Assembly (NCBI RefSeq): GCF_008831285.2
Contig: NC_045141.1
Location: 21,916,742-21,980,741 of the forward strand
Source of the DNA: Nymphaea colorata
Taxonomy: Eukaryota > Streptophyta > Magnoliopsida > Nymphaeales > Nymphaeaceae
DNA: 64,000 nucleotides
Direction: 5' to 3'
Positions 1-64,000 of this stretch are shown in pieces. The notes under the pieces are model-generated. The model was not told the DNA's origin and made no database searches. It saw only the letters and a program-made list of their open reading frames with translations. The number at the start of each line of letters is the position of its first letter. Within the stretch, counting starts at the first letter, position 1. A program made the position numbers and the translations under genes.

Positions 1-504
1 AGGCCAGATTGTCATGAACCAACTTGGACCATGTCAAGCTCATAGTCGATGCTGAGTTTAGGTTCTAGCTAAAAGCAAAATATGTTGATGTAAACAAAAA
101 AAAATACAAGTCAAAATGGTAGAATAAAAAAATGCAAACATGTAAGAAAACACAAAAAACATGGATTTAAGGGTATAATAGTGAAATGTGACTCGTATTA
201 ATGTGAAAAATATAAAATGTCTTGAGGAAGTAAGGATTAAAAGAATAGCGAGAATGAGTGAATTGAGAAGCGAAAGATTGATTGATAGGAAATTAAAGTT
301 TTTTGTATGAAAAATATGAGTAATCTTTGCGTGATGGCGTTCTTGAAATTTCCTAGAGAATCCGTCTGATTCCAATCAGTGAAATGCGGCGGCAACGGAC
401 CGAGTTCGGCCTCCATGTTGTCGCCCGACGACTCAGGCTGACCGGACGTATTTCTTGCCAAAGCAAGTCCATCAGAATTCCGGTTCCCCGCCCCGTCTTC
501 TCCG
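1..504. other. AT-rich upstream region of the first RING-H2 gene
   Basis: No coding region could be supported here. The first 330 bases are AT-rich, and composition rises sharply in GC from about 380, where the presumed 5' leader of the RING-H2 gene starting at 505 begins. An overlapping open frame starting at 384 runs out of frame into that gene and looks like a by-product of its GC-rich codons. No convincing TATA box was identified. Confidence 0.5.
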
Positions 505-1317
505 ATGACGCCGGGGAGAGCGCACCACCACCTCCTCCTCCTTTCTTTCCTCGTCTTCGGTTCCTTCTCGGCTGTTTCCGGCGATACCAACTACATTCGT
601 CACCGTCACCTCTCGCCTGCGTCCGCCCCCTTGCCGTCCCTCTTGACTTCCACCTCCTCCTCCGACGCGCCGTCCCGCCTCTTCGTCACATTTGTCCTCG
701 TCGTCTTCTTCATGCTCGGTTTCATTTCCATCTACCTCTGCCGCCTCACCATCGACCTCGTCATCCTGTCGTCTCCGGGGCACCACGCCCAGGCGCACGG
801 CAACCCCAGCAGCGACTCGGACGAGCCCTACGACGTCGGCCTCCACCCTAAGCTCATCGCCTCGTTCCCCATCTTCCCTTACTCTGCGGTGAAGGAAATC
901 CGGCCAGACTCGCCAAACCTCGAGTGCGCGATATGCCTCTCCGAATTTGAAGGAGAAGACGTCTTCCGTCTGCTTCCAACCTGCGGTCACGGCTTCCATC
1001 CGGACTGCATCGACGGCTGGTTGGTCTCTCACTGCACCTGCCCTGTCTGCCGGTGCAACTTGAATTCCGACGTCGAGGTGCGGTCGACGATGCCGGTGTT
1101 TGCGGAGATACGGCACGGCGGGCGGCTGTCGTTCAAGGAGGAAGAAAGCAGGATGCTGATGCAGTTTCACTCTGCACGAAGCAGCGTCTTAGGTCCTGGT
1201 GCTGGTGGGCAGATGGCGGGGGGCAGTCGGCCGGAATCCTCTTCCTACCGACGATTTTCTGGCATGGTTGCGGGGAATTGTTTAGGCGATGAGGAAGCCG
1301 GCGTGCCTCATCGATAA
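505..1317 (+). CDS. ATL-type RING-H2 finger E3 ubiquitin ligase, single exon
   Basis: A 270-residue membrane-anchored RING-H2 protein that probably acts as an E3 ubiquitin ligase. It has a hydrophobic N-terminus (about 9-26) that reads as a signal peptide, then a strong transmembrane segment (about 58-80). A GLD-like motif follows at about 112-124 (GLHPKLIASFPIF), in which the third position is His rather than the usual Asp. The RING-H2 domain has zinc ligands C141, C144, C160, H162, H165, C168, C179 and C182, i.e. C-x2-C-x15-C-x-H-x2-H-x2-C-x10-C-x2-C. The order TM, GLD, RING is the hallmark of the ATL family, and most ATL genes lack introns, as here. The Ser/Gly-rich C-terminal tail is not conserved enough to interpret. 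The start at 505 is the first Met that gives a complete signal peptide. The substrate is unknown. Family assignment is firm; no specific ATL number is claimed. Confidence 0.93.
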   Translation: MTPGRAHHHLLLLSFLVFGSFSAVSGDTNYIRHRHLSPASAPLPSLLTSTSSSDAPSRLFVTFVLVVFFMLGFISIYLCRLTIDLVILSSPGHHAQAHGNPSSDSDEPYDVGLHPKLIASFPIFPYSAVKEIRPDSPNLECAICLSEFEGEDVFRLLPTCGHGFHPDCIDGWLVSHCTCPVCRCNLNSDVEVRSTMPVFAEIRHGGRLSFKEEESRMLMQFHSARSSVLGPGAGGQMAGGSRPESSSYRRFSGMVAGNCLGDEEAGVPHR

Positions 1318-1919
1318 TGGCGCCGGGGAAGGTGCTCCAACCTGTGAATATTTTTGCCCTTTCTGTTTTCACGAGAAATTGTATCTGAAAGAGTTCAGAT
1401 TTTGTTTATTGATATCGGACCGTTGATCCTCGACAACGGACGGCCGACAAAAAAAAAAAAAAAGAACTCCGATGACTCATATTTTTCAGGATAAACATAA
1501 AAGAGCGCTCTGAAGGATCATTTCTTGATCCGACGGTCCACTGTCACTGTAGTATTCACTATTAATTACATTATATTAGTTTATCGTTACACCCAGCATA
1601 AACAATCTTTTTTTAAAAAAGAAAGAGATTAGATATTTCTCCTGCTAAGTCAAAAGTGTTGTTGTTTTCTTAAACTCCATTTTTCTCTTCTATCATTTTC
1701 TCCACCTCCAAAGGTGAACGGGTTTGCAGATATTCCACAGATACAATATATCATGCGACTTAATGTCCCATCATTCATTGATGGCAATTACAGAGGCAGT
1801 ATATTGTGATTTATTACACATTAACATGATTCAGTTCAACAAATACCATTTTTGATACAACACAGTGCAACGACGGGAAGGAAACAGTAGATGCTACAAA
1901 TTAATAAGAAACCGAGCAA
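1318..1919. other. Intergenic region between convergent genes
   Basis: This stretch holds the 3' regions of the RING-H2 gene (+) and the phospholipase C gene (-), which converge. It contains an A-tract at about 1449-1463 and AT-rich sequence. No open frame or structured repeat could be supported. Confidence 0.5.
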
Positions 1920-4280
1920 CTAAGAATTGTTGCACACAAAACAAGCAAACACTTTGTTGATGAAGGTCTTGGATTTTGGCTTCTTGAGAACGTGGACGGT
2001 GACGATCTCCGATTCGTGCATCCCATTTTTCCGGCATTGATCATAGGCGTCCAGGAACACCTTCATGGCTCCTTGGACATACTCTACGGCCTGACCAACG
2101 GTCATGTCCTCCACCAACTTGTCCGGATAAGTGTCCTTCTTATGGTCGCCGTTCAGCTGGGCTGCCAGTTGCACCAACTCTTGCTGGAATTCGCTGAGCT
2201 TTGCATCTTCTTTCGCATCTTCCTTTCTCAGCTTTACCGGCACCGGAAGTGTTTCTGGACAGTGTGATCAAATTAAACATTTGCACCCCTCTTTATACAC
2301 TTTTTACTATAAAAATTGAAGAAAATTATGTGCCATAAGCTTATATTTGAAAAAAGCTTTAACATTATATGGTAATGATATTGATATGTCTACATATATA
2401 ATGTATGGCATATAATATCATGGTGACCTTATAATATGGAGGTTTCATGTAATTAGTGAAAGAGGAGGGACAAATTACCTGGGCAGTCATCCCTTGGAGT
2501 TGTTCTTGTGAGAACAAGGTGGTCGAAGGTTCCAGCCCAGGCGTCGCGCTTGGTCAAGAAGTCTTTGAGATTGAAAATCTTCTTGACTGTGGCAGGGATG
2601 GAGGAATGCTCGAACTCAGACGAAGGCTGTGGCCCCGTGGGTCCATGAACAACTGCCAGAACAAATTCCTTTTACTTTCCTCCTCATTAGAATATATAAA
2701 AGTGGATTCTCAAATCGGATCACTTTTCTCACCTTTTTGGTTAAAAATGCTTAAAACATGACAATCTTAGAAGCAAATAAACAAAAAAAGTTATTTTGTT
2801 AAGAAAAATGCACCCAATTAAGCATTGCACAGATGAAAGAAGAATCAGACTAATTAATGTTTGATATATATTGCTTATGAATAAGCATTAGAAGAAGGTA
2901 AAAGGACATATTAACAACAATATTGATTTCGAAATGCAAAAAACCACATGATTTTTACCATATAAAAAGTCTATATGACTAACAATTTCAAAGAATAGAA
3001 TGCACAAAAAATTGATGCGCTGCGCAGATAGTCCATGTGACATGAACAGAAACCAAATAACCAATCTATGTTCACTGATAAAGAAAGTCATGATAAAGAG
3101 CAAAAAAGTTTCACTATAATTGATGCCCTAGAAAACCAAAGACTCGTCATCCCAGCTTAACTTTGGATATGTTGGTTGCAACTACCTCCCCTTGCTCAAC
3201 AACTTCCTTTCCCTGAAATTCCTGCCAGAAGATGAATTTCAAAATCCAGAACTTACCAATTCCCTTCTCAATCCAAGGGGAGATCATGATGGTAGGGACG
3301 CGGACTCCGAGCCGGTCGAACCGGAAATTGTACGGCTCCTGCCCGACGATGTCGTCCGGGCTCGGCACGCCCCGGACCGGCGTGGGCACATGATCGTAGA
3401 AGCCACCATGCTCATCATAGGTGATGATGAAGAGGATTTCGTTCCATTGAGGGCTGGATCTCAATGCCTCGTACACTTCCTTCACAAATTTCTGCCCTTC
3501 CGCAACATCATGAGAGGGATGATCATCGTTTCCAGGCAGCAATTTGAGATCAAAGTACCTCTGCTCAACCACCACATAGTTTGGGAGCTTCCCCTCTTTG
3601 CAGTGCCTCTTGAAAGTTAGGTCGAACTGGTGAAACTTGGGTACGTACTTCAATTTCCTGAGGTTTCTATAGAAGAGGGTTGAGGGTGGGTACTGGTAGT
3701 AGATCCCGAAGTCGAATCCCGCCTCGTCCAACGACTCGAAGATTGTTCGCTGCGGGAGGCCCTCGACCAACTTCTTCGTCTCGTTGCTCATCATGCCATG
3801 CGACGTCCCCGAGTGCACGTACAACCGGTTCGGCTGCGTCGATGCCGGGACGGACGCGAACCACCGGTCGCAGACGGCAAACTCCGAGACGAGGGCCTTG
3901 TAGACCGGTACTGCATTGGGAAGAAACCCATTCATCACGGTCTCGGACATGCCCTTCTGCATCGACTCGGCCTGCTGGGCGAAGCCGTTCATCGGCGGCG
4001 GATCGGCTGAGAAATCGGTGTTGTTGCCGAAGACTTGCTCCCGGATGGCCTGGAAGGAGTGGCCGGGGTCGGGGTCGACGTACTCGGACTGGTCCCCGAA
4101 GTAGACCTTGGCCGAGTCGGGCTGGGTGGTGGAAAGTGGGTTCCATTCCTGGCCAGTGACCCCATTGATCTCTGGATTCAAGGACTTCATCCATCCAAGC
4201 ATGTGATCAAAGGATCGGTTTTCCTGGACCAGGACGACGACGGTCTTTATTGGACATGGCGGACTAATTTCAGTAGACAT
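1920..4280 (-). CDS. Non-specific phospholipase C (NPC), cytosolic NPC3/4/5-like type, three exons
   Basis: Exons on the minus strand are 4280-3257, 2652-2479 and 2254-1920, each intron being GT-AG and phase 1, giving about 510 residues, close to the family's usual 510-540. NPCs hydrolyse phospholipids such as phosphatidylcholine to diacylglycerol and act in phosphate-starvation lipid remodelling and signalling. Family motifs are present in order: ENRSFDH (20-26), DPGHSF (71-76), TQPNR (148-152), DEHGGFYDH (289-297) and RVPxxxxSPW (328-336). Exon 2 supplies the conserved VVHGPxGP and [17 protein letters not shown] segments, which confirms the splice joins. No signal peptide is visible, unlike NPC1/2/6-like members. 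Met at 4280 was chosen because an in-frame upstream Met at 4385 adds 35 residues of low-complexity leader reading through a (GA)n tract. The C-terminus carries two cysteines (C504, C507) in a short basic-hydrophobic tail. Confidence 0.93.
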
Positions 4281-4299
4281 TCTCTCTCTCTCTCTCTCT
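4281..4299. repeat. (TC)n microsatellite directly upstream of the phospholipase C start codon
   Basis: On the coding (minus) strand this is a (GA)n tract ending immediately before the ATG at 4280. It therefore lies in the 5' leader. Tracts of this kind are common in plant leaders and are length-variable. Confidence 0.85.
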
Positions 4300-4466
4300 A
4301 GATCTCTGTGGCTCTGTAAGCTGCAAGACAATGAAGAAGATGAGTGGGATTTAAGGTTGGTGTCTTGGCAGAGAAGCACACGCATTGGAGAAGCTAAGTT
4401 GGGAGCATATTCCTGGATAAACTCTAACCTAACTGGCTTGAGGAATTTGGCTAAGTAGAGAAAGCA

Positions 4467-4474
4467 ATATTATA
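4467..4474 (-). promoter_or_regulatory. Candidate TATA box of the phospholipase C gene
   Basis: On the minus strand the sequence TATAATAT lies about 190 bases upstream of the chosen ATG. The spacing would fit a leader of about 150 bases. The region is AT-rich, so a chance match is possible. Confidence 0.3.
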
Positions 4475-4499
4475 AAAGGAATATGGAACGTACAGTTAA

Positions 4500-5140
4500 T
4501 TAGCCAAATTTTATGCGATGAGAAATGACTTGTAGATCTGAGCTTCACCTAACTCAAATAAGCTGCAACATCTAAAAGAACAGCTAATCTGCACATGCAC
4601 ACACAGTTCATAGTATAGATTTATCTTTTAAATATCCAATGTTTTAGTTATTTCTTTCAATTGTTGCGTTTCAATGGACGCCATTTTGGCACTTTGTTAA
4701 TGGAAGTAAATGTTTTACTTAGTTGGAACAGCGAGAGCGAACGCGAACTTTGACATGTGCCCGCTTGAAAATTAAACCAATATAAAATGACAAAATTAGG
4801 TTTCTAATTAGGTCAATTCTGCCAAAAAATATATATATATCTCAACTAAGCTACTGAGAAATATTGATTAAATAACTTGAGAAGGAACTCAACGACTACC
4901 AACTGAATAATGCATCGGGAATTACAAGAAGGTTGGACCCCATATTAATATCGTCATCTGGGTACTATATTGTCGATCTGTCATAAACCACCCCACAAGG
5001 TAGAGGCGTGCCTTCAACGCATTATGTCAGGATGCTCTTCATCTTATCAAAATCGTGCATGTAGAGAGTTTCGGTGATTACGAAAGGCCCCGAAGGACTT
5101 CCCCTGTTTGCTGGATTTCATTAGGGTTCGGAATATAGAA
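4500..5140. other. AT-rich intergenic sequence, nothing recognised
   Basis: This is the region upstream of the phospholipase C gene. It contains a short (AT)n run at about 4829-4840. No open frame, inverted repeat or RNA gene could be supported. Confidence 0.5.
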
Positions 5141-5148
5141 ATCAAAAT

Positions 5149-5343
5149 CAAGGGCCGAGCTAAAAATTTTTCATACGAAGTCTAATTATAATTTTAAAAT
5201 TTTGACGAAATATAATTTTCAAAATTTTTATATAGAATAAATGATTTTTTTTTAAATTATATGTCTTTTCTTTTATAATATGAAGGGGGGGGGGGGGGGG
5301 CAAGGTCCCTACGGCTCCGCCTCCCCCCTTCGCGCCGCCCCTG
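5149..5343. mobile_element. hAT-like MITE with 8-bp target-site duplication
   Basis: The element begins CAAGGGCCGAGC and ends with the near inverse (GCGCCGCCCCTG). Its termini are CA(A/G)GGG-type, as in the hAT superfamily. The flanks are atcaaaat (5141-5148) and atgaaaat (5344-5351), an 8-bp duplication with one mismatch, which is the hAT target-duplication size. The interior is AT-rich with a run of 16 G at 5285-5300 next to a GC-rich right end. It is 195 bp with no coding capacity. Confidence 0.65.
5285..5300. repeat. Poly-G tract, 16 G
   Basis: This is an uninterrupted run of G inside the hAT-like element. Such runs can form quadruplex structures and are prone to length error in sequencing. 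Confidence 0.95.
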
Positions 5344-5535
5344 ATGAAAATAGTTGAACCCATAGATGGTAGTGATCCAATGGAATTTATGGGGATGATG
5401 GAGCGTTCGCTTTCAAGCAGGTAGTAAGATGGAATACTTTGCTGCTCACCTTCGGTGTATATTTACTAGTAACCTACTTTTATTATGATTTTGACTTAGT
5501 TTAAGTAACTTAATTGTATATTTAGTTATTTCTTG

Positions 5536-5538
<3 letters not shown>

Positions 5539-5562
<24 letters not shown>
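5539..5562. repeat. (AT)n microsatellite
   Basis: An AT dinucleotide run of about 12 units in AT-rich intergenic DNA. Confidence 0.9.
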
Positions 5563-5566
<4 letters not shown>

Positions 5567-6552
5567 AAGTTTGTATATTTTAGTTTTTTAACGTTTTTTA
5601 TAATTTCAAAAGTTTTTCTTTTTTACTTTAATGGAGGCATTTTAGTTATTACGCACCTCTCTGCATCATCAGCAGGTTTGAAAAGAAAGGGCTGATGCCG
5701 ATATTTTGCCGTTAATTGGCATATCAAAAAGGAATAATCCCAGTCTTCAAAATGCTTGAGAAATTTGTCATTCTATAAGGAATCAGTTTGATCGTTGATG
5801 TTTTCGGATGAATGTGGATCGATGGTGAAAGATGATTCCTTATGAGTCTTGTACTTATGGAAACATAGCAACCAATCTCTCCCTCCCTCAATATATAAAG
5901 CAACTGAAACTCACTTTTACCATTTTTAATAACTCTCACTTGTAAATACTTTTTTTTTTTTTTCTTTAAATGTGAAGGGAGAGAATGAAATGATCACTAA
6001 ATGAGCTTGCTATAAATATAAAAATATTGGCTGTCAAAGCGTGAAGGAAAGCATTAACAATGACGTAAAGCAACTAAAATACGTTGAGTGTGGTAGGGAT
6101 AACGAAAGAAGTGGGACGCAGAGTATATATTCACGTTTTTTTAAATCTTTAAAATGGACGCTTTTGTTTTCGCGATAAGATGCAAACTCCCCATGTCCAT
6201 GTCAAACTTTTTTATTCTCATATTGTTGCACTTCTCTCTCTCTCATTTCAAATATGGACATTGGATATCTTTTCCATGCGTCATGGAATCACCGTTCTCT
6301 CTTCATGTCGGAGCAATCTTTTGCACGTGACCTCCTCTTTGGTTTATGAGAGATCCACAAATCTAAGAGATGGCATTTTCTTTGGAGTATTTGGCTATGT
6401 TGTTTTTGGTGGCGGAAGTCACTACTATCGTTAAGACGTTGCCCGGATTTTATCTCTAACTTTACTCATCATTTTTTGTTATAATTTGTTTGTTGTATGT
6501 TTTATATCCATTGCTCTTCGATGTGTTTCGTTAGAATGAAGTCAGTTTCATC
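5563..6552. other. Intergenic sequence, nothing recognised
   Basis: AT-rich DNA. Short open frames here (for example 6180-6434) lack family features, codon bias and splice context, and were not accepted as genes. Confidence 0.5.
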
Positions 6553-6588
<36 letters not shown>

Positions 6589-6590
6589 TC
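6553..6590. repeat. (TTTC)n microsatellite
   Basis: About nine tetranucleotide units of TTTC in intergenic DNA. Confidence 0.92.
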
Positions 6591-6686
6591 CTAGCTTTTT
6601 TAGCTGGTCACATTATCATTTATTTTAACAATGATAAACAAATGGTGACTTCTTATTTCTTAGAAACCAGACTTAAGCAAGATGTT

Positions 6687-6760
6687 GGGATGTAGCGCAG
6701 TTGGTTGGGCAAGTAAAAGCGTGATTGGCAGACGACAGTTCGACTTTCATGGACGCTACT
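6687..6760 (+). mobile_element. tRNA-like region, candidate head of a tRNA-derived SINE
   Basis: A box-A-like RNA polymerase III promoter, TAGCGCAGTTGG (6693-6704), is followed about 32 bases later by a box-B-like sequence, AGTTCGACTTTC (6737-6748). The layout matches a tRNA gene promoter. No clean cloverleaf or acceptor stem closes, so an intact tRNA is unlikely. A tRNA-derived SINE head or a tRNA relic is the best reading. The downstream body (about 6760-6900) and the tail are not delimited. Confidence 0.45.
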
Positions 6761-7475
6761 CTTCTAAAGTGCAAATAGTGGATACGCTACTTGCACTCTA
6801 ATTGACAAGTTTCTCGCTTTTTACGCAAGTCGGGAACCACCCTTGAACTCCAGGGATGGGAGCAAATGGGGTTTGTTTGGACCTCCTTTTGAATCACCAT
6901 ACCTAAGCAAGAGAATGATCAAATCTGTCATGATTCAGATCTCTCCATTGTCACTTTTTCACAAGCCAAAGCCATCAAGATTGTGTTTGATTGTTTTGGA
7001 TCTTAAGCAGATTTTAGAACCTTGGATTTGAGATCGGAGGTTTTAAAAGCTTATGTTTAGTGTACTCCCTCAGTCTCTCACTCTCCTCCCCTCTGTACGT
7101 AGATTTGGAATCCACATTTAAAGTCATAAACCGCCCCTTCCGATTTGAGATCCATTGATTTGAGATCCATTCGTATTTATTCAGCAAATCCAACCTCGAA
7201 TTTGAGATCCGAAGCAGATCTGAGGTTATCAAACGCAACCTAAGTACATCAACTACTAAGATTAAGATTAAGAAGTCATTTATATTATACTCTAGTGCGG
7301 GGTGGTGCTCGGCCTTGAAGGGTGGGGGACATTTTTCTTGGCTTTTTTTTATTTTTGTTGAGGGTATTTTCAAAAGTAAATATTTCAAGTTTCCACTTCT
7401 GTCCTATTTTTGGGCAGTTACGTCATTTGTCCTCCGAGCATTGGCATTTGATGTGCAGTGCCGACACATTGGATC

Positions 7476-7781
7476 TAGGGATGTACAACGAGCTCGAGCT
7501 CGACTCGTTTAAGCTCATGTTCCTTAGTATATATTTTTTGCTTAAAATCTTCATGTTTTTATTTAAGCCATTTTAAGTTTTTGAGATTACAAAAATAAGT
7601 ATTAGTGTTAAACAAACTTAATTGGGTCAAGTTCATTCAACTCAAACTCGATTCGTTTACAAACTCGAATCATCAGTTAAGCTTGAATTCTACTCATTTA
7701 ACTTATGAGCCAAGCTGAGTCGAGCTTAACCAAGCGAGTTTGAGTTGAGCTCGAGTTGGCTCGACTCGTTGTACATTCCTA
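7476..7781. mobile_element. Inverted-repeat MITE, hAT-like ends (TAGGGATGTAC)
   Basis: The left end TAGGGATGTACAACGAG and the reverse complement of the right end, TAGGAATGTACAACGAG, match at 16 of 17 bases. Both are followed by subterminal GAGCTCGAG/GACTCG-rich sequence. The element is about 306 bp with an AT-rich core and no coding capacity. The flanking octamers (attggatc, agcaaatc) agree at only four positions, so the superfamily call is tentative. Confidence 0.6.
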
Positions 7782-8067
7782 AGCAAATCGGTAAGAAGTC
7801 TTACCACTGCTTCTCATAGTAGGGCGAAGTCAGGTTAATTGAACAGATCAGAACCATTTTCAAGGTTTCAAATGGTGTTAGATAGAGTGGAGTTATAATA
7901 TAGAAATCGTGTACAACGCATGATACCAGTTAATTTACTTGTATCCTCAAGTCTTTCCTTCGACCAACTGAGGTTCTTTTCCATATTTATCTGCCTTTAT
8001 TTTATGAGTTGTTCATTGTTAAAGATTGCCTAGTCGAACTATTTTTTTTAATAAAATGGCTCAAAGA

Positions 8068-8280
8068 GAATTGAAATCAGCCGGCGAACATTCATAGCTA
8101 GATGATTTTTTTAAAAAAATATTTTGTAACACTAAAAACTGCCAGTAAATGGTACATGTGTCAATGAGAGTTGATTGGCTATGGTTTTTAATTATAGAAT
8201 GTACCATTTGCAATGTTTTTTAGCATTGCAAAATATAAAATATCATCCAGCCATAGACGTTGGCCGACTAATTTCATTTC
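8068..8280. mobile_element. Long-armed foldback element (MITE-like)
   Basis: The left arm (about 8068-8158) and right arm (about 8199-8280) are imperfect inverted copies. GAATTGAAATCAGCCGGCG pairs with a GAAATGAAATTAGTCGGCC copy, GATGATTTTT with GATGATATTT, and AAATGGTACAT is shared at the inner ends. The loop is about 40 bases. The element could fold into a long hairpin. It has no coding capacity, and no clear target duplication was found. Confidence 0.6.
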
Positions 8281-9799
8281 CTCAAATGACTCATGACTCA
8301 TGTTTCATTTAAAGGAGAAGATATTTCCCAAGTATTGCTCACACAAAAAAGTTAGAGCTTTCTCTCTCTCCTTCTTCTCTCTCTCCTTTTTGCCTCTAAA
8401 TTTTGTTATATATTTTTATTTAATCGATTCTCTCTCTCTCTCTCTCTAGATTACTCATTCAAGACCATATCATGAAAATAACATTAATTATTTAATTCTT
8501 GTCTTCTTGGACTTGAAGGTCTGGAGTTGATCAACCTCCCGGTCGGGCATATGATTGTCCCTTTTCTTAATTTTACGAATTTGGTGTGACAAAAGATCCA
8601 CACTAAGATCTGGCTCATAAAATTCAAAATTTTAAGACCCAAACCAGATTTCCATTTTGCTTTTTAATACTTATAACAAACCAGAGAAAGGTATGATCTT
8701 AAGTCCACATATCCTTAAAGATCAAACGATATGGGAACTCAAAAAATGTTCAATACAGCACTCACAAGCCAGTTATCTATATCATATGGTAAAACAATTC
8801 CACCAACAGTAAATATATAACTCTCAAGGCAGGATCACCAGCGCCATTGAGGATCACCCTCATGCATGTTATTTTCTTTTTTTAGAAGGGAAAAAGGAAA
8901 AGCTCCTTCAGGATTCTACCAATAAAGTTTTTTCCTTTTCTCTAAAGTAGAATAAACGCATGAAATACTGAAAGAAGACAAATCAGGTTTGATCAGTTCA
9001 TGCTTGCTAGAATACATTTTCTTTTTTCGATACTACATTTTTCTTTCCTTTTAAACTGCAATTTTGGGTTCTGCATCTTCGTATTCCGTCCAAGTTGCGG
9101 GGCCAAAAAAATGCCTTCTCAGATAGTTCCACCCGAGTTACGCCAGTTTGTGCCCCCTGGTGCAGGAAGAAGAAGCAGGAAGATCTGGAGCCGATTGAAT
9201 CCTCAAGATACAGATCAAAGAACTGGTATGTGGAAAGGTGGGGAAGGATCACAAAACTGGCTTCGACTCAGACATGACTTGTCTGATTGCATCAGCCTAT
9301 CCTTGGGAGATGCAAAGAAAAATACCTTCTCTTGATTTTTTTTTTAGAGAGAGAAAGAGATGGGTCTCTGTTGTTTCTCTTTCACACGGCTGTAGTCGTC
9401 TACTGTAGATCAAATCTTTTAAAGCTGCACCCTTTCGAGCGCCGATGGCTTTGACTGTTGACTGGATCCATCCACTCCCTCCTCGGTTGAGTGTAGATAT
9501 GAGGAATCTTCGCTTGGTTGAACTTCCAACATCTCAGGGCCTCTCTCAAAGAGAGGAAGGCTGACAAAGAAGGGGAAGAAGCTATTGTCCATAGCGAGAT
9601 TCCCTCATTTTGCACTCTCTTTCTCTGGGCATCATTCTGCCGTTGAAAACTCAAATTGGTAGTGCATTGTTTCGATGAAGAGTGACTCTGTAATGAGTTT
9701 CAGTATCGCCTACTTGAGAAGCTTGGTGTTCGAGCAGAAGCTGCACGCTTTTTTCCTTTATTTTCTTTCTAAGTTTGTGCATTGTATAATTGTACGCTA
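8281..9799. other. Intergenic sequence with one GC-richer block, no gene accepted
   Basis: The block at about 9090-9760 is richer in GC than its surroundings and carries an open frame of 111 codons at 9000-9335 (+). The predicted protein has no recognisable domain, begins with a hydrophobic AT-rich stretch and matches no family I know. It could be a non-coding transcript or an eroded gene. (TC)n tracts lie at about 8359-8391 and 8429-8448. Confidence 0.35.
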
Positions 9800-11934
9800 A
9801 GTCCAGTTATGAATAATATATAGCTGAAGGCTTCCAAGGAATCGTTCTTCTTTTCTGACTTCTGTTCTCGGAATGTGCGACTCAGAGTCAAATGCATGCA
9901 AAACGAACGCGCGTCTGCAACAACATGGCCGTCACTGTAGCTGAAATGACAAGCAAGCGTAACTTTTCGGACGGCGTATAACAGGGAGGATCAGGTGATG
10001 TCTCTCCTGCACTCGAGCTTGTGAGTGTAATAGTGCATGTTTCATGGTGTGTGTGAGTCCAAACACCTACTCACACTCGTTCATATTCACATTCGAGCGT
10101 GTGTACTTGGGTGTATGTGTGTCAATTTGTGTGTGTGAATGCCTCACATTCTAGTTGTGGCAGAGCTAAAAATTTTAAGAGGATAGATTGTTTTGAAAAT
10201 TTTCAAGAGCATCAATATATATAAACAAGTAAATAATTGAAGACATCCATATAAAAGTAAAAAAAATTTACGATTGGTGGGGGCACACACCTATACCAGC
10301 ACACACGTGACTCAAACATCTCCAACAAATGTATGTCTGTAATGTATGTGTGTTTGTATGTGTCTTTGTTTGTGCAAACATGTCTACGAGGAATTTCCAT
10401 GATTTGATCTAAGAAGGTAACCGGAGGATCCAAACTCAAGCCTGTCTTCTTTGTCATAGAAAAAAAAAAAAAACCCACTCAATATGGGATCTGGCATACT
10501 CGGTTTGGCACTTTATTGGATCCCAGTTGGATATCAAACTCGGATTTGGATTCAGTAATGAAATTACAAGACAGCTTAAGTGAATAGTCAGATAGATATC
10601 AGACTCGTTTACATCTCTAATGAGATCCGTATACAAGGACTTTGGAGACAAAGACACCTTGGTTGCCATTCACCTCGAAGATGAAATAAGGCTGGCTGCG
10701 TCCATCGATGGATTGGGGTATGGGCCGGGACGAAACGGACGGCCATGATGCGTTTAAAGAGATGGTTGCTCCTTCCCCTCAAGAACGCGCCAGCCAACGA
10801 AAGCCAGTTGTCATACGGCAGTGTCCGGATGACATGGTGCGGTCATTTTTCTGGCGAGCGCATTTTCTTCCTTTCCTTTCGTTTTTTTTTTTGTCTCATC
10901 TAAATGTCGAAGGAGGATGCGTGTTAAATTCTCTCTTATTAACGTGAAAGGACTCAATCACCTAACGATACGTGGCATACTGCTACCTGTCATGCTACGT
11001 GTCTCATGTAATTGAAATCTTTCACTAGACTCAAGTTGCCCATATCTAAACTTAGAGTTGTCGAACTTACTCTAAAAAGCTTGACTCATCGCTAGAATTT
11101 AATTTTATACTTTCGAGTTATAAGAACTTGTCTAGTTTAAATTTGTCTCAACTCGTTTATAAATGAGTCGAGCTTGAATTCAAATTTACACTCAAAATGT
11201 TAAATGAGTAGAATTCGAGTTGTAAGAACTCGGCTCATTTAAATTCGAGGGGGCAGTGTAAGGGCCGAGAGGTGGTGGTGAGGAAGAACCACGCCCTAGC
11301 GCTTGTTGGATCCTAAGTAAAAGGTTGAAGGTACGCATTGGCTTGGCATCTTTTAGAAAATATTTTTATTAAAATTATGATAATTTTTTTTTATTGGAAG
11401 CTATGATATTCTCTGAAAATTTCAAGGACAGAGACATATTTTATGAAAATTTATGAAGCGGCCATTTGTGCCCTTTGGAAAAAAAGTCTACCATTCAAAT
11501 TTTCAAATGGCTCTGGCAACCATCCACTCAAGTATACAAAAGACATACCACCTTTCAAGTAACAAGTGTAGTCTAGGTATGAACTCGAGATGCACTGCCT
11601 CTTCAGATGTTAAAAACATTAAAAATTTATATATAAATCTAAAAAAAAAGTTTAATATATATATATATAATTTAAAAAATTCTATTTTGACCCTTATTAA
11701 AATTTTGAAACTATAATTCCTATCCACCACTAGCCCACCCTTGTTGCACTATGCCCCTCGGGGCCCTCTTAGTTCTTCCCTTGAGCTATCTCGTTTGACT
11801 TGAAATTCCTAAGCTTAAAAATCAAATCTTACTGCTACTTTTTTGAAAATAAATGAATTTCAAGGCAGAAGTTGGTTCTAACGTTGATCATTTCAGCTTC
11901 ATTTTTCTTGTCAGTTTGAACATGTCTCAATTCC
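9800..11934. other. Intergenic sequence, degenerate repeats only
   Basis: The stretch contains GT-rich sequence at about 10020-10140, AT-rich DNA and several GAGTCGAGC/AACTCG-rich segments (about 11040-11250). The last resemble the ends of the MITE at 7476, but no element could be delimited. No gene is supported. Confidence 0.4.
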
Positions 11935-11935
11935 A

Positions 11936-12400
11936 GGTATGTAATGACATGAACTAGATTTAAGTTCTTTGCTTGCATAATTGTACCTCAATCAATGAGA
12001 TTAACTTATAATTATATACATAGAATTACAACTGAATGATAGTAATCACACACATATGTTGACACAAACGATATCTAATTCTCTCAATTACATAATTATA
12101 TTTCGTTCAATGAAATTGACTTAATATTATAAGTATAGAACCACAATTGAATTATTATAATCATGTGTGTGCAATAACACAAGTAAGGTTTAAGTCTTTC
12201 ATTTGGACAATTGTACTTTATTCAGTGAGTTACACTTGTAGTTACATGTATACAAACTGCAATTAAATTAAATCACATGCATATAATAACATAAACAAAA
12301 TCTAAGTCTTTTATTTGCATAATTGTATTTTGTTCATTGACATTATCTTGTAATTACATATACAACAATTCTGCTTATAACCACATGTCATTAGGGTTAA
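11936..12400. repeat. Old tandem repeat, about four copies of 112-117 bp
   Basis: A recurring block of the form AAGTCTTT...GCATAATTGTA...CAATGA is seen with copies starting near 11959, 12071, 12188 and 12299, spaced 112, 117 and about 112 bases. Each copy also contains a downstream ACAATTGAATTA-like and an ATCACATG-like segment. The copies are strongly diverged, so the duplication is old. Confidence 0.65.
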
Positions 12401-13098
12401 GCATGAACCCAATTGTCAGTCACAGAAGTTCATGCAGCTTTATTTTACCATCAAACAACCCCGTTAAGATTGTTTGATAACTAATTAGATCCCATGTAGT
12501 CACAAGAGCTTGAGGTTTTGAAATCTGTCAATCCAAATCAGATCCCCTACTCTCTCTCATCTTAAATTACATTAAAAAGTGCCGATAAAATGAAAATGTA
12601 TATCAAAATTTAGGAACAAAAAGTTCCCTAGTTACATTAAAAAGTGGAATGTAAAATAGATTGTATCATTTTTTTAAATATTGCAATTTGAAAACTAACT
12701 TTAAATTGCCATCACACTTACTGCATTGGATTTAATAATGTTTATCCCATCCCACCAAAAGAATGCAGGTCCAACACGGGGGCGAAAATTATCTGCAAGC
12801 TCGAAGTGTCCATGACAAAGCGTACATTGGCTTTCTACATCAAAATATATTAATGTTAAGATAAAGTATGATCAGAAAACTCAGTTTTCAAAACACTGTT
12901 TCAAGCGGACACTGCCCGATTCACTACACTGACATCGGGAGAGCGTCGCCCAGCAGTTCGCGCCATTCACTGAGCCACCATGCATCAGGAGGGCCTGCGA
13001 ATCTGTACTCACCATCAGTTTATTGGTTCAAACTATTAGGCGACTCAACAAGGTGGCCATCTTATCTCAATTCATTATATATATTATATATATTCCTA
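12401..13098. other. Intergenic sequence, nothing recognised
   Basis: AT-rich sequence. The open frame at 12868-13104 has no family features and was not accepted. Confidence 0.5.
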
Positions 13099-13224
13099 CT
13101 TTAAAATTCACCAATCTTTGAATGTACCTATGGAATGGCTGCGAAAGTAAGAACTTAAAAAAGAGAGGAAGAAAGGGAAAAGTGAAGGACAAAAAATTTA
13201 AAAAATGGTTCTTCTTGAACTTAT

Positions 13225-13316
<92 letters not shown>

Positions 13317-13488
13317 CTCTCTTTAAAATTCACGGATCTTTGAATGTTCCTATGGAATGGTTGTGAAAATAAGAGAGCAAAAACAGAGAAAGAAGAGGAA
13401 AAGTGAAAGACAAAAAGTCTAAAAAATGGGTTCAGTTGAATTCATACTCTCTCTCTCTTTCTCGATATATATATATATATATATATAG
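13099..13488. repeat. Tandem duplication, 222-bp offset, each copy ending in (TC)n(TA)n
   Basis: The segment from 13099 (ctttaaaattcac...) recurs from 13321 with about 80-85 percent identity by eye, including the 'tatggaatgg' and 'gacaaaaa' blocks. Each copy ends in a compound microsatellite. The first has a long (TC)n run followed by (TA)n (about 13228-13308). The second has a shorter (CT)n(AT)n (about 13447-13488). Confidence 0.75.
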
Positions 13489-13743
13489 GGACTCCTTTTG
13501 CTGCAAGAATACGGGGAGCTGCTTTTGTACTTAAAAATATAAAAATGTGCCTCCGGGTTGGAAGATGGATCTGCACAAGGGAGACGCCGGTAGCCTGCTT
13601 CGGAACTCTACACTCTTCTACAGTTTTCAACAGTAACTGGTCCATATCCTGTCATATGAGCTGAGAAAAACTGCATGCAGAACGAGCCAAGTTAGCCACC
13701 CTCCATTTCTGATCACCGTCTCTGCGCTTGACCAGGAGCTCAC

Positions 13744-13767
13744 TCAGAGAGAGAGAGAGAGAGAGAG
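13744..13767. repeat. (GA)n microsatellite
   Basis: About twelve GA units in intergenic DNA. Confidence 0.9.
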
Positions 13768-15060
13768 GGGCTGGGCGTTAATGCATGCCGACGGCTACCA
13801 AGGGAAAGGTGGGAGCACATGGGCTGCTACTCCAAAAAACCTGACCTCTCAGAATCACAGAGCCAGTATGCGCCTATTACTCACTGCTGCCATGGGCTTT
13901 GATTTTATTAGTACTAATAATAATATTATTATTATTATTGTGAGGGAAAAGGATGAGTTTTTTTCCAAAATATCATTATCCTCCAGAGTGTACACTGCAT
14001 CGTCAAATTTTTTGCAATCTGCAGATTCTGTACCATGTTTGATTAATTTTGTTTTTTTCTCGTTATTTTTTGGGAACTTCAGCGCACCGCATTGAACTTC
14101 GAGAAGTGCTATCATGATCTCTCTTTTTTCACCTTTTTCTTTATTTTTGGCTTGTCCACAGGTGTCTTTCCTTCATACGTTTTCTTCTTATTTTCCCTCC
14201 CCTGAAAAACTTCATTATTTATTTACAGTTTACTGGTTCTAGATTGTTCTGATATTGCCGCAGTCAATACATACTTTTGCTCACTGTCTTGTGTCCTGCC
14301 GCGCTGCGACCTTTCCCTGTCCATGGTGAAGAAGAGTCGCACTGCTTCAGCCTTCGTAATGGCCAGTTTTCAACAATGGCGTATTCCTCAGAATGTATGA
14401 ATGCCACAGAAGCCAGTTCAGGCTAGCTGGCCAACATGCTAATTTTTCACATCGAGTCCGAACCTTCGTTTTCAAACTTGGCCCACAACAGTGCAATTCA
14501 GACTATGGTTCAGCCTGCATGCATGTGATACTTGACCGGGTTAATTCGATCGAGTACTGCACTGGCTGTAGGCCTAGCCAAGCCCCAGTCTTGCACACTA
14601 GACGCGAGCCCAGAGGGGACCAAGTCAAAGCAATGGCGCAAAGAGGCTGCATATTCATTTAGAACATACTGTGTTTGTAAGAGAGAGCAAAAGAGACGTT
14701 GGTCTTATGTTATTCATGGGGACTTTGCTGATGTATGTTGGTCTCTACATGGTGCCTAGAGTTCTCCCGGAAAATAAAACCAAGAGAATTTTAGGAAAGG
14801 AATATCGTTGATCAGGTTTTCATTTGACCATGGAAAGGGAACATATTCCCTGGTCTTTTCACTAGTTAAAAATCTTCTTACGACATGATTAAGAAACGGA
14901 TTGCATAGTCATAATTTTATTCTCTTCTTCCACTGTCTTTCTGTTTCCCGTGAGAATGACAAACGCATCATGTCTCTAGGTTTTATATGTGCAAAGAAAT
15001 TCAAAATGGTCTCGCTGGAAATGAGTGAAGAAGATAACATCTCCCTCAGATTTGAGGTAC

Positions 15061-15063
<3 letters not shown>
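13768..15063. other. Intergenic sequence, nothing recognised
   Basis: The stretch includes a short ATT-repeat run at about 13916-13939. The open frames at 13781-14095 and 14393-14662 have no domain or splice support and were rejected as genes. Confidence 0.45.

Positions 15064-15092
<29 letters not shown>
15064..15092. repeat. (TC)n microsatellite
   Basis: About fourteen CT units upstream of the bHLH gene. Confidence 0.92.
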
Positions 15093-15591
15093 AGCATATG
15101 GGCAGTGTACCTGCTTATGGATGCTGCTTTGGGTTGCAGCAAGTATTACGCGGAGAGTTTTGTCTTTTGTACTAATTGCAGTCACTTAATAGAAACAGTG
15201 TTGCATGAGCATCTACCTTTTGTGTTTGTCCATTGGCGCCTGGTAGTGTGAGATTGCCACATTCAGGCCCTCCCTACCAAAAAAGAGGGGCCTGACACCA
15301 ACCTTATAAAAATTAATGGAATATGTTTCCATACTTATGAAAGTTTTCCCTTTCCTGAAATAACGAATATATCCCTGAATTTGATGGTACACAGTACAAG
15401 AGGCAGCATGACATTAGATCCACAATGATTGTCTAGAAGCCCACAAACAACAGTGCCCATGACAAGCTTACCCGGTTCCATTTTGAATCCACCCTCCTAA
15501 TTCCCTTTGTTATCTGTTCCTCTAACTTAATATATATACTTTACATTTTATCATTCATGGTTTCATGGCTGACTATTTAGTTCTGTTTTTC

Positions 15592-15597
<6 letters not shown>

Positions 15598-15640
<43 letters not shown>
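15598..15640. repeat. (AT)n microsatellite
   Basis: A run of about twenty AT units, preceded and followed by GT units. Confidence 0.92.
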
Positions 15641-15642
<2 letters not shown>

Positions 15643-15852
15643 GTTTGTGTGTATATATGTATGTGAGCAAAATAAGAAAAATTAGCTTTATGCAGGTGAT
15701 TATAGTATATGGGTTCAGCGCATATGATTCTCTCTGCTTATTCTTCAGTCCTACTTACAAGCTGGGGATGTCAGAGGTTTCCATCTGTAGCTTTTCAATA
15801 AGATATACAGATCTATTATTGATCCTGAAATGGGTCTTCATTGTTATACCTG

Positions 15853-15855
<3 letters not shown>

Positions 15856-15884
<29 letters not shown>
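15856..15884. repeat. (CT)n microsatellite
   Basis: About fourteen CT units, 640 bases upstream of the bHLH start. Confidence 0.92.
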
Positions 15885-15888
<4 letters not shown>

Positions 15889-16264
15889 TGATCTCTGCCT
15901 GTCTCTATCATCCTGAATCCTAAAGGTGTGTGGCCTTTTCCCCGGTCCCGACCGTGGAATTGGTCACGGTGGTAAGTCTAGTAGAAGATTCAGCCGCATT
16001 CCGGTGAGAAGAAGTGGGAACTGAATGAGAAGAACTTGGATATAATCCACCGTATCTTTGGTTAGATGTTTGGTTTTATAATTTCTGTAAAAAAGGTAAA
16101 TGAGTGTTTGGTCCCCTCAGAGCCAGAGTATGGCAGCAAACAGATGAAAGACACAGCAATGTCAGGATCTATGTACCTGGAAAACCAAAACACCTTTTTC
16201 CTTCACTTTTTTGAAGCAGGAAAAAAAAACTCTACTGCCCTCTTTTCCTGGTTTCTCACGTGCA

Positions 16265-16265
<1 letters not shown>

Positions 16266-16317
<52 letters not shown>

Positions 16318-16325
16318 TTCTCTCT
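16266..16325. repeat. (TC)n tract in the bHLH 5' region
   Basis: Sixty bases of nearly pure TC broken by two TTTC interruptions. It lies about 200 bases upstream of the bHLH start codon, so it falls in the promoter or 5' leader. GAGA/CT tracts in this position can bind BPC/BBR GAGA-binding proteins in plants. Such a role here is inference only. Confidence 0.9.
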
Positions 16326-16523
16326 GGTATGGTGATATGGGTTAAAAGCAAGTGAAAAGCTGGGTTTTGGTTCTAAGCACTTACAAGGCTTTTGATTTTT
16401 CCTTCTCACAAGAGGAGCTTATAAGACCCGATCATGTTCTTCCCACCCACCACCACAGCCCCAAGTCTGGCATTGGCTTCTCTCGTTTGTTGAAGGAAGA
16501 AACAGGTCTTCTAAGTCCTTATC

Positions 16524-18408
16524 ATGGCTCTAGAAGCAATTACATCTCGTTACCTCTCCAACTTCAACACCAACGAACTCTCTTCCTCCTCCTCTTCGTT
16601 TGTCGTCGGTCATGAAACCCATGAAACACAAGAAGTAATTGGTTTCTGCTTAAAGGGGAAAGAAGCAGGCAGCTTCCCTGCTTTCCCACATTTTCCATCA
16701 TACGACTTGCCTTCCTACTCATCTTCTGCTGCTTTGTGCCAATCTTCTTCTGCCTTGGCCTCTTCCTTCGGTCCCATGGATGCCAACGATCAACAAAGGC
16801 TGGAGGGCCTGTCTGCAGAGAACCAGAAGAAACGAAGACGGTCCCGGAGCTCAAAGAACAGACAGGATCTGGAGACTCAGAGGATGACGCACATCACCGT
16901 GGAGCGCAACCGCAGGAGGCAGATGAATGAACATCTCGCCATGCTACGTTCTCTCATGCCTGAGTCTTACATTCAGAGGGTGAACTCTTTGTGATACCAA
17001 TGTCAAAATCTTTTTCATGAATAGCTCTCCCGTTGCTTCAATTGCTGCAATTTTCCATTTGCTTCTATCTGTTCTCCATTGGAGCAAATGGGGAGAGTGG
17101 TGCCAAGAACTATTTGAGCTTCTTGGAGCTCCCTCTGCTCCCAGAGAACAGCTTAATGCATTGCTGAAAGTTACTCGGGTGCTCCCTTGGTAGTATACTT
17201 ACCAACCAGTGTCTTTTTGAGACTTGGCAGACAATCTCTTGCTAGACTTTATCATAAATAGGTCGCATTTTCTGAATTTAAATGCAAACCTAATCCACTT
17301 TTCTGGAAACACAGTCATGTTCACATTAAGAATAAATAAATCCCATTTTTTTAGTTTTTATTATGAGCATTTTTGCTTTTGCGCTGGCTATTCAATTAGA
17401 TTACCCTCGTAGACCAGCCTCCAACGTAATCTAGAGAATCAGGAATACAGTAAAATAGTTCAGAATTCAGATTATCCCAAGCCTCTAGATATTATAAGGC
17501 TGCCTTGGATGTGACGTACTTGCTCATTCCTGGCAGAGTCAAATGGAAAAAGAAATTTGCCGTTCTTGTATGGGGTTCCTAGTAGCCCTTATTAATGTCT
17601 TTTTGTTTTGTTTGAAAGCTGCCCACATTGGATGGCACTAGAACTTGTCATACTTAAACCGTAAGCATGTGGGTAGGTGGCCGGACGCGGCTCAACTGCC
17701 TATAATGCCCAGCAAGGCTTGTTGGTCTAAGCGCGTACATCTTTTTACCCTACCAAGTAATTCTTCATGAACTTGGCAGAACCTGTTTATAAGGGAAACT
17801 GGGCGCTGCTGGGTACAGTAAAATTCGAGCGGCCTGGACGAAAGGTAAAAACCAGGACACAAGAAAGAAAGAGGAACAATTGCGTACAAAAATTAAGTAC
17901 ATTCTAGAAGATTAAAGAGAGAGTAATTAATTAATACTACTTAACATAGTAGATTGCAATTTTATGAATACAAGTTTTTAGAGTACAATTCTTATGTTTC
18001 TTTTTTCTCTTTGGGTTGTTCAGGGAGACCAGGCTTCCATCGTAGGTGGTGCTATTGATTTTGTGAAGGAGTTGGAGCAGTTGGTCCAGTCTCTAGAGGT
18101 AGAAAAGAGAGAGAGCGACAAGACGAGGGCCAACCTCTCACAGACGCCCTTCTCCAGATTCTTTACATGCCCACAGTACGCGTTCACCAGCAGGGTGTCT
18201 AAAGATCCCTCGCCGGAGAACCCGCGGGCCTTGGCCGACATCGAAGTCACCATGTCTGAGACACATGCCAACCTCAAGGTCCTGTCCCTCAGGAGGCCCA
18301 AGCAGCTCCTGCAAATGGTGGCTGGGTTGCAGAGCCTCCATCTCACAGTTCTTCACCTCAATGTTACCACCATGGACCCCTTTGTGCTCTACACCTTTAG
18401 TACAAAGG

Positions 18409-18441
<33 letters not shown>

Positions 18442-18762
18442 GCCTTGTCGCTATATTTTGCTTTGGATGAATTTCTCGGCACACTCTCTCTATGTGATAT
18501 TAGTGCAACCGGTTGAGTATTTCTCGAGGATGCTATGATGATGATGATGATATTAAAGAGTATTCTTAATCTTAAGATTCCATTATGAAGCCGTGTGTGA
18601 CTGAAAGAATTGTGTATTGATGGTGGTGAATTGCAGGTTGAAGAAGAATGCAAGCTGAGCAGTGTAGAGGACATCGCTGCAGCTACTTATCAGTTGTTGA
18701 TAATAATCCACGAAGAGGCGGCCATGTCTGGCTTGGACCCCAAACTGGAAAAATATTCTTGA
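16524..18762 (+). CDS. bHLH transcription factor, subgroup Ia (bHLH94/96/67/71-like), three exons
   Basis: Exons are 16524-16979, 18024-18407 and 18637-18762, with phase-0 GT-AG introns, giving 321 residues. The N-terminus starts MALEA, as in bHLH96-like proteins, and is Ser-rich. A basic nuclear-localisation-like stretch (102-112) precedes the bHLH domain (about 117-180). The basic region has H123, E127 and R131, the H-E-R pattern of E-box/G-box binders. Exon 1 ends at SYIQR and exon 2 opens with [11 protein letters not shown], the conserved loop-helix 2 join. The C-terminal part (about 225-321) with VEDIAAA is the ACT-like dimerisation region of this subgroup. Relatives include the stomatal regulators SPCH, MUTE and FAMA. 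This gene is closer to the bHLH94/96 branch, whose roles are less settled. Intron 1 is about 1.04 kb, and intron 2 begins inside a (CT)n run. The call is firm for family and subgroup. Confidence 0.93.
18408..18434. repeat. (CT)n microsatellite forming the 5' end of bHLH intron 2
   Basis: The tract begins at the inferred donor AAG|GTCTCT, so the first 27 intron bases are nearly pure CT. If unspliced, the frame reads about ten Ser/Leu codons and then stops at 18438-18440. Confidence 0.85.
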
Positions 18763-20204
18763 TCTGCCTCCACCCACCCCATTCTAGCTACCCAAAATGA
18801 TCATATGTCTCTACCCCTGTCTGCTGATTCTGTAATTTTTTTTTTCTTTCGTTCATCAGTATATATATTTATACCATGTGATCTGATGTCTTATAACGCT
18901 TCGGTGGGACGTGCCATTTCTATTCTTCATCAATTCGTTTCAAATATTTTAACAAAAAATGCTTGTGACCTGTCGATTCTGTAAACTTTTCGCACCAATT
19001 TTATGCTTGTTTTCTCCCCACGACAAACTTCTTTGAGTTACGGTGGCAGTTTAGTTGTCTCGGAAAGCTCGTTCTGGAACTGATTCTAAGTTAGTACCCT
19101 TTTTTCATTCTAAAACTGAAGCAGGAACTTGAAATAAAATAAAAAAACAAGGTAAAAAAGATTCCCTGATGTTCAAAGATGGGTTGGTTCCTGGCGGCTT
19201 ATAAGTTTATCAACTGTCTCTTTCTCTTTACTCAATCAATAATCTTGTTCTTCTTTTCTTTATGACTTGCTTATTCTTGCACAGAGTCGACCTTGCGCGA
19301 CTGTGACATAGTAGGTCGACTGTATTGATTCGTTCCTAGCAGCTTTAGTGTGTGTTTGTGTGTGTGTGCGTGCACAATTGTGTGTGTAATCAGCATGTTT
19401 CTTAAAACAAGAAAGTAATGGCCCTATTAGAACATGTGTTCGAAGAATACAATGTTCTTATCAAATTTCCACTTAAGAGATCCTCAAATAATTAAAAAAC
19501 ATATCTAAACACAAAACCACTTCAGCATTCATTCTCATTGAGTGCATTAACATATTTTAGACTTTCCATCTTATTGGGTTGTCCATAATTAGTTATATTT
19601 TGGAATGTAAAAATAGGTTTAGACTTAACAGCTCTTGCTAAATCTGCTAAAACATTACAGTTTTTACCAAAAAAAAAAGTGGAAAAGAATTTCAACAAAC
19701 TTGCAAACTGAAATGTCTAGACACAATATATTGGGGGACTCAATTTTGCATAAACTGGTCATTGATGGCGGCATTCAACAATGCCATTTAATACACTAAA
19801 ACTCTTCCCAGTGAACTCCATTTTCTCCTTTATTTAATTGGAGGCTTGATCATAGAGGGAGCAAACAATAATATGAGTCATTATGAGCTTCCAGTCTTAA
19901 TCTTGTCTCCTGAACGGACCTATACCTCAATAACATCAAGTACTGAAGTTGGGCTATGAACAATCTCTTTCAAAAGTGAGTCCTCATTGAATGACAGAAG
20001 GTAAGCACGAGAAGGAGGGACCATCCTCATGGATGACAAGAAATCCTCATGGGTGATAAGAGGAGATCATTTTTTACGCCCCTAGCTAGCAATTACCAGT
20101 CAGAGCCACGAAAAAGCTAAGCCCATGTACCTAACTAGGAGGTTGAACTTAAGACTTCAAGTTGAAGTAGGTCAGGAGTTTTATATTATATTATATATAT
20201 TCAA
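18763..20204. other. Intergenic sequence downstream of the bHLH gene
   Basis: AT-rich DNA, including a GT-rich run at about 19350-19386. No gene, RNA or bounded repeat could be supported. Confidence 0.5.
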
Positions 20205-20475
20205 ATCAGTCAGATACTTCTATAGTAACAGAACACATCTTTTGCAACATTTTTTAACGATACAAAATTTAAAAAAAAAAAAATCATTTGGCCATAGAGG
20301 TAGGTCAAATACTTCGTTAGTAACAAGATATATCTTTTGCAACAGTTTTTAACTATACAAAGTGAAAAAAAAAAAACATACAGATGGTCATTGTTTATTT
20401 TATAGCATTAAAAACCATCGTAAAAGATGTGTCTTATAGCCGTAAAGGCAGCTGGTCATTCAAGTACTTCGTTGC
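20205..20475. mobile_element. Foldback / nested inverted-repeat cluster
   Basis: Two direct copies of a segment like AGTAACA..ACATCTTTTGCAACA.TTTTTAAC (about 20213-20270 and 20308-20362) are followed by an inverted copy (about 20401-20475) containing TTAAAAACCATCGTAAAAGATG and AAGTACTTCG. The layout suggests a terminal-inverted-repeat element whose left end has been duplicated, or one copy nested in another. It has no coding capacity. Confidence 0.5.
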
Positions 20476-20891
20476 AATTTCTTCCTCATTCCAAACTATC
20501 CAATCAATGGTGACTGGCTCTCAAGCCTCGATCGAATGGCCTGATAAGAACTTTTGGAGCAGCTAAACCTGCCTCTTTCAAAAGAAGGGTCAAGGGGCAG
20601 CCCATAAACCGTGCGAATGTGCATCAACTAGATTCATGTGCTAATCAATTTACCTTCTCACTGTACTACCCTTTCACTATAGGGCATGACAAATACGAGC
20701 ACTACCATAAAAAGCTAGAGCTGTTTGTATGTTCACCAGATTTGTTGTCTGTAATAATGGAACTAGCTGTTATTCCAAAGCGATTGCCAAAAGATATATC
20801 GGTAAACCTCTCAAGACTTCGCTCATAATCCTGAGCCATATTAGAAATAGGATATAAAGTACACCAAGAGTACTGCCTTTTCTACATGGGG

Positions 20892-21104
20892 TAAGGGTGG
20901 GCATCGGGTCGGCCTGGCTCGGGCCCGGCCCGGTAAAGGCCAGCCCGGGCCCGGCCAGGGTCTCGGTCTAGCTCGGCCCGTTTAAAAATAAAAAACAAAT
21001 TTTTAATCATAAAATAAAAATTTTAAATATAAAATATATTTATTAATAATAAATATATATTATTAAAAAAAAACTTAAACGGGCCGACCTAATGCCCACC
21101 CCTA
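20892..21104. mobile_element. hAT-like MITE, TAAGGGTGGGCAT ends
   Basis: The left end TAAGGGTGGGCATCGGGTCGGCC and the reverse complement of the right end, TAGGGGTGGGCATTAGGTCGGCC, match at 20 of 23 bases. The ends are GC-rich (CGGGCC repeats) and the core is AT-rich, a common plant hAT-related MITE layout. The flanking octamers acatgggg and gtatggag agree at five of eight positions, so the target duplication is decayed or absent. It is 213 bp and non-coding. Confidence 0.7.
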
Positions 21105-24100
21105 GTATGGAGCAGAAAGCTAGCATTGGAACCTCGAATAGGCCCACGAATATGAACTCCTTACGAGTTAATTAGGCTAACCGGAAAAGGGCTCCAGCTC
21201 CAACTAGTAAGTTCCAGGGATGGTTTCTTCCATGTGAAGGTCTCCAAAATAGAGAACTCCCTCTATTTTGCCCTTGTATTTAATGAGGAAATAGATCAAA
21301 GACACTATTTTGCAACTCTATGTCAAGATGAACATTGAAAGATTTTCAAGTAAAGAATTGAAAGATCTTCAAGTAAAGATGAAGTTTTTTAGCTGGTCGG
21401 GTTAGACGGCTATAAAAAGACATGTCTTGAATTCAATTTTCGTGAGTGGTATGTCTTTGTCTAAGTGATAGGGCACAATACCTAAGTTGAATAGTCATCA
21501 CTAATGCTGAAGCAACCCAAGACCTAAACAGTGAAATGTGCAAGCCTGTTATTGTTGTATTGGTGCACGAAATTTTTGTGCGCCAATAAAGTTAGTGACT
21601 AAAATACCTTAAATTCACACACACAAAAAAAAAAAGAAAACTTTTGGTAAGGATAAAAATGAAATTAAAAAAATAAAAAGACTAAAAAAGACCCTTCTTT
21701 TTTAAAAATTACTAAAACGTCCCCTATGCTATTACGACATATATATGGGTTGCGTGTACACATGCAACTCAGTCCAAAAGGGGTGAGGGTTAAAGCCCTC
21801 CGGTGGGTTGTTAACCTCCCACTCACACTCACCCTGAAAGACAAAACGTAGCTAACAAACTGACCTCAATGTTCAGTTTTTGTTGAAAGATCTTAATGCC
21901 CTCTTCTCACGCCCATATCAGCACATCATATTGTGTTCTTCCTCAATAATGAACGGTCTGAACAACTTCTACCGTGCTAATTTAGCTACCATCTGTCCCA
22001 CCAAATGCCGACCACCAATTTTTTACACCTAAGCAGCGTCGTCATCATGGTCGATGAATTGATCTCTCAACGAGTTAGATGAACATCCCTCAGAAAATTG
22101 CGAGTTGACTCTGTCCTGATCGAATGCGTAGTGTTAGAGAGCGGGACTAAATACAAACGTAGCATCAGCACCCCTAAGCAACGACCCTTCTGATACAATT
22201 CCAAAAATAACTCAAGTACTGAGCTGCAGATCAAAAGCTTTAGGTGAAAGTCTCGACAAATTTGCTTACGCACAGTATGGCTTTTGAAAACCACCTAATA
22301 TTAATGGAGTTTTTCCGATTGTTGCCTCACAATGATGCCACTTCGCATCACCAAGCGTGCTTCTTCAGCTCGTCACCCTCATTTAGGAATCGGTCGACCA
22401 AAATTCTCTGGCTCTCTTCTTTCCATTTGCCGGTTTTTGGAATAGGAAGAATGAAGAACGATCTAGAGACAGAGTCTCAAGGGAACGCCTCACCCGACGA
22501 AGCGCAATTCTTGAAAGTTTTGTCCATGCCATGCATCCCTTCCACTGGTAGGTGGCGTTTTGGCCGCCTAATTCCCAACTTGTCCTTTAAAATAAAGTGG
22601 AAACTGAAAGAAAGGTGGGGAACTACATATTCCCATATCATAAAAAATCAGAAGAATCAATTGGTTATTTCGTTCTTTAATATATAAGAACCATTAATTA
22701 TATATGTTATTGTGTTTCTGTACAGGCTTTTCCCTTCACTGAAGAGAAGAATTATTAGCATCAAAGGGATTAACTCCCACAAAGCCCTACCCAGCCCTAC
22801 GCAGTAGTTGGTATGTCCTAATCTGTTTTATATCCCAAACAAGTCCAGAGGCCTAAAACTATATGTTTGACGTGATTTTTACCTAATCCAAGCACTTGCC
22901 TGTCTTTAGTTTTTCTTTGTTTCAGTAAAATTTACGAAAGAAATTAATTAGGCCTTCCTCTTAAGTTAACATTTTTTTTTTACATAATATGAGTTCATTT
23001 TTGCTTACTTGGAAACATATTTAAGCATTAAAATAATCAGTCTTAAAAATTTGTTATTAAATGAATTAAAAGATCCTGACTACAGGTTAATTTAGATCAG
23101 TTAAAAAAAACATGCAAAACTATGTTAAGCACCCAATATATACCAAAGATAGACCAGTGTTAGGGATAAAGAGAATTTGACAGTGTAAGGCTGTTCAAAT
23201 TGTAGCTACCAGGATCCAGTTTATCTTTCTCTGTATTTTTTTTTATAGGAGAAATCCTTGCATGTGCAAGTAGTTGACACAGTAAGGGCTCAGGCTCTCT
23301 AGAGAAGCGGCAGGCAGAAAATCTTCTCGATTACGATATCTCTTTAGTTGCAATTGTTTATTGTTTTCTAATATATCGATCATAAGCTAACGCCGATCAG
23401 GAGAATCTTTTGCATTTCCATAACACAGTTTACAAAAAAATGAACATGTGAAATTCAAATGACTTGAATTCCAGACTCTGTTAGGCCACTTGATGTAGGC
23501 TGACAGACCAGCATTTACATCAAGATTGGTGCTGCCCATCTTGGGTTCCGCTTTGCGTGAAATCGTTTGATTTCTTAAGATTATTGTGCCAATAAGCCGT
23601 CATCACAAGTGGCGTTACTGTAGTTATCAAAAAATGTTAATCCTTGGGCTTAATGAAGTCACAGAGGAACTTATCATCATTCCCAGATGCTGAAGAACAA
23701 TTGCCCATTTCAATAAACGTTGGGAATATAGAAAAGCTAGTCTTCTCTGCTGGAAGTCTTTCAGAAAAGGTGATGAAGATTCTCCATCAACGAATAAAGT
23801 GAAAAATGCAGTACTTGGCTTTAAACATGCATCCTGTTCTGTACCACATTCATGTAACAAAAGAATATATATATATTTATAGAGAGAGAGAGAGAGCAGG
23901 GGAGAGAATTTCTGAACATATCGTAGGGAAGAGATTCTAACCTTGTCTGGTACAAAACAGCCAAGCAGGCGGACTCTTGTATATGAACTTGCAGCTGCAA
24001 ATTTACCATATTATATTCAACATAAGCATCAAATCCGTATCCTATTTCCTGATCACACCTTCACTGTACTACAAAAAAGAAAAGCCCAACTATTCCACCA

Positions 24101-24263
24101 ATCAGGCCTGTCTTGGATTTGAGCTTACAGTCTGCAGTTTACACCCACTTTCACAAAACTTTATGAAGCACAAAATGATTCCTCAATAAAGATGGAGAAA
24201 TCAAGAGAGAGACAAATAAATGGATTTTATCTCTGTAACATGAATTTTAATCATACTGCGCCA
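21105..24263. other. Intergenic sequence, no gene accepted
   Basis: An open frame of 147 codons lies at 22244-22687 (+), but it has no recognisable domain and no splice context. Minus-strand open frames around 23627-24009 are also unremarkable. A short (GA)n run sits at 23881-23896. The right end holds the 3' region of the RING-H2 gene on the minus strand. Confidence 0.4.
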
Positions 24264-25403
24264 TCACAGTGGAAGAATTGCATTCTTTCCTATGCCATAT
24301 CTAGAGAACAGGAACTTCCCACCGGATAATGGCCTTTTCATCTTCAATGGCGCTCTTACGGAATAAAAATTCTTGCATCTTGAAACCCTCAACCTGCTCT
24401 GCTCCTCAGTTACGGTTTCCGAACATTCAACACCCTCCCCTGTGGGTTCACGTTCAGCATCCTTTTCCATCCGGTTGATCAGTAACATATCAGCAACAGA
24501 CCTGCAATTCATGCTTGAGGAATCCATCGAAAATGACCGCCTTAGAGCTTGAATCTCTTCCTCACTGATCTCAATCAGCACATCTTCTTCCCTACCCAAG
24601 TCGCTTAGAGTTCTTAAAGGAATCTGAGGAACACTACTCATAAATCTTTCTCCATCTTGATCTGACCCACCCGTAATATCTGAGTTCCCCGCACCGGTGG
24701 TGCTGCTCCCAGCATCTTGGACCGCTGGAATTTCAACGCGGGCTCCATTCTCTGGAGAGTTTGTTGGTTCTGCCACCGATTCCTCAGGCACCACTATAGC
24801 GATTTCCGGCGGCGGCAATGGGGGCGAAATTGGAATGGAGTGGTATACAACGCTTGCTCTACAAAGAGGACAACTGGAGTGTGCTTGCAACCATCGATCA
24901 ATACAGGAAAGGTGGAAAGCATGACAGCACTTTGGCAGCAATCGGAGGCTTTCACCTTCTTGAAACTCACCCAAACATACAGAGCAATCAGTGCCTTCAA
25001 TGAGCCCATCACCTTTTTTATACTTGCAAACAGTAATAGATCTTATCACAGATTCATCCAATCCAGAGTTTAGCGCATGCCACGGTTCATATAGAGAAAC
25101 ATGATGAGTTTCGTCAAAACCTGGGTCCCCTTGAGAACGCCTTGTGAATCTATCCCAATTGCCACAGTACTTGGACACTACGGTATAGTAGCTAACAAGA
25201 AGGAAAGCACTGGCAAGGATACCTATGATAGCGATCACCAGAGGCGAGAAACTTGAGCCTGAGTCCTGGTCATCGAGACCAAAGGGGGGAGGAGGGGGAT
25301 ATGTCAGATAGCACCACTGAGGGCAATAGATGCTACAGAAGCGCTGCGAGCAATCTGTTGCATTCGATGGTGGCCATATTGGTTGGTACTCTGGAGAGCT
25401 CAT
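24264..25403 (-). CDS. ATL-type RING-H2 E3 ubiquitin ligase, ATL51/52-like, single exon
   Basis: A 379-residue intronless protein. It has a Cys-rich N-terminus with a conserved [10 protein letters not shown] motif (23-32), then a proline stretch, a transmembrane segment (about 54-77), a [10 protein letters not shown] motif (114-123) and a RING-H2 domain with ligands C140, C143, C159, H161, H164, C167, C178 and C181. The N-terminal Cys motif followed by PPPPP, FxLDD and TM matches the ATL51/52 group as I know it. The protein is membrane-bound, with the RING probably facing the cytosol, and acts as an E3 ligase by family. The long acidic, Ser-rich tail (190-379) includes [20 protein letters not shown] (about 281-300), a segment typical of longer ATLs. 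The start at 25403 is the first Met and fits the relatives. The target protein is unknown. Confidence 0.93.
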
Positions 25404-26575
25404 TGAATCGAAGCAAATGGGATTAGTCAGTCAACCTACAGAAAGGAAGAGTTGTCACCTGATTCGATGCAATTTGCAGGCGGCGCAGAAAGAAAGAAAC
25501 ATGGCAGATTGCAATGACAGGAGGAACAAACAGAAGGGCGACTCCTAGAAGGTGATTCGTCCTGGAATTGTTCTGAAGGGAACCACTGGAATAATAAAAA
25601 GTCGAAGGCTTTGCAGGAGAATACTGGGTAGGGGAGCAGGGGAGAGACTGAGAAAGGAGCTAAACTGCTCCGGGTTAGTGCGTGGTGACACATATCATGC
25701 CATGGCTTGGCGTCTGAACTGCAGCTTGATGTGATTTCTCTTGAAGTGGGGAATGGGTGGCGATGGTGATATCAGACCAATGAATAGAAAACTATCGGAA
25801 TTTATGTGCTCTACGTTAGGCGTGGAATTTGGAGTGAAACAAGACTATCTTCTACATCTTTAACTTTAAGGAGATAGCTGTTTGGACGTGCTGTCTAAAG
25901 AATAATGGGGAATTTAGGTACAGTGGTGTATGGCCATCTTCTTTGGCTGAACTGGAATCTGGGTCACCTATCTTGGAAATTGGGTGGTTTTGCTTTAGCT
26001 TTTCAAATACTTTTTTCCTTCTTTTTAATTTGTGGGCTTGCCCTCTGCACCATAGAACCTGCTAATTTTTGAAGCTGCGGAGTCAGGATTTGAGAGAATC
26101 AGCGCAGAGAGAAAGAGAAAGGGTTGACGATACCTGTGGACAATCGATTGTCTTTTCTCAACCAATAAATTATGATATCTTGAGTATTGGAATCTTGTGG
26201 ACATCGTAGGCTGATTTTCAAAGATTTTAAGAAACATAAGCTTGCAAGCCGGTGATCTAACAGTTAATTCTGTGTCAAAATTTTAACTTGAAGTTCACAT
26301 GCACATGGTTAAAGGCTCTACAATGCCAGAGAAAATGACAAAAAGCTTTTTTTTTTTTTGAAAAATGCGGGTTGCAGTCAATGATGAGAATGAGAATACG
26401 AGAATTCGTTAGAATTACTTTGAGCCATCAATTAAATTGTCGACGTCCAAAGCATGTTACAAAGTAAATCCTCCTGTTTTCGTTTACACTGAGAAAGTAT
26501 TTTTAATGGGTCAAGCTAATAATCATTCAATTACATTAATTGAATGGTTCAGTGTGGTTTTCATGGCGGCTTTTA

Positions 26576-26583
<8 letters not shown>
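25404..26583. other. 5' region of the ATL51/52-like gene and intergenic DNA
   Basis: GC content stays fairly high to about 25740, which is consistent with a leader. An open frame on the minus strand at 25436-25693 is probably fortuitous or a leader open frame. No other gene is supported. Confidence 0.45.

Positions 26584-26634
<51 letters not shown>
26584..26634. repeat. (AT)n microsatellite
   Basis: About twenty-five AT units preceded by GT units. Confidence 0.93.
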
Positions 26635-26636
<2 letters not shown>

Positions 26637-29600
26637 CTACTTCGGGTCAATCCTCCCCACTATGGTTTGCTGGTCCCTATGATATTCGTATCGTTTGAAT
26701 ATCTTAAAAACTTCATAAGCACGATTACTCGGGTTTGATCCTTTACTTATTTTACACTAAGCAACATAAATTATATTCGGCAATACAGAATTTGCAGAAG
26801 GATTGACAAATTATAGTCCTATATTGGTGAGGGAGTGCAAACGAAGCACCCTCCTCCTAAATTTTGAGGGACCATATACATGCCAATACCATATAATCTA
26901 TAATTTGTTTTATGTTAAAGCAACCTATCACAATCACATCATTATGCTTGGTCGGCAAAAGGAGGTAGAAGAGTTATAAAAATCATATTTCTATTATGTA
27001 GGTGACTCTGCAACCTAAGCAACTTTTTGGGGTCATATCTTCGTGGCCCTTGCCTATTCTAAAACCATTCAATCAGGTGATCATATTGCCAAAATAGTTT
27101 GGCTAATGAGATTAACGTAGTTTATTTAACAAATAATGAATATTAACAAATAAGAACATTTCAAACCTTGCTATTTCAAGGTCTAAGGAAGATCAAGGAC
27201 ATAAAAAATCAGTCGATTTTAAAATGCATCAAAATTTGATGAGCCAAAAAAAGCACAAGTTCGTTTTCTAAATCTAAGCAGGATTTGATGTTAAACCCAT
27301 CTTCAAGAAACTCATTTCCCTTAGCTGGAGGCACACACTTATATATATATGAATGGTGACTCCACTTTTATATATATGAATAGTGACTCTGGCTATTCTG
27401 AATCACGCAACTCTTGACTTATGAGGGTCATCCAATTTATCGCAAAAAAGGTTGAGAGAAAAGAATGGAAAAAGAGTGTGAGCTAATACTAAATGATTCT
27501 TTTTGTTTTTTTCTTACAGCTGTCTCTTATCATAAATTGGATGGCCCTTATTTTATATATATATATAAACAATTGCAGCCGACCAACCGTCATTAGAATC
27601 TGGTTCAATACTTCTTTTTGAGTGTCATATGTAAAGAAAAAGGAGGGAAGAAGTGAACGAAATGACTGGCGCGCTATGTTCAGTGGCCCAGCGTGGGGAC
27701 CCAATACTCCATGGCATCTTCAATATTGGGCAGTAGGTGAAGGTGAGACGAAGCATGCAATCCTCACCGCTCATTCCTACGATGTAGTGTTCTCCATGAC
27801 CCGGACTAATTTAAGAAAGGCTTTTCGTGAAAGACGCTGAAGGCATTTTGTTTTCTTCTTCTTCTTAACTACTAAGCCCCCTGTTAATGGTTCTTCTTTT
27901 TCTTCTTCTTCTATTATATCGTCAAATTAAAGACTTTTAGATTGTAACTGGTAAGGCACTCCAAGTAACGTCATAACCTTCATATTTTTTAAAGTAAACT
28001 TGAACGACGAAAATACAGATATAGTTAGTAAAGATGGACGCGTAAATATCGACGGGTGCGTCTCCTTTTCTGTATTGAGTTTTGTGGTTCACCCATACTT
28101 GACTTTCGAAAGAGTGATTATGACGATAACCCTCAGATCTTATGCATCCAAATAATACATGTACCGCCACTGCGGTGCATATATAAGCATATGATATATA
28201 TTTATATAGATAATGGTAGATACACCGACGAACTTGAACAAAACAAGAGCAACTTCTTGTATTCTTTAGTTGGCAAGAGTTCTAATTTGGATCCTGTAAC
28301 TTTCAGAAATTGTGGTCTTTCAATCGTTTGCTCTTATTAACTGCTCAACCTTTTCTCCGAATAGCAAAAAGAGAAACAGCACCGTTCATTTGGCCATCTA
28401 ATTTAGCGATCTAAAGCAGCAGCTAGCGTGCTGTTTGATGGCTTTACGCGCGTGTCTTGTTGTCACCATCAATTAGATGGACTTTCGAGATGACAATCGA
28501 TCAGCTAAAACACAAAAAATTGGATTTGGATCGGATTTGAAGAAGTTCAAAAATATAAAACCTCAAATCCAAGTACCCAAGCCTCTTTAACCCTTCTCCG
28601 TAATCCACCTAACAAGAGAGCCGAAGCCCCCACCCTTCCCCTTCCCCATGACTCAGGGTGATACACCGAAATTCTTCGACTTGCATATTAGTTCCTGCTT
28701 TTGTAGTACGGAGAGTTACTACCCTCAAACCTTGAAATGAAAACTAACCTCCTACCAGCCCCCACCTGTTCATTTCGCTATCCCTCTTGGGGATCTTCCA
28801 TCATAATTAATTTTTCTTAGTTGCTGATAATTACCAATTAGGCTTGGATAGCAAGTTTTTAACTCCAAGGCAACGTTGACATTCAAACTACCAACAGTAG
28901 TTAACTGAATTTTATGTTAAACTATATCACCATCAAATCCTTTTAATTTTCCAATGCTTGTATCCACCTTAGTAATTCACTTATGCACGTTTTTGTCATA
29001 GTAAAGATAATAGCTAAACAAACAAATAATTGAATGGGCACTATTCCATATTAGGTCAATATCTCAAGATGCTTGCCTTACTATTACTTTCTTTTAATTA
29101 GCCATGGTATTAGTTAATTATTGGTCTTAAAGAGAAGATTTTCCGTGTGAGGCAGAGATAATTAATTGGAAATAGTAAATGAGCTTCCGGCTTAATTTGA
29201 ACTTGTCACTGATCCTGCAGCTTTCTGGAACATCTCATGATATCTTTGACGAACCAAAAAAAATTAAAAATTATGAAGTAAAAACATATGAAAATATGTA
29301 AAAATAAAGAATGTCAACTAAAATGTTCATGTCATGAGGGTAACTCTGAACTCATTTGTTTTTTGATTTTTTAATGAGTTCATCTGACTTTGGGGCAGCA
29401 AAGGAACTGACCTGGTATTGGAATTGAAGTTAGGTCACTTCTTGCGAAGCTTACTCGGCCCATACACGATTCACCTCTGCTCTAAACAGCAACAAAAATA
29501 CTTTGGTATTTAGTAAGAAAAATAGTGTGTTTTTGAAACTCAAGTTCTTAGAATTCATTATCCAAATTATCATACATACTTTTGTTTCAAGAAACATGAT

Positions 29601-30724
29601 ACGACACAGTTTTCTAGAAGAAGAATTTATTCTTGAAACGAGTGTTATAAGAACATGATGTTCTTCTTAGCAGATGCCCTTAAAACAGGTCTAACTTGAG
29701 ACAGCTTATATAAATCCAGCCGGAATTTCAGGTTCAAGCAGGAACTCGAACATTCTCACACTTTTCATTCCAATATTTGATTCCTTGAATCCCATCAACC
29801 ATGTTTAGATTAAAGATTTTGAAACCTTCGCTTTCTTACTTCAGCTTCACACGTCACGTCCCAATTTTCATATGGCTAGCTGGTGGAACTATGCCCCCGT
29901 CCACACTCAAACAGACAAGAAAATTTTTTGCAAGTAAAAAGTAAGAAAACATAAATGCAAGTTGAGTTCTTTGACGATCAAATTTCGCAAGGACGAGACT
30001 GGAGCAGTCCCAACCTTCAGCAAAGAACAACAATGACAATCATAAATCAATTAATAACACTGCCATCAACAACAACAGCAACAATAGTAAAGCTTGAAAC
30101 GATCATGAGAAAATTAGAGGACTGTGTACCTCCGGAGGTCAATTTTTCTGCGGTGATTATGCAATTCCAAGGAAAATGAGTTATCTGAAAAAGAATAGCA
30201 GCAAAGCTTTATGGTCTCATCGTCACTAGGTTCAAAACTTCTCTTCATCCAATGTAAGTGAATGAACAACAGTTCATGCGTTGAAAGGAACGTCGGTAAC
30301 AAACCAAGTGGCGCCAATACCACAAAATCTCTTTATTTTCGTACTGATACTTCAAAAGATATGCTCATTTAGTGCTCAGGTTTTATACTTAGTGCTCAGC
30401 TAAATTTTTTTGATTCCACGGCCGACCTACCCTGTTGGACTTGCATGCACCTTTTGCGTGGTTTAAAGAGAAATAGCGAAAGCAATAGTTCCATCTTTCC
30501 AGACAATGACAAGCAACCTAACCAACAACCCCGGCAAGGAGGACTGGGACGCATATTGCATTTGAAGAACAATATTCCATAAGAAGAAGCGCATGTGCTT
30601 TTTCTTAGAACATACGTATAATCTTGAGATAAATGTTATAAGAACGTTCTGTTCTTGTTCTAGGAAATGCAAAATAATTATAGATGTTATTTCTATATTT
30701 AACAATAAAAAAACATTGGATATA
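26635..30724. other. Long intergenic sequence, nothing recognised
   Basis: AT-rich DNA. A small direct duplication of about 29 bases is seen at 27338-27400 (TATATATATGAAT(G/A)GTGACTC twice). Several open frames of 60-94 codons lack any family feature. No tRNA or structured RNA could be recognised. Confidence 0.45.
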
Positions 30725-30862
30725 TATAATCACTCCATCTTCTCCTGCACAAAAAAAATGTATATTTTACTGTGATTCTTCTTATGACGTACATATAATC
30801 ACTCCATCTTCTCTGGCACAAAAAAAAAATGTATATTTTACTGTGATTCTTCTTATGACGCA
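30725..30862. repeat. Tandem duplication, two copies of 69 bp
   Basis: The segment TATAATCACTCCATCTTCTC...TTCTTATGACG occurs at 30725-30793 and again at 30794-30862 with only a few differences, mainly A-run length. It is a recent local duplication. Confidence 0.85.
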
Positions 30863-33800
30863 TATGTGCTGATGAGTGACAGTAACGGAGTGCATGCGAG
30901 TGCGGCTGCTTTTCATGCTTAATTCGGTCAAATTATTCTGATCAAGCTTGGGGAGTTTAAGTTGAAACATGAGGGAACAGTGCATACAAGGAGCAGCTAT
31001 TAGCTGGGGACTAGCTTATCTTAGTGCATGCATCAACTAATTATGAAGCCCATGCGCCCAGACACGGCCTCCCTTCAGTATTAATTCCATCGCCATGTTA
31101 AAACTGCAGACGTCTCTAAGCGTGTGTATTTCACCATGACACGCTTTTTTTCTTTTCCACCTTAAAAGATTCAGAGTTTGTGACTTTGATTTACTCGGTA
31201 ATTATGTCGCGGGAATGTCAACCGATTGCATTCAAATAGGATATACCATTAATCGCTTCCGTTTTGTAGATATTCATACATTGACATTCGAATACTAACA
31301 GAGGAAAGTCATATCTGAATGTAAATCTGAATTCTAATTTCATAATCTGAATCTAATTTTATATTCATATCCAAACTCGAATCTGACCAATTTTCATCAT
31401 CATCTAAAACTAAATTTGATCTAAACCCAAATCTTAATCCGATTAGATATTTATATATATCTGAATCTGACAGATGTTATTTCTTAAATCTGAATTTGAT
31501 TTGATTTCTTAATGAGATATGAGTTTTTCTTCACATCTGCTTTTTTTGGAAACGGTTCAATCAAATTATTCAACTCAAATCGGATATATTAATATTCCTA
31601 AGTTGCAACTGCGCAATCGCCTAGACAAGATCCCTCTTAAGTCAACTCAAATGTGGAATGAATACATGAGGACACGCCAACTCCACCAGGTAATCGCACC
31701 AAAAAAATTATGAAGTTATAGTTCAGAATTTAATATTTCAGCTTTCTTTTTTCTTTTACTGCTACCTCCCTTTGATGCAATCTTCACACCCTTACCCCCA
31801 AAACCTAAAAGTCAGATTTTGGATCGCCTTATTCGGACATACACATAATCTCACTAAATTTGGATCTTTGAATTTTCGGTACTCGCAAAGACCTGTCTAC
31901 GGATCCAAATGAAATATGGAAGACATGAAAAGTTGGTTCTCCTAATCATAAAACGCGTTAATCAGTTGTTGGAATGTAAGTCGTGAAATTTATGGGTGTT
32001 GTAGTTAGTATTGGTTTATTAACTATGGCATGAATTGGATGGTATAACATGATGTGCTCCTGAATTTAAAAGTAGAGAACAATATATGTGTCGTCATTTT
32101 TTTAAAATCAGTCGAGACGAGTTGAATCGGCCTATTCAGGCCAATTAGCCGATTCAGCCGGAATTCAGATCGAATCCGCTGTGGCCCGACCTTTCTGCAG
32201 ATAGTCTCTGAAAGCCTTACAAATCTAACCCAAAGATTAGGGCATGTTTATTACAGTACTTCACAGCTCTGCCTCAATTTTTGCAATAGGTTCATGGGAT
32301 GGTAACAAAATGTTATTATCACCAAATATCGGCTAATAAAATTATTATATGCCGGTACATAAACCTGCCCAGAATTGGAGCCGATTCCGTAATCTGCCCC
32401 AATTTTTTAGTCAATTTTAGGACAATTTATGGAATAATGCTAGAATAATATTTCATGGAGGTGCCCCAATTTTAAGGCAGTTCATAAAATAGTAAAATAG
32501 TATGTAACTATTCTATTAATCAAACGACGTCTAAAAGACCGGTATGGATGCGACGGGCTGTAGGATTCAAAGGCCCACTTCTATTCAAAACGGGAAACTA
32601 ATCAAAGTCAAACGAACATTCAGGCTCGTTCTTCTCTTTCACCATGTTTTTATCAGCCTGTAAATATGTTTATCATCGGCTATTTACGAAAACCTGTTCC
32701 TGGTATTGAAATGATTTTACTGAAAATCTGGGTGTATTTTTATTAACTCATTGATCTTTAATCACCCTAACGTGACATCCAAATATGAAAATTCATATTC
32801 ACCTTCATGCCTCAAATCAAAACACACATCCAAAGCCGAGATAAAAAAAAGCTAGTCGCAAGGCCCACGGTTGTTCTTAAGGCTTCTAAAAGATCTTATT
32901 ATTGCCATTGCTAAACAGCCCTTAAGCGTGTAAGAGGGTTACTTTTTCTGTGATTTTCAAGCAACTCTCCTGGATACGAAACTTTGAAGCATCCAACTAA
33001 AATGCAATTTTTACGTGTCTTCAAAATTTCCTTTACATTAGGACCTACAAATGATGGGTACTTTGAGAAAAGTGACCGAAGAGGTGTTAGATTCTCGTTC
33101 TTTGGAAACGCCAAGAACAGATGCCCTGTTTCAAGAGTTTCAAAAGCAGAAAGACAATGGCAGAGGCAGATGAGGCTTTCGCATACAGACCACAAATTGT
33201 TTACTATATATTATTGGCTCATAATCATTCTTTTATTTACATATTGGTGTCTTTTAAAGGTCTACAATGTGAAGTATTAGTACCCTTTGTTACAAACTGA
33301 ACATGGCCGCTGCCGCATCTGATTCATAACAAAAGAATGTTTTACATAACATGTCCCTAAATCAAACATCCTCAAAGATGCATTCAAGTGAAAATGACGA
33401 TCTGCTGTTACCTTCCTTTGTTCGTTTTACTGCCGAGAGACTTACCTGCGTCCAATGAATCACGCAAGGATAGACACTTGTTACTTTTTTGCAGTTCTCA
33501 GAAACCAAAGGTGCTATATTGGAAAGTCGCAAAAATGAGGTTATCTTTCGCATTTATGACAAAAGTTTCCCCATTAATAAGTAATTCATGAAGCCCACCT
33601 GGAACATGCTTGAGCTGTAGATATGCTCGAATTTCACTTTGCACAAAGTGCTTTATGTAAAGCTGAAACAGGTGAACTTAGGAAGGAAGTAAGGAATCTA
33701 CGTATCAAGTGCTCTTTCTCAATTGATTTTCTCTTTAGTTTATACAACCAAATTCATGAACTGAATGAAGGAGGGTAAGGCCAAGGAGTTGTGAAAATTA

Positions 33801-33871
33801 TTTCTTCAATCTCCTTGCTCTGCAAATCCCTTTCCACAAACTCATACTCAATCGTGAACCAGCAAAAAGAG
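30863..33871. other. Intergenic sequence upstream of the tetraspanin gene
   Basis: The region at about 31200-31560 has many degenerate CTGAAT/AATCTGA motifs, probably a decayed transposable element. The open frames at 32911-33195 (-) and 32984-33280 (+) overlap each other and have no domain. The last few hundred bases should hold the tetraspanin promoter. No TATA box was chosen. Confidence 0.4.
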
Positions 33872-34803
33872 ATGCCAGTGGTCAGCAATGTGCTTGGAGC
33901 CGTCAACTTCGTCGCTATGCTTCTGTCGGTACCGGTCATCGGCGCCGGAGTGTGGCTGACGATGGAGCCAGACAATGCATGCGTGAAGATCCTTCAGTGG
34001 CCCGTGATCATACTTGGGATTCTGATCTTGGTCGTTGCACTAGCTGGACTCGTTGGCGGACTTTGGAGAATTCATTGGCTTCTATTATTTTACCTTGTAG
34101 CGATGCTCGTGCTCATAGCATTGCTCCTGGCCATGGTGCTCTTCGCCTACTTTGTGACGGATAAGGGAATGGGCCACTCGGTTCCGGGCCGTGTTTACCT
34201 CGAATATCATCTTGACGACTACTCTGGCTGGCTCCGGCGAAGGGTTGAAGGACCGCTGAAGTGGGAACGGATCAAATTTTGCTTGAGCACTTCCACGATG
34301 TGTGCAGAGCTGAACCAGAGCTATCATTTTGCCCAAGACTTCTTCAAGACGTACCTTACCCCCTTACAGGTAACAATCTATGTAGTTTTTGCTATCAATA
34401 TGCTTTATTGCAGAATCTGCAGTCACCCCCATATTTACTAGTGCATGTGATGTTTATGTAATTGGGATGATTTTCTTCATGAATAATGAAGTCTGGATGC
34501 TGCAAACCACCAACCGAGTGTGGCTACACATTCGTGAACCCGACGTACTGGATCAGCCCCATAAGCTCTGCTGCAAATAAGGACTGCATGGAGTGGAGCA
34601 ACGAGCAGACTCAACTCTGCTACGGCTGTGATTCTTGCAAGGCAGGGTTGATCGCCAATCTCAGAAGGGAATGGAGGAGGGCAGACGTCATTCTGCTGTG
34701 CACTCTGATAGGCCTTGTTGTTGTCTACTTGGCGGGGTGTTGTGCATTCAGAAACGCAAAGACAGAGGAGCTCTTCCGAAGGTACAAGCAAGGATATTCA
34801 TAA
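33872..34803 (+). CDS. Tetraspanin (TET8/9-like), two exons
   Basis: Exons are 33872-34369 and 34492-34803, with a 122-base phase-0 GT-AG intron, giving 269 residues. Tetraspanins are four-span membrane proteins that organise membrane microdomains; plant TET8 marks extracellular vesicles. Transmembrane segments are at about 7-29, 43-63, 68-95 and near the C-terminus (about 231-253), with the large loop between TM3 and TM4. That loop carries GCCKPP (168-173), its Cys-rich partners and CxxCKAG before TM4, all plant-tetraspanin signatures. The intron falls just before GCCKPP. A Met 27 codons upstream in frame (33791) was rejected because MPVVSN aligns with family N-termini. The acceptor AATGAAG has a weak pyrimidine tract. 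The usual Cys pair after TM2 is replaced here (GGLWR), so one common palmitoylation site seems missing. Confidence 0.93.
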
Positions 34804-37800
34804 CCTCAGCGGTGCGTCTGTGGTGTGAATTTTCTACCAGTTTCTTTGTGTGACTTGCCTTGATTTTGATGGAATGCTTGCTCAGTATGGAACCAAGTGA
34901 CGGGCATACTTTGAGAAACTTTGCAAGCGGACTTTTGAAGAACATTGGGTTAATCTGTGGATCGAAGGTTCATGTTCCTGTTCCGAAGCTGTAGTTGCAA
35001 TTATATGGCCGATCTGTTCCGAACCAAGATACATATGTACGGCTGCGTTGGGTTTTTCACTATCACAGAAAAATCCAAAAAATACGAGGAATTGTCCCCT
35101 CGTGGAATTGAGGCAAACCTGTAAATGGCAAAATTACATAAATGCTCTTACAAAAGATTAGAAAGCCCAAAAATAAGAGAAGGGTATTAAGTATAGATGA
35201 GGTTTTACACTCCAACACTTTTAAGTTGACAAGGGATCAGGCCCAAGGGAGTAGGTGTAGTTTATTGCCCTTTGGCAGTTAGGAAGCAGTCAGAGTTAAA
35301 ATTCTTAGGCACCACCTTAGAGTTTGATCCTATACTCCTAATAGAATAATAACTTCTTTCCTTCTTTTTTCTCTCCCTCTCCCTATTTTAGATCAGAAGG
35401 AACCTTCATAGGACGACGACACTTGATGGTAACTCTAGTAGAATAAACATAACCCGGTTACAGAAATTTGCTATAGAAACATATAGTTAGTAGACAGCTT
35501 TGGATAAGAAGAAAAAGCTCCTTTCATCTTAAAAAACGAATTGGTAGGGGGCTCTTTGAATGTCATATATTAGAACTTCATGATTTGGGTTGAGGCCACC
35601 TACTTTGGACAAAGCCCTATAACTTGCCATAAGTGCCTGTTTATTATACCCATCACTGTTTCTCCTCTCTTTTCAAACCAAATATTGAAAATGACATGGC
35701 ATCATAATTAGGTAGTCTCACTACAAGCCTAGAAATGCAGAAACCATAACGATCTGGACCGCGCAACCTTAGATATAACTTTCCACGAAGTAATGAAAAT
35801 TGCCAGTGTGAATATGTAGCTTGTGTGCATGCAGCTGCTTGTACATTAGTTCAGTTATCTCCCCTATCAATCTCTTAAAATCTGTTGCGGCCTTCCCCCC
35901 TTCTTCCCCCACAAGACTGCTTCCCAATAGCATGGTAGTTCAAAGGCGGAGATAGAAATATTTTGTTGCAGATCAAGCTATAATTTCAAATGCAAGGGAT
36001 TGGACATTGGCCCCTGCCAGTAACCCCTTGCCTCCACCAATGTGGTACTTGTTTCATCAAGTGCAGAGAGGACACTTCCTCACCTATGTTCACTGTTGTG
36101 CCGACTTAGCCTGGATCCGAGCCCATCTAGCGAACCTCACACCTCCGGACCTCATAGAGTATGGATAGGCTCACAGAGTTCAACAACTCTCTTACACAAA
36201 CTCTATGTTGTTTAATTAATATCAAGCATCCATTAGAAAAGGTAAAGTAAACCTTGTGTAAACCTGCAATTATAGATTATATTTTTCATTTCATAAATAT
36301 CCCTTTGGTATGATATCCCTATTCTGCATACGAATTTTGTTCGTATAGGCATTTTGCGCCCCGCTGTTTCCATAGCGGGCCACGGTTTCTGATACTCCAC
36401 CCAACAAAGCAACATGGCTAAGACAAATTATTTAAATTAAATTCATATATAAAAATTAATTCATGCTTGATCATCATTCATGATTCTTGTTTAAGTTCCA
36501 AACGTATATTTCTGGACATGCTCGTTAGTTAGATTCATCATGAGATAGAGCGACCTCAAAGTACGAAAAGATTTAGAACGCCGGGATGCCATGATCAAAT
36601 AGGTGGTTTGATCTAGGAATTCATATAAGAACAAGATACAAAAGAATAACATGTGTGTGCGTGTGTGCATATGAGACAATAAACGAGGATTCTGATATTG
36701 CGTACACGAAGGGATTACTTTGTATAAAACTAATGTGTTTCACGCATTAATTGTCGCACTTCGATTTTTTTATTTTGTTCTTGGTCAAATACATGATTGA
36801 CTTATATTCGATTGACGCATTTGGTCCCACCTTATTCTGAACATTGACAAATCTATCGTTCATATTTGACTATTAGGACAAATCAATCTTTTTATGTTAC
36901 TTTAGCCATAGTTATCAATTTGCTATAGTTACGGACTAAATAAAACGAGTTTAGGTTATCTAAGGATTATCAGTATAACTTGCTACCAATTCATTCATCG
37001 TTCATTTTTTAAAGCTCGGATTAGGTCACTACTGTGGAAGAAAATGTTTTTTTAGTTGTCAGATTTGTCCCTAAATATCAATTTGGAGCAATTAAAGTTG
37101 AAGTTAGGGATGAATTTGTTAATGGAAATATGGCAGTGATGAATGTCAATCGACTAAAGAAACGAAAAATGAAATTAACTAGAAAAAACCCTGCAGCAGT
37201 TCTGATTCATCGCTTCACTGGATATTTTTGATCCGTTTTTGCCCGGGTCAAATCAAGATGCTTAAGCGCAATGTATCTTTCGTAGGCTTTTGAGGGAACT
37301 TGCCCCACATACAGGGTACGCATTGACCGTTTCATGAAGTATTAGTACTTTCTTGCATTATGATCTGATGAGCATGCTTCAGTTTTTTTAGGCAAGGTCG
37401 AATACATTGATCGATCCAATTTACCATCTGGATGATGCACCATTTTGACATCCAACTTAAGATGGACGGCTGCAAAATTAGATAGTAAATCCAAAATGTC
37501 CTACCATATCCATCCATATTAAAACGGCAGTCTCATAAATAATTCCTAATTTTCAAGCATTCATTACAGTTATTTAATTTTCATCCATCATGATAGCAAC
37601 TTGCTCAAATAAATTTGGCTAATTGAAATAAAATTTTTATTTTCGGATTCCTCGGTTTGTAGATGTGTGTGATGTAGAATATGCGAAGTCAGTTTTTTAT
37701 TTTGATTATTAAATTGTTTTGCTTATTAAAGGGTATTTCTTTTGGCCCACAGATGGATTCTTTTTAATATAAATTTTAGTTTACCAAAAAAACCCTAATG

Positions 37801-38002
37801 ACGTGAAAAATTCTGCAAAGGGTAAAGCGTCAGTGAAGATTCACTAAGGCGACAGAAAACGTAAGTGAAAGTAGAGGCACCGGAAGGATTACTAACGAAA
37901 TTAACGTGCATGACATCAAGGAAGGCCTATTACTGACGTGTAAGACCCACCAACGAAGACCAACCATTACTGACAGGGAAACCGCATAAGACCATGCTAT
38001 GA
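34804..38002. other. Intergenic sequence, nothing recognised
   Basis: AT-rich DNA with several transposon-like scraps (for example about 35941-36040, containing a GGCGGAGATAG segment). None could be delimited. Open frames of 60-65 codons have no family features. Confidence 0.4.
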
Positions 38003-38016
38003 ACACACACACACAC

Positions 38017-38060
<44 letters not shown>
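38003..38060. repeat. Compound palindromic microsatellite (AC)n(AT)n(GT)n
   Basis: About seven AC units, seven AT units and fifteen GT units follow directly on one another. AC and GT are each other's complement, so the run can fold back on itself around the AT core. Confidence 0.9.
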
Positions 38061-38062
<2 letters not shown>

Positions 38063-40230
38063 CATGTGTTGTAAAAAAAAGGCCCTACTTGGAAAATACG
38101 TTGCCCTAAATCTGTAGACCTCTAGAAAGGACACACACACTCTTACCAGGCTGCCAATGTTTGCCTACGTCGCTGGATGTCGCCGGCTGTCGGCTATGGT
38201 AGCTGCCGCCTGCTATTGCAAAGGGGAAGCAGTAGGAGCGCAGTGGAAAGCCTAGCAGAAGGTCGACCATTAGACTGTTAACTATAGCGTTTAACATTTA
38301 AACATATTTCATATCTGACATGAAGGAAGAAACCATACTGAATGAAAGAGCCTACCAACTTCTAGAGAAATAGCCGATATAGGAGGACCATGGAATCGCT
38401 GTACCGCCCTTTCTATCACAAAAAAAGGTGAATCTCCAGTGTATTATTTGCTACGCGCACACTAATGAAATTCAAAATGAAGGCTTTGGCAGAAACAAGC
38501 ACTGGTTTTTGTTTTTTGCTTTTCTTTTTTTTTTTTAAATCCTTATTTTTGAGCTTCCCCTGCATCTCCATGATAGACTGCCAACATTTTAATAATTTTC
38601 TCAATAACCCATGTTTAACTTGAGCCTTTACCTGAATATACACATGAAAATACTGTTTCCTGGCTGCTATAATTCTTATCATCAGTTATAACTATCGAGA
38701 CCCACTATAGAGGCAGAACCCATAGTATTTCAGCTAGATTGCGAAAAACAGGCAGCACTATATAATTTACCTTCTGCTTGAGGCACAAAAAATGGCTTAC
38801 CCCCAACAATGTACTTGTTTGAAGTACTAACTGGACCCTGGCTACAGCAATTTGTGTGAAAAGTAAAATCTGTCAACAAAAGCCATGAGAATGTCATTTG
38901 AAGGAATCAGGTATTGGAAGAACAATTCCAAGTTTGGGCTTGAAAGAAAAACCAGGAGAATAACCTCACATTACTGCATCAATAGGTAAAACAAAAATGT
39001 TAATACAAGTAGGAGACCAGCTGCTTGTTCATTCTGAAAAAATTTCTATTGTCAAAAGTCCAAAATGCAAAGAACGAAGCTTACTCTTTTTCCTGTGCCT
39101 TCACACTTTTTAACTAGATTGCTGAAGAATGGTAGTAGTGATTGTCAGCGACAATGAGGAACATAATGGACGAAAAAACATGAAACTGTATGGGGGCTCT
39201 TACAGGCTTTGTTGCACGCAAGAAGTTGCTACATTAGAAGACATGTTTGTGAAGCTATTGTATGACAAGTCTCTGCATGGTAATGCCACTATGAATGTGA
39301 AAATCACCTAGGCATAAATGCAAGTCACCTCATCTAAGCCCTTTACACTTGGGGCCTGCAAACTGAGATAACTTGAAGCAGGAATGACAGTGAAGTTAAA
39401 TGTTTCAATGCAACACGATTTCCATTACCTAGTGTAAATAATTAAGTTTTTTTAGTACAAGAAAATTAATTGCAGATCCTTGAGCCCCCAATGGCAGCTA
39501 GTGAAATTAATCTGCAGATTCAATATGAAGGGTGTACTACTTATATATAACTTCAGATATGGCACTCTCCCGTGTTTATGACGTTATGTGTGTGCACATG
39601 AATACTTATTTTGACAAGCAAGTTCGAGTGGATATCCTGAGAAGAGGAATTACTTTCATTTTCAAGTGCATGCAAATGCATTTCAAGGAAAATAATCACC
39701 ATTCAATTGATTATTGTGATTGAAACTCAAAACAAAGGACCATTCAATGTTTATATAAGTCTACCCAACCAACTCCTTGTAGACATAATGCATGGCAGTA
39801 CAACCTGCCCATGAATGAGAATCAGAACAAGTAAACTATAAACCTAGCAGTGGACAGAAAATTACAAAAGAAATGAAGCTGTAGAGGAAATAACACTTTC
39901 ATCATCAACACTAGAACATTTGACTCTGGAAGGATAAAGCACATTTATTAAGGAGAAACATACCCTTAAGTGTATCTTTTCTTGTCAATTCTGCATACTG
40001 CATGGGGCCAGCAAGGTTGTTGTTTGTCAAAACCCTACACCAAAAGTATACTTGTAACATCCTTTACAGGATAACTGCTAGCCGTAATCTAAAAACATAC
40101 ACCCTCACAAGAACCTTTAACTTTGTCACTTCTCCTAAAGGTTTAGGCACCTTACCTGTCAGGTTCTTAAAGCTTAGGTTGCAGCAAGAAAAAAGAAAAC
40201 ATAAGCAGTTACTTGATAAACACCCATTGC
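38061..40230. other. Intergenic sequence, nothing recognised
   Basis: AT-rich DNA. Short open frames (38106-38297, 38416-38682, 39129-39311, 39532-39723) show no domain. No splice-linked gene could be assembled. Confidence 0.4.
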
Positions 40231-40520
40231 CCTTAGAGGGGATAATCCAACAAGCATTTTTCAGTTCAATGTTTGCATATTAGTTACTAACTTACAATAC
40301 TTTTAAGCTTTAGACCAACACATTCAGCCTTGGAGGGGTAATCCAACGAGCATTTTTCAGTTCAATGTTTACCTATTAGTTACGAACTTACAGTACTTTC
40401 AAGCTTTTGACCAACACATTCAGCCTTAGAGGGGATAATCCAACGGGCATTTTTCAGCTCAATGTTTACATATTAGTTACTAACTTACAGTACTTTTAAG
40501 CTTTCGACCAACACATTCAG
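40231..40520. repeat. Tandem repeat, three copies of 96-97 bp
   Basis: Copies start at 40231, 40328 and 40424, each with CCTTAGAGGGGATAATCCAAC (the second slightly altered), CATTTTTCAGTTCAATGTTT and ACCAACACATTCAG. Copies two and three are the most alike. Confidence 0.88.
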
Positions 40521-42222
40521 GAACTTGACCAGATGGCGTACAGTCCAGCAATACCTTTATCACAAGATTATAGTTCATAACATCCATCCTACGCATTGAG
40601 AAACACAAAGTCAGAGGAAAACAATGTAGCATCAGCAGAAAGTTCAGAAATACATTCTTTTTTACCCATTAATAACTAAAGCAACAGATCTTACTGTAAG
40701 AACGTACATGAGCTCTTATACATTTGTATATCTTGTCGCACATAACTATTTCTATACAGCTGTGTTCATAACTTCATGTAGATATACAGTGATCAGTATT
40801 TGTATGATTTGCATATATGGATATTTCTTGGCATAGGTTTTCACGCAATTTTTTATTTCTTTTTTCCTGTCCTCCTCTTCCTACTTCTCTGCTCCTGCAG
40901 ATGCTGCTGTGAGCTTCTTCTTTTCTTTCTTCACTTGCAGCAATTGCAGCTTCTCTTTTTCTTTTTTTCTTTTACTCCCACGTACTCTCTCTGCTCTCTA
41001 CCTCACTTCCTTCTGTCTCCTGATCTCCCTCTGACTTGCTCAGCCTCTCAATCTCCCTCTGCCTCGTTCTGTCAGTGAGCCCCCCATCTCTCATCTCTCG
41101 CTGTTTTTATTTTGGAAGAGACATGAGAGGTGGTGAGTGGGGTTGAGTTGATCTTGACCTTTGGGTCAAACCCAACTCCCCTCCCTCATCTCCATCATGT
41201 GTATAGATGTTAGAAATATACATAAACATATATTATTATTCTTTTCCAATAATACCTTTTTGCTATATGCACACGCACGCACACATATACACTCTACAAT
41301 CTTCCAACTCATTCCTAACCCTAAAATTTGATATTTTCAATGGAAATTCAGAGTTTACCACCACATATACATATACATATTCCTGAAAAGTCATGCTTGC
41401 TTTACGTTTAGTGTTCAATCCTTCCTGCTGTTGTCCCCAAATTAAGAAGTAAATTGCGGATCCTAATCTGTAGATATGGATTTTCGCACACCATGTAGTC
41501 CAATAATTTCATTTATATACACATCAATAAGGCAAATCAAGAGAATGACCGATTGCTATCCATAGAAAATGGGATGGCTTGATGAGTTGAATACAATAAT
41601 CACCTGAATAGCATTATCTTGCCTACGGGTGAGAGGTAATACTATCACAAAATCCATGGCACTGTCGTCCATTTTCACAATGAAATAAACATTCCTTTTA
41701 ATAAACCACCAAGTCACTGATTTATTCTCTGACAGATTAAACATTTGACAACATATTTGGTGACTTCTCGTTTAATTGTGAGCCCACAAAAGTTTTATCT
41801 TGAAACATCTTAGTATTGACAGGATCTAGGAAACTTCAATTGATAGACCCTTTGAAGAATTGTCTTTTCACAAAGAATGTTATGATGTTCACCAAGTTTT
41901 CAACTAGTGCAAAGAATTTTACTAGAAAATATCAAAAGATATTAGTTTAGAAAGGCAGAAATAACTGTCAAAATCCCTTAAAAAAATGAAGAATTATGAG
42001 TTAGCAATCTCACTAGCAAAATTTTTGAAAATTAAAGACTGTTTTAAGCCTTTGAAATTTTTAAGATTTTTCTCGTGAAATGCCTAAGCATATAGAACTT
42101 GTGAAAGTTGTGAACTATGTAAATTAAAAACAATTCCAAAGTACATTGTAAAACTAAAAAACATTTATCAAGATTAAAGTCTGCCGTGAACGTCCATATT
42201 CGTCTATCTTCAAGGGCTTGTC
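40521..42222. other. Intergenic sequence before the retroelement
   Basis: A pyrimidine-rich stretch lies at about 40850-41090. Nothing resembling a copia LTR, a tRNA-Met-type primer-binding site (TGGTATCAGAGC) or a target duplication was found immediately upstream of the gag start at 42223. Confidence 0.45.
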
Positions 42223-43581
42223 ATGACTGCAAATCTACAACATGGCCCTGGAAATCAGCCAGCTGAGGCTGGGGTAGAGTACAAAGTATTCTCAAATCCT
42301 TTTTCTTTTGGATCTACTATCAAACTCGATGGATCTAATTATGATGTTTGGGCTAGAACTTTCATGTTATCAGTTGTTGGACATGGAAAGAAATATATAT
42401 TAGAAGAAGATGAACCAACAGAAAAAGTTGGCAAGTATGCACGGTGGGAGGAAGAAAACAGTATAATTAGTGTGTGGCTTATGAATAGCACTCAACCTCA
42501 TATTGCTGCTGGTCTTTGCTATTATAACACAGCTAAAGATATGTGGAATTCGCTTCGACAGACATACTCTCAAGACAAGAACATCAGCAAAATTCTTCAG
42601 GTTCAGCAAGAACTATTACAAATGCAACAAGGTGACATGGATTTAACTGAATATTTTACCAAATTGAAGTTTAATTATGAAAAGATGAACTCTTTAAAGT
42701 CTCCTTGCAAGCATTGTCTCAAATCTCACATGGAGCAAATGATAGTTGTTAAATTTCTTGCTGGACTATCATCAGATTATTCTGCAGCCAAGGCACAAAT
42801 GCTTACAGGGTCTGATTTTCCGGATCTTGAGGAGGCCTTCAACAGGGTAAATAGACTGGCGGTTACCCTTCCTCCCTCTACAAATAATTCACAGCCTTCT
42901 GCACTTGCCTCATTTAGAAGAGGCCGAAGTGTACAATACCCTTCTCGTGGTAGAGGAAGAGGTCGTGGCCTAGGAGGGCGTGGGAGACTCCAATGCACGT
43001 ATTGCAGTCGTCTTGGTCACCTAGAGGATAAGTGCTGGAACAAAGTGGGTAAACCGAACAATTCTTTGTCCACGACTATGACATCCTCCTCCATACCAGC
43101 TTCAAACTCACAGTCCATTAGTATGGATCCCAAGGTGAATCCCACTGCTGCTTCGGTAGATGCCACGTCTCTCAAGTTAACTCCGGTCGAACTTGAATTA
43201 ATTATGGTGCATCGATCAAATGTTGCACCGTCCACCTCATCGGCTTCTACTGCTATCACAGATTCAGCATTTTCTGCAGGTAGAACTCCCTCTAATGGTT
43301 GTTGGATAATTGACTTTGTAGCGTCTAGACATTTTTGTGGAGATGCTAGTATTCCGAACTTGCAGAAATTTTATCCCTCCCAATATGTAAGATTAGCTGA
43401 TGGAAGACTATCTTCGGTGGAAGGTCATGGAGATGTCCGCCTATCTCCATCTTTACATGTTCATGAAGTGCTTTATACTCCTGAATTCCCAAAGAACCCG
43501 TTATCTGTAAGCAAAATTACTAAAGAGATGAATTGTCGAGTTATTTTTTACACTGGCACTTGTGTATTTCAGGACTTATAG
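42223..43581 (+). pseudogene. copia gag-protease piece ending at a premature stop
   Basis: 452 codons. The gag region (UBN2-type, about 30-230) contains LDGSNYDVWARTFML near the start. An Arg/Gly-rich stretch precedes a CCHC zinc knuckle with C258, C261, H266 and C271. The aspartic protease site is at D364 in WIIDFVASRHF. The family pattern there is D-S/T-G-A-S, so the residues after the catalytic Asp are altered. The frame then ends at TAG 43579-43581, although the downstream sequence continues in the same frame with integrase homology. The stop is therefore a single nonsense change rather than a frameshift. Confidence 0.85.
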
Positions 43582-44097
43582 ACTGAGAGGAAGATTGGTG
43601 GAGGCCATGAGAGATATGGAATCTACTTCATGGATACATTCATTAAAGAGGCGTCCATTTTGGTTGATTCATCTTCAAGTGCATTCCAATGGCATCTCAG
43701 ACTTGGCCATCCGTCATTTCATAAACTTCGGCAGTTATGTCCTCAGATTTCTTCTTCAACCTCCATTGAGTGTGAAGCTTGTCAATTAGGCAAGCATAGT
43801 CGTACATCTTTTCCATCGAGTCAAAGTCAATCCAGCCAAAGTCTATTTGATTTAGTTCATGTTGATGTATGGGGGCCTAGTCGGGTTCCGAGTCGGTTGT
43901 GGTCCCGTTATTATTTTTCCATTGTTGATGTTTTTTCTCGAGTTTTTTGGGTGTTCTTGATGAAAGAAAGATCTAAAGCATCTTGTATCTTGAAATCTTT
44001 CATCTTGGAAATAAAAGCTCAATTTAACACTTGTGTTAAGGTTGTTCGCACTGACAATGCTCTTGAGTTTAAATCTACTTCCCTACTTGAATTCCAC
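42223..44097 (+). mobile_element. Truncated Ty1/copia retrotransposon (gag-protease-integrase fragment)
   Basis: An internal coding fragment runs in the order gag, zinc knuckle, protease, GAG-pre-integrase and integrase core, the Ty1/copia order. Reverse transcriptase and RNase H are absent, because the integrase is cut off where satellite sequence begins at about 44097. No LTRs were found. An in-frame stop splits the polyprotein. The element is dead, and its coding strand has the same orientation as the labelled strand of the satellite. Confidence 0.88.
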
Positions 44098-44114
44098 AAC
44101 TGGCAATTTTACTG
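43582..44114 (+). pseudogene. copia GAG-pre-integrase and partial integrase core
   Basis: This piece continues the upstream frame after the stop. The pre-integrase zinc-binding motif is HLRLGHPSFHKL followed by CEACQLGKH. The integrase core begins with DVWGP (first catalytic Asp) and RTDNALEF (second Asp). The glutamate of the D-D-E triad is missing because the frame runs into satellite DNA and stops at 44112-44114. The final residues are encoded by satellite sequence. Confidence 0.82.
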
Positions 44115-44768
44115 ACGCATCAAGTTGGCCATGCAATCGTAGTGTCAAACTCTACTTGACAATTTTAACATAATGGACGGAATGTTGCTTCATCAAAATC
44201 CTTCTGCATATCTCAAGGTCTAATAGTACAGTTTTCCCTCATGTTGTAAAGGGTTTATCGCATCTTTTGACCTCACAATGAGATGATCATCACACATAAA
44301 CTCTCAAAACTGACCACTATGTCGATGCATCAAGTTGGTCATGCATTTGTTGTGTCAATCGGTCAGTCATTTATTTCAATTTCATCAATTTGAAATTCTT
44401 AACTTGATGGAGGGTACGTTGCTTCATCAAGATCCTTCAGCAGTTCCCAGGTCTAGCGGGACTGTTTCCCCTCTTGTTGTAGAGGGTTCATCGCAACTTT
44501 TGCGCACATAATGAGATGGTCACACATAAACTCCTAAAACAGATAATTATACCGATGCATCAAGTTGGCCATGCATTGGCATTTTTAAACTTTAATTGAC
44601 AATTTTAACTTGATGGAGGCGACGTTCTTGATCAAAATCCTTTTTGTGATCATAGCTCCGACGGGACTGTTTCCCCTTTGGTTGTAAAGGGTTCATCGCA
44701 TCTTTCGCGCTCACAATTAAACGATCATACATAACCTCTAAAAGTTGAACATTATACCGATGCATCAA
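44098..44768. repeat. Left edge of the satellite, diverged monomers
   Basis: Landmark boxes at about 44129, 44334 and 44564 define partial or diverged monomers of the triplet and D types ahead of the first E-type monomer. They differ from the core copies at many positions. The first monomer opens within the former integrase reading frame. Confidence 0.8.
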
Positions 44769-47564
44769 GTTGGCTATGCATTGGTTGTGTCATTCAGTCA
44801 GTCATTTATTTCTATTTCATCCAATTGAAATTTTTAACTTGAAGGAGGGTACCTTGCTTCATCAAGATCCTTCAGAAGTTCCGAGGTCTCACGGGACTGT
44901 TTCCACTCTTGTTGTAGAGGGTTCATCGCATCTTTTGTGATCATAATGAGATCATCACAAAAAAAATCTTAAAATTGACCGTTGCAAAAATGCATCAGGT
45001 TGGCCACGCATTGGTTATGTCTATCAGTCTGCTATTCATTTCAATTGCATCTAATTAACATTTTAAACTTGACGGATTGGGCATTGTATCATCAAGATCC
45101 ATGAGCAATTTTAAAGTCTCGCAGGACTGTTTTCCCTTTTCTTGTGCAAGCGTCATCGCATCTTTTCCGCTCATAATAAGATGATCACACATAACCTCCA
45201 AAAGCTGCCAATTATACCGACCCATCAAGTTGGCCATGCATTGGTTGTATCAATCTCTAATTGAAATTTTTAACTTGATGGAGGGTACGTTGTTTCATCA
45301 AGATCCTTCAGCAGTTCCCAGGTCTCACGGGACTGTTTCCCCTCTTATTGTAGAGGGTTCGTCGCATTTTTTTTTATCATAATGAGATCATCACACATAA
45401 ACTCCAAAAACTGACCATTACACCAATGCGTCAGGTTGGCCATGCATTCGTTATGTCTATCAATCAGCTATTCATTTCAATTGCATCTAATTAACATTTT
45501 TAACTTGATAGAGAGGACGTTGTTTCATCAAGATCATTGATCAATTCCCAGGTCTCGCGTGACTGTTTTCCCTTTTGTTGTGTAGGGCTCATCGCATCTT
45601 TTCGATCATAATAAGATGATCACACATAACCTCCTAAAACTGCCAATTATACCGACGCAACAAGTTGGCCATGCATTGGTTGTATCAATCTCCAATTGAC
45701 ATTTTAAACGGTTTATCGCATCTTTTGAGCTCACAATGAGACGATCATCACACATAAACTCTTAAAACTGACCACTATACCGATGCATCAAGTTGGTCAT
45801 GCATTTGTTGTGTCAATCGGTCAGTCATTTGTTTCAATTTCATCCAGTTGAAATTTTTAACTTGATGGAGGGTACGTTGCATCATCAACATCCTTCAGCA
45901 GTTCCCAGGTCTCACGGGACTGTTTCCCCTCTTATTGTAGGGGGTTCGTCGCATTTTTTTCGATCATAATGAGATCATCACACATAAACTCTAAAAACTG
46001 ACCATTACACCAATACATCAGGTTGGTCATGCATTCGTTATGTCTATCAACCAGCTATTCATTTCAATAGCATCTAATTAACATTTTTAACTTGATAGAG
46101 AGGACGTTGTTTCATCAAGATCATTGATCAATTCCCAGGTCTCGCGGGACTGTTTTCCCTTTTCTTGTGCAGGGCTTATCGCATCTCTTCCGCTCATAAT
46201 AAGATGATCACACATAACCTCCTAAAACTGCCAATTATACCGACGCATCAAGTTGGCCATGCATTGGTTGTATCAATCTCCAATTGACATTTTTAATTTG
46301 ACGGAGGGGACGTTGTTTCATCAAGATCCTTTTGGTGATCTTAGGTCTGACGGGAATATTTCCCCTTTCGTTGTAAAGGGTTTATCGCATCTTTTGAGCT
46401 CACAATGAGACGATCATCACACATAAACTCTTAAAACTGACCACTATATTGATGCATCAAGTTGGTCATGCATTTGTTGTGTCAATCGGTCAGTCATTTG
46501 TTTCAATTTCATCCATTTGAAATTTTTAACTTGATGGAGGGTACGTTGCTTCATCAACATCCTTCAGCAGTTCTCAGGTCTCACGGGACTGTTTCCCCTC
46601 TTGTTGTAGAGGGTTCATCGCATTTTTTTCGATCATAATGAGATCATCCCACATAAACTCCAAAAACTGAACATTACACCAATGCATCAGGTTGGCCATG
46701 CATTCGTTATGTCTATCAATCAGCTATTCATTTCAATTGCATCTAAATAACATTTTTAACTTGATAGAGAAGACGTTGTTTCATCAAGATCCTTGATCAA
46801 TTCCCAGGTCTCACGGGACTGTTTTCCCTTTTCTTGTGCAGGGCTTATCGCATCTTTTCCGCTCATAATAAGATGATCACACATAACCTCCTAAAACTGC
46901 CAATTATACCGACGCATCAAGTTGGCCATGCATTGGTTGTATCAATCTCCAATTGACATTTTTAATTTGATGGAGGGGACGTTGTTTCATCAAGATCCTT
47001 TTGGTGATCTTAGGTCTGACGGGACTATTTCCCCTTTCGTTGTAAAGGGTTTATCGCATCTTTTGAGCTCACAATGAGACGATCATCACACATAAACTCT
47101 TAAAAATGACCACTATACCGATGCATCAAGTTGGTCATGCATTTGTTGTGTCAATCGGTCAGTCATTTGTTTCAATTTCATCCATTTGAAATTTTTAACT
47201 TGATGGAGGGTACGTTGCTTCATCAACATCCTTCAGCAGTTCCCAGGTCTCACGGGACTGTTTCCCCTCTTGTTGTAGAGGGTTCATCGCAACTTTTGAG
47301 CACATAATGAGATGGTCACACATAAACTCTTAAAACTGACAATTATACCGATGCATCAAGTTGGCCATGCATTGGCATTGTCAAACTCTAATTGACAATT
47401 TTAACTTGATGGAGGGGACGTTCTTCATCAAGATCCTTTTTGTGATCATAGCTCCGACGGGACTGTGTCCCCTTTGGTTGTAAAGGGTTCATCGCATCTT
47501 TCGCGCTCACAATGAAACGATCATACATAACCTCTAAAAGTTGACCATTATAACGATGCACCAA
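44769..47564. repeat. Satellite unit, 13-mer (2796 bp)
   Basis: The unit is measured from one E-type landmark (GTTGG of the box) to the next. The order is E, F, G, then three triplet modules, then D. The first triplet has a shortened middle monomer (128 bases, landmarks 45664 to 45792). This is the only unit seen with three triplets. Confidence 0.8.
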
Positions 47565-49766
47565 GTTGGCTATGCAATGGTTGCGTCATTCAGTCAGTCA
47601 TATATTTCTATTTCATCCAATTGAAATTTTTAACTTGAAGGAGGGTACCTTGTTCCATAATGATCCTTCAGAAGTTCCGAGGTCTCATGGGACTGTTTCC
47701 ACTCTTGTTGTAGAGGGTTCATCGCATCTTTTGTGATCATAATGAGATCATCACAAAAAAACTCCTAAAACTGACCGTTGCACCAATGCATCAGGTTGGC
47801 CATGCATTGGTTATGTCTATCGGTCTGCTATTCATTTCAATTGCATCTAATTAACATTTTAAACTTGACGGATTGGACATTGTTTCATCAAGATCCTTGA
47901 GCAATTTTAAAGTCTCGCAGGACTGTTTTCCCTTTTGTTGTGTAGGAGTCATCGCATCTTTTCCGCTCATAATAAGATGATCACACATAACCGCCTAAAA
48001 CTGCCAATTATACCGACGCATCTAGTTGGTCATGCATTGGTTGCATCAATCTCTAATTGAAATTTTTAACTTGATGAAGGGTACGTTGTTTCATCAAGAT
48101 CCTTCAGCAGGTCTCACGGGACTGTTTCCCCTCTTATTGTAGGGGGTTCGTCGCATTTTTTTCGATCATAATGAGATCATCACACATAAACTCTAAAAAC
48201 TGACCATTACACCAATACATCAGGTTGGTCATGCATTCGTTATGTCTATCAACCAGCTATTCATTTCAATTGCATCTAATTAACATTTTTAACTTGATAG
48301 AGAGGACGTTGTTTCATCAAGATCATTGATCAATTCCCAGGTCTCGCGGGACTGTTTTCCCTTTTCTTGTGCAGGGCTTATCGCATCTCTTCCGCTCATA
48401 ATAAGATGATCACACATAACCTCCTAAAACTGCCAATTATACCGACGCATCAAGTTGGCCATGCATTGGTTGTATCAATCTCCAATTGACATTTTTAATT
48501 TGACGGAGGGGACGTTGTTTCATCAAGATCCTTTTGGTGATCTTAGGTCTGACGGGAATATTTCCCCTTTCGTTGTAAAGGGTTTATCGCATCTTTTGAG
48601 CTCACAATGAGACGATCATCACACATAAACTCTTAAAACTGACCACTATATTGATGCATCAAGTTGGTCATGCATTTGTTGTGTCAATCGGTCAGTCATT
48701 TGTTTCAATTTCATCCATTTGAAATTTTAAACTTGATGGAGGGTACGTTGCTTCATCAACATCCTTCAGCAGTTCCCAGGTCTCACGGGACTGTTTCCCC
48801 TCTTGTTGTAGAGGGTTCATCGCATTTTTTTCGATCATAATGAGATCATCCCACATAAACTCCAAAAACTGAACATTACACCAATGCATCAGGTTGGCCA
48901 TGCATTCGTTATGTCTATCAATCAGCTATTCATTTCAATTGCATCTAAATAACATTTTTAACTTGATAGAGAAGACGTTGTTTCATCAAGATCCTTGATC
49001 AATTCCCAGGTCTCGCGGGACTGTTTTCCCTTTTCTTGTGCAGGGCTTATCGCATCTTTTCCGCTCATAATAAGATGATCACACATAACCTCCTAAAACT
49101 GCCAATTATACCGACGCATCAAGTTGGCCATGCATTGGTTGTATCAATCTCCAATTGACATTTTTAATTTGATGGAGGGGACGTTGTTTCATCAAGATCC
49201 TTTTGGTGATCTTAGGTCTGACGGGACTATTTCCCCTTTCGTTGTAAAGGGTTTATCGCATCTTTTGAGCTCACAATGAGACGATCATCACACATAAACT
49301 CTTAAAACTGACCACTATACCGATGCATCAAGTTGGTCATGCATTTGTTGTGTCAATCGGTCAGTCATTTGTTTCAATTTCATCCATTTGAAATTTTTAA
49401 CTTGATGGAGGGTACGTTGCTTCATCAACATCCTTCAGCAGTTCCCAGGTCTCACGGGACTGTTTCCCCTCTTGTTGTAGAGGGTTCATCGCAACTTTTG
49501 AGCACATAATGAGATGGTCACACATAAACTCTTAAAACTGACAATTATATCGATGCATCAAGTTGGCCATGCATTGGCATTGTCAAACTCTAATTGACAA
49601 TTTTAACTTGATGGAGGGGACGTTCTTCATCAAGATCCTTTTTGTGATCATAGCTCCGACGGGACTGTGTCCCCTTTGGTTGTAAAGGGTTCATCGCATC
49701 TTTCGCGCTCACAATGAAACGATCATACATAACCTCTAAAAGTTGACCATTATAACGATGCACCAA
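47565..49766. repeat. Satellite unit, 10-mer (2202 bp)
   Basis: E-F-G, triplet H-I-J, triplet A-B-C, D. Near-identical to the next unit. The monomer at about 48107 carries a 7-base deletion (CAGCAGGTCTCAC instead of CAGCAGTTCCCAGGTCTCAC). Confidence 0.88.
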
Positions 49767-51968
49767 GTTGGCTATGCATTGGTTGCGTCATTCAGTCAGT
49801 CATATATTTCTATTTCATCCAATTGAAATTTTTAACTTGAAGGAGGGTACCTTGTTCCATAATGATCCTTCAGAAGTTCCGAGGTCTCATGGGACTGTTT
49901 CCACTCTTGTTGTAGAGGGTTCATCGCATCTTTTGTGATCATAATGAGATCATCACAAAAAAACTCCTAAAACTGACCGTTGCACCAATGCATCAGGTTG
50001 GCCATGCATTGGTTATGTCTATCGGTCTGCTATTCATTTCAATTGCATCTAATTAACATTTTAAACTTGACGGATTGGACATTGTTTCATCAAGATCCTT
50101 GAGCAATTTTAAAGTCTCGCAGGACTGTTTTCCCTTTTGTTGTGTAGGAGCCATCGCATCTTTTCCGCTCATAATAAGATGATCACACATAATCGCCTAA
50201 AACTGCCAATTATACCGACGCATCTAGTTGGTCATGCATTGGTTGCATCAATCTCTAATTGAAATTTTCAACTTGATGAAGGGTACGTTGTTTCATCAAG
50301 ATCCTTCAGCAGGTCTCACGGGACTGTTTCCCCTCTTATTGTAGGCGGTTCGTCGCATTTTTTTCGATCATAATGAGATCATCACACATAAACTCTAAAA
50401 ACTGACCATTACACCAATACATCAGGTTGGTCATGCATTCTTTATGTCTATCAACCAGCTATTCATTTCAATTGCATCTAATTAACATTTTTAACTTGAT
50501 AGAGAGGACGTTGTTTCATCAAGATCATTGATCAATTCCCAGGTCTCGCGGGACTGTTTTCCCTTTTGTTGTGCAGGGCTTATCGCATCTTTTCCGCTCA
50601 TAATAAGATGATCACACATAACCTCCTAAAACTGCCAATTATACCGACGCATCAAGTTGGCCATGCATTGGTTGTATCAATCTCCAATTGACATTTTTAA
50701 TTTGACGGAGGGGACGTTGTTTCATCAAGATCCTTTTGGTGATCTTAGGTCTGACGGGAATATTTCCCCTTTCGTTGTAAAGGGTTTATCGCATCTTTTG
50801 AGCTCACAATGAGACGATCATCACACATAAACTCTTAAAACTGACCACTATATTGATGCATCAAGTTGGTCATGCATTTGTTGTGTCAATCGGTCAGTCA
50901 TTTGTTTCAATTTCATCCATTTGAAATTTTAAACTTGATGGAGGGTACGTTGCTTCATCAACATCCTTCAGCAGTTCCCAGGTCTCACGGGACTGTTTCC
51001 CCTCTTGTTGTAGAGGGTTCATCGCATTTTTTTCGATCATAATGAGATCATCCCACATAAACTCCAAAAACTGAACATTACACCAATGCATCAGGTTGGC
51101 CATGCATTCGTTATGTCTATCAATCAGCTATTCATTTCAATTGCATCTAAATAACATTTTTAACTTGATAGAGAAGACGTTGTTTCATCAAGATCCTTGA
51201 TCAATTCCCAGGTCTCGCGGGACTGTTTTCCCTTTTCTTGTGCAGGGCTTATCGCATCTTTTCCGCTCATAATAAGATGATCACACATAACCTCCTAAAA
51301 CTGCCAATTATACCGACGCATCAAGTTGGCCATGCATTGGTTGTATCAATCTCCAATTGACATTTTTAATTTGATGGAGGGGACGTTGTTTCATCAAGAT
51401 CCTTTTGGTGATCTTAGGTCTGACGGGACTATTTCCCCTTTCGTTGTAAAGGGTTTATCGCATCTTTTGAGCTCACAATGAGACGATCATCACACATAAA
51501 CTCTTAAAACTGACCACTATACCGATGCATCAAGTTGGTCATGCATTTGTTGTGTCAATCGGTCAGTCATTTGTTTCAATTTCATCCATTTGAAATTTTT
51601 AACTTGATGGAGGGTACGTTGCTTCATCAACATCCTTCAGCAGTTCCCAGGTCTCACGGGACTGTTTCCCCTCTTGTTGTAGAGGGTTCATCGCAACTTT
51701 TGAGCACATAATGAGATGGTCACACATAAACTCTTAAAACTGACAATTATACCGATGCATCAAGTTGGCCATGCATTGGCATTGTCAAACTCTAATTGAC
51801 AATTTTAACTTGATGGAGGGGACGTTCTTCATCAAGATCCTTTTTGTGATCATAGCTCCGACGGGACTGTGTCCCCTTTTGTTGTAAAGGGTTCATCGCA
51901 TCTTTCGCGCTCACAATGAAACGATCATACATAACCTCTAAAAGTTGACCATTATAACGATGCACCAA
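49767..51968. repeat. Satellite unit, 10-mer (2202 bp)
   Basis: The same monomer order and length as the preceding unit, with very few substitutions and the same 7-base deletion at about 50307. Confidence 0.88.
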
Positions 51969-54175
51969 GTTGGCTATGCATTGGTTACGTCATTCAGTCA
52001 GTCATATATTTCTATTTCATCCAATTGAAATTTTTAACTTGAAGGAGGGTACCTTGTTCCATAATGATCCTTCAGAAGTTCCGAGGTCTCATGGGACTGT
52101 TTCCACTCTTGTTGTAGAGGGTTCATCGCATCTTTTGTGATCATAATGAGATCATCACAAAAAAACTCCTAAAACTGACCGTTGCACCAATGCATCAGGT
52201 TGGCCATGCATTGGTTATGCCTATCGGTCTGCTATTCATTTCAATTGCATCTAATTAACATTTTAAACTTGACGGATTGGACATTGTTTCATCAAGATCC
52301 TTGAGCAATTTTAAAGTCTCGCAGGACTGTTTTCCCTTTTGTTGTGTAGGAGCCATCGCATCTTTTCCGCTCATAATAAGATGATCACACATAACCGCCT
52401 AAAACTGCCAATTATACCGACGCATCTAGTTGGTCATGCATTGGTTGCATCAATCTCTAATTGAAATTTTTAACTTGATGAAGGGTACGTTGTTTCATCA
52501 AGATCCTTCAGCAGTTCCCAGGTCTCACGGGACTGTTTCCCCTCTTATTGTAGGCGGTTCGTCGCATTTTTTCGATCATAATGAGATCATCACACATAAA
52601 CTCTAAAAACTGACCATTACACCAATACATCAGGTTGGTCATGCATTCGTTATGTCTATCAACCAGCTATTCATTTCAATTGCATCTAATTAACATTTTT
52701 AACTTGATAGAGAGGACGTTGTTTCATCAAGATCATTGATCAATTCCCAGGTCTCGCGGGACTGTTTTCCCTTTTCTTGTGCAGGGCTTATCGCATCTTT
52801 TCCGCTCATAATAAGATGATCACACATAACCTCCTAAAACTGCCAATTATACCGACGCATCAAGTTGGCCATGCATTGGTTGTATCAATCTCCAATTGAC
52901 ATTTTTAATTTGACGGAGGGGACGTTGTTTCATCAAGATCCTTTTGGTGATCTTAGGTCTGACGGGAATATTTCCCCTTTCGTTGTAAAGGGTTTATCGC
53001 ATCTTTTGAGCTCACAATGAGACGATCATCACACATAAACTCTTAAAACTGACCACTATATTGATGCATCAAGTTGGTCATGCATTTGTTGTGTCAATCG
53101 GTCAGTCAATTGTTTCAATTTCATCCATTTGAAATTTTAAACTTGATGGAGGGTACGTTGCTTCATCAACATCCTTCAGCAGTTCCCAGGTCTCACGGGA
53201 CTGTTTCCCCTCTTGTTGTAGAGGGTTCATCGCATTTTTTTCGATCATAATGAGATCATCTCACATAAACTCCAAAAACTGAACATTACACCAATGCATC
53301 AGGTTGGCCATGCATTCGTTATGTCTATCAATCAGCTATTCATTTCAATTGCATCTAAATAACATTTTTAACTTGATAGAGAAGACGTTGTTTCATCAAG
53401 ATCCTTGATCAATTCCCAGGTCTCGCGGGACTGTTTTCCCTTTCTTGTGCAGGGCTTATCGCATCTTTTCCGCTCATAATAAGATGATCACACATAACCT
53501 CCTAAAACTGCCAATTATACCGACGCATCAAGTTGGCCATGCATTGGTTGTATCAATCTCCAATTGACATTTTTAATTTGATGGAGGGGACGTTGTTTCA
53601 TCAAGATCCTTTTGGTGATCTTAGGTCTGACGGGACTATTTCCCCTTTCGTTGTAAAGGGTTTATCGCATCTTTTGAGCTCACAATGAGACGATCATCAC
53701 ACATAAACTCTTAAAACTGACCACTATACCGATGCATCAAGTTGGTCATGCATTTGTTGTGTCAATCGGTCAGTCATTTGTTTCAATTTCATCCATTTGA
53801 AATTTTTAACTTGATGGAGGGTACGTTGCTTCATCAACATCCTTCAGCAGTTCCCAGGTCTCACGGGACTGTTTCCCCTCTTGTTGTAGAGGGTTCATCG
53901 CAACTTTTGAGCACATAATGAGATGGTCACACATAAACTCTTAAAACTGACAATTATACCGATGCATCAAGTTGGCCATGCATTGGCATTGTCAAACTCT
54001 AATTGACAATTTTAACTTGATGGAGGGGACGTTCTTCATCAAGATCCTTTTTGTGATCATAGCTCCGACGGGACTGTGTCCCCTTTGGTTGTAAAGGGTT
54101 CATCGCATCTTTCGCGCTCACAATGAAACGATCATACATAACCTCTAAAAGTTGATCATTATAACGATGCACCAA
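51969..54175. repeat. Satellite unit, 10-mer (2207 bp)
   Basis: The same order as its neighbours. The 7-base deletion is absent here (intact at about 52509), which accounts for most of the extra length. Confidence 0.88.
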
Positions 54176-55708
54176 GTTGGCTATGCATTGGTTGCGTCAT
54201 TCAGTCAGTCATATATTTCTATTTCATCCAATTGAAATTTTTAACTTGAAGGAGGGTACCTTGTTCCATAATGATCCTTCAGAAGTTCCGAGGTCTCATG
54301 GGACTGTTTCCACTCTTGTTGTAGAGGGTTCATCGCATCTTTTGTGATCATAATGAGATCATCACAAAAAAACTCCTAAAACTGACCGTTGCACCAATGC
54401 ATCAGGTTGGCCATGCATTGGTTATGCCTATCGGTCTGCTATTCATTTCAATTGCATCTAATTAACATTTTAAACTTGACGGATTGGACATTGTTTCATC
54501 AAGATCCTTGAGCAATTTTAAAGTCTCGCAGGACTGTTTTCCCTTTTGTTGTGTAGGAGCCATCGCATCTTTTCCGCTTATAATAAGATGATCACACATA
54601 ACCGCCTAAAACTGCCAATTATACCGACGCATCTAGTTGGTCATGCATTGGTTGCATCAATCTCTAATTGAAATTTTTAACTTGATGAAGGGTACGTTGT
54701 TTCATCAAGATCCTTCAGCAGGTCTCACGGGACTGTTTCCCCTCTTATTGTAGGCGGTTCGTCGCATTTTTTTCGATCATAATGAGATCATCACACATAA
54801 ACTCTAAAAACTGACCATTACACCAATACATCAGGTTGGTCATGCATTCGTTATGTCTATCAACCAGCTACTCATTTCAATTGCATCTAATTAACATTTT
54901 TAACTTGATAGAGAGGACGTTGTTTCATCAAGATCATTGATCAATTCCCAGGTCTCGCGGGACTGTTTTCCCTTTTGTTGTGCAGGGCTTATCGCATCTT
55001 TTCCGCTCATAATAAGATGATCACACATAACCTCCTAAAACTGCCAATTATACCGACGCATCAAGTTGGCCATGCATTGGTTGTATCAATCTCCAATTGA
55101 CATTTTTAATTTGACGGAGGGGACGTTGTTTCATCAAGATCCTTTTGGTGATCTTAGGTCTGACGGGAATATTTCCCCTTTCGTTGTAAAGGGTTTATCG
55201 CATCTTTTGAGCTCACAATGAGACGATCATCACACATAAACTCTTAAAACTGACCACTATATCGATGCATCAAGTTGGTCATGCATTTGTTGTGTCAATC
55301 GGTCAGTCATTTGTTTCAATTTCATCCATTTGAAATTTTTAACTTGATGGAGGGTACGTTGCTTCATCAACATCCTTCAGCAGTTCCCAGGTCTCACGGT
55401 ACTGTTTCCCCTCTTGTTGTAGAGGGTTCATCGCAACTTTTGAGCACATAATGAGATGGTCACACATAAACTCTTAAAACTGATAATTATACCGATGCAT
55501 CAAGTTGGCCATGCACTGGCATTGACAAACTCTAATTGACAATTTTAACTTGATGGAGGGGACGTTCTTCATCAAGATCCTTTTTGTGATCATAGCTCCG
55601 ACGGGACTGTGTCCCCTTTGGTTGTAAAGGGTTCATCGCATCTTTCGCGCTCACAATGAAACGATCATACATAACCTCTAAAAGTTGACCATTATAACGA
55701 TGCACCAA
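54176..55708. repeat. Satellite unit, 7-mer (1533 bp) with J/C hybrid
   Basis: E-F-G, H-I, a J/C-like monomer at about 55270, then D. One triplet module is missing. The 7-base deletion is present at about 54717. Confidence 0.85.
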
Positions 55709-57245
55709 GTTGGCTATGCATTGGTTGCGTCATTCAGTCAGTCATATATTTCTATTTCATCCAATTGAAATTTTTAACTTGAAGGAGGGTACCTTGTTCC
55801 ATAATGATCCTTCAGAAGTTCCGAGGTCTCATGGGACTGTTTCCACTCTTGTTGTAGAGGGTTCATCGCATCTTTTGTGATCATAATGAGATCATCACAA
55901 AAAAACTCCTAAAACTGACCGTTGCACCAATGCATCAGGTTGGCCATGCATTGGTTATGTCTATCGGTCTGCTATTCATTTCAACTGCATCTAATTAACA
56001 TTTTAAACTTGACGGATTGGACATTGTTTCATCAAGATCCTTGAGCAATTTTAAAGTCTCGCAGGACTGTTTTCCCTTTTGTTGTGTAGGAGCCATCGCA
56101 TCTTTTCCGCTCATAATAAGATGATCACACATAACCGCCTAAAACTGTGAATTATACCGACGCATCAAGTTGGCCATGCATTGGTTGTATCAATCTCTAA
56201 TTGAAATTTTTTACTTGATGGAGGGTACGTTGTTTCATCAAGATCCTTCAGCAGTTCCCAGGTCTCACGGGACTGTTTCCCCTCTTATTGTAGGGGGTTC
56301 GTCGCATTTTTTTCGATCATAATGAGATCATCACACATAAACTCTAAAAACTGACCATTACAAAAATACATCAGGTTGGTCATGCATTCGTTATGTCTAT
56401 CAACCAGCTATTCATTTCAATTGCATCTAATTAACATTTTTAACTTGATAGAGAGGACGTTGTTTCATCAAGATCATTGATCAATTCCCAGGTCTCGCGG
56501 GACTGTTTTCCCTTTTCTTGTGCAGGGCTTATCGCATCTTTTCCGCTCATAATAAGATGATCACACATAACCTCCTAAAACTGCCAATTATACCGACGCA
56601 TCAAATTGGCCATGCATTGGTTGTATCAATCTCCAATTGACATTTTTAATTTGACGGCGAGGACGTTTCATCAAGATCCTTTTGGTGATCTTAGGTCTGA
56701 CGGGAATATTTCCCCTTTCGTTCTAAAGGGTTTATCGCATCTTTTGAGCTCACAATGAGACGATCATCACACATAAACTCTTAAAACTGACCACTATATT
56801 GATGTATCAAGTTGGTCATGCATTTGTTGTGTCAATCGGTCAGTCATTTGTTTCAATTTCAGCCATTTGAAATTTTTAACTTGATGGAGGGTACGTTGCT
56901 TCATCAACATCCTTCAGCAGTTCCCAGGTCTCACGGGACTGTTTCCCCTCTTGTTGTAGAGGGTTCATCGCATTTTTTTCGATCATAATGAGATCATCCC
57001 ACATAAACTCCAAAAACTGAACATTACAACAATGCATCAGGTTGGCCATGCATTGGCATTTTCAAAATTTAATTGACAATTTTAACTTGATAGAGGGGAC
57101 ATTCTTCATCAAGATCCTTTCTGTGATCATAACTCCGACGGGACTATTTCCCCTTTGGTTGTAAAGGGTTCATCGCATCTTTCGCACTCACAATGAAACG
57201 ATCATACATAACCTCTAAAAGTTGACCATTATACCGATGCACCAA
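55709..57245. repeat. Satellite unit, 7-mer (1537 bp) with A/D hybrid
   Basis: E-F-G, H-I-J, then a monomer at about 57041 that enters as type A (AACATTAC...ATGCATCAGG) and leaves as type D (GCATTGGCATTTTCAAA). Again one triplet is missing, but by a different junction. Confidence 0.85.
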
Positions 57246-59401
57246 GTTGGCTATGCATTGATTGTGTCATTCAGTCAGTCATTTCTTTCTATTTCATCCA
57301 ATTGAAATTTTTAACTTGAAGGAGGGTACCTTGCTTCATCAAGATCCTTCAAAAGTTCCGAGGTCTCACGAGACTGTTTCCACTCTTGTTCTAGAGGGTT
57401 CATCGCATCTTTTGTGATCATAATGAGATCATCACAAAAAAACTCCTAAAACTGTCCGTTGCACCAATGCATCAAGTTGGCCATGCATTGGTAATGTCTA
57501 TCAGTCTGCAATTCATTTCAATTGCATCTAATTAACATTTCAAACTTGACGGATGGGACATTGTTTCGTCAAGATCCTTGAGCAATTTTAAAGTCTCGCA
57601 GGACTGTTTTCCCTTTTGTTGTGCAAGCGTCATGGCATCCTTTCCGCTCATTATAAAATGATCACACATAACCTCCTAAAACTGCCAATTATACCGACGC
57701 ATCAAGTTGGCCTTGCATTGGTTGTATCAATCTCTAATTGAAATTTTTAACTTGATGGAGGGTACGTTGTTTCATCAAGATCCTTCAGCAGTTCCCAGGT
57801 CTCACGGGACTGTTTCCCCTCTTATTGTAGAGGGTTCGTCGCATTTTTTTCGATCATAATGAGATCATCACACATAAACTCCAAAAACTGACCATTACAC
57901 CAATGCGTCAGCTTGGCCATGCATTCGTTATGTCTATCAATCAGCAATTCATTTCAATTGCATCTAATTAACATTTTTAACTTGATAGAGAGGACGTTGT
58001 TTGATTAATATCATTGATCAATTCCCAGGTCTCGCGGGACTGTTTTCCCTTTTGTTGGGAAGGGCTATCGCATATTTTCGATCATAATAAGATGATCACA
58101 CATAACCTCCGAAAACTGCCAATTATACCAACGCATCAAGTTGGCCATGCATTGGTTGTACCAATCTCCAATTGACTTTTTAATTTGATGGAGGGGACGT
58201 TGTTTCATCAAGATCCTTTTGCCGATCTTAGGTCTGATGGGACTATATACCCTTTTGTTGTAAAGGGTTTATCGCATCTTTTGAGCCCACAGTGAGATGA
58301 TCATCACACATAAACTCTTAAAACTGACCACTATATCGATGCATCAAGTTGGTCATGCATTTGTTGTGTCAATCCGTCAGTCATTTATTTCAATTTCATC
58401 CATTTGAAATTCTTAACTTGATGGAGGGTACGTTGCTTCATCAAGATCCTTCAGCAGTTCCCAGGCCTCGCGGAACTGTTTCCCCTCTTGTTGTAGAGGG
58501 TTCATCGCATTTTTTTCGATCATAATGAGATCATCCCACATAAACTCCAAAAACTAACCATTACACCAATGCATCAGGTTGGCAATGCATTTGTTACGTC
58601 AATCAATCAGCTATTCATTTCAATTGCATCTAAATAACATTTTTAACTTGATAGAGAAGACGTTCTTTCATCAAGATCCTTGATCAATTCCCAGGTCTCG
58701 CGGGACTGTTTTACCTTTTGTTGTGCAGGGCTTATCGCAACTTTTCCGCTCATAATAAGATGATCACACATAACCCCCTAAAACTGCCAATTGACATTTT
58801 TAATTTGATGGAGGGGAAGTTGTTTCATCAAGATCCTTTTGTTGATCTTAGGTCTGACGGGACTATTTCCCCTTTTGTTGTAAAGGGTTTATCGCATCTT
58901 TTGACCTCACAATGAGATGATCATCACACATAAACTCTTAACACTGACCACTATGTCGATGCATTAAGTTGGTCATGCATTTGTTGTGTCAATCGGTCAG
59001 TCATTTATTTCAATTTCATCAATTTGAAATTCTTAACTTGATGGAGGGTACGTTGCTTCATCAAGATCCTTCAGCAGTTCCAAGGACTCGCGGGACTGTT
59101 TCCCCTGTTGTTGTAGAGGGTTCATCGCAATTTTGCGCACATAATGAGATGGTCACACATAAACTCGTAAAACTGGCAATTATACCGATGCATCAAGTTG
59201 GCCATGCATTGGCATTTTCAAAATTTAATTGACAATTTTAACTTGATGGAGGGCACGTTCTTCATCAAGATCCTTTCTGTGACCATAACTCCGACGGGAC
59301 TGTTTCCCCTTTGGTTGTAAAGGGTTCATCGCATCTTTCGCGCTCACAATGAAACGATCATACATAACCTCTAAAAGTTGACCATTATACCGATGCACCA
59401 A
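57246..59401. repeat. Satellite unit, 10-mer with internal 46-bp deletion (2156 bp)
   Basis: Two triplets are present. In the second, the landmark box of the B-type monomer is lost at about 58790, where ACTGCCAATTGACATTTTT joins directly. Confidence 0.82.
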
Positions 59402-61606
59402 GTTGGCTATGCATTGATTGTGTCATTCAGTCAGTCATTTCTTTCTATTTCATCCAATTGAAATTTTTAACTTGAAGGAGGGTACCTTGCTTCATCAAGA
59501 TCCTTCAGAAGTTCCGAGGTCTCACGAGACTGTTTCCACTCTTGTTCTAGAGGGTTCATCGCATCTTTTGTGATCATAATGAGATCATCACAAAAAAACT
59601 CCTAAAACTGTCCGTTGCACCAATGCATCAAGTTGGCCATGCATTGGTAATGTCTATCAGTCTGCAATTCATTTCAATTGCATCTAATTAACATTTCAAA
59701 CTTGACGGATGGGACATTGTTTCGTCAAGATCCTTGAGCAATTTTAAAGTCTCGCAGGACTGTTTTCCCTTTTGTTGTGCAAGCGTCATGGCATCCTTTC
59801 CGCTCATTATAAAATGATCACACATAACCTCCTAAAACTGCCAATTATACCGACGCATCAAGTTGGCCTTGCATTGGTTGTATCAATCTCTAATTGAAAT
59901 TTTTAACTTGATGGAGGGTACGTTGTTTCATCAAGATCCTTCAGCAGTTCCCAGGTCCCACGGGACTGTTTCCCCTCTTATTGTAGAGGGTTCGTCGCAT
60001 TTTTTTCGATCATAATGAGATCATCACACATAAACTCCAAAAACTGACCATTACACCAATGCGTCAGCTTGGCCATGCATTCGTTATGTCTATCAATCAG
60101 CAATTCATTTCAATTGCATCTAATTAACATTTTTAACTTGATAGAGAGGACGTTGTTTGATTAATATCGTTGATCAATTCCCAGGTCTCGCGGGACTGTT
60201 TTCCCTTTTGTAGGAAAGGGCTATCGCATATTTTCGATCATAATAAGATGATCACACATAACCTCCGAAAACTGCCAATTATACCAACGCATCAAGTTGG
60301 CCATGCATTGGTTGTATCAATCTCCAATTGACTTCTTAATTTGATGGAGGGGACGTTGATTCATCAAGATCCTTTTGGTGATCTTAGCTCTGACGGGACT
60401 ATTTCCCCCTTTGTTGTAAAGGGTTTATCGCTTCTTTTGCGCTCACAATGAGATTATCATCACACATAAACTCTTAAAACTGACCACTATATCGATGCAT
60501 CAAGTTGGTCATGCATTTGTTGTGTCAATCGGTCAGTCATTTGTTTCAATTTCATCCATTTGAAATTTTCAACTTGATGGAGGGTACGTTGATTCATCAA
60601 CATCCTTCAGCAGTTCCCAGGTCTCGCGGAACTGTTTCCCCTCTTGTTGTAGAGGGCTCATCGCATTTTTTTCGATCATAATGAGATCATCCCACATAAA
60701 CTCCAAAAACTAACCATTACACCAATGCATCAGGTTGGCCATGCATTCGTTACGTCAATCAATCAGCTATTCATTTCAATTGCATCTAAATAACATTTTT
60801 AACTTGATAGAGAAGACATTGTTTCATCAAGATCCTTGATCAATTCCCAGGTCTCGCGGGACTGTTTTACCTTTTGTTGTGCAGGGCTTATCGCAACTTT
60901 TCCGCTCATAATAAGATGATCACACATAACCTCCTAAAACTGCCAATTATACCGACGCATCAAGTTGGCCACGCATTGGTTTTATCAATCTCCAATTGAC
61001 ATTTTTAATTTGATGGAGGGGACATTGTTTTATCAAGATCCTTTTGGTGATCTTATGTCTGACGGGACTATTTCCCCTTTTGTTGTAAAGGGTTTATCGC
61101 ATCTTTTGACCACACAATGAGATGATCATCACACATAAACTGTAAAAACTGACCACTATGTTGATGCATCAAGTTGGTCATGCATTTGTTGTGTCAATCG
61201 GTGAGCATTTATTTCAATTTCATCCATTTGAAATTCTTAACTTGATGGAGGGTACGTTGCTTCATCAAGATCCTTCAGCAGTTCCCAGGTCTCGCGGGAC
61301 TGTTTCCCTTCTTGTTGTAGAGGGTTCATCGCAACTTTTGCGCACATAATGAGATGGTCACACATAAACTCCTAAAACTGACAATTATACCGATGCATCA
61401 AGTTGGCCATGCATTGGCATTGTCAAACTCTAATTGACAATTTTAACTTGATGGAGGGAACGTTCTTCATCAAGATCCTTTTTGTGATCATAGCTCCGAC
61501 GGGACTGTTTCCCCATTGGTTGTAAAGGGTTCATCGCATCTTTCGCGCTCACAATGAAAGGATCATACATAACCTCTAAAAGTTGACCATTATACCGATG
61601 CATCAA
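59402..61606. repeat. Satellite unit, 10-mer (2205 bp)
   Basis: E-F-G, two triplets, D. The first part (to about 60.35 kb) is almost identical to the start of the preceding unit. Confidence 0.85.
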
Positions 61607-63144
61607 GTTGGCTATGCATTGGTTGTGTCATTCAGTCAGTCATTTATTTCTATTTCATCCAATTGAAATTTTTGAATTGAAGGAGGGTACCTTGCTTCAT
61701 CAAGATCCTTCAGAAGTTCTGAGGTCTCACGCGACTGTTTCGACTCTTGTTGTAGAGGGTTCATCGCATCTTTTGTGATCATAATGAGATCATCACAAAA
61801 AAAATCCTAAAATTGACCGTTGCACCAATGCATCAGGTTGGCCACGCATTGGTTATGTCTATCAGTCTGCTATTCATTTCAATTGCATCTAATTAACATT
61901 TGAAACTTGACGGATTGGACATTGTTTCATCATGATCCTTGAGCAATTTTAAAGTCTCGCAAGACTGTTTCCCCTTTTGTTGTGCAGCCGTCATCGCATC
62001 TTTTCCGCATATAATAAGATGATCACACATAACCTCCTAAAACTGCCAATTATACCGACGCAACAAGTTGGCCATGCATTGGTTGTATCAATCTCTAATT
62101 GAAATTTTTAACTTGATGGAGGGTACGTTGTTTCATCAAGATCGTTCAGCAATTCCCAGGTCTCACGGGACTGTTTCTCCTCTTATTGTAGAGGGTTCGT
62201 CGCATTTTTTTCGATCATAATGAGATCATCACACATAAACTCCAAAAACTGACCATTACACCAATGCGTCAGGTTGGCCATGCATTCGTTATGTCTATCA
62301 ATCAGCTATTCATTTCAATTGCATCTAATAAACAATTTTAACTTGATAGAGACGACGTTGTTTCATCAAGATCATTGATCAATTACCATGTCTCGCGGGA
62401 CTGTTTTCCCTTTTGTTGGAAAGGGCTCATCGCATCTTTTCGATCATAATAAGATGATCACAGATAACTTCCGAAAACTGCCAATTATACCGACGCATCA
62501 AGTTGGCCATGCATTGGTTGTATCAGTCTCCAATTGACTTCTTAATTTGATGGAGGGGACGTTGTTTCATCAAGATCCTTTTGTTGATCTTAGGTCTGAC
62601 GGGACTATTTCCCCTTTTGTTGTAAAGGGTTTATGGCATCTTTTCACCTCACAATGAGATGATCATCACACATAAACTCTTAAAACTGACCACTATATCG
62701 ATGCATAAAGTTGGTCATGCGTTTGTTGTGTCAATCGGTCAGTCATTTATTTCAATTTCATCCATTTGAAATTCTTAACTTGATGGAGGGTACGTTGCTT
62801 CATCAAGATCCTTCAGCAGTTCCCAGGTCTAGCGGGACTGTTTCCCCTCTTGTTGTAGAGGGTTCATCGAAACTTTTGGGCACATAATGAGATGGTCACA
62901 CATAAACTTCTAAAACTGACAATTATACTGATGCATCAAGTTGGCCATGCATTGGCATTGTCAAACTCTAATTGACAATTTTAACTTGATGGAGGGGACG
63001 TGCTTCATCAAGATCCTTTTTGTGATCATTGCTCCGACGGGACTGCTTCCCCTTTGGTTCTAAAGGGTTAATCGCATCTTTCGCGCTCACAATGAAACGA
63101 TCATACATAACCTCTAAAAGTTGACCATTATACTGATGCATCAA
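61607..63144. repeat. Satellite unit, 7-mer (1538 bp)
   Basis: E-F-G, a single triplet (landmarks near 62273, 62503 and 62709), D near 62939. Its sequence is more diverged from the core units. Confidence 0.82.
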
Positions 63145-64000
63145 GTTGGCTATGTATTGCTTGTGTCATTCAGTCAGTCATTTATTTCTATTTCATCCAA
63201 TTGAAATTTTTAACTTGAAGGAGGGTACCTTGTTTCATCAAGATCCTTCAGAAGTTCCGAGGTCTCACAGGACTGTTTCCACTCTTGTTGTAGACGGTTG
63301 ATCGCATCTTTTGTCATCATAATGAGATCATCAGAAAAAAACTCCTAAAACTGACCGTTGCACCAATGCATCAGGTTGGCCATGCATTGGTTATGTCTAT
63401 CAGTCAGTTATTCATTTCAATTGCATCTAATTAACATTTTAAACTTGACGGATTGGACATTGTTTCATCAAGATCCTTGAGCAATTTTAAAGTCTCGCAG
63501 GACTGTTTTCCCTTTTGTTGTGCAGGCGTCATCGCATCTTTTCCGCTCATAATAAGATGATCACACATAACCTCTTAAAACTGCCAATTATAACGACGCA
63601 TCAAGTTGGCCATGCATTGGTTGTATCAATCTCTAATTGAAATTTTTAACTTGATGGAGGGTACGTTGTTTCATCAAGATCTTTCAGCAGTTCCCAGGTC
63701 TCACGGGACTGTTTCCCCTCTTATTGTAGAGGGTTCGTCGCATTTTTTTCGATCATAATGAGATCATCACACATAAACTCCAAAAACTGACCATTACACC
63801 AATGCGTCAGGTTGGCCATGCATTCGTTATGTCTACAAATCAGCTATTCATTTCAATTGCATCTAATTAACAATTTTAACTTGATAGAGAGGACGTTGTT
63901 TCATCAAGATCATTGATAAATTCCCAGGTCTCGCGGGACTGTTTTCCCTTTTGTTGGAAAGGGCTCATCGCATCTTTTCGATCATAATAAGATGATCACA
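63145..64000. repeat. Satellite unit, partial at window end
   Basis: E, F, G and the start of a triplet, cut by the window edge. The array shows no sign of ending. Confidence 0.85.

What the first reader, a model, noticed from the sequence alone, without database searches (positions are those of the whole stretch)
44769..63144. Variable triplet module gives 7-, 10- and 13-mer units in one array
E-to-E spacings are 2796, 2202, 2202, 2207, 1533, 1537, 2156, 2205 and 1538 bases. They fit a constant D-E-F-G block (about 864 bp) plus one, two or three copies of a three-monomer module (about 669 bp). H-I-J and A-B-C are paralogous copies of that module. This reads as repeat-within-repeat growth and loss.
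Basis: seen in the sequence. Interest (0 to 1): 0.85.

Follow-up and report, generated by a model that had tools for sequence, protein, structure and literature searches.

The report
Nested higher-order repeats in plant satellite
A non-coding tandem repeat in what looks like a plant genome is built from units of 7, 10 or 13 sub-repeats that grow and shrink in steps of three, and hybrid sub-repeats still show where unequal exchanges took place; the process is well known, but here it can be read at fine scale.

Summary
The array runs from window 44095 to 6.9 kb past the window end (about 26.9 kb, about 123 monomers of ~206 or ~230 bp). All nine spacings are reproduced exactly (starts of my d monomers). 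In my letters a unit is a block c-d-e-f (871 bp) plus one, two or three g-h-i modules (mostly 662-669 bp). Of 13 complete units six are 10-mers, five 7-mers, one a 13-mer and one, beyond the window, a 9-mer.
Growth and loss of a three-monomer module holds, with corrections. Three of the four 'constant' monomers are paralogues of module monomers.
Exchange scars are visible: g2 and c share their first ~95 bp but not the rest; c at 56878 is a second g2/c hybrid; the 9-mer carries an e/f hybrid.
A copy of the locus 750 kb away (flank blocks ~95% identical) has another architecture, as do C3 and C12 arrays.
An ordinary mechanism, unequal exchange in a satellite, unusually well resolved. Function was not tested.

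The parts
44095..64000 (+). satellite array, window part (continues 6,946 bases past the window, to C4:21987687)
   Evidence: nhmmer monomer profile, 92 matches in the window; joined stretch, 124 of 124 matches on +
44401..47196 (+). 13-monomer unit c-d-e-f-(g-h-i)x3, 2796 bp
45702..45858 (+). i monomer of the 13-mer that lacks its head
   Evidence: matches profile positions 77-191 only
45859..46088 (+). middle g monomer of the 13-mer: g2-like at the first two diagnostic columns, then mostly g1-like
   Evidence: only 8 informative sites, not significant (5733 of 20000 shuffles as good)
47197..53807 (+). three 10-monomer units c-d-e-f-(g-h-i)x2, fixed blocks 99.3-99.4% identical to each other
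48730..48959 (+). example of g2, the g that opens the last module of 10- and 13-mers: head (first ~95 bp) as in c, rest as in g
53808..56877 (+). two 7-monomer units c-d-e-f-g-h-i
56878..57083 (+). c monomer that is a g2/c hybrid, break between alignment columns 173 and 188: scar expected when a module is lost by g2 x c exchange
   Evidence: 33 of 35 informative sites fit one break, 0 of 20000 shuffles as good
56878..61238 (+). two 10-monomer units; the first has a short h at 58645-58801
61239..62776 (+). 7-monomer unit
62777..64000 (+). start of a 10-monomer unit that crosses the window end
42190..44112 (+). Copia-type gag and pre-integrase/integrase fragment, cut off where the satellite begins
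   Evidence: Pfam Retrotran_gag_2, Pol_BBD, gag_pre-integrs above their cut-offs, rve below its cut-off
35050..41267 (.). left part of a duplicated segment whose other copy, with its own array, lies at C4:22705612-22739575
   Evidence: blastn, four main blocks 94-97% identical

Best explanation
This is a higher-order-repeat satellite that changes size by out-of-register exchange (unequal crossing over, or gene conversion leading to the same products) between neighbouring units. The unit skeleton is c-d-(g-h)n-i. An old duplication of the pair g-h gave e-f beside g-h (inferred from the tree and from the lack of e and f in the sister array). A duplication of the trio g-h-i gave the 10-mer. Since then pairing that slips by one trio has added or removed one trio at a time, giving 13-, 10- and 7-mers. 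The slip is easy because the stretch before g2 (...g-h-i) is nearly the same as the stretch before c (...g-h-i), and g2 and c share about 95 bp more. Shown: the unit sizes, the trees, the hybrids and where they break. Inferred: the order of events, and crossing over rather than conversion or replication slippage. The array most likely has no function of its own (inferred; not tested): it is non-coding repeat DNA near genes that turns over by recombination.
For: 12 of 13 complete units have 7, 10 or 13 monomers; the other is the 9-mer. g2 and c are 96.6% identical in alignment columns 1-98 but 78.4% in columns 99-190, while g2 and g1 are 92.2% and 94.2%. Trees of the two parts disagree: c+g2 79/83 in columns 1-95, g1+g2 98/91 in columns 97-235. 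The array-1 c consensus is explained by one break between g2 and the sister array's c at 42 of 42 informative sites, break between columns 85 and 101, 0 of 20000 shuffles as good. c at 56878, right after a 7-mer, is a second g2/c hybrid with another break (33 of 35 sites, 0 of 20000). The 9-mer holds an e/f hybrid (53 of 60 sites, 0 of 20000). The neighbouring units at 47197, 49399, 51601 and 53808 have fixed blocks 99.3-99.5% identical. The sister array at C4:22.7138-22.7294 Mb has monomers closest to c, d, g, h and i, none closest to e or f, and repeats g plus a shortened h instead.
Against: One near-identical fixed block (64983; 99.2-99.4% to the four units at 47197-53808) lies about 10 kb from them with more diverged units between; simple neighbour-to-neighbour crossing over does not give that in one step, conversion would. 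c and g2 copies share variants at two columns, which looks like repeated exchange rather than one founding event. The direction of the g2/c exchange rests on three sister-array c monomers that are only 87% identical to each other in the first part; with sister g in place of g2 the one-break fit of c is weaker (39 of 44 sites, 247 of 20000), and against single sister c monomers it varies (1905, 25 and 120 of 20000). g2 read as c head on g1 body fits 37 of 39 sites (43 of 20000). The middle g of the 13-mer is not significant as a hybrid (5733 of 20000). The e/f hybrid has seven misfit sites, six of them in two short f patches inside the e part.
Confidence: 0.85

Rival explanations
1. Gene conversion and replication slippage, without reciprocal crossing over, made the hybrids and size changes. 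(This overlaps with the best explanation, which leaves the kind of exchange open, so the two confidences need not add to one.)
For: Shared variants between c and g2, f patches inside the e part of the hybrid, and a near-identical block about 10 kb away from its relatives.
Against: A run of adjacent near-identical units (47197-55340) and whole-module steps are what repeated unequal exchange gives; slippage is not excluded by them.
Confidence: 0.4
2. The unit-size mixture is an assembly artefact.
For: Near-identical neighbouring 10-mers (99.3-99.4%) are a usual cause of misassembly, and no reads were available. On C12 an unplaced contig, 99.1% identical over 3,797 columns, has two more 8-mers than the placed copy, so unit number elsewhere in this assembly is uncertain.
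Against: Units of all sizes differ at many bases and carry private hybrids and deletions; both array ends run into non-satellite flank on one 27.7-Mb contig.
Confidence: 0.07
3. The array is a working (peri)centromere of chromosome C4.
For: HOR satellites are typical of many centromeres (recalled; also the theme of papers seen in the listings).
Against: Only 27 kb; open frames in the window and right flank match phosphoesterase, RING, HLH, tetraspanin and RPAP1_N models. Of 26 fetched loci scanned, only the two of the C3 array matched the monomer profile; among those without a match are two 1-kb samples at C4:22.2 and 22.4 Mb. The related arrays seen are also small, as far as fetched (contig C336 ends inside its array).
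Confidence: 0.04
4. The satellite derives from, or is carried by, a Copia retrotransposon.
For: Its left end abuts a Copia gag/integrase fragment; the sister array abuts a frame that looks gag-like by eye, for which the one stretch tested (L014:8220-8855) gave no Pfam family.
Against: The two fragments look different by eye. The elements inside the sister and C3 arrays have their own LTRs and, by eye, 5-bp target duplications inside monomers, so they landed in existing satellite.
Confidence: 0.05

Closest known systems
Cascading alpha-satellite HORs of primates (for example the human chromosome 15 15-mer with 4-, 7- and 11-monomer subfragments; PMC11050224, passages seen)
   Same: Some monomer types occur more than once inside one unit, so units contain shorter internal periods, and variants occur beside the main form.
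   Different: Unrelated 206/230-bp monomers; one small array, not shown to be centromeric; no unit size makes up most copies (six 10-mers of 13 units), while the paper's two cascading arrays are 65% and 94% canonical.
Crossover-made domains in human alpha satellite (PMC2853522, passages seen)
   Same: Local blocks of near-identical units, with conversion adding differences between them.
   Different: Here the unit itself changes length, and hybrid monomers at the exchange points can be named.
Plant higher-order satellites, such as Arabidopsis CEN178 and the Vigna unguiculata array (both only named in PMC12371157, passages seen; the rest recalled)
   Same: Plant satellite with higher-order organisation.
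   Different: No evidence of centromere function; two sister arrays lie in a duplicated segment near genes.

Membership tests
Higher-order repeat (HOR) satellite (criteria recalled) | Monomers within a unit differ clearly, equivalent monomers of successive units are far more alike | tested here: met
   Seven classes 69-87% identical to each other, 95.0-95.9% within (three single-row labels left out); fixed blocks 92.3-99.5%
Higher-order repeat (HOR) satellite (criteria recalled) | Head-to-tail tandem order, one orientation | tested here: met
   124 of 124 matches on the + strand
[quoted passage not shown]
   g, h and i occur two or three times in 10- and 13-mers; h copies and i copies form one clade each on all columns, though not in every part: h is not one clade in columns 97-235 and i not in columns 1-95
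Cascading HOR (PMC11050224) | Alpha-satellite monomers of about 171 bp, as in the paper | tested here: not met
   Monomers of about 206 and 230 bp; so it works like a cascading HOR but is not filed as one of the alpha-satellite kind
Centromeric satellite | CENH3 binding | not testable with these tools
   No chromatin data
Centromeric satellite | Long array in a gene-poor region (recalled as typical) | tested here: not met
   27-kb array, gene families in the window and right flank
Unequal-exchange product | Hybrid monomers with one break | tested here: met
   e/f hybrid, c at 56878, and array-1 c against g2 and sister c each 0 of 20000 shuffles as good; g2 against c and g1 43 of 20000; the monomer at 45859 not significant (5733 of 20000)
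Unequal-exchange product | Reciprocal products or exchange of flanking markers | not testable with these tools
   One assembly only

The most novel reading that the evidence does not exclude
The shared 95-bp head of g2 and c, next to a shared g-h-i stretch, works as a built-in exchange site that makes the array switch between 7-, 10- and 13-mers again and again; and two copies of one duplicated locus, starting from the same c-d-g-h-i unit, were driven to different architectures because different internal modules (g-h-i in one, g-h in the other) became the unit of growth. That would make this locus pair a natural replicate experiment on how higher-order repeats choose their growing module.
Probability: 0.35. 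Interest if true: 0.55.

Novelty: new member of a known kind. Interest (0 to 1): 0.38.

Why it matters
How higher-order repeats arise and change is usually hard to follow because centromeric arrays are huge and nearly uniform. Here a 27-kb array keeps mixed unit sizes, monomers diverged enough to name, and hybrids whose breaks can be placed; and a second copy of the same locus took another path. That lets models of satellite growth be tested with single long reads. The mechanism itself is textbook, so the value is as a clean case.

Tried and rejected
Fuzzy-regex cutting of monomers timed out and was replaced by nhmmer. A first tree that held the e/f hybrid did not show e as one clade; the hybrid was left out afterwards and e is one clade at 100/99. 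The tree with the other arrays stopped on a script error and was rerun; there one d row (index 60) was left out by a slip, so 13 of 14 d rows were used. I first read g2 as c head on g body; comparison with the sister array fits array-1 c having taken a g2 head somewhat better, but the direction is left open. A centromere role and a Copia origin are rated unlikely. I make no claim that this array is undescribed; the six paper searches were not aimed at this species beyond.

Dropped rows. Trees: monomers 0, 1 and 8 (partial, first of the array, truncated i), also the e/f hybrid; these, the hybrid at 56878, the one d row above, and rows under 190 bases. Consensus of c: without the 56878 monomer; the first two monomers, those at the truncated i, and those touching the e/f hybrid. 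Flank identity of 94.7%: 8 of the 16 rows (13,628 columns, one of them a 1,356-column block at 89.5%); the eight dropped are internal-repeat or short matches, among them 281 columns at 77.6% and 151 at 97.4%; itself listed only matches of 150 or more columns outside the array.

Full report
LETTERS. I use small letters for my monomer classes, cut at the conserved start: fixed block c-d-e-f, module g-h-i; g1 is a g that follows f, g2 the g that opens the last module of a 10- or 13-mer.

WHAT IS THERE. The window is C4:21916742-21980741 of a 407.8-Mb assembly of 783 contigs. Open frames in and beside the window match Pfam phosphoesterase, RING finger, HLH, tetraspanin and RPAP1_N models, and Copia gag and pre-integrase (10 frames tested, 2 without a family); I take it to be a plant. 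The satellite runs from 44095 to 6,946 bases past the window end, 124 profile matches all on one strand. Monomers are of two lengths, about 206 (c, f, h) and about 230 bp (d, e, g, i), and this is also the deepest split in the clustering. The complete units from 44401 on have 13, 10, 10, 10, 7, 7, 10, 10, 7, 10, 7, 7 and 9 monomers: 13 units, of which six 10-mers, five 7-mers, one 13-mer and one 9-mer, then a last c-d-e-f at the array end.

J and C do not pair: J joins G (81/87) with one of the five matching 7-mer monomers, while C joins the other four (99/96). The call does not print which one joins J; by position and it should be the one that runs into the hybrid at 56878. In my phase, on all columns, the h copies (98/85) and i copies (95/95) are one clade each; g1 and g2 are sisters in columns 97-235 (98/91) but not on all columns nor in columns 1-95, where g2 groups with c (79/83).

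THE DEEPER LAYER. The fixed block is made of the same stock as the module: f+h and d+i 100/100 each on all columns, e+g 100/97 in columns 97-235. Mean identities are e-g 86.6%, f-h 86.9%, d-i 84.8%. The unit therefore reads c-d-(gh-type pair)(gh)-i plus extra g-h-i modules.

EXCHANGE SCARS. (1) g2 and c are 96.6% identical in columns 1-98 and 78.4% in columns 99-190. Against the sister array's c, array-1 c switches from g2 to c once, between columns 85 and 101, with 42 of 42 informative sites in agreement (0 of 20000 shuffles). This is what would remain when g2 and c recombine and a g-h-i is lost or gained. With g1 in place of g2 the fit is 40 of 41 (0 of 20000), with the sister g 39 of 44 (247 of 20000), and against the three sister c monomers one by one 1905, 25 and 120 of 20000. 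The reverse view, g2 as c head on g1 body, fits 37 of 39 sites (43 of 20000). Which monomer gave the head is not settled. (2) c at 56878, which follows a 7-mer, is g2 up to columns 173-188 and c after (33 of 35; 0 of 20000), a separate scar of the same kind. (3) The 9-mer beyond the window has one e/f hybrid in place of e and f (53 of 60; 0 of 20000); six of the seven misfits lie in two short f patches inside the e part. (4) The middle g of the 13-mer looks g2-like at its first two diagnostic sites and mostly g1-like later, but with eight sites this is not significant (5733 of 20000).

AGE STRUCTURE. Fixed blocks at 47197, 49399, 51601 and 53808 are 99.3-99.5% identical to each other; 55341 is 98.5-98.6% to them. 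The others are 92.7-95.2% to these four, except 64983 (99.2-99.4%) and the last block at 70042 (98.2-98.3%), which lie about 10-15 kb away. Adjacent amplification and some longer-range copying both seem needed.

THE SISTER LOCUS. Blocks of window 35050 to 80094 (that is, to 16 kb past the window end) match C4:22705612-22739575 in the same order and orientation. Eight main blocks average 94.7% over 13,628 columns. The array between them (22.7138-22.7294 Mb) has monomers closest to c, d, g, h or i of the window array and none closest to e or f; same-class means are 85-92%. In the tree, c with sister c (97/93) and d with sister d (100/99) are clades (columns 102-240). On all columns g with sister g is (97/88), but sister i monomers are not one group with i. 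There g plus a 134-136-bp shortened h is repeated (13 short h copies), and an order g-h-i-g-(h or c)-i occurs once. An LTR element sits in it (LTRs 98.9% identical over 268 columns). I infer that a c-d-g-h-i type unit was present before the duplication, and that the two copies then enlarged different modules. Whether e-f arose before the duplication and was lost is open: the all-column tree puts e outside g plus sister g (97/88) but f inside with h, sister h outside (99/81).

OTHER ARRAYS. C3 from 20.0358 to at least 20.0639 Mb holds a long-short dimer array of about 440 bp per dimer, broken by insertions; the sample at 20.068 Mb had no match, the 4 kb before it were not fetched. 16 dimers of L031 average 88% identical. 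C12:15.1047-15.1081 Mb holds an 8-monomer unit of ~230-bp monomers with a 7-monomer variant, and unplaced contig C336 has nearly the same sequence (99.1% over 3,797 columns) with two more 8-mers. So the arrays examined on C3, C4 and C12 each have their own higher-order form. The genome searches give lower bounds on copies.

MECHANISM AND STATUS. Out-of-register exchange explains the step of three monomers, the hybrids and the local blocks; conversion is probably mixed in. All of this is known from alpha satellite: cascading HORs with internal subfragments (PMC11050224, passages) and crossover-made domains with conversion (PMC2853522, passages). I file the array as a new member of a known kind, HOR satellites. 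Function was not tested; a centromere role is unlikely from size and surroundings but no chromatin data were at hand.

Noticed in passing
L015:1241-6471; L017 583-5447 and from about 7225 on: Related Copia-type elements interrupt the satellite monomer at nearby profile positions (about 99-123) at three places in two arrays; the first two are in opposite orientation, each with what looks by eye like a 5-bp target duplication. May be an insertion preference; chance was not tested.
   Followed up: partly
L042 and L043 (C12:15104001-15108500 and C336:10501-18038): Placed and unplaced copies of the C12 array are 99.1% identical over 3,797 columns but differ by two whole 8-monomer units: haplotype length difference or assembly fault.
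   Followed up: partly
window 35050-64000 on to L010; sister copy C4:22705612-22739575: Segmental duplication of about 45 kb (here) and 34 kb (there), 750 kb apart on one chromosome, with a further local repeat of 393 bp (98.7%) in the right flank.
   Followed up: partly
window 42190-44112 and L014 7406-8855: Each of the two C4 arrays begins, on the same side, at a truncated Copia-like fragment; by eye the two fragments are of different kinds, and the L014 one has no Pfam match in the part tested.
   Followed up: no
window 40231-40520: Three tandem copies of a 97-bp repeat, also present in the sister locus.
   Followed up: no
L020 7674-8226: Three tandem copies of a sequence of about 184 bp, 98-99% identical.
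   Followed up: no
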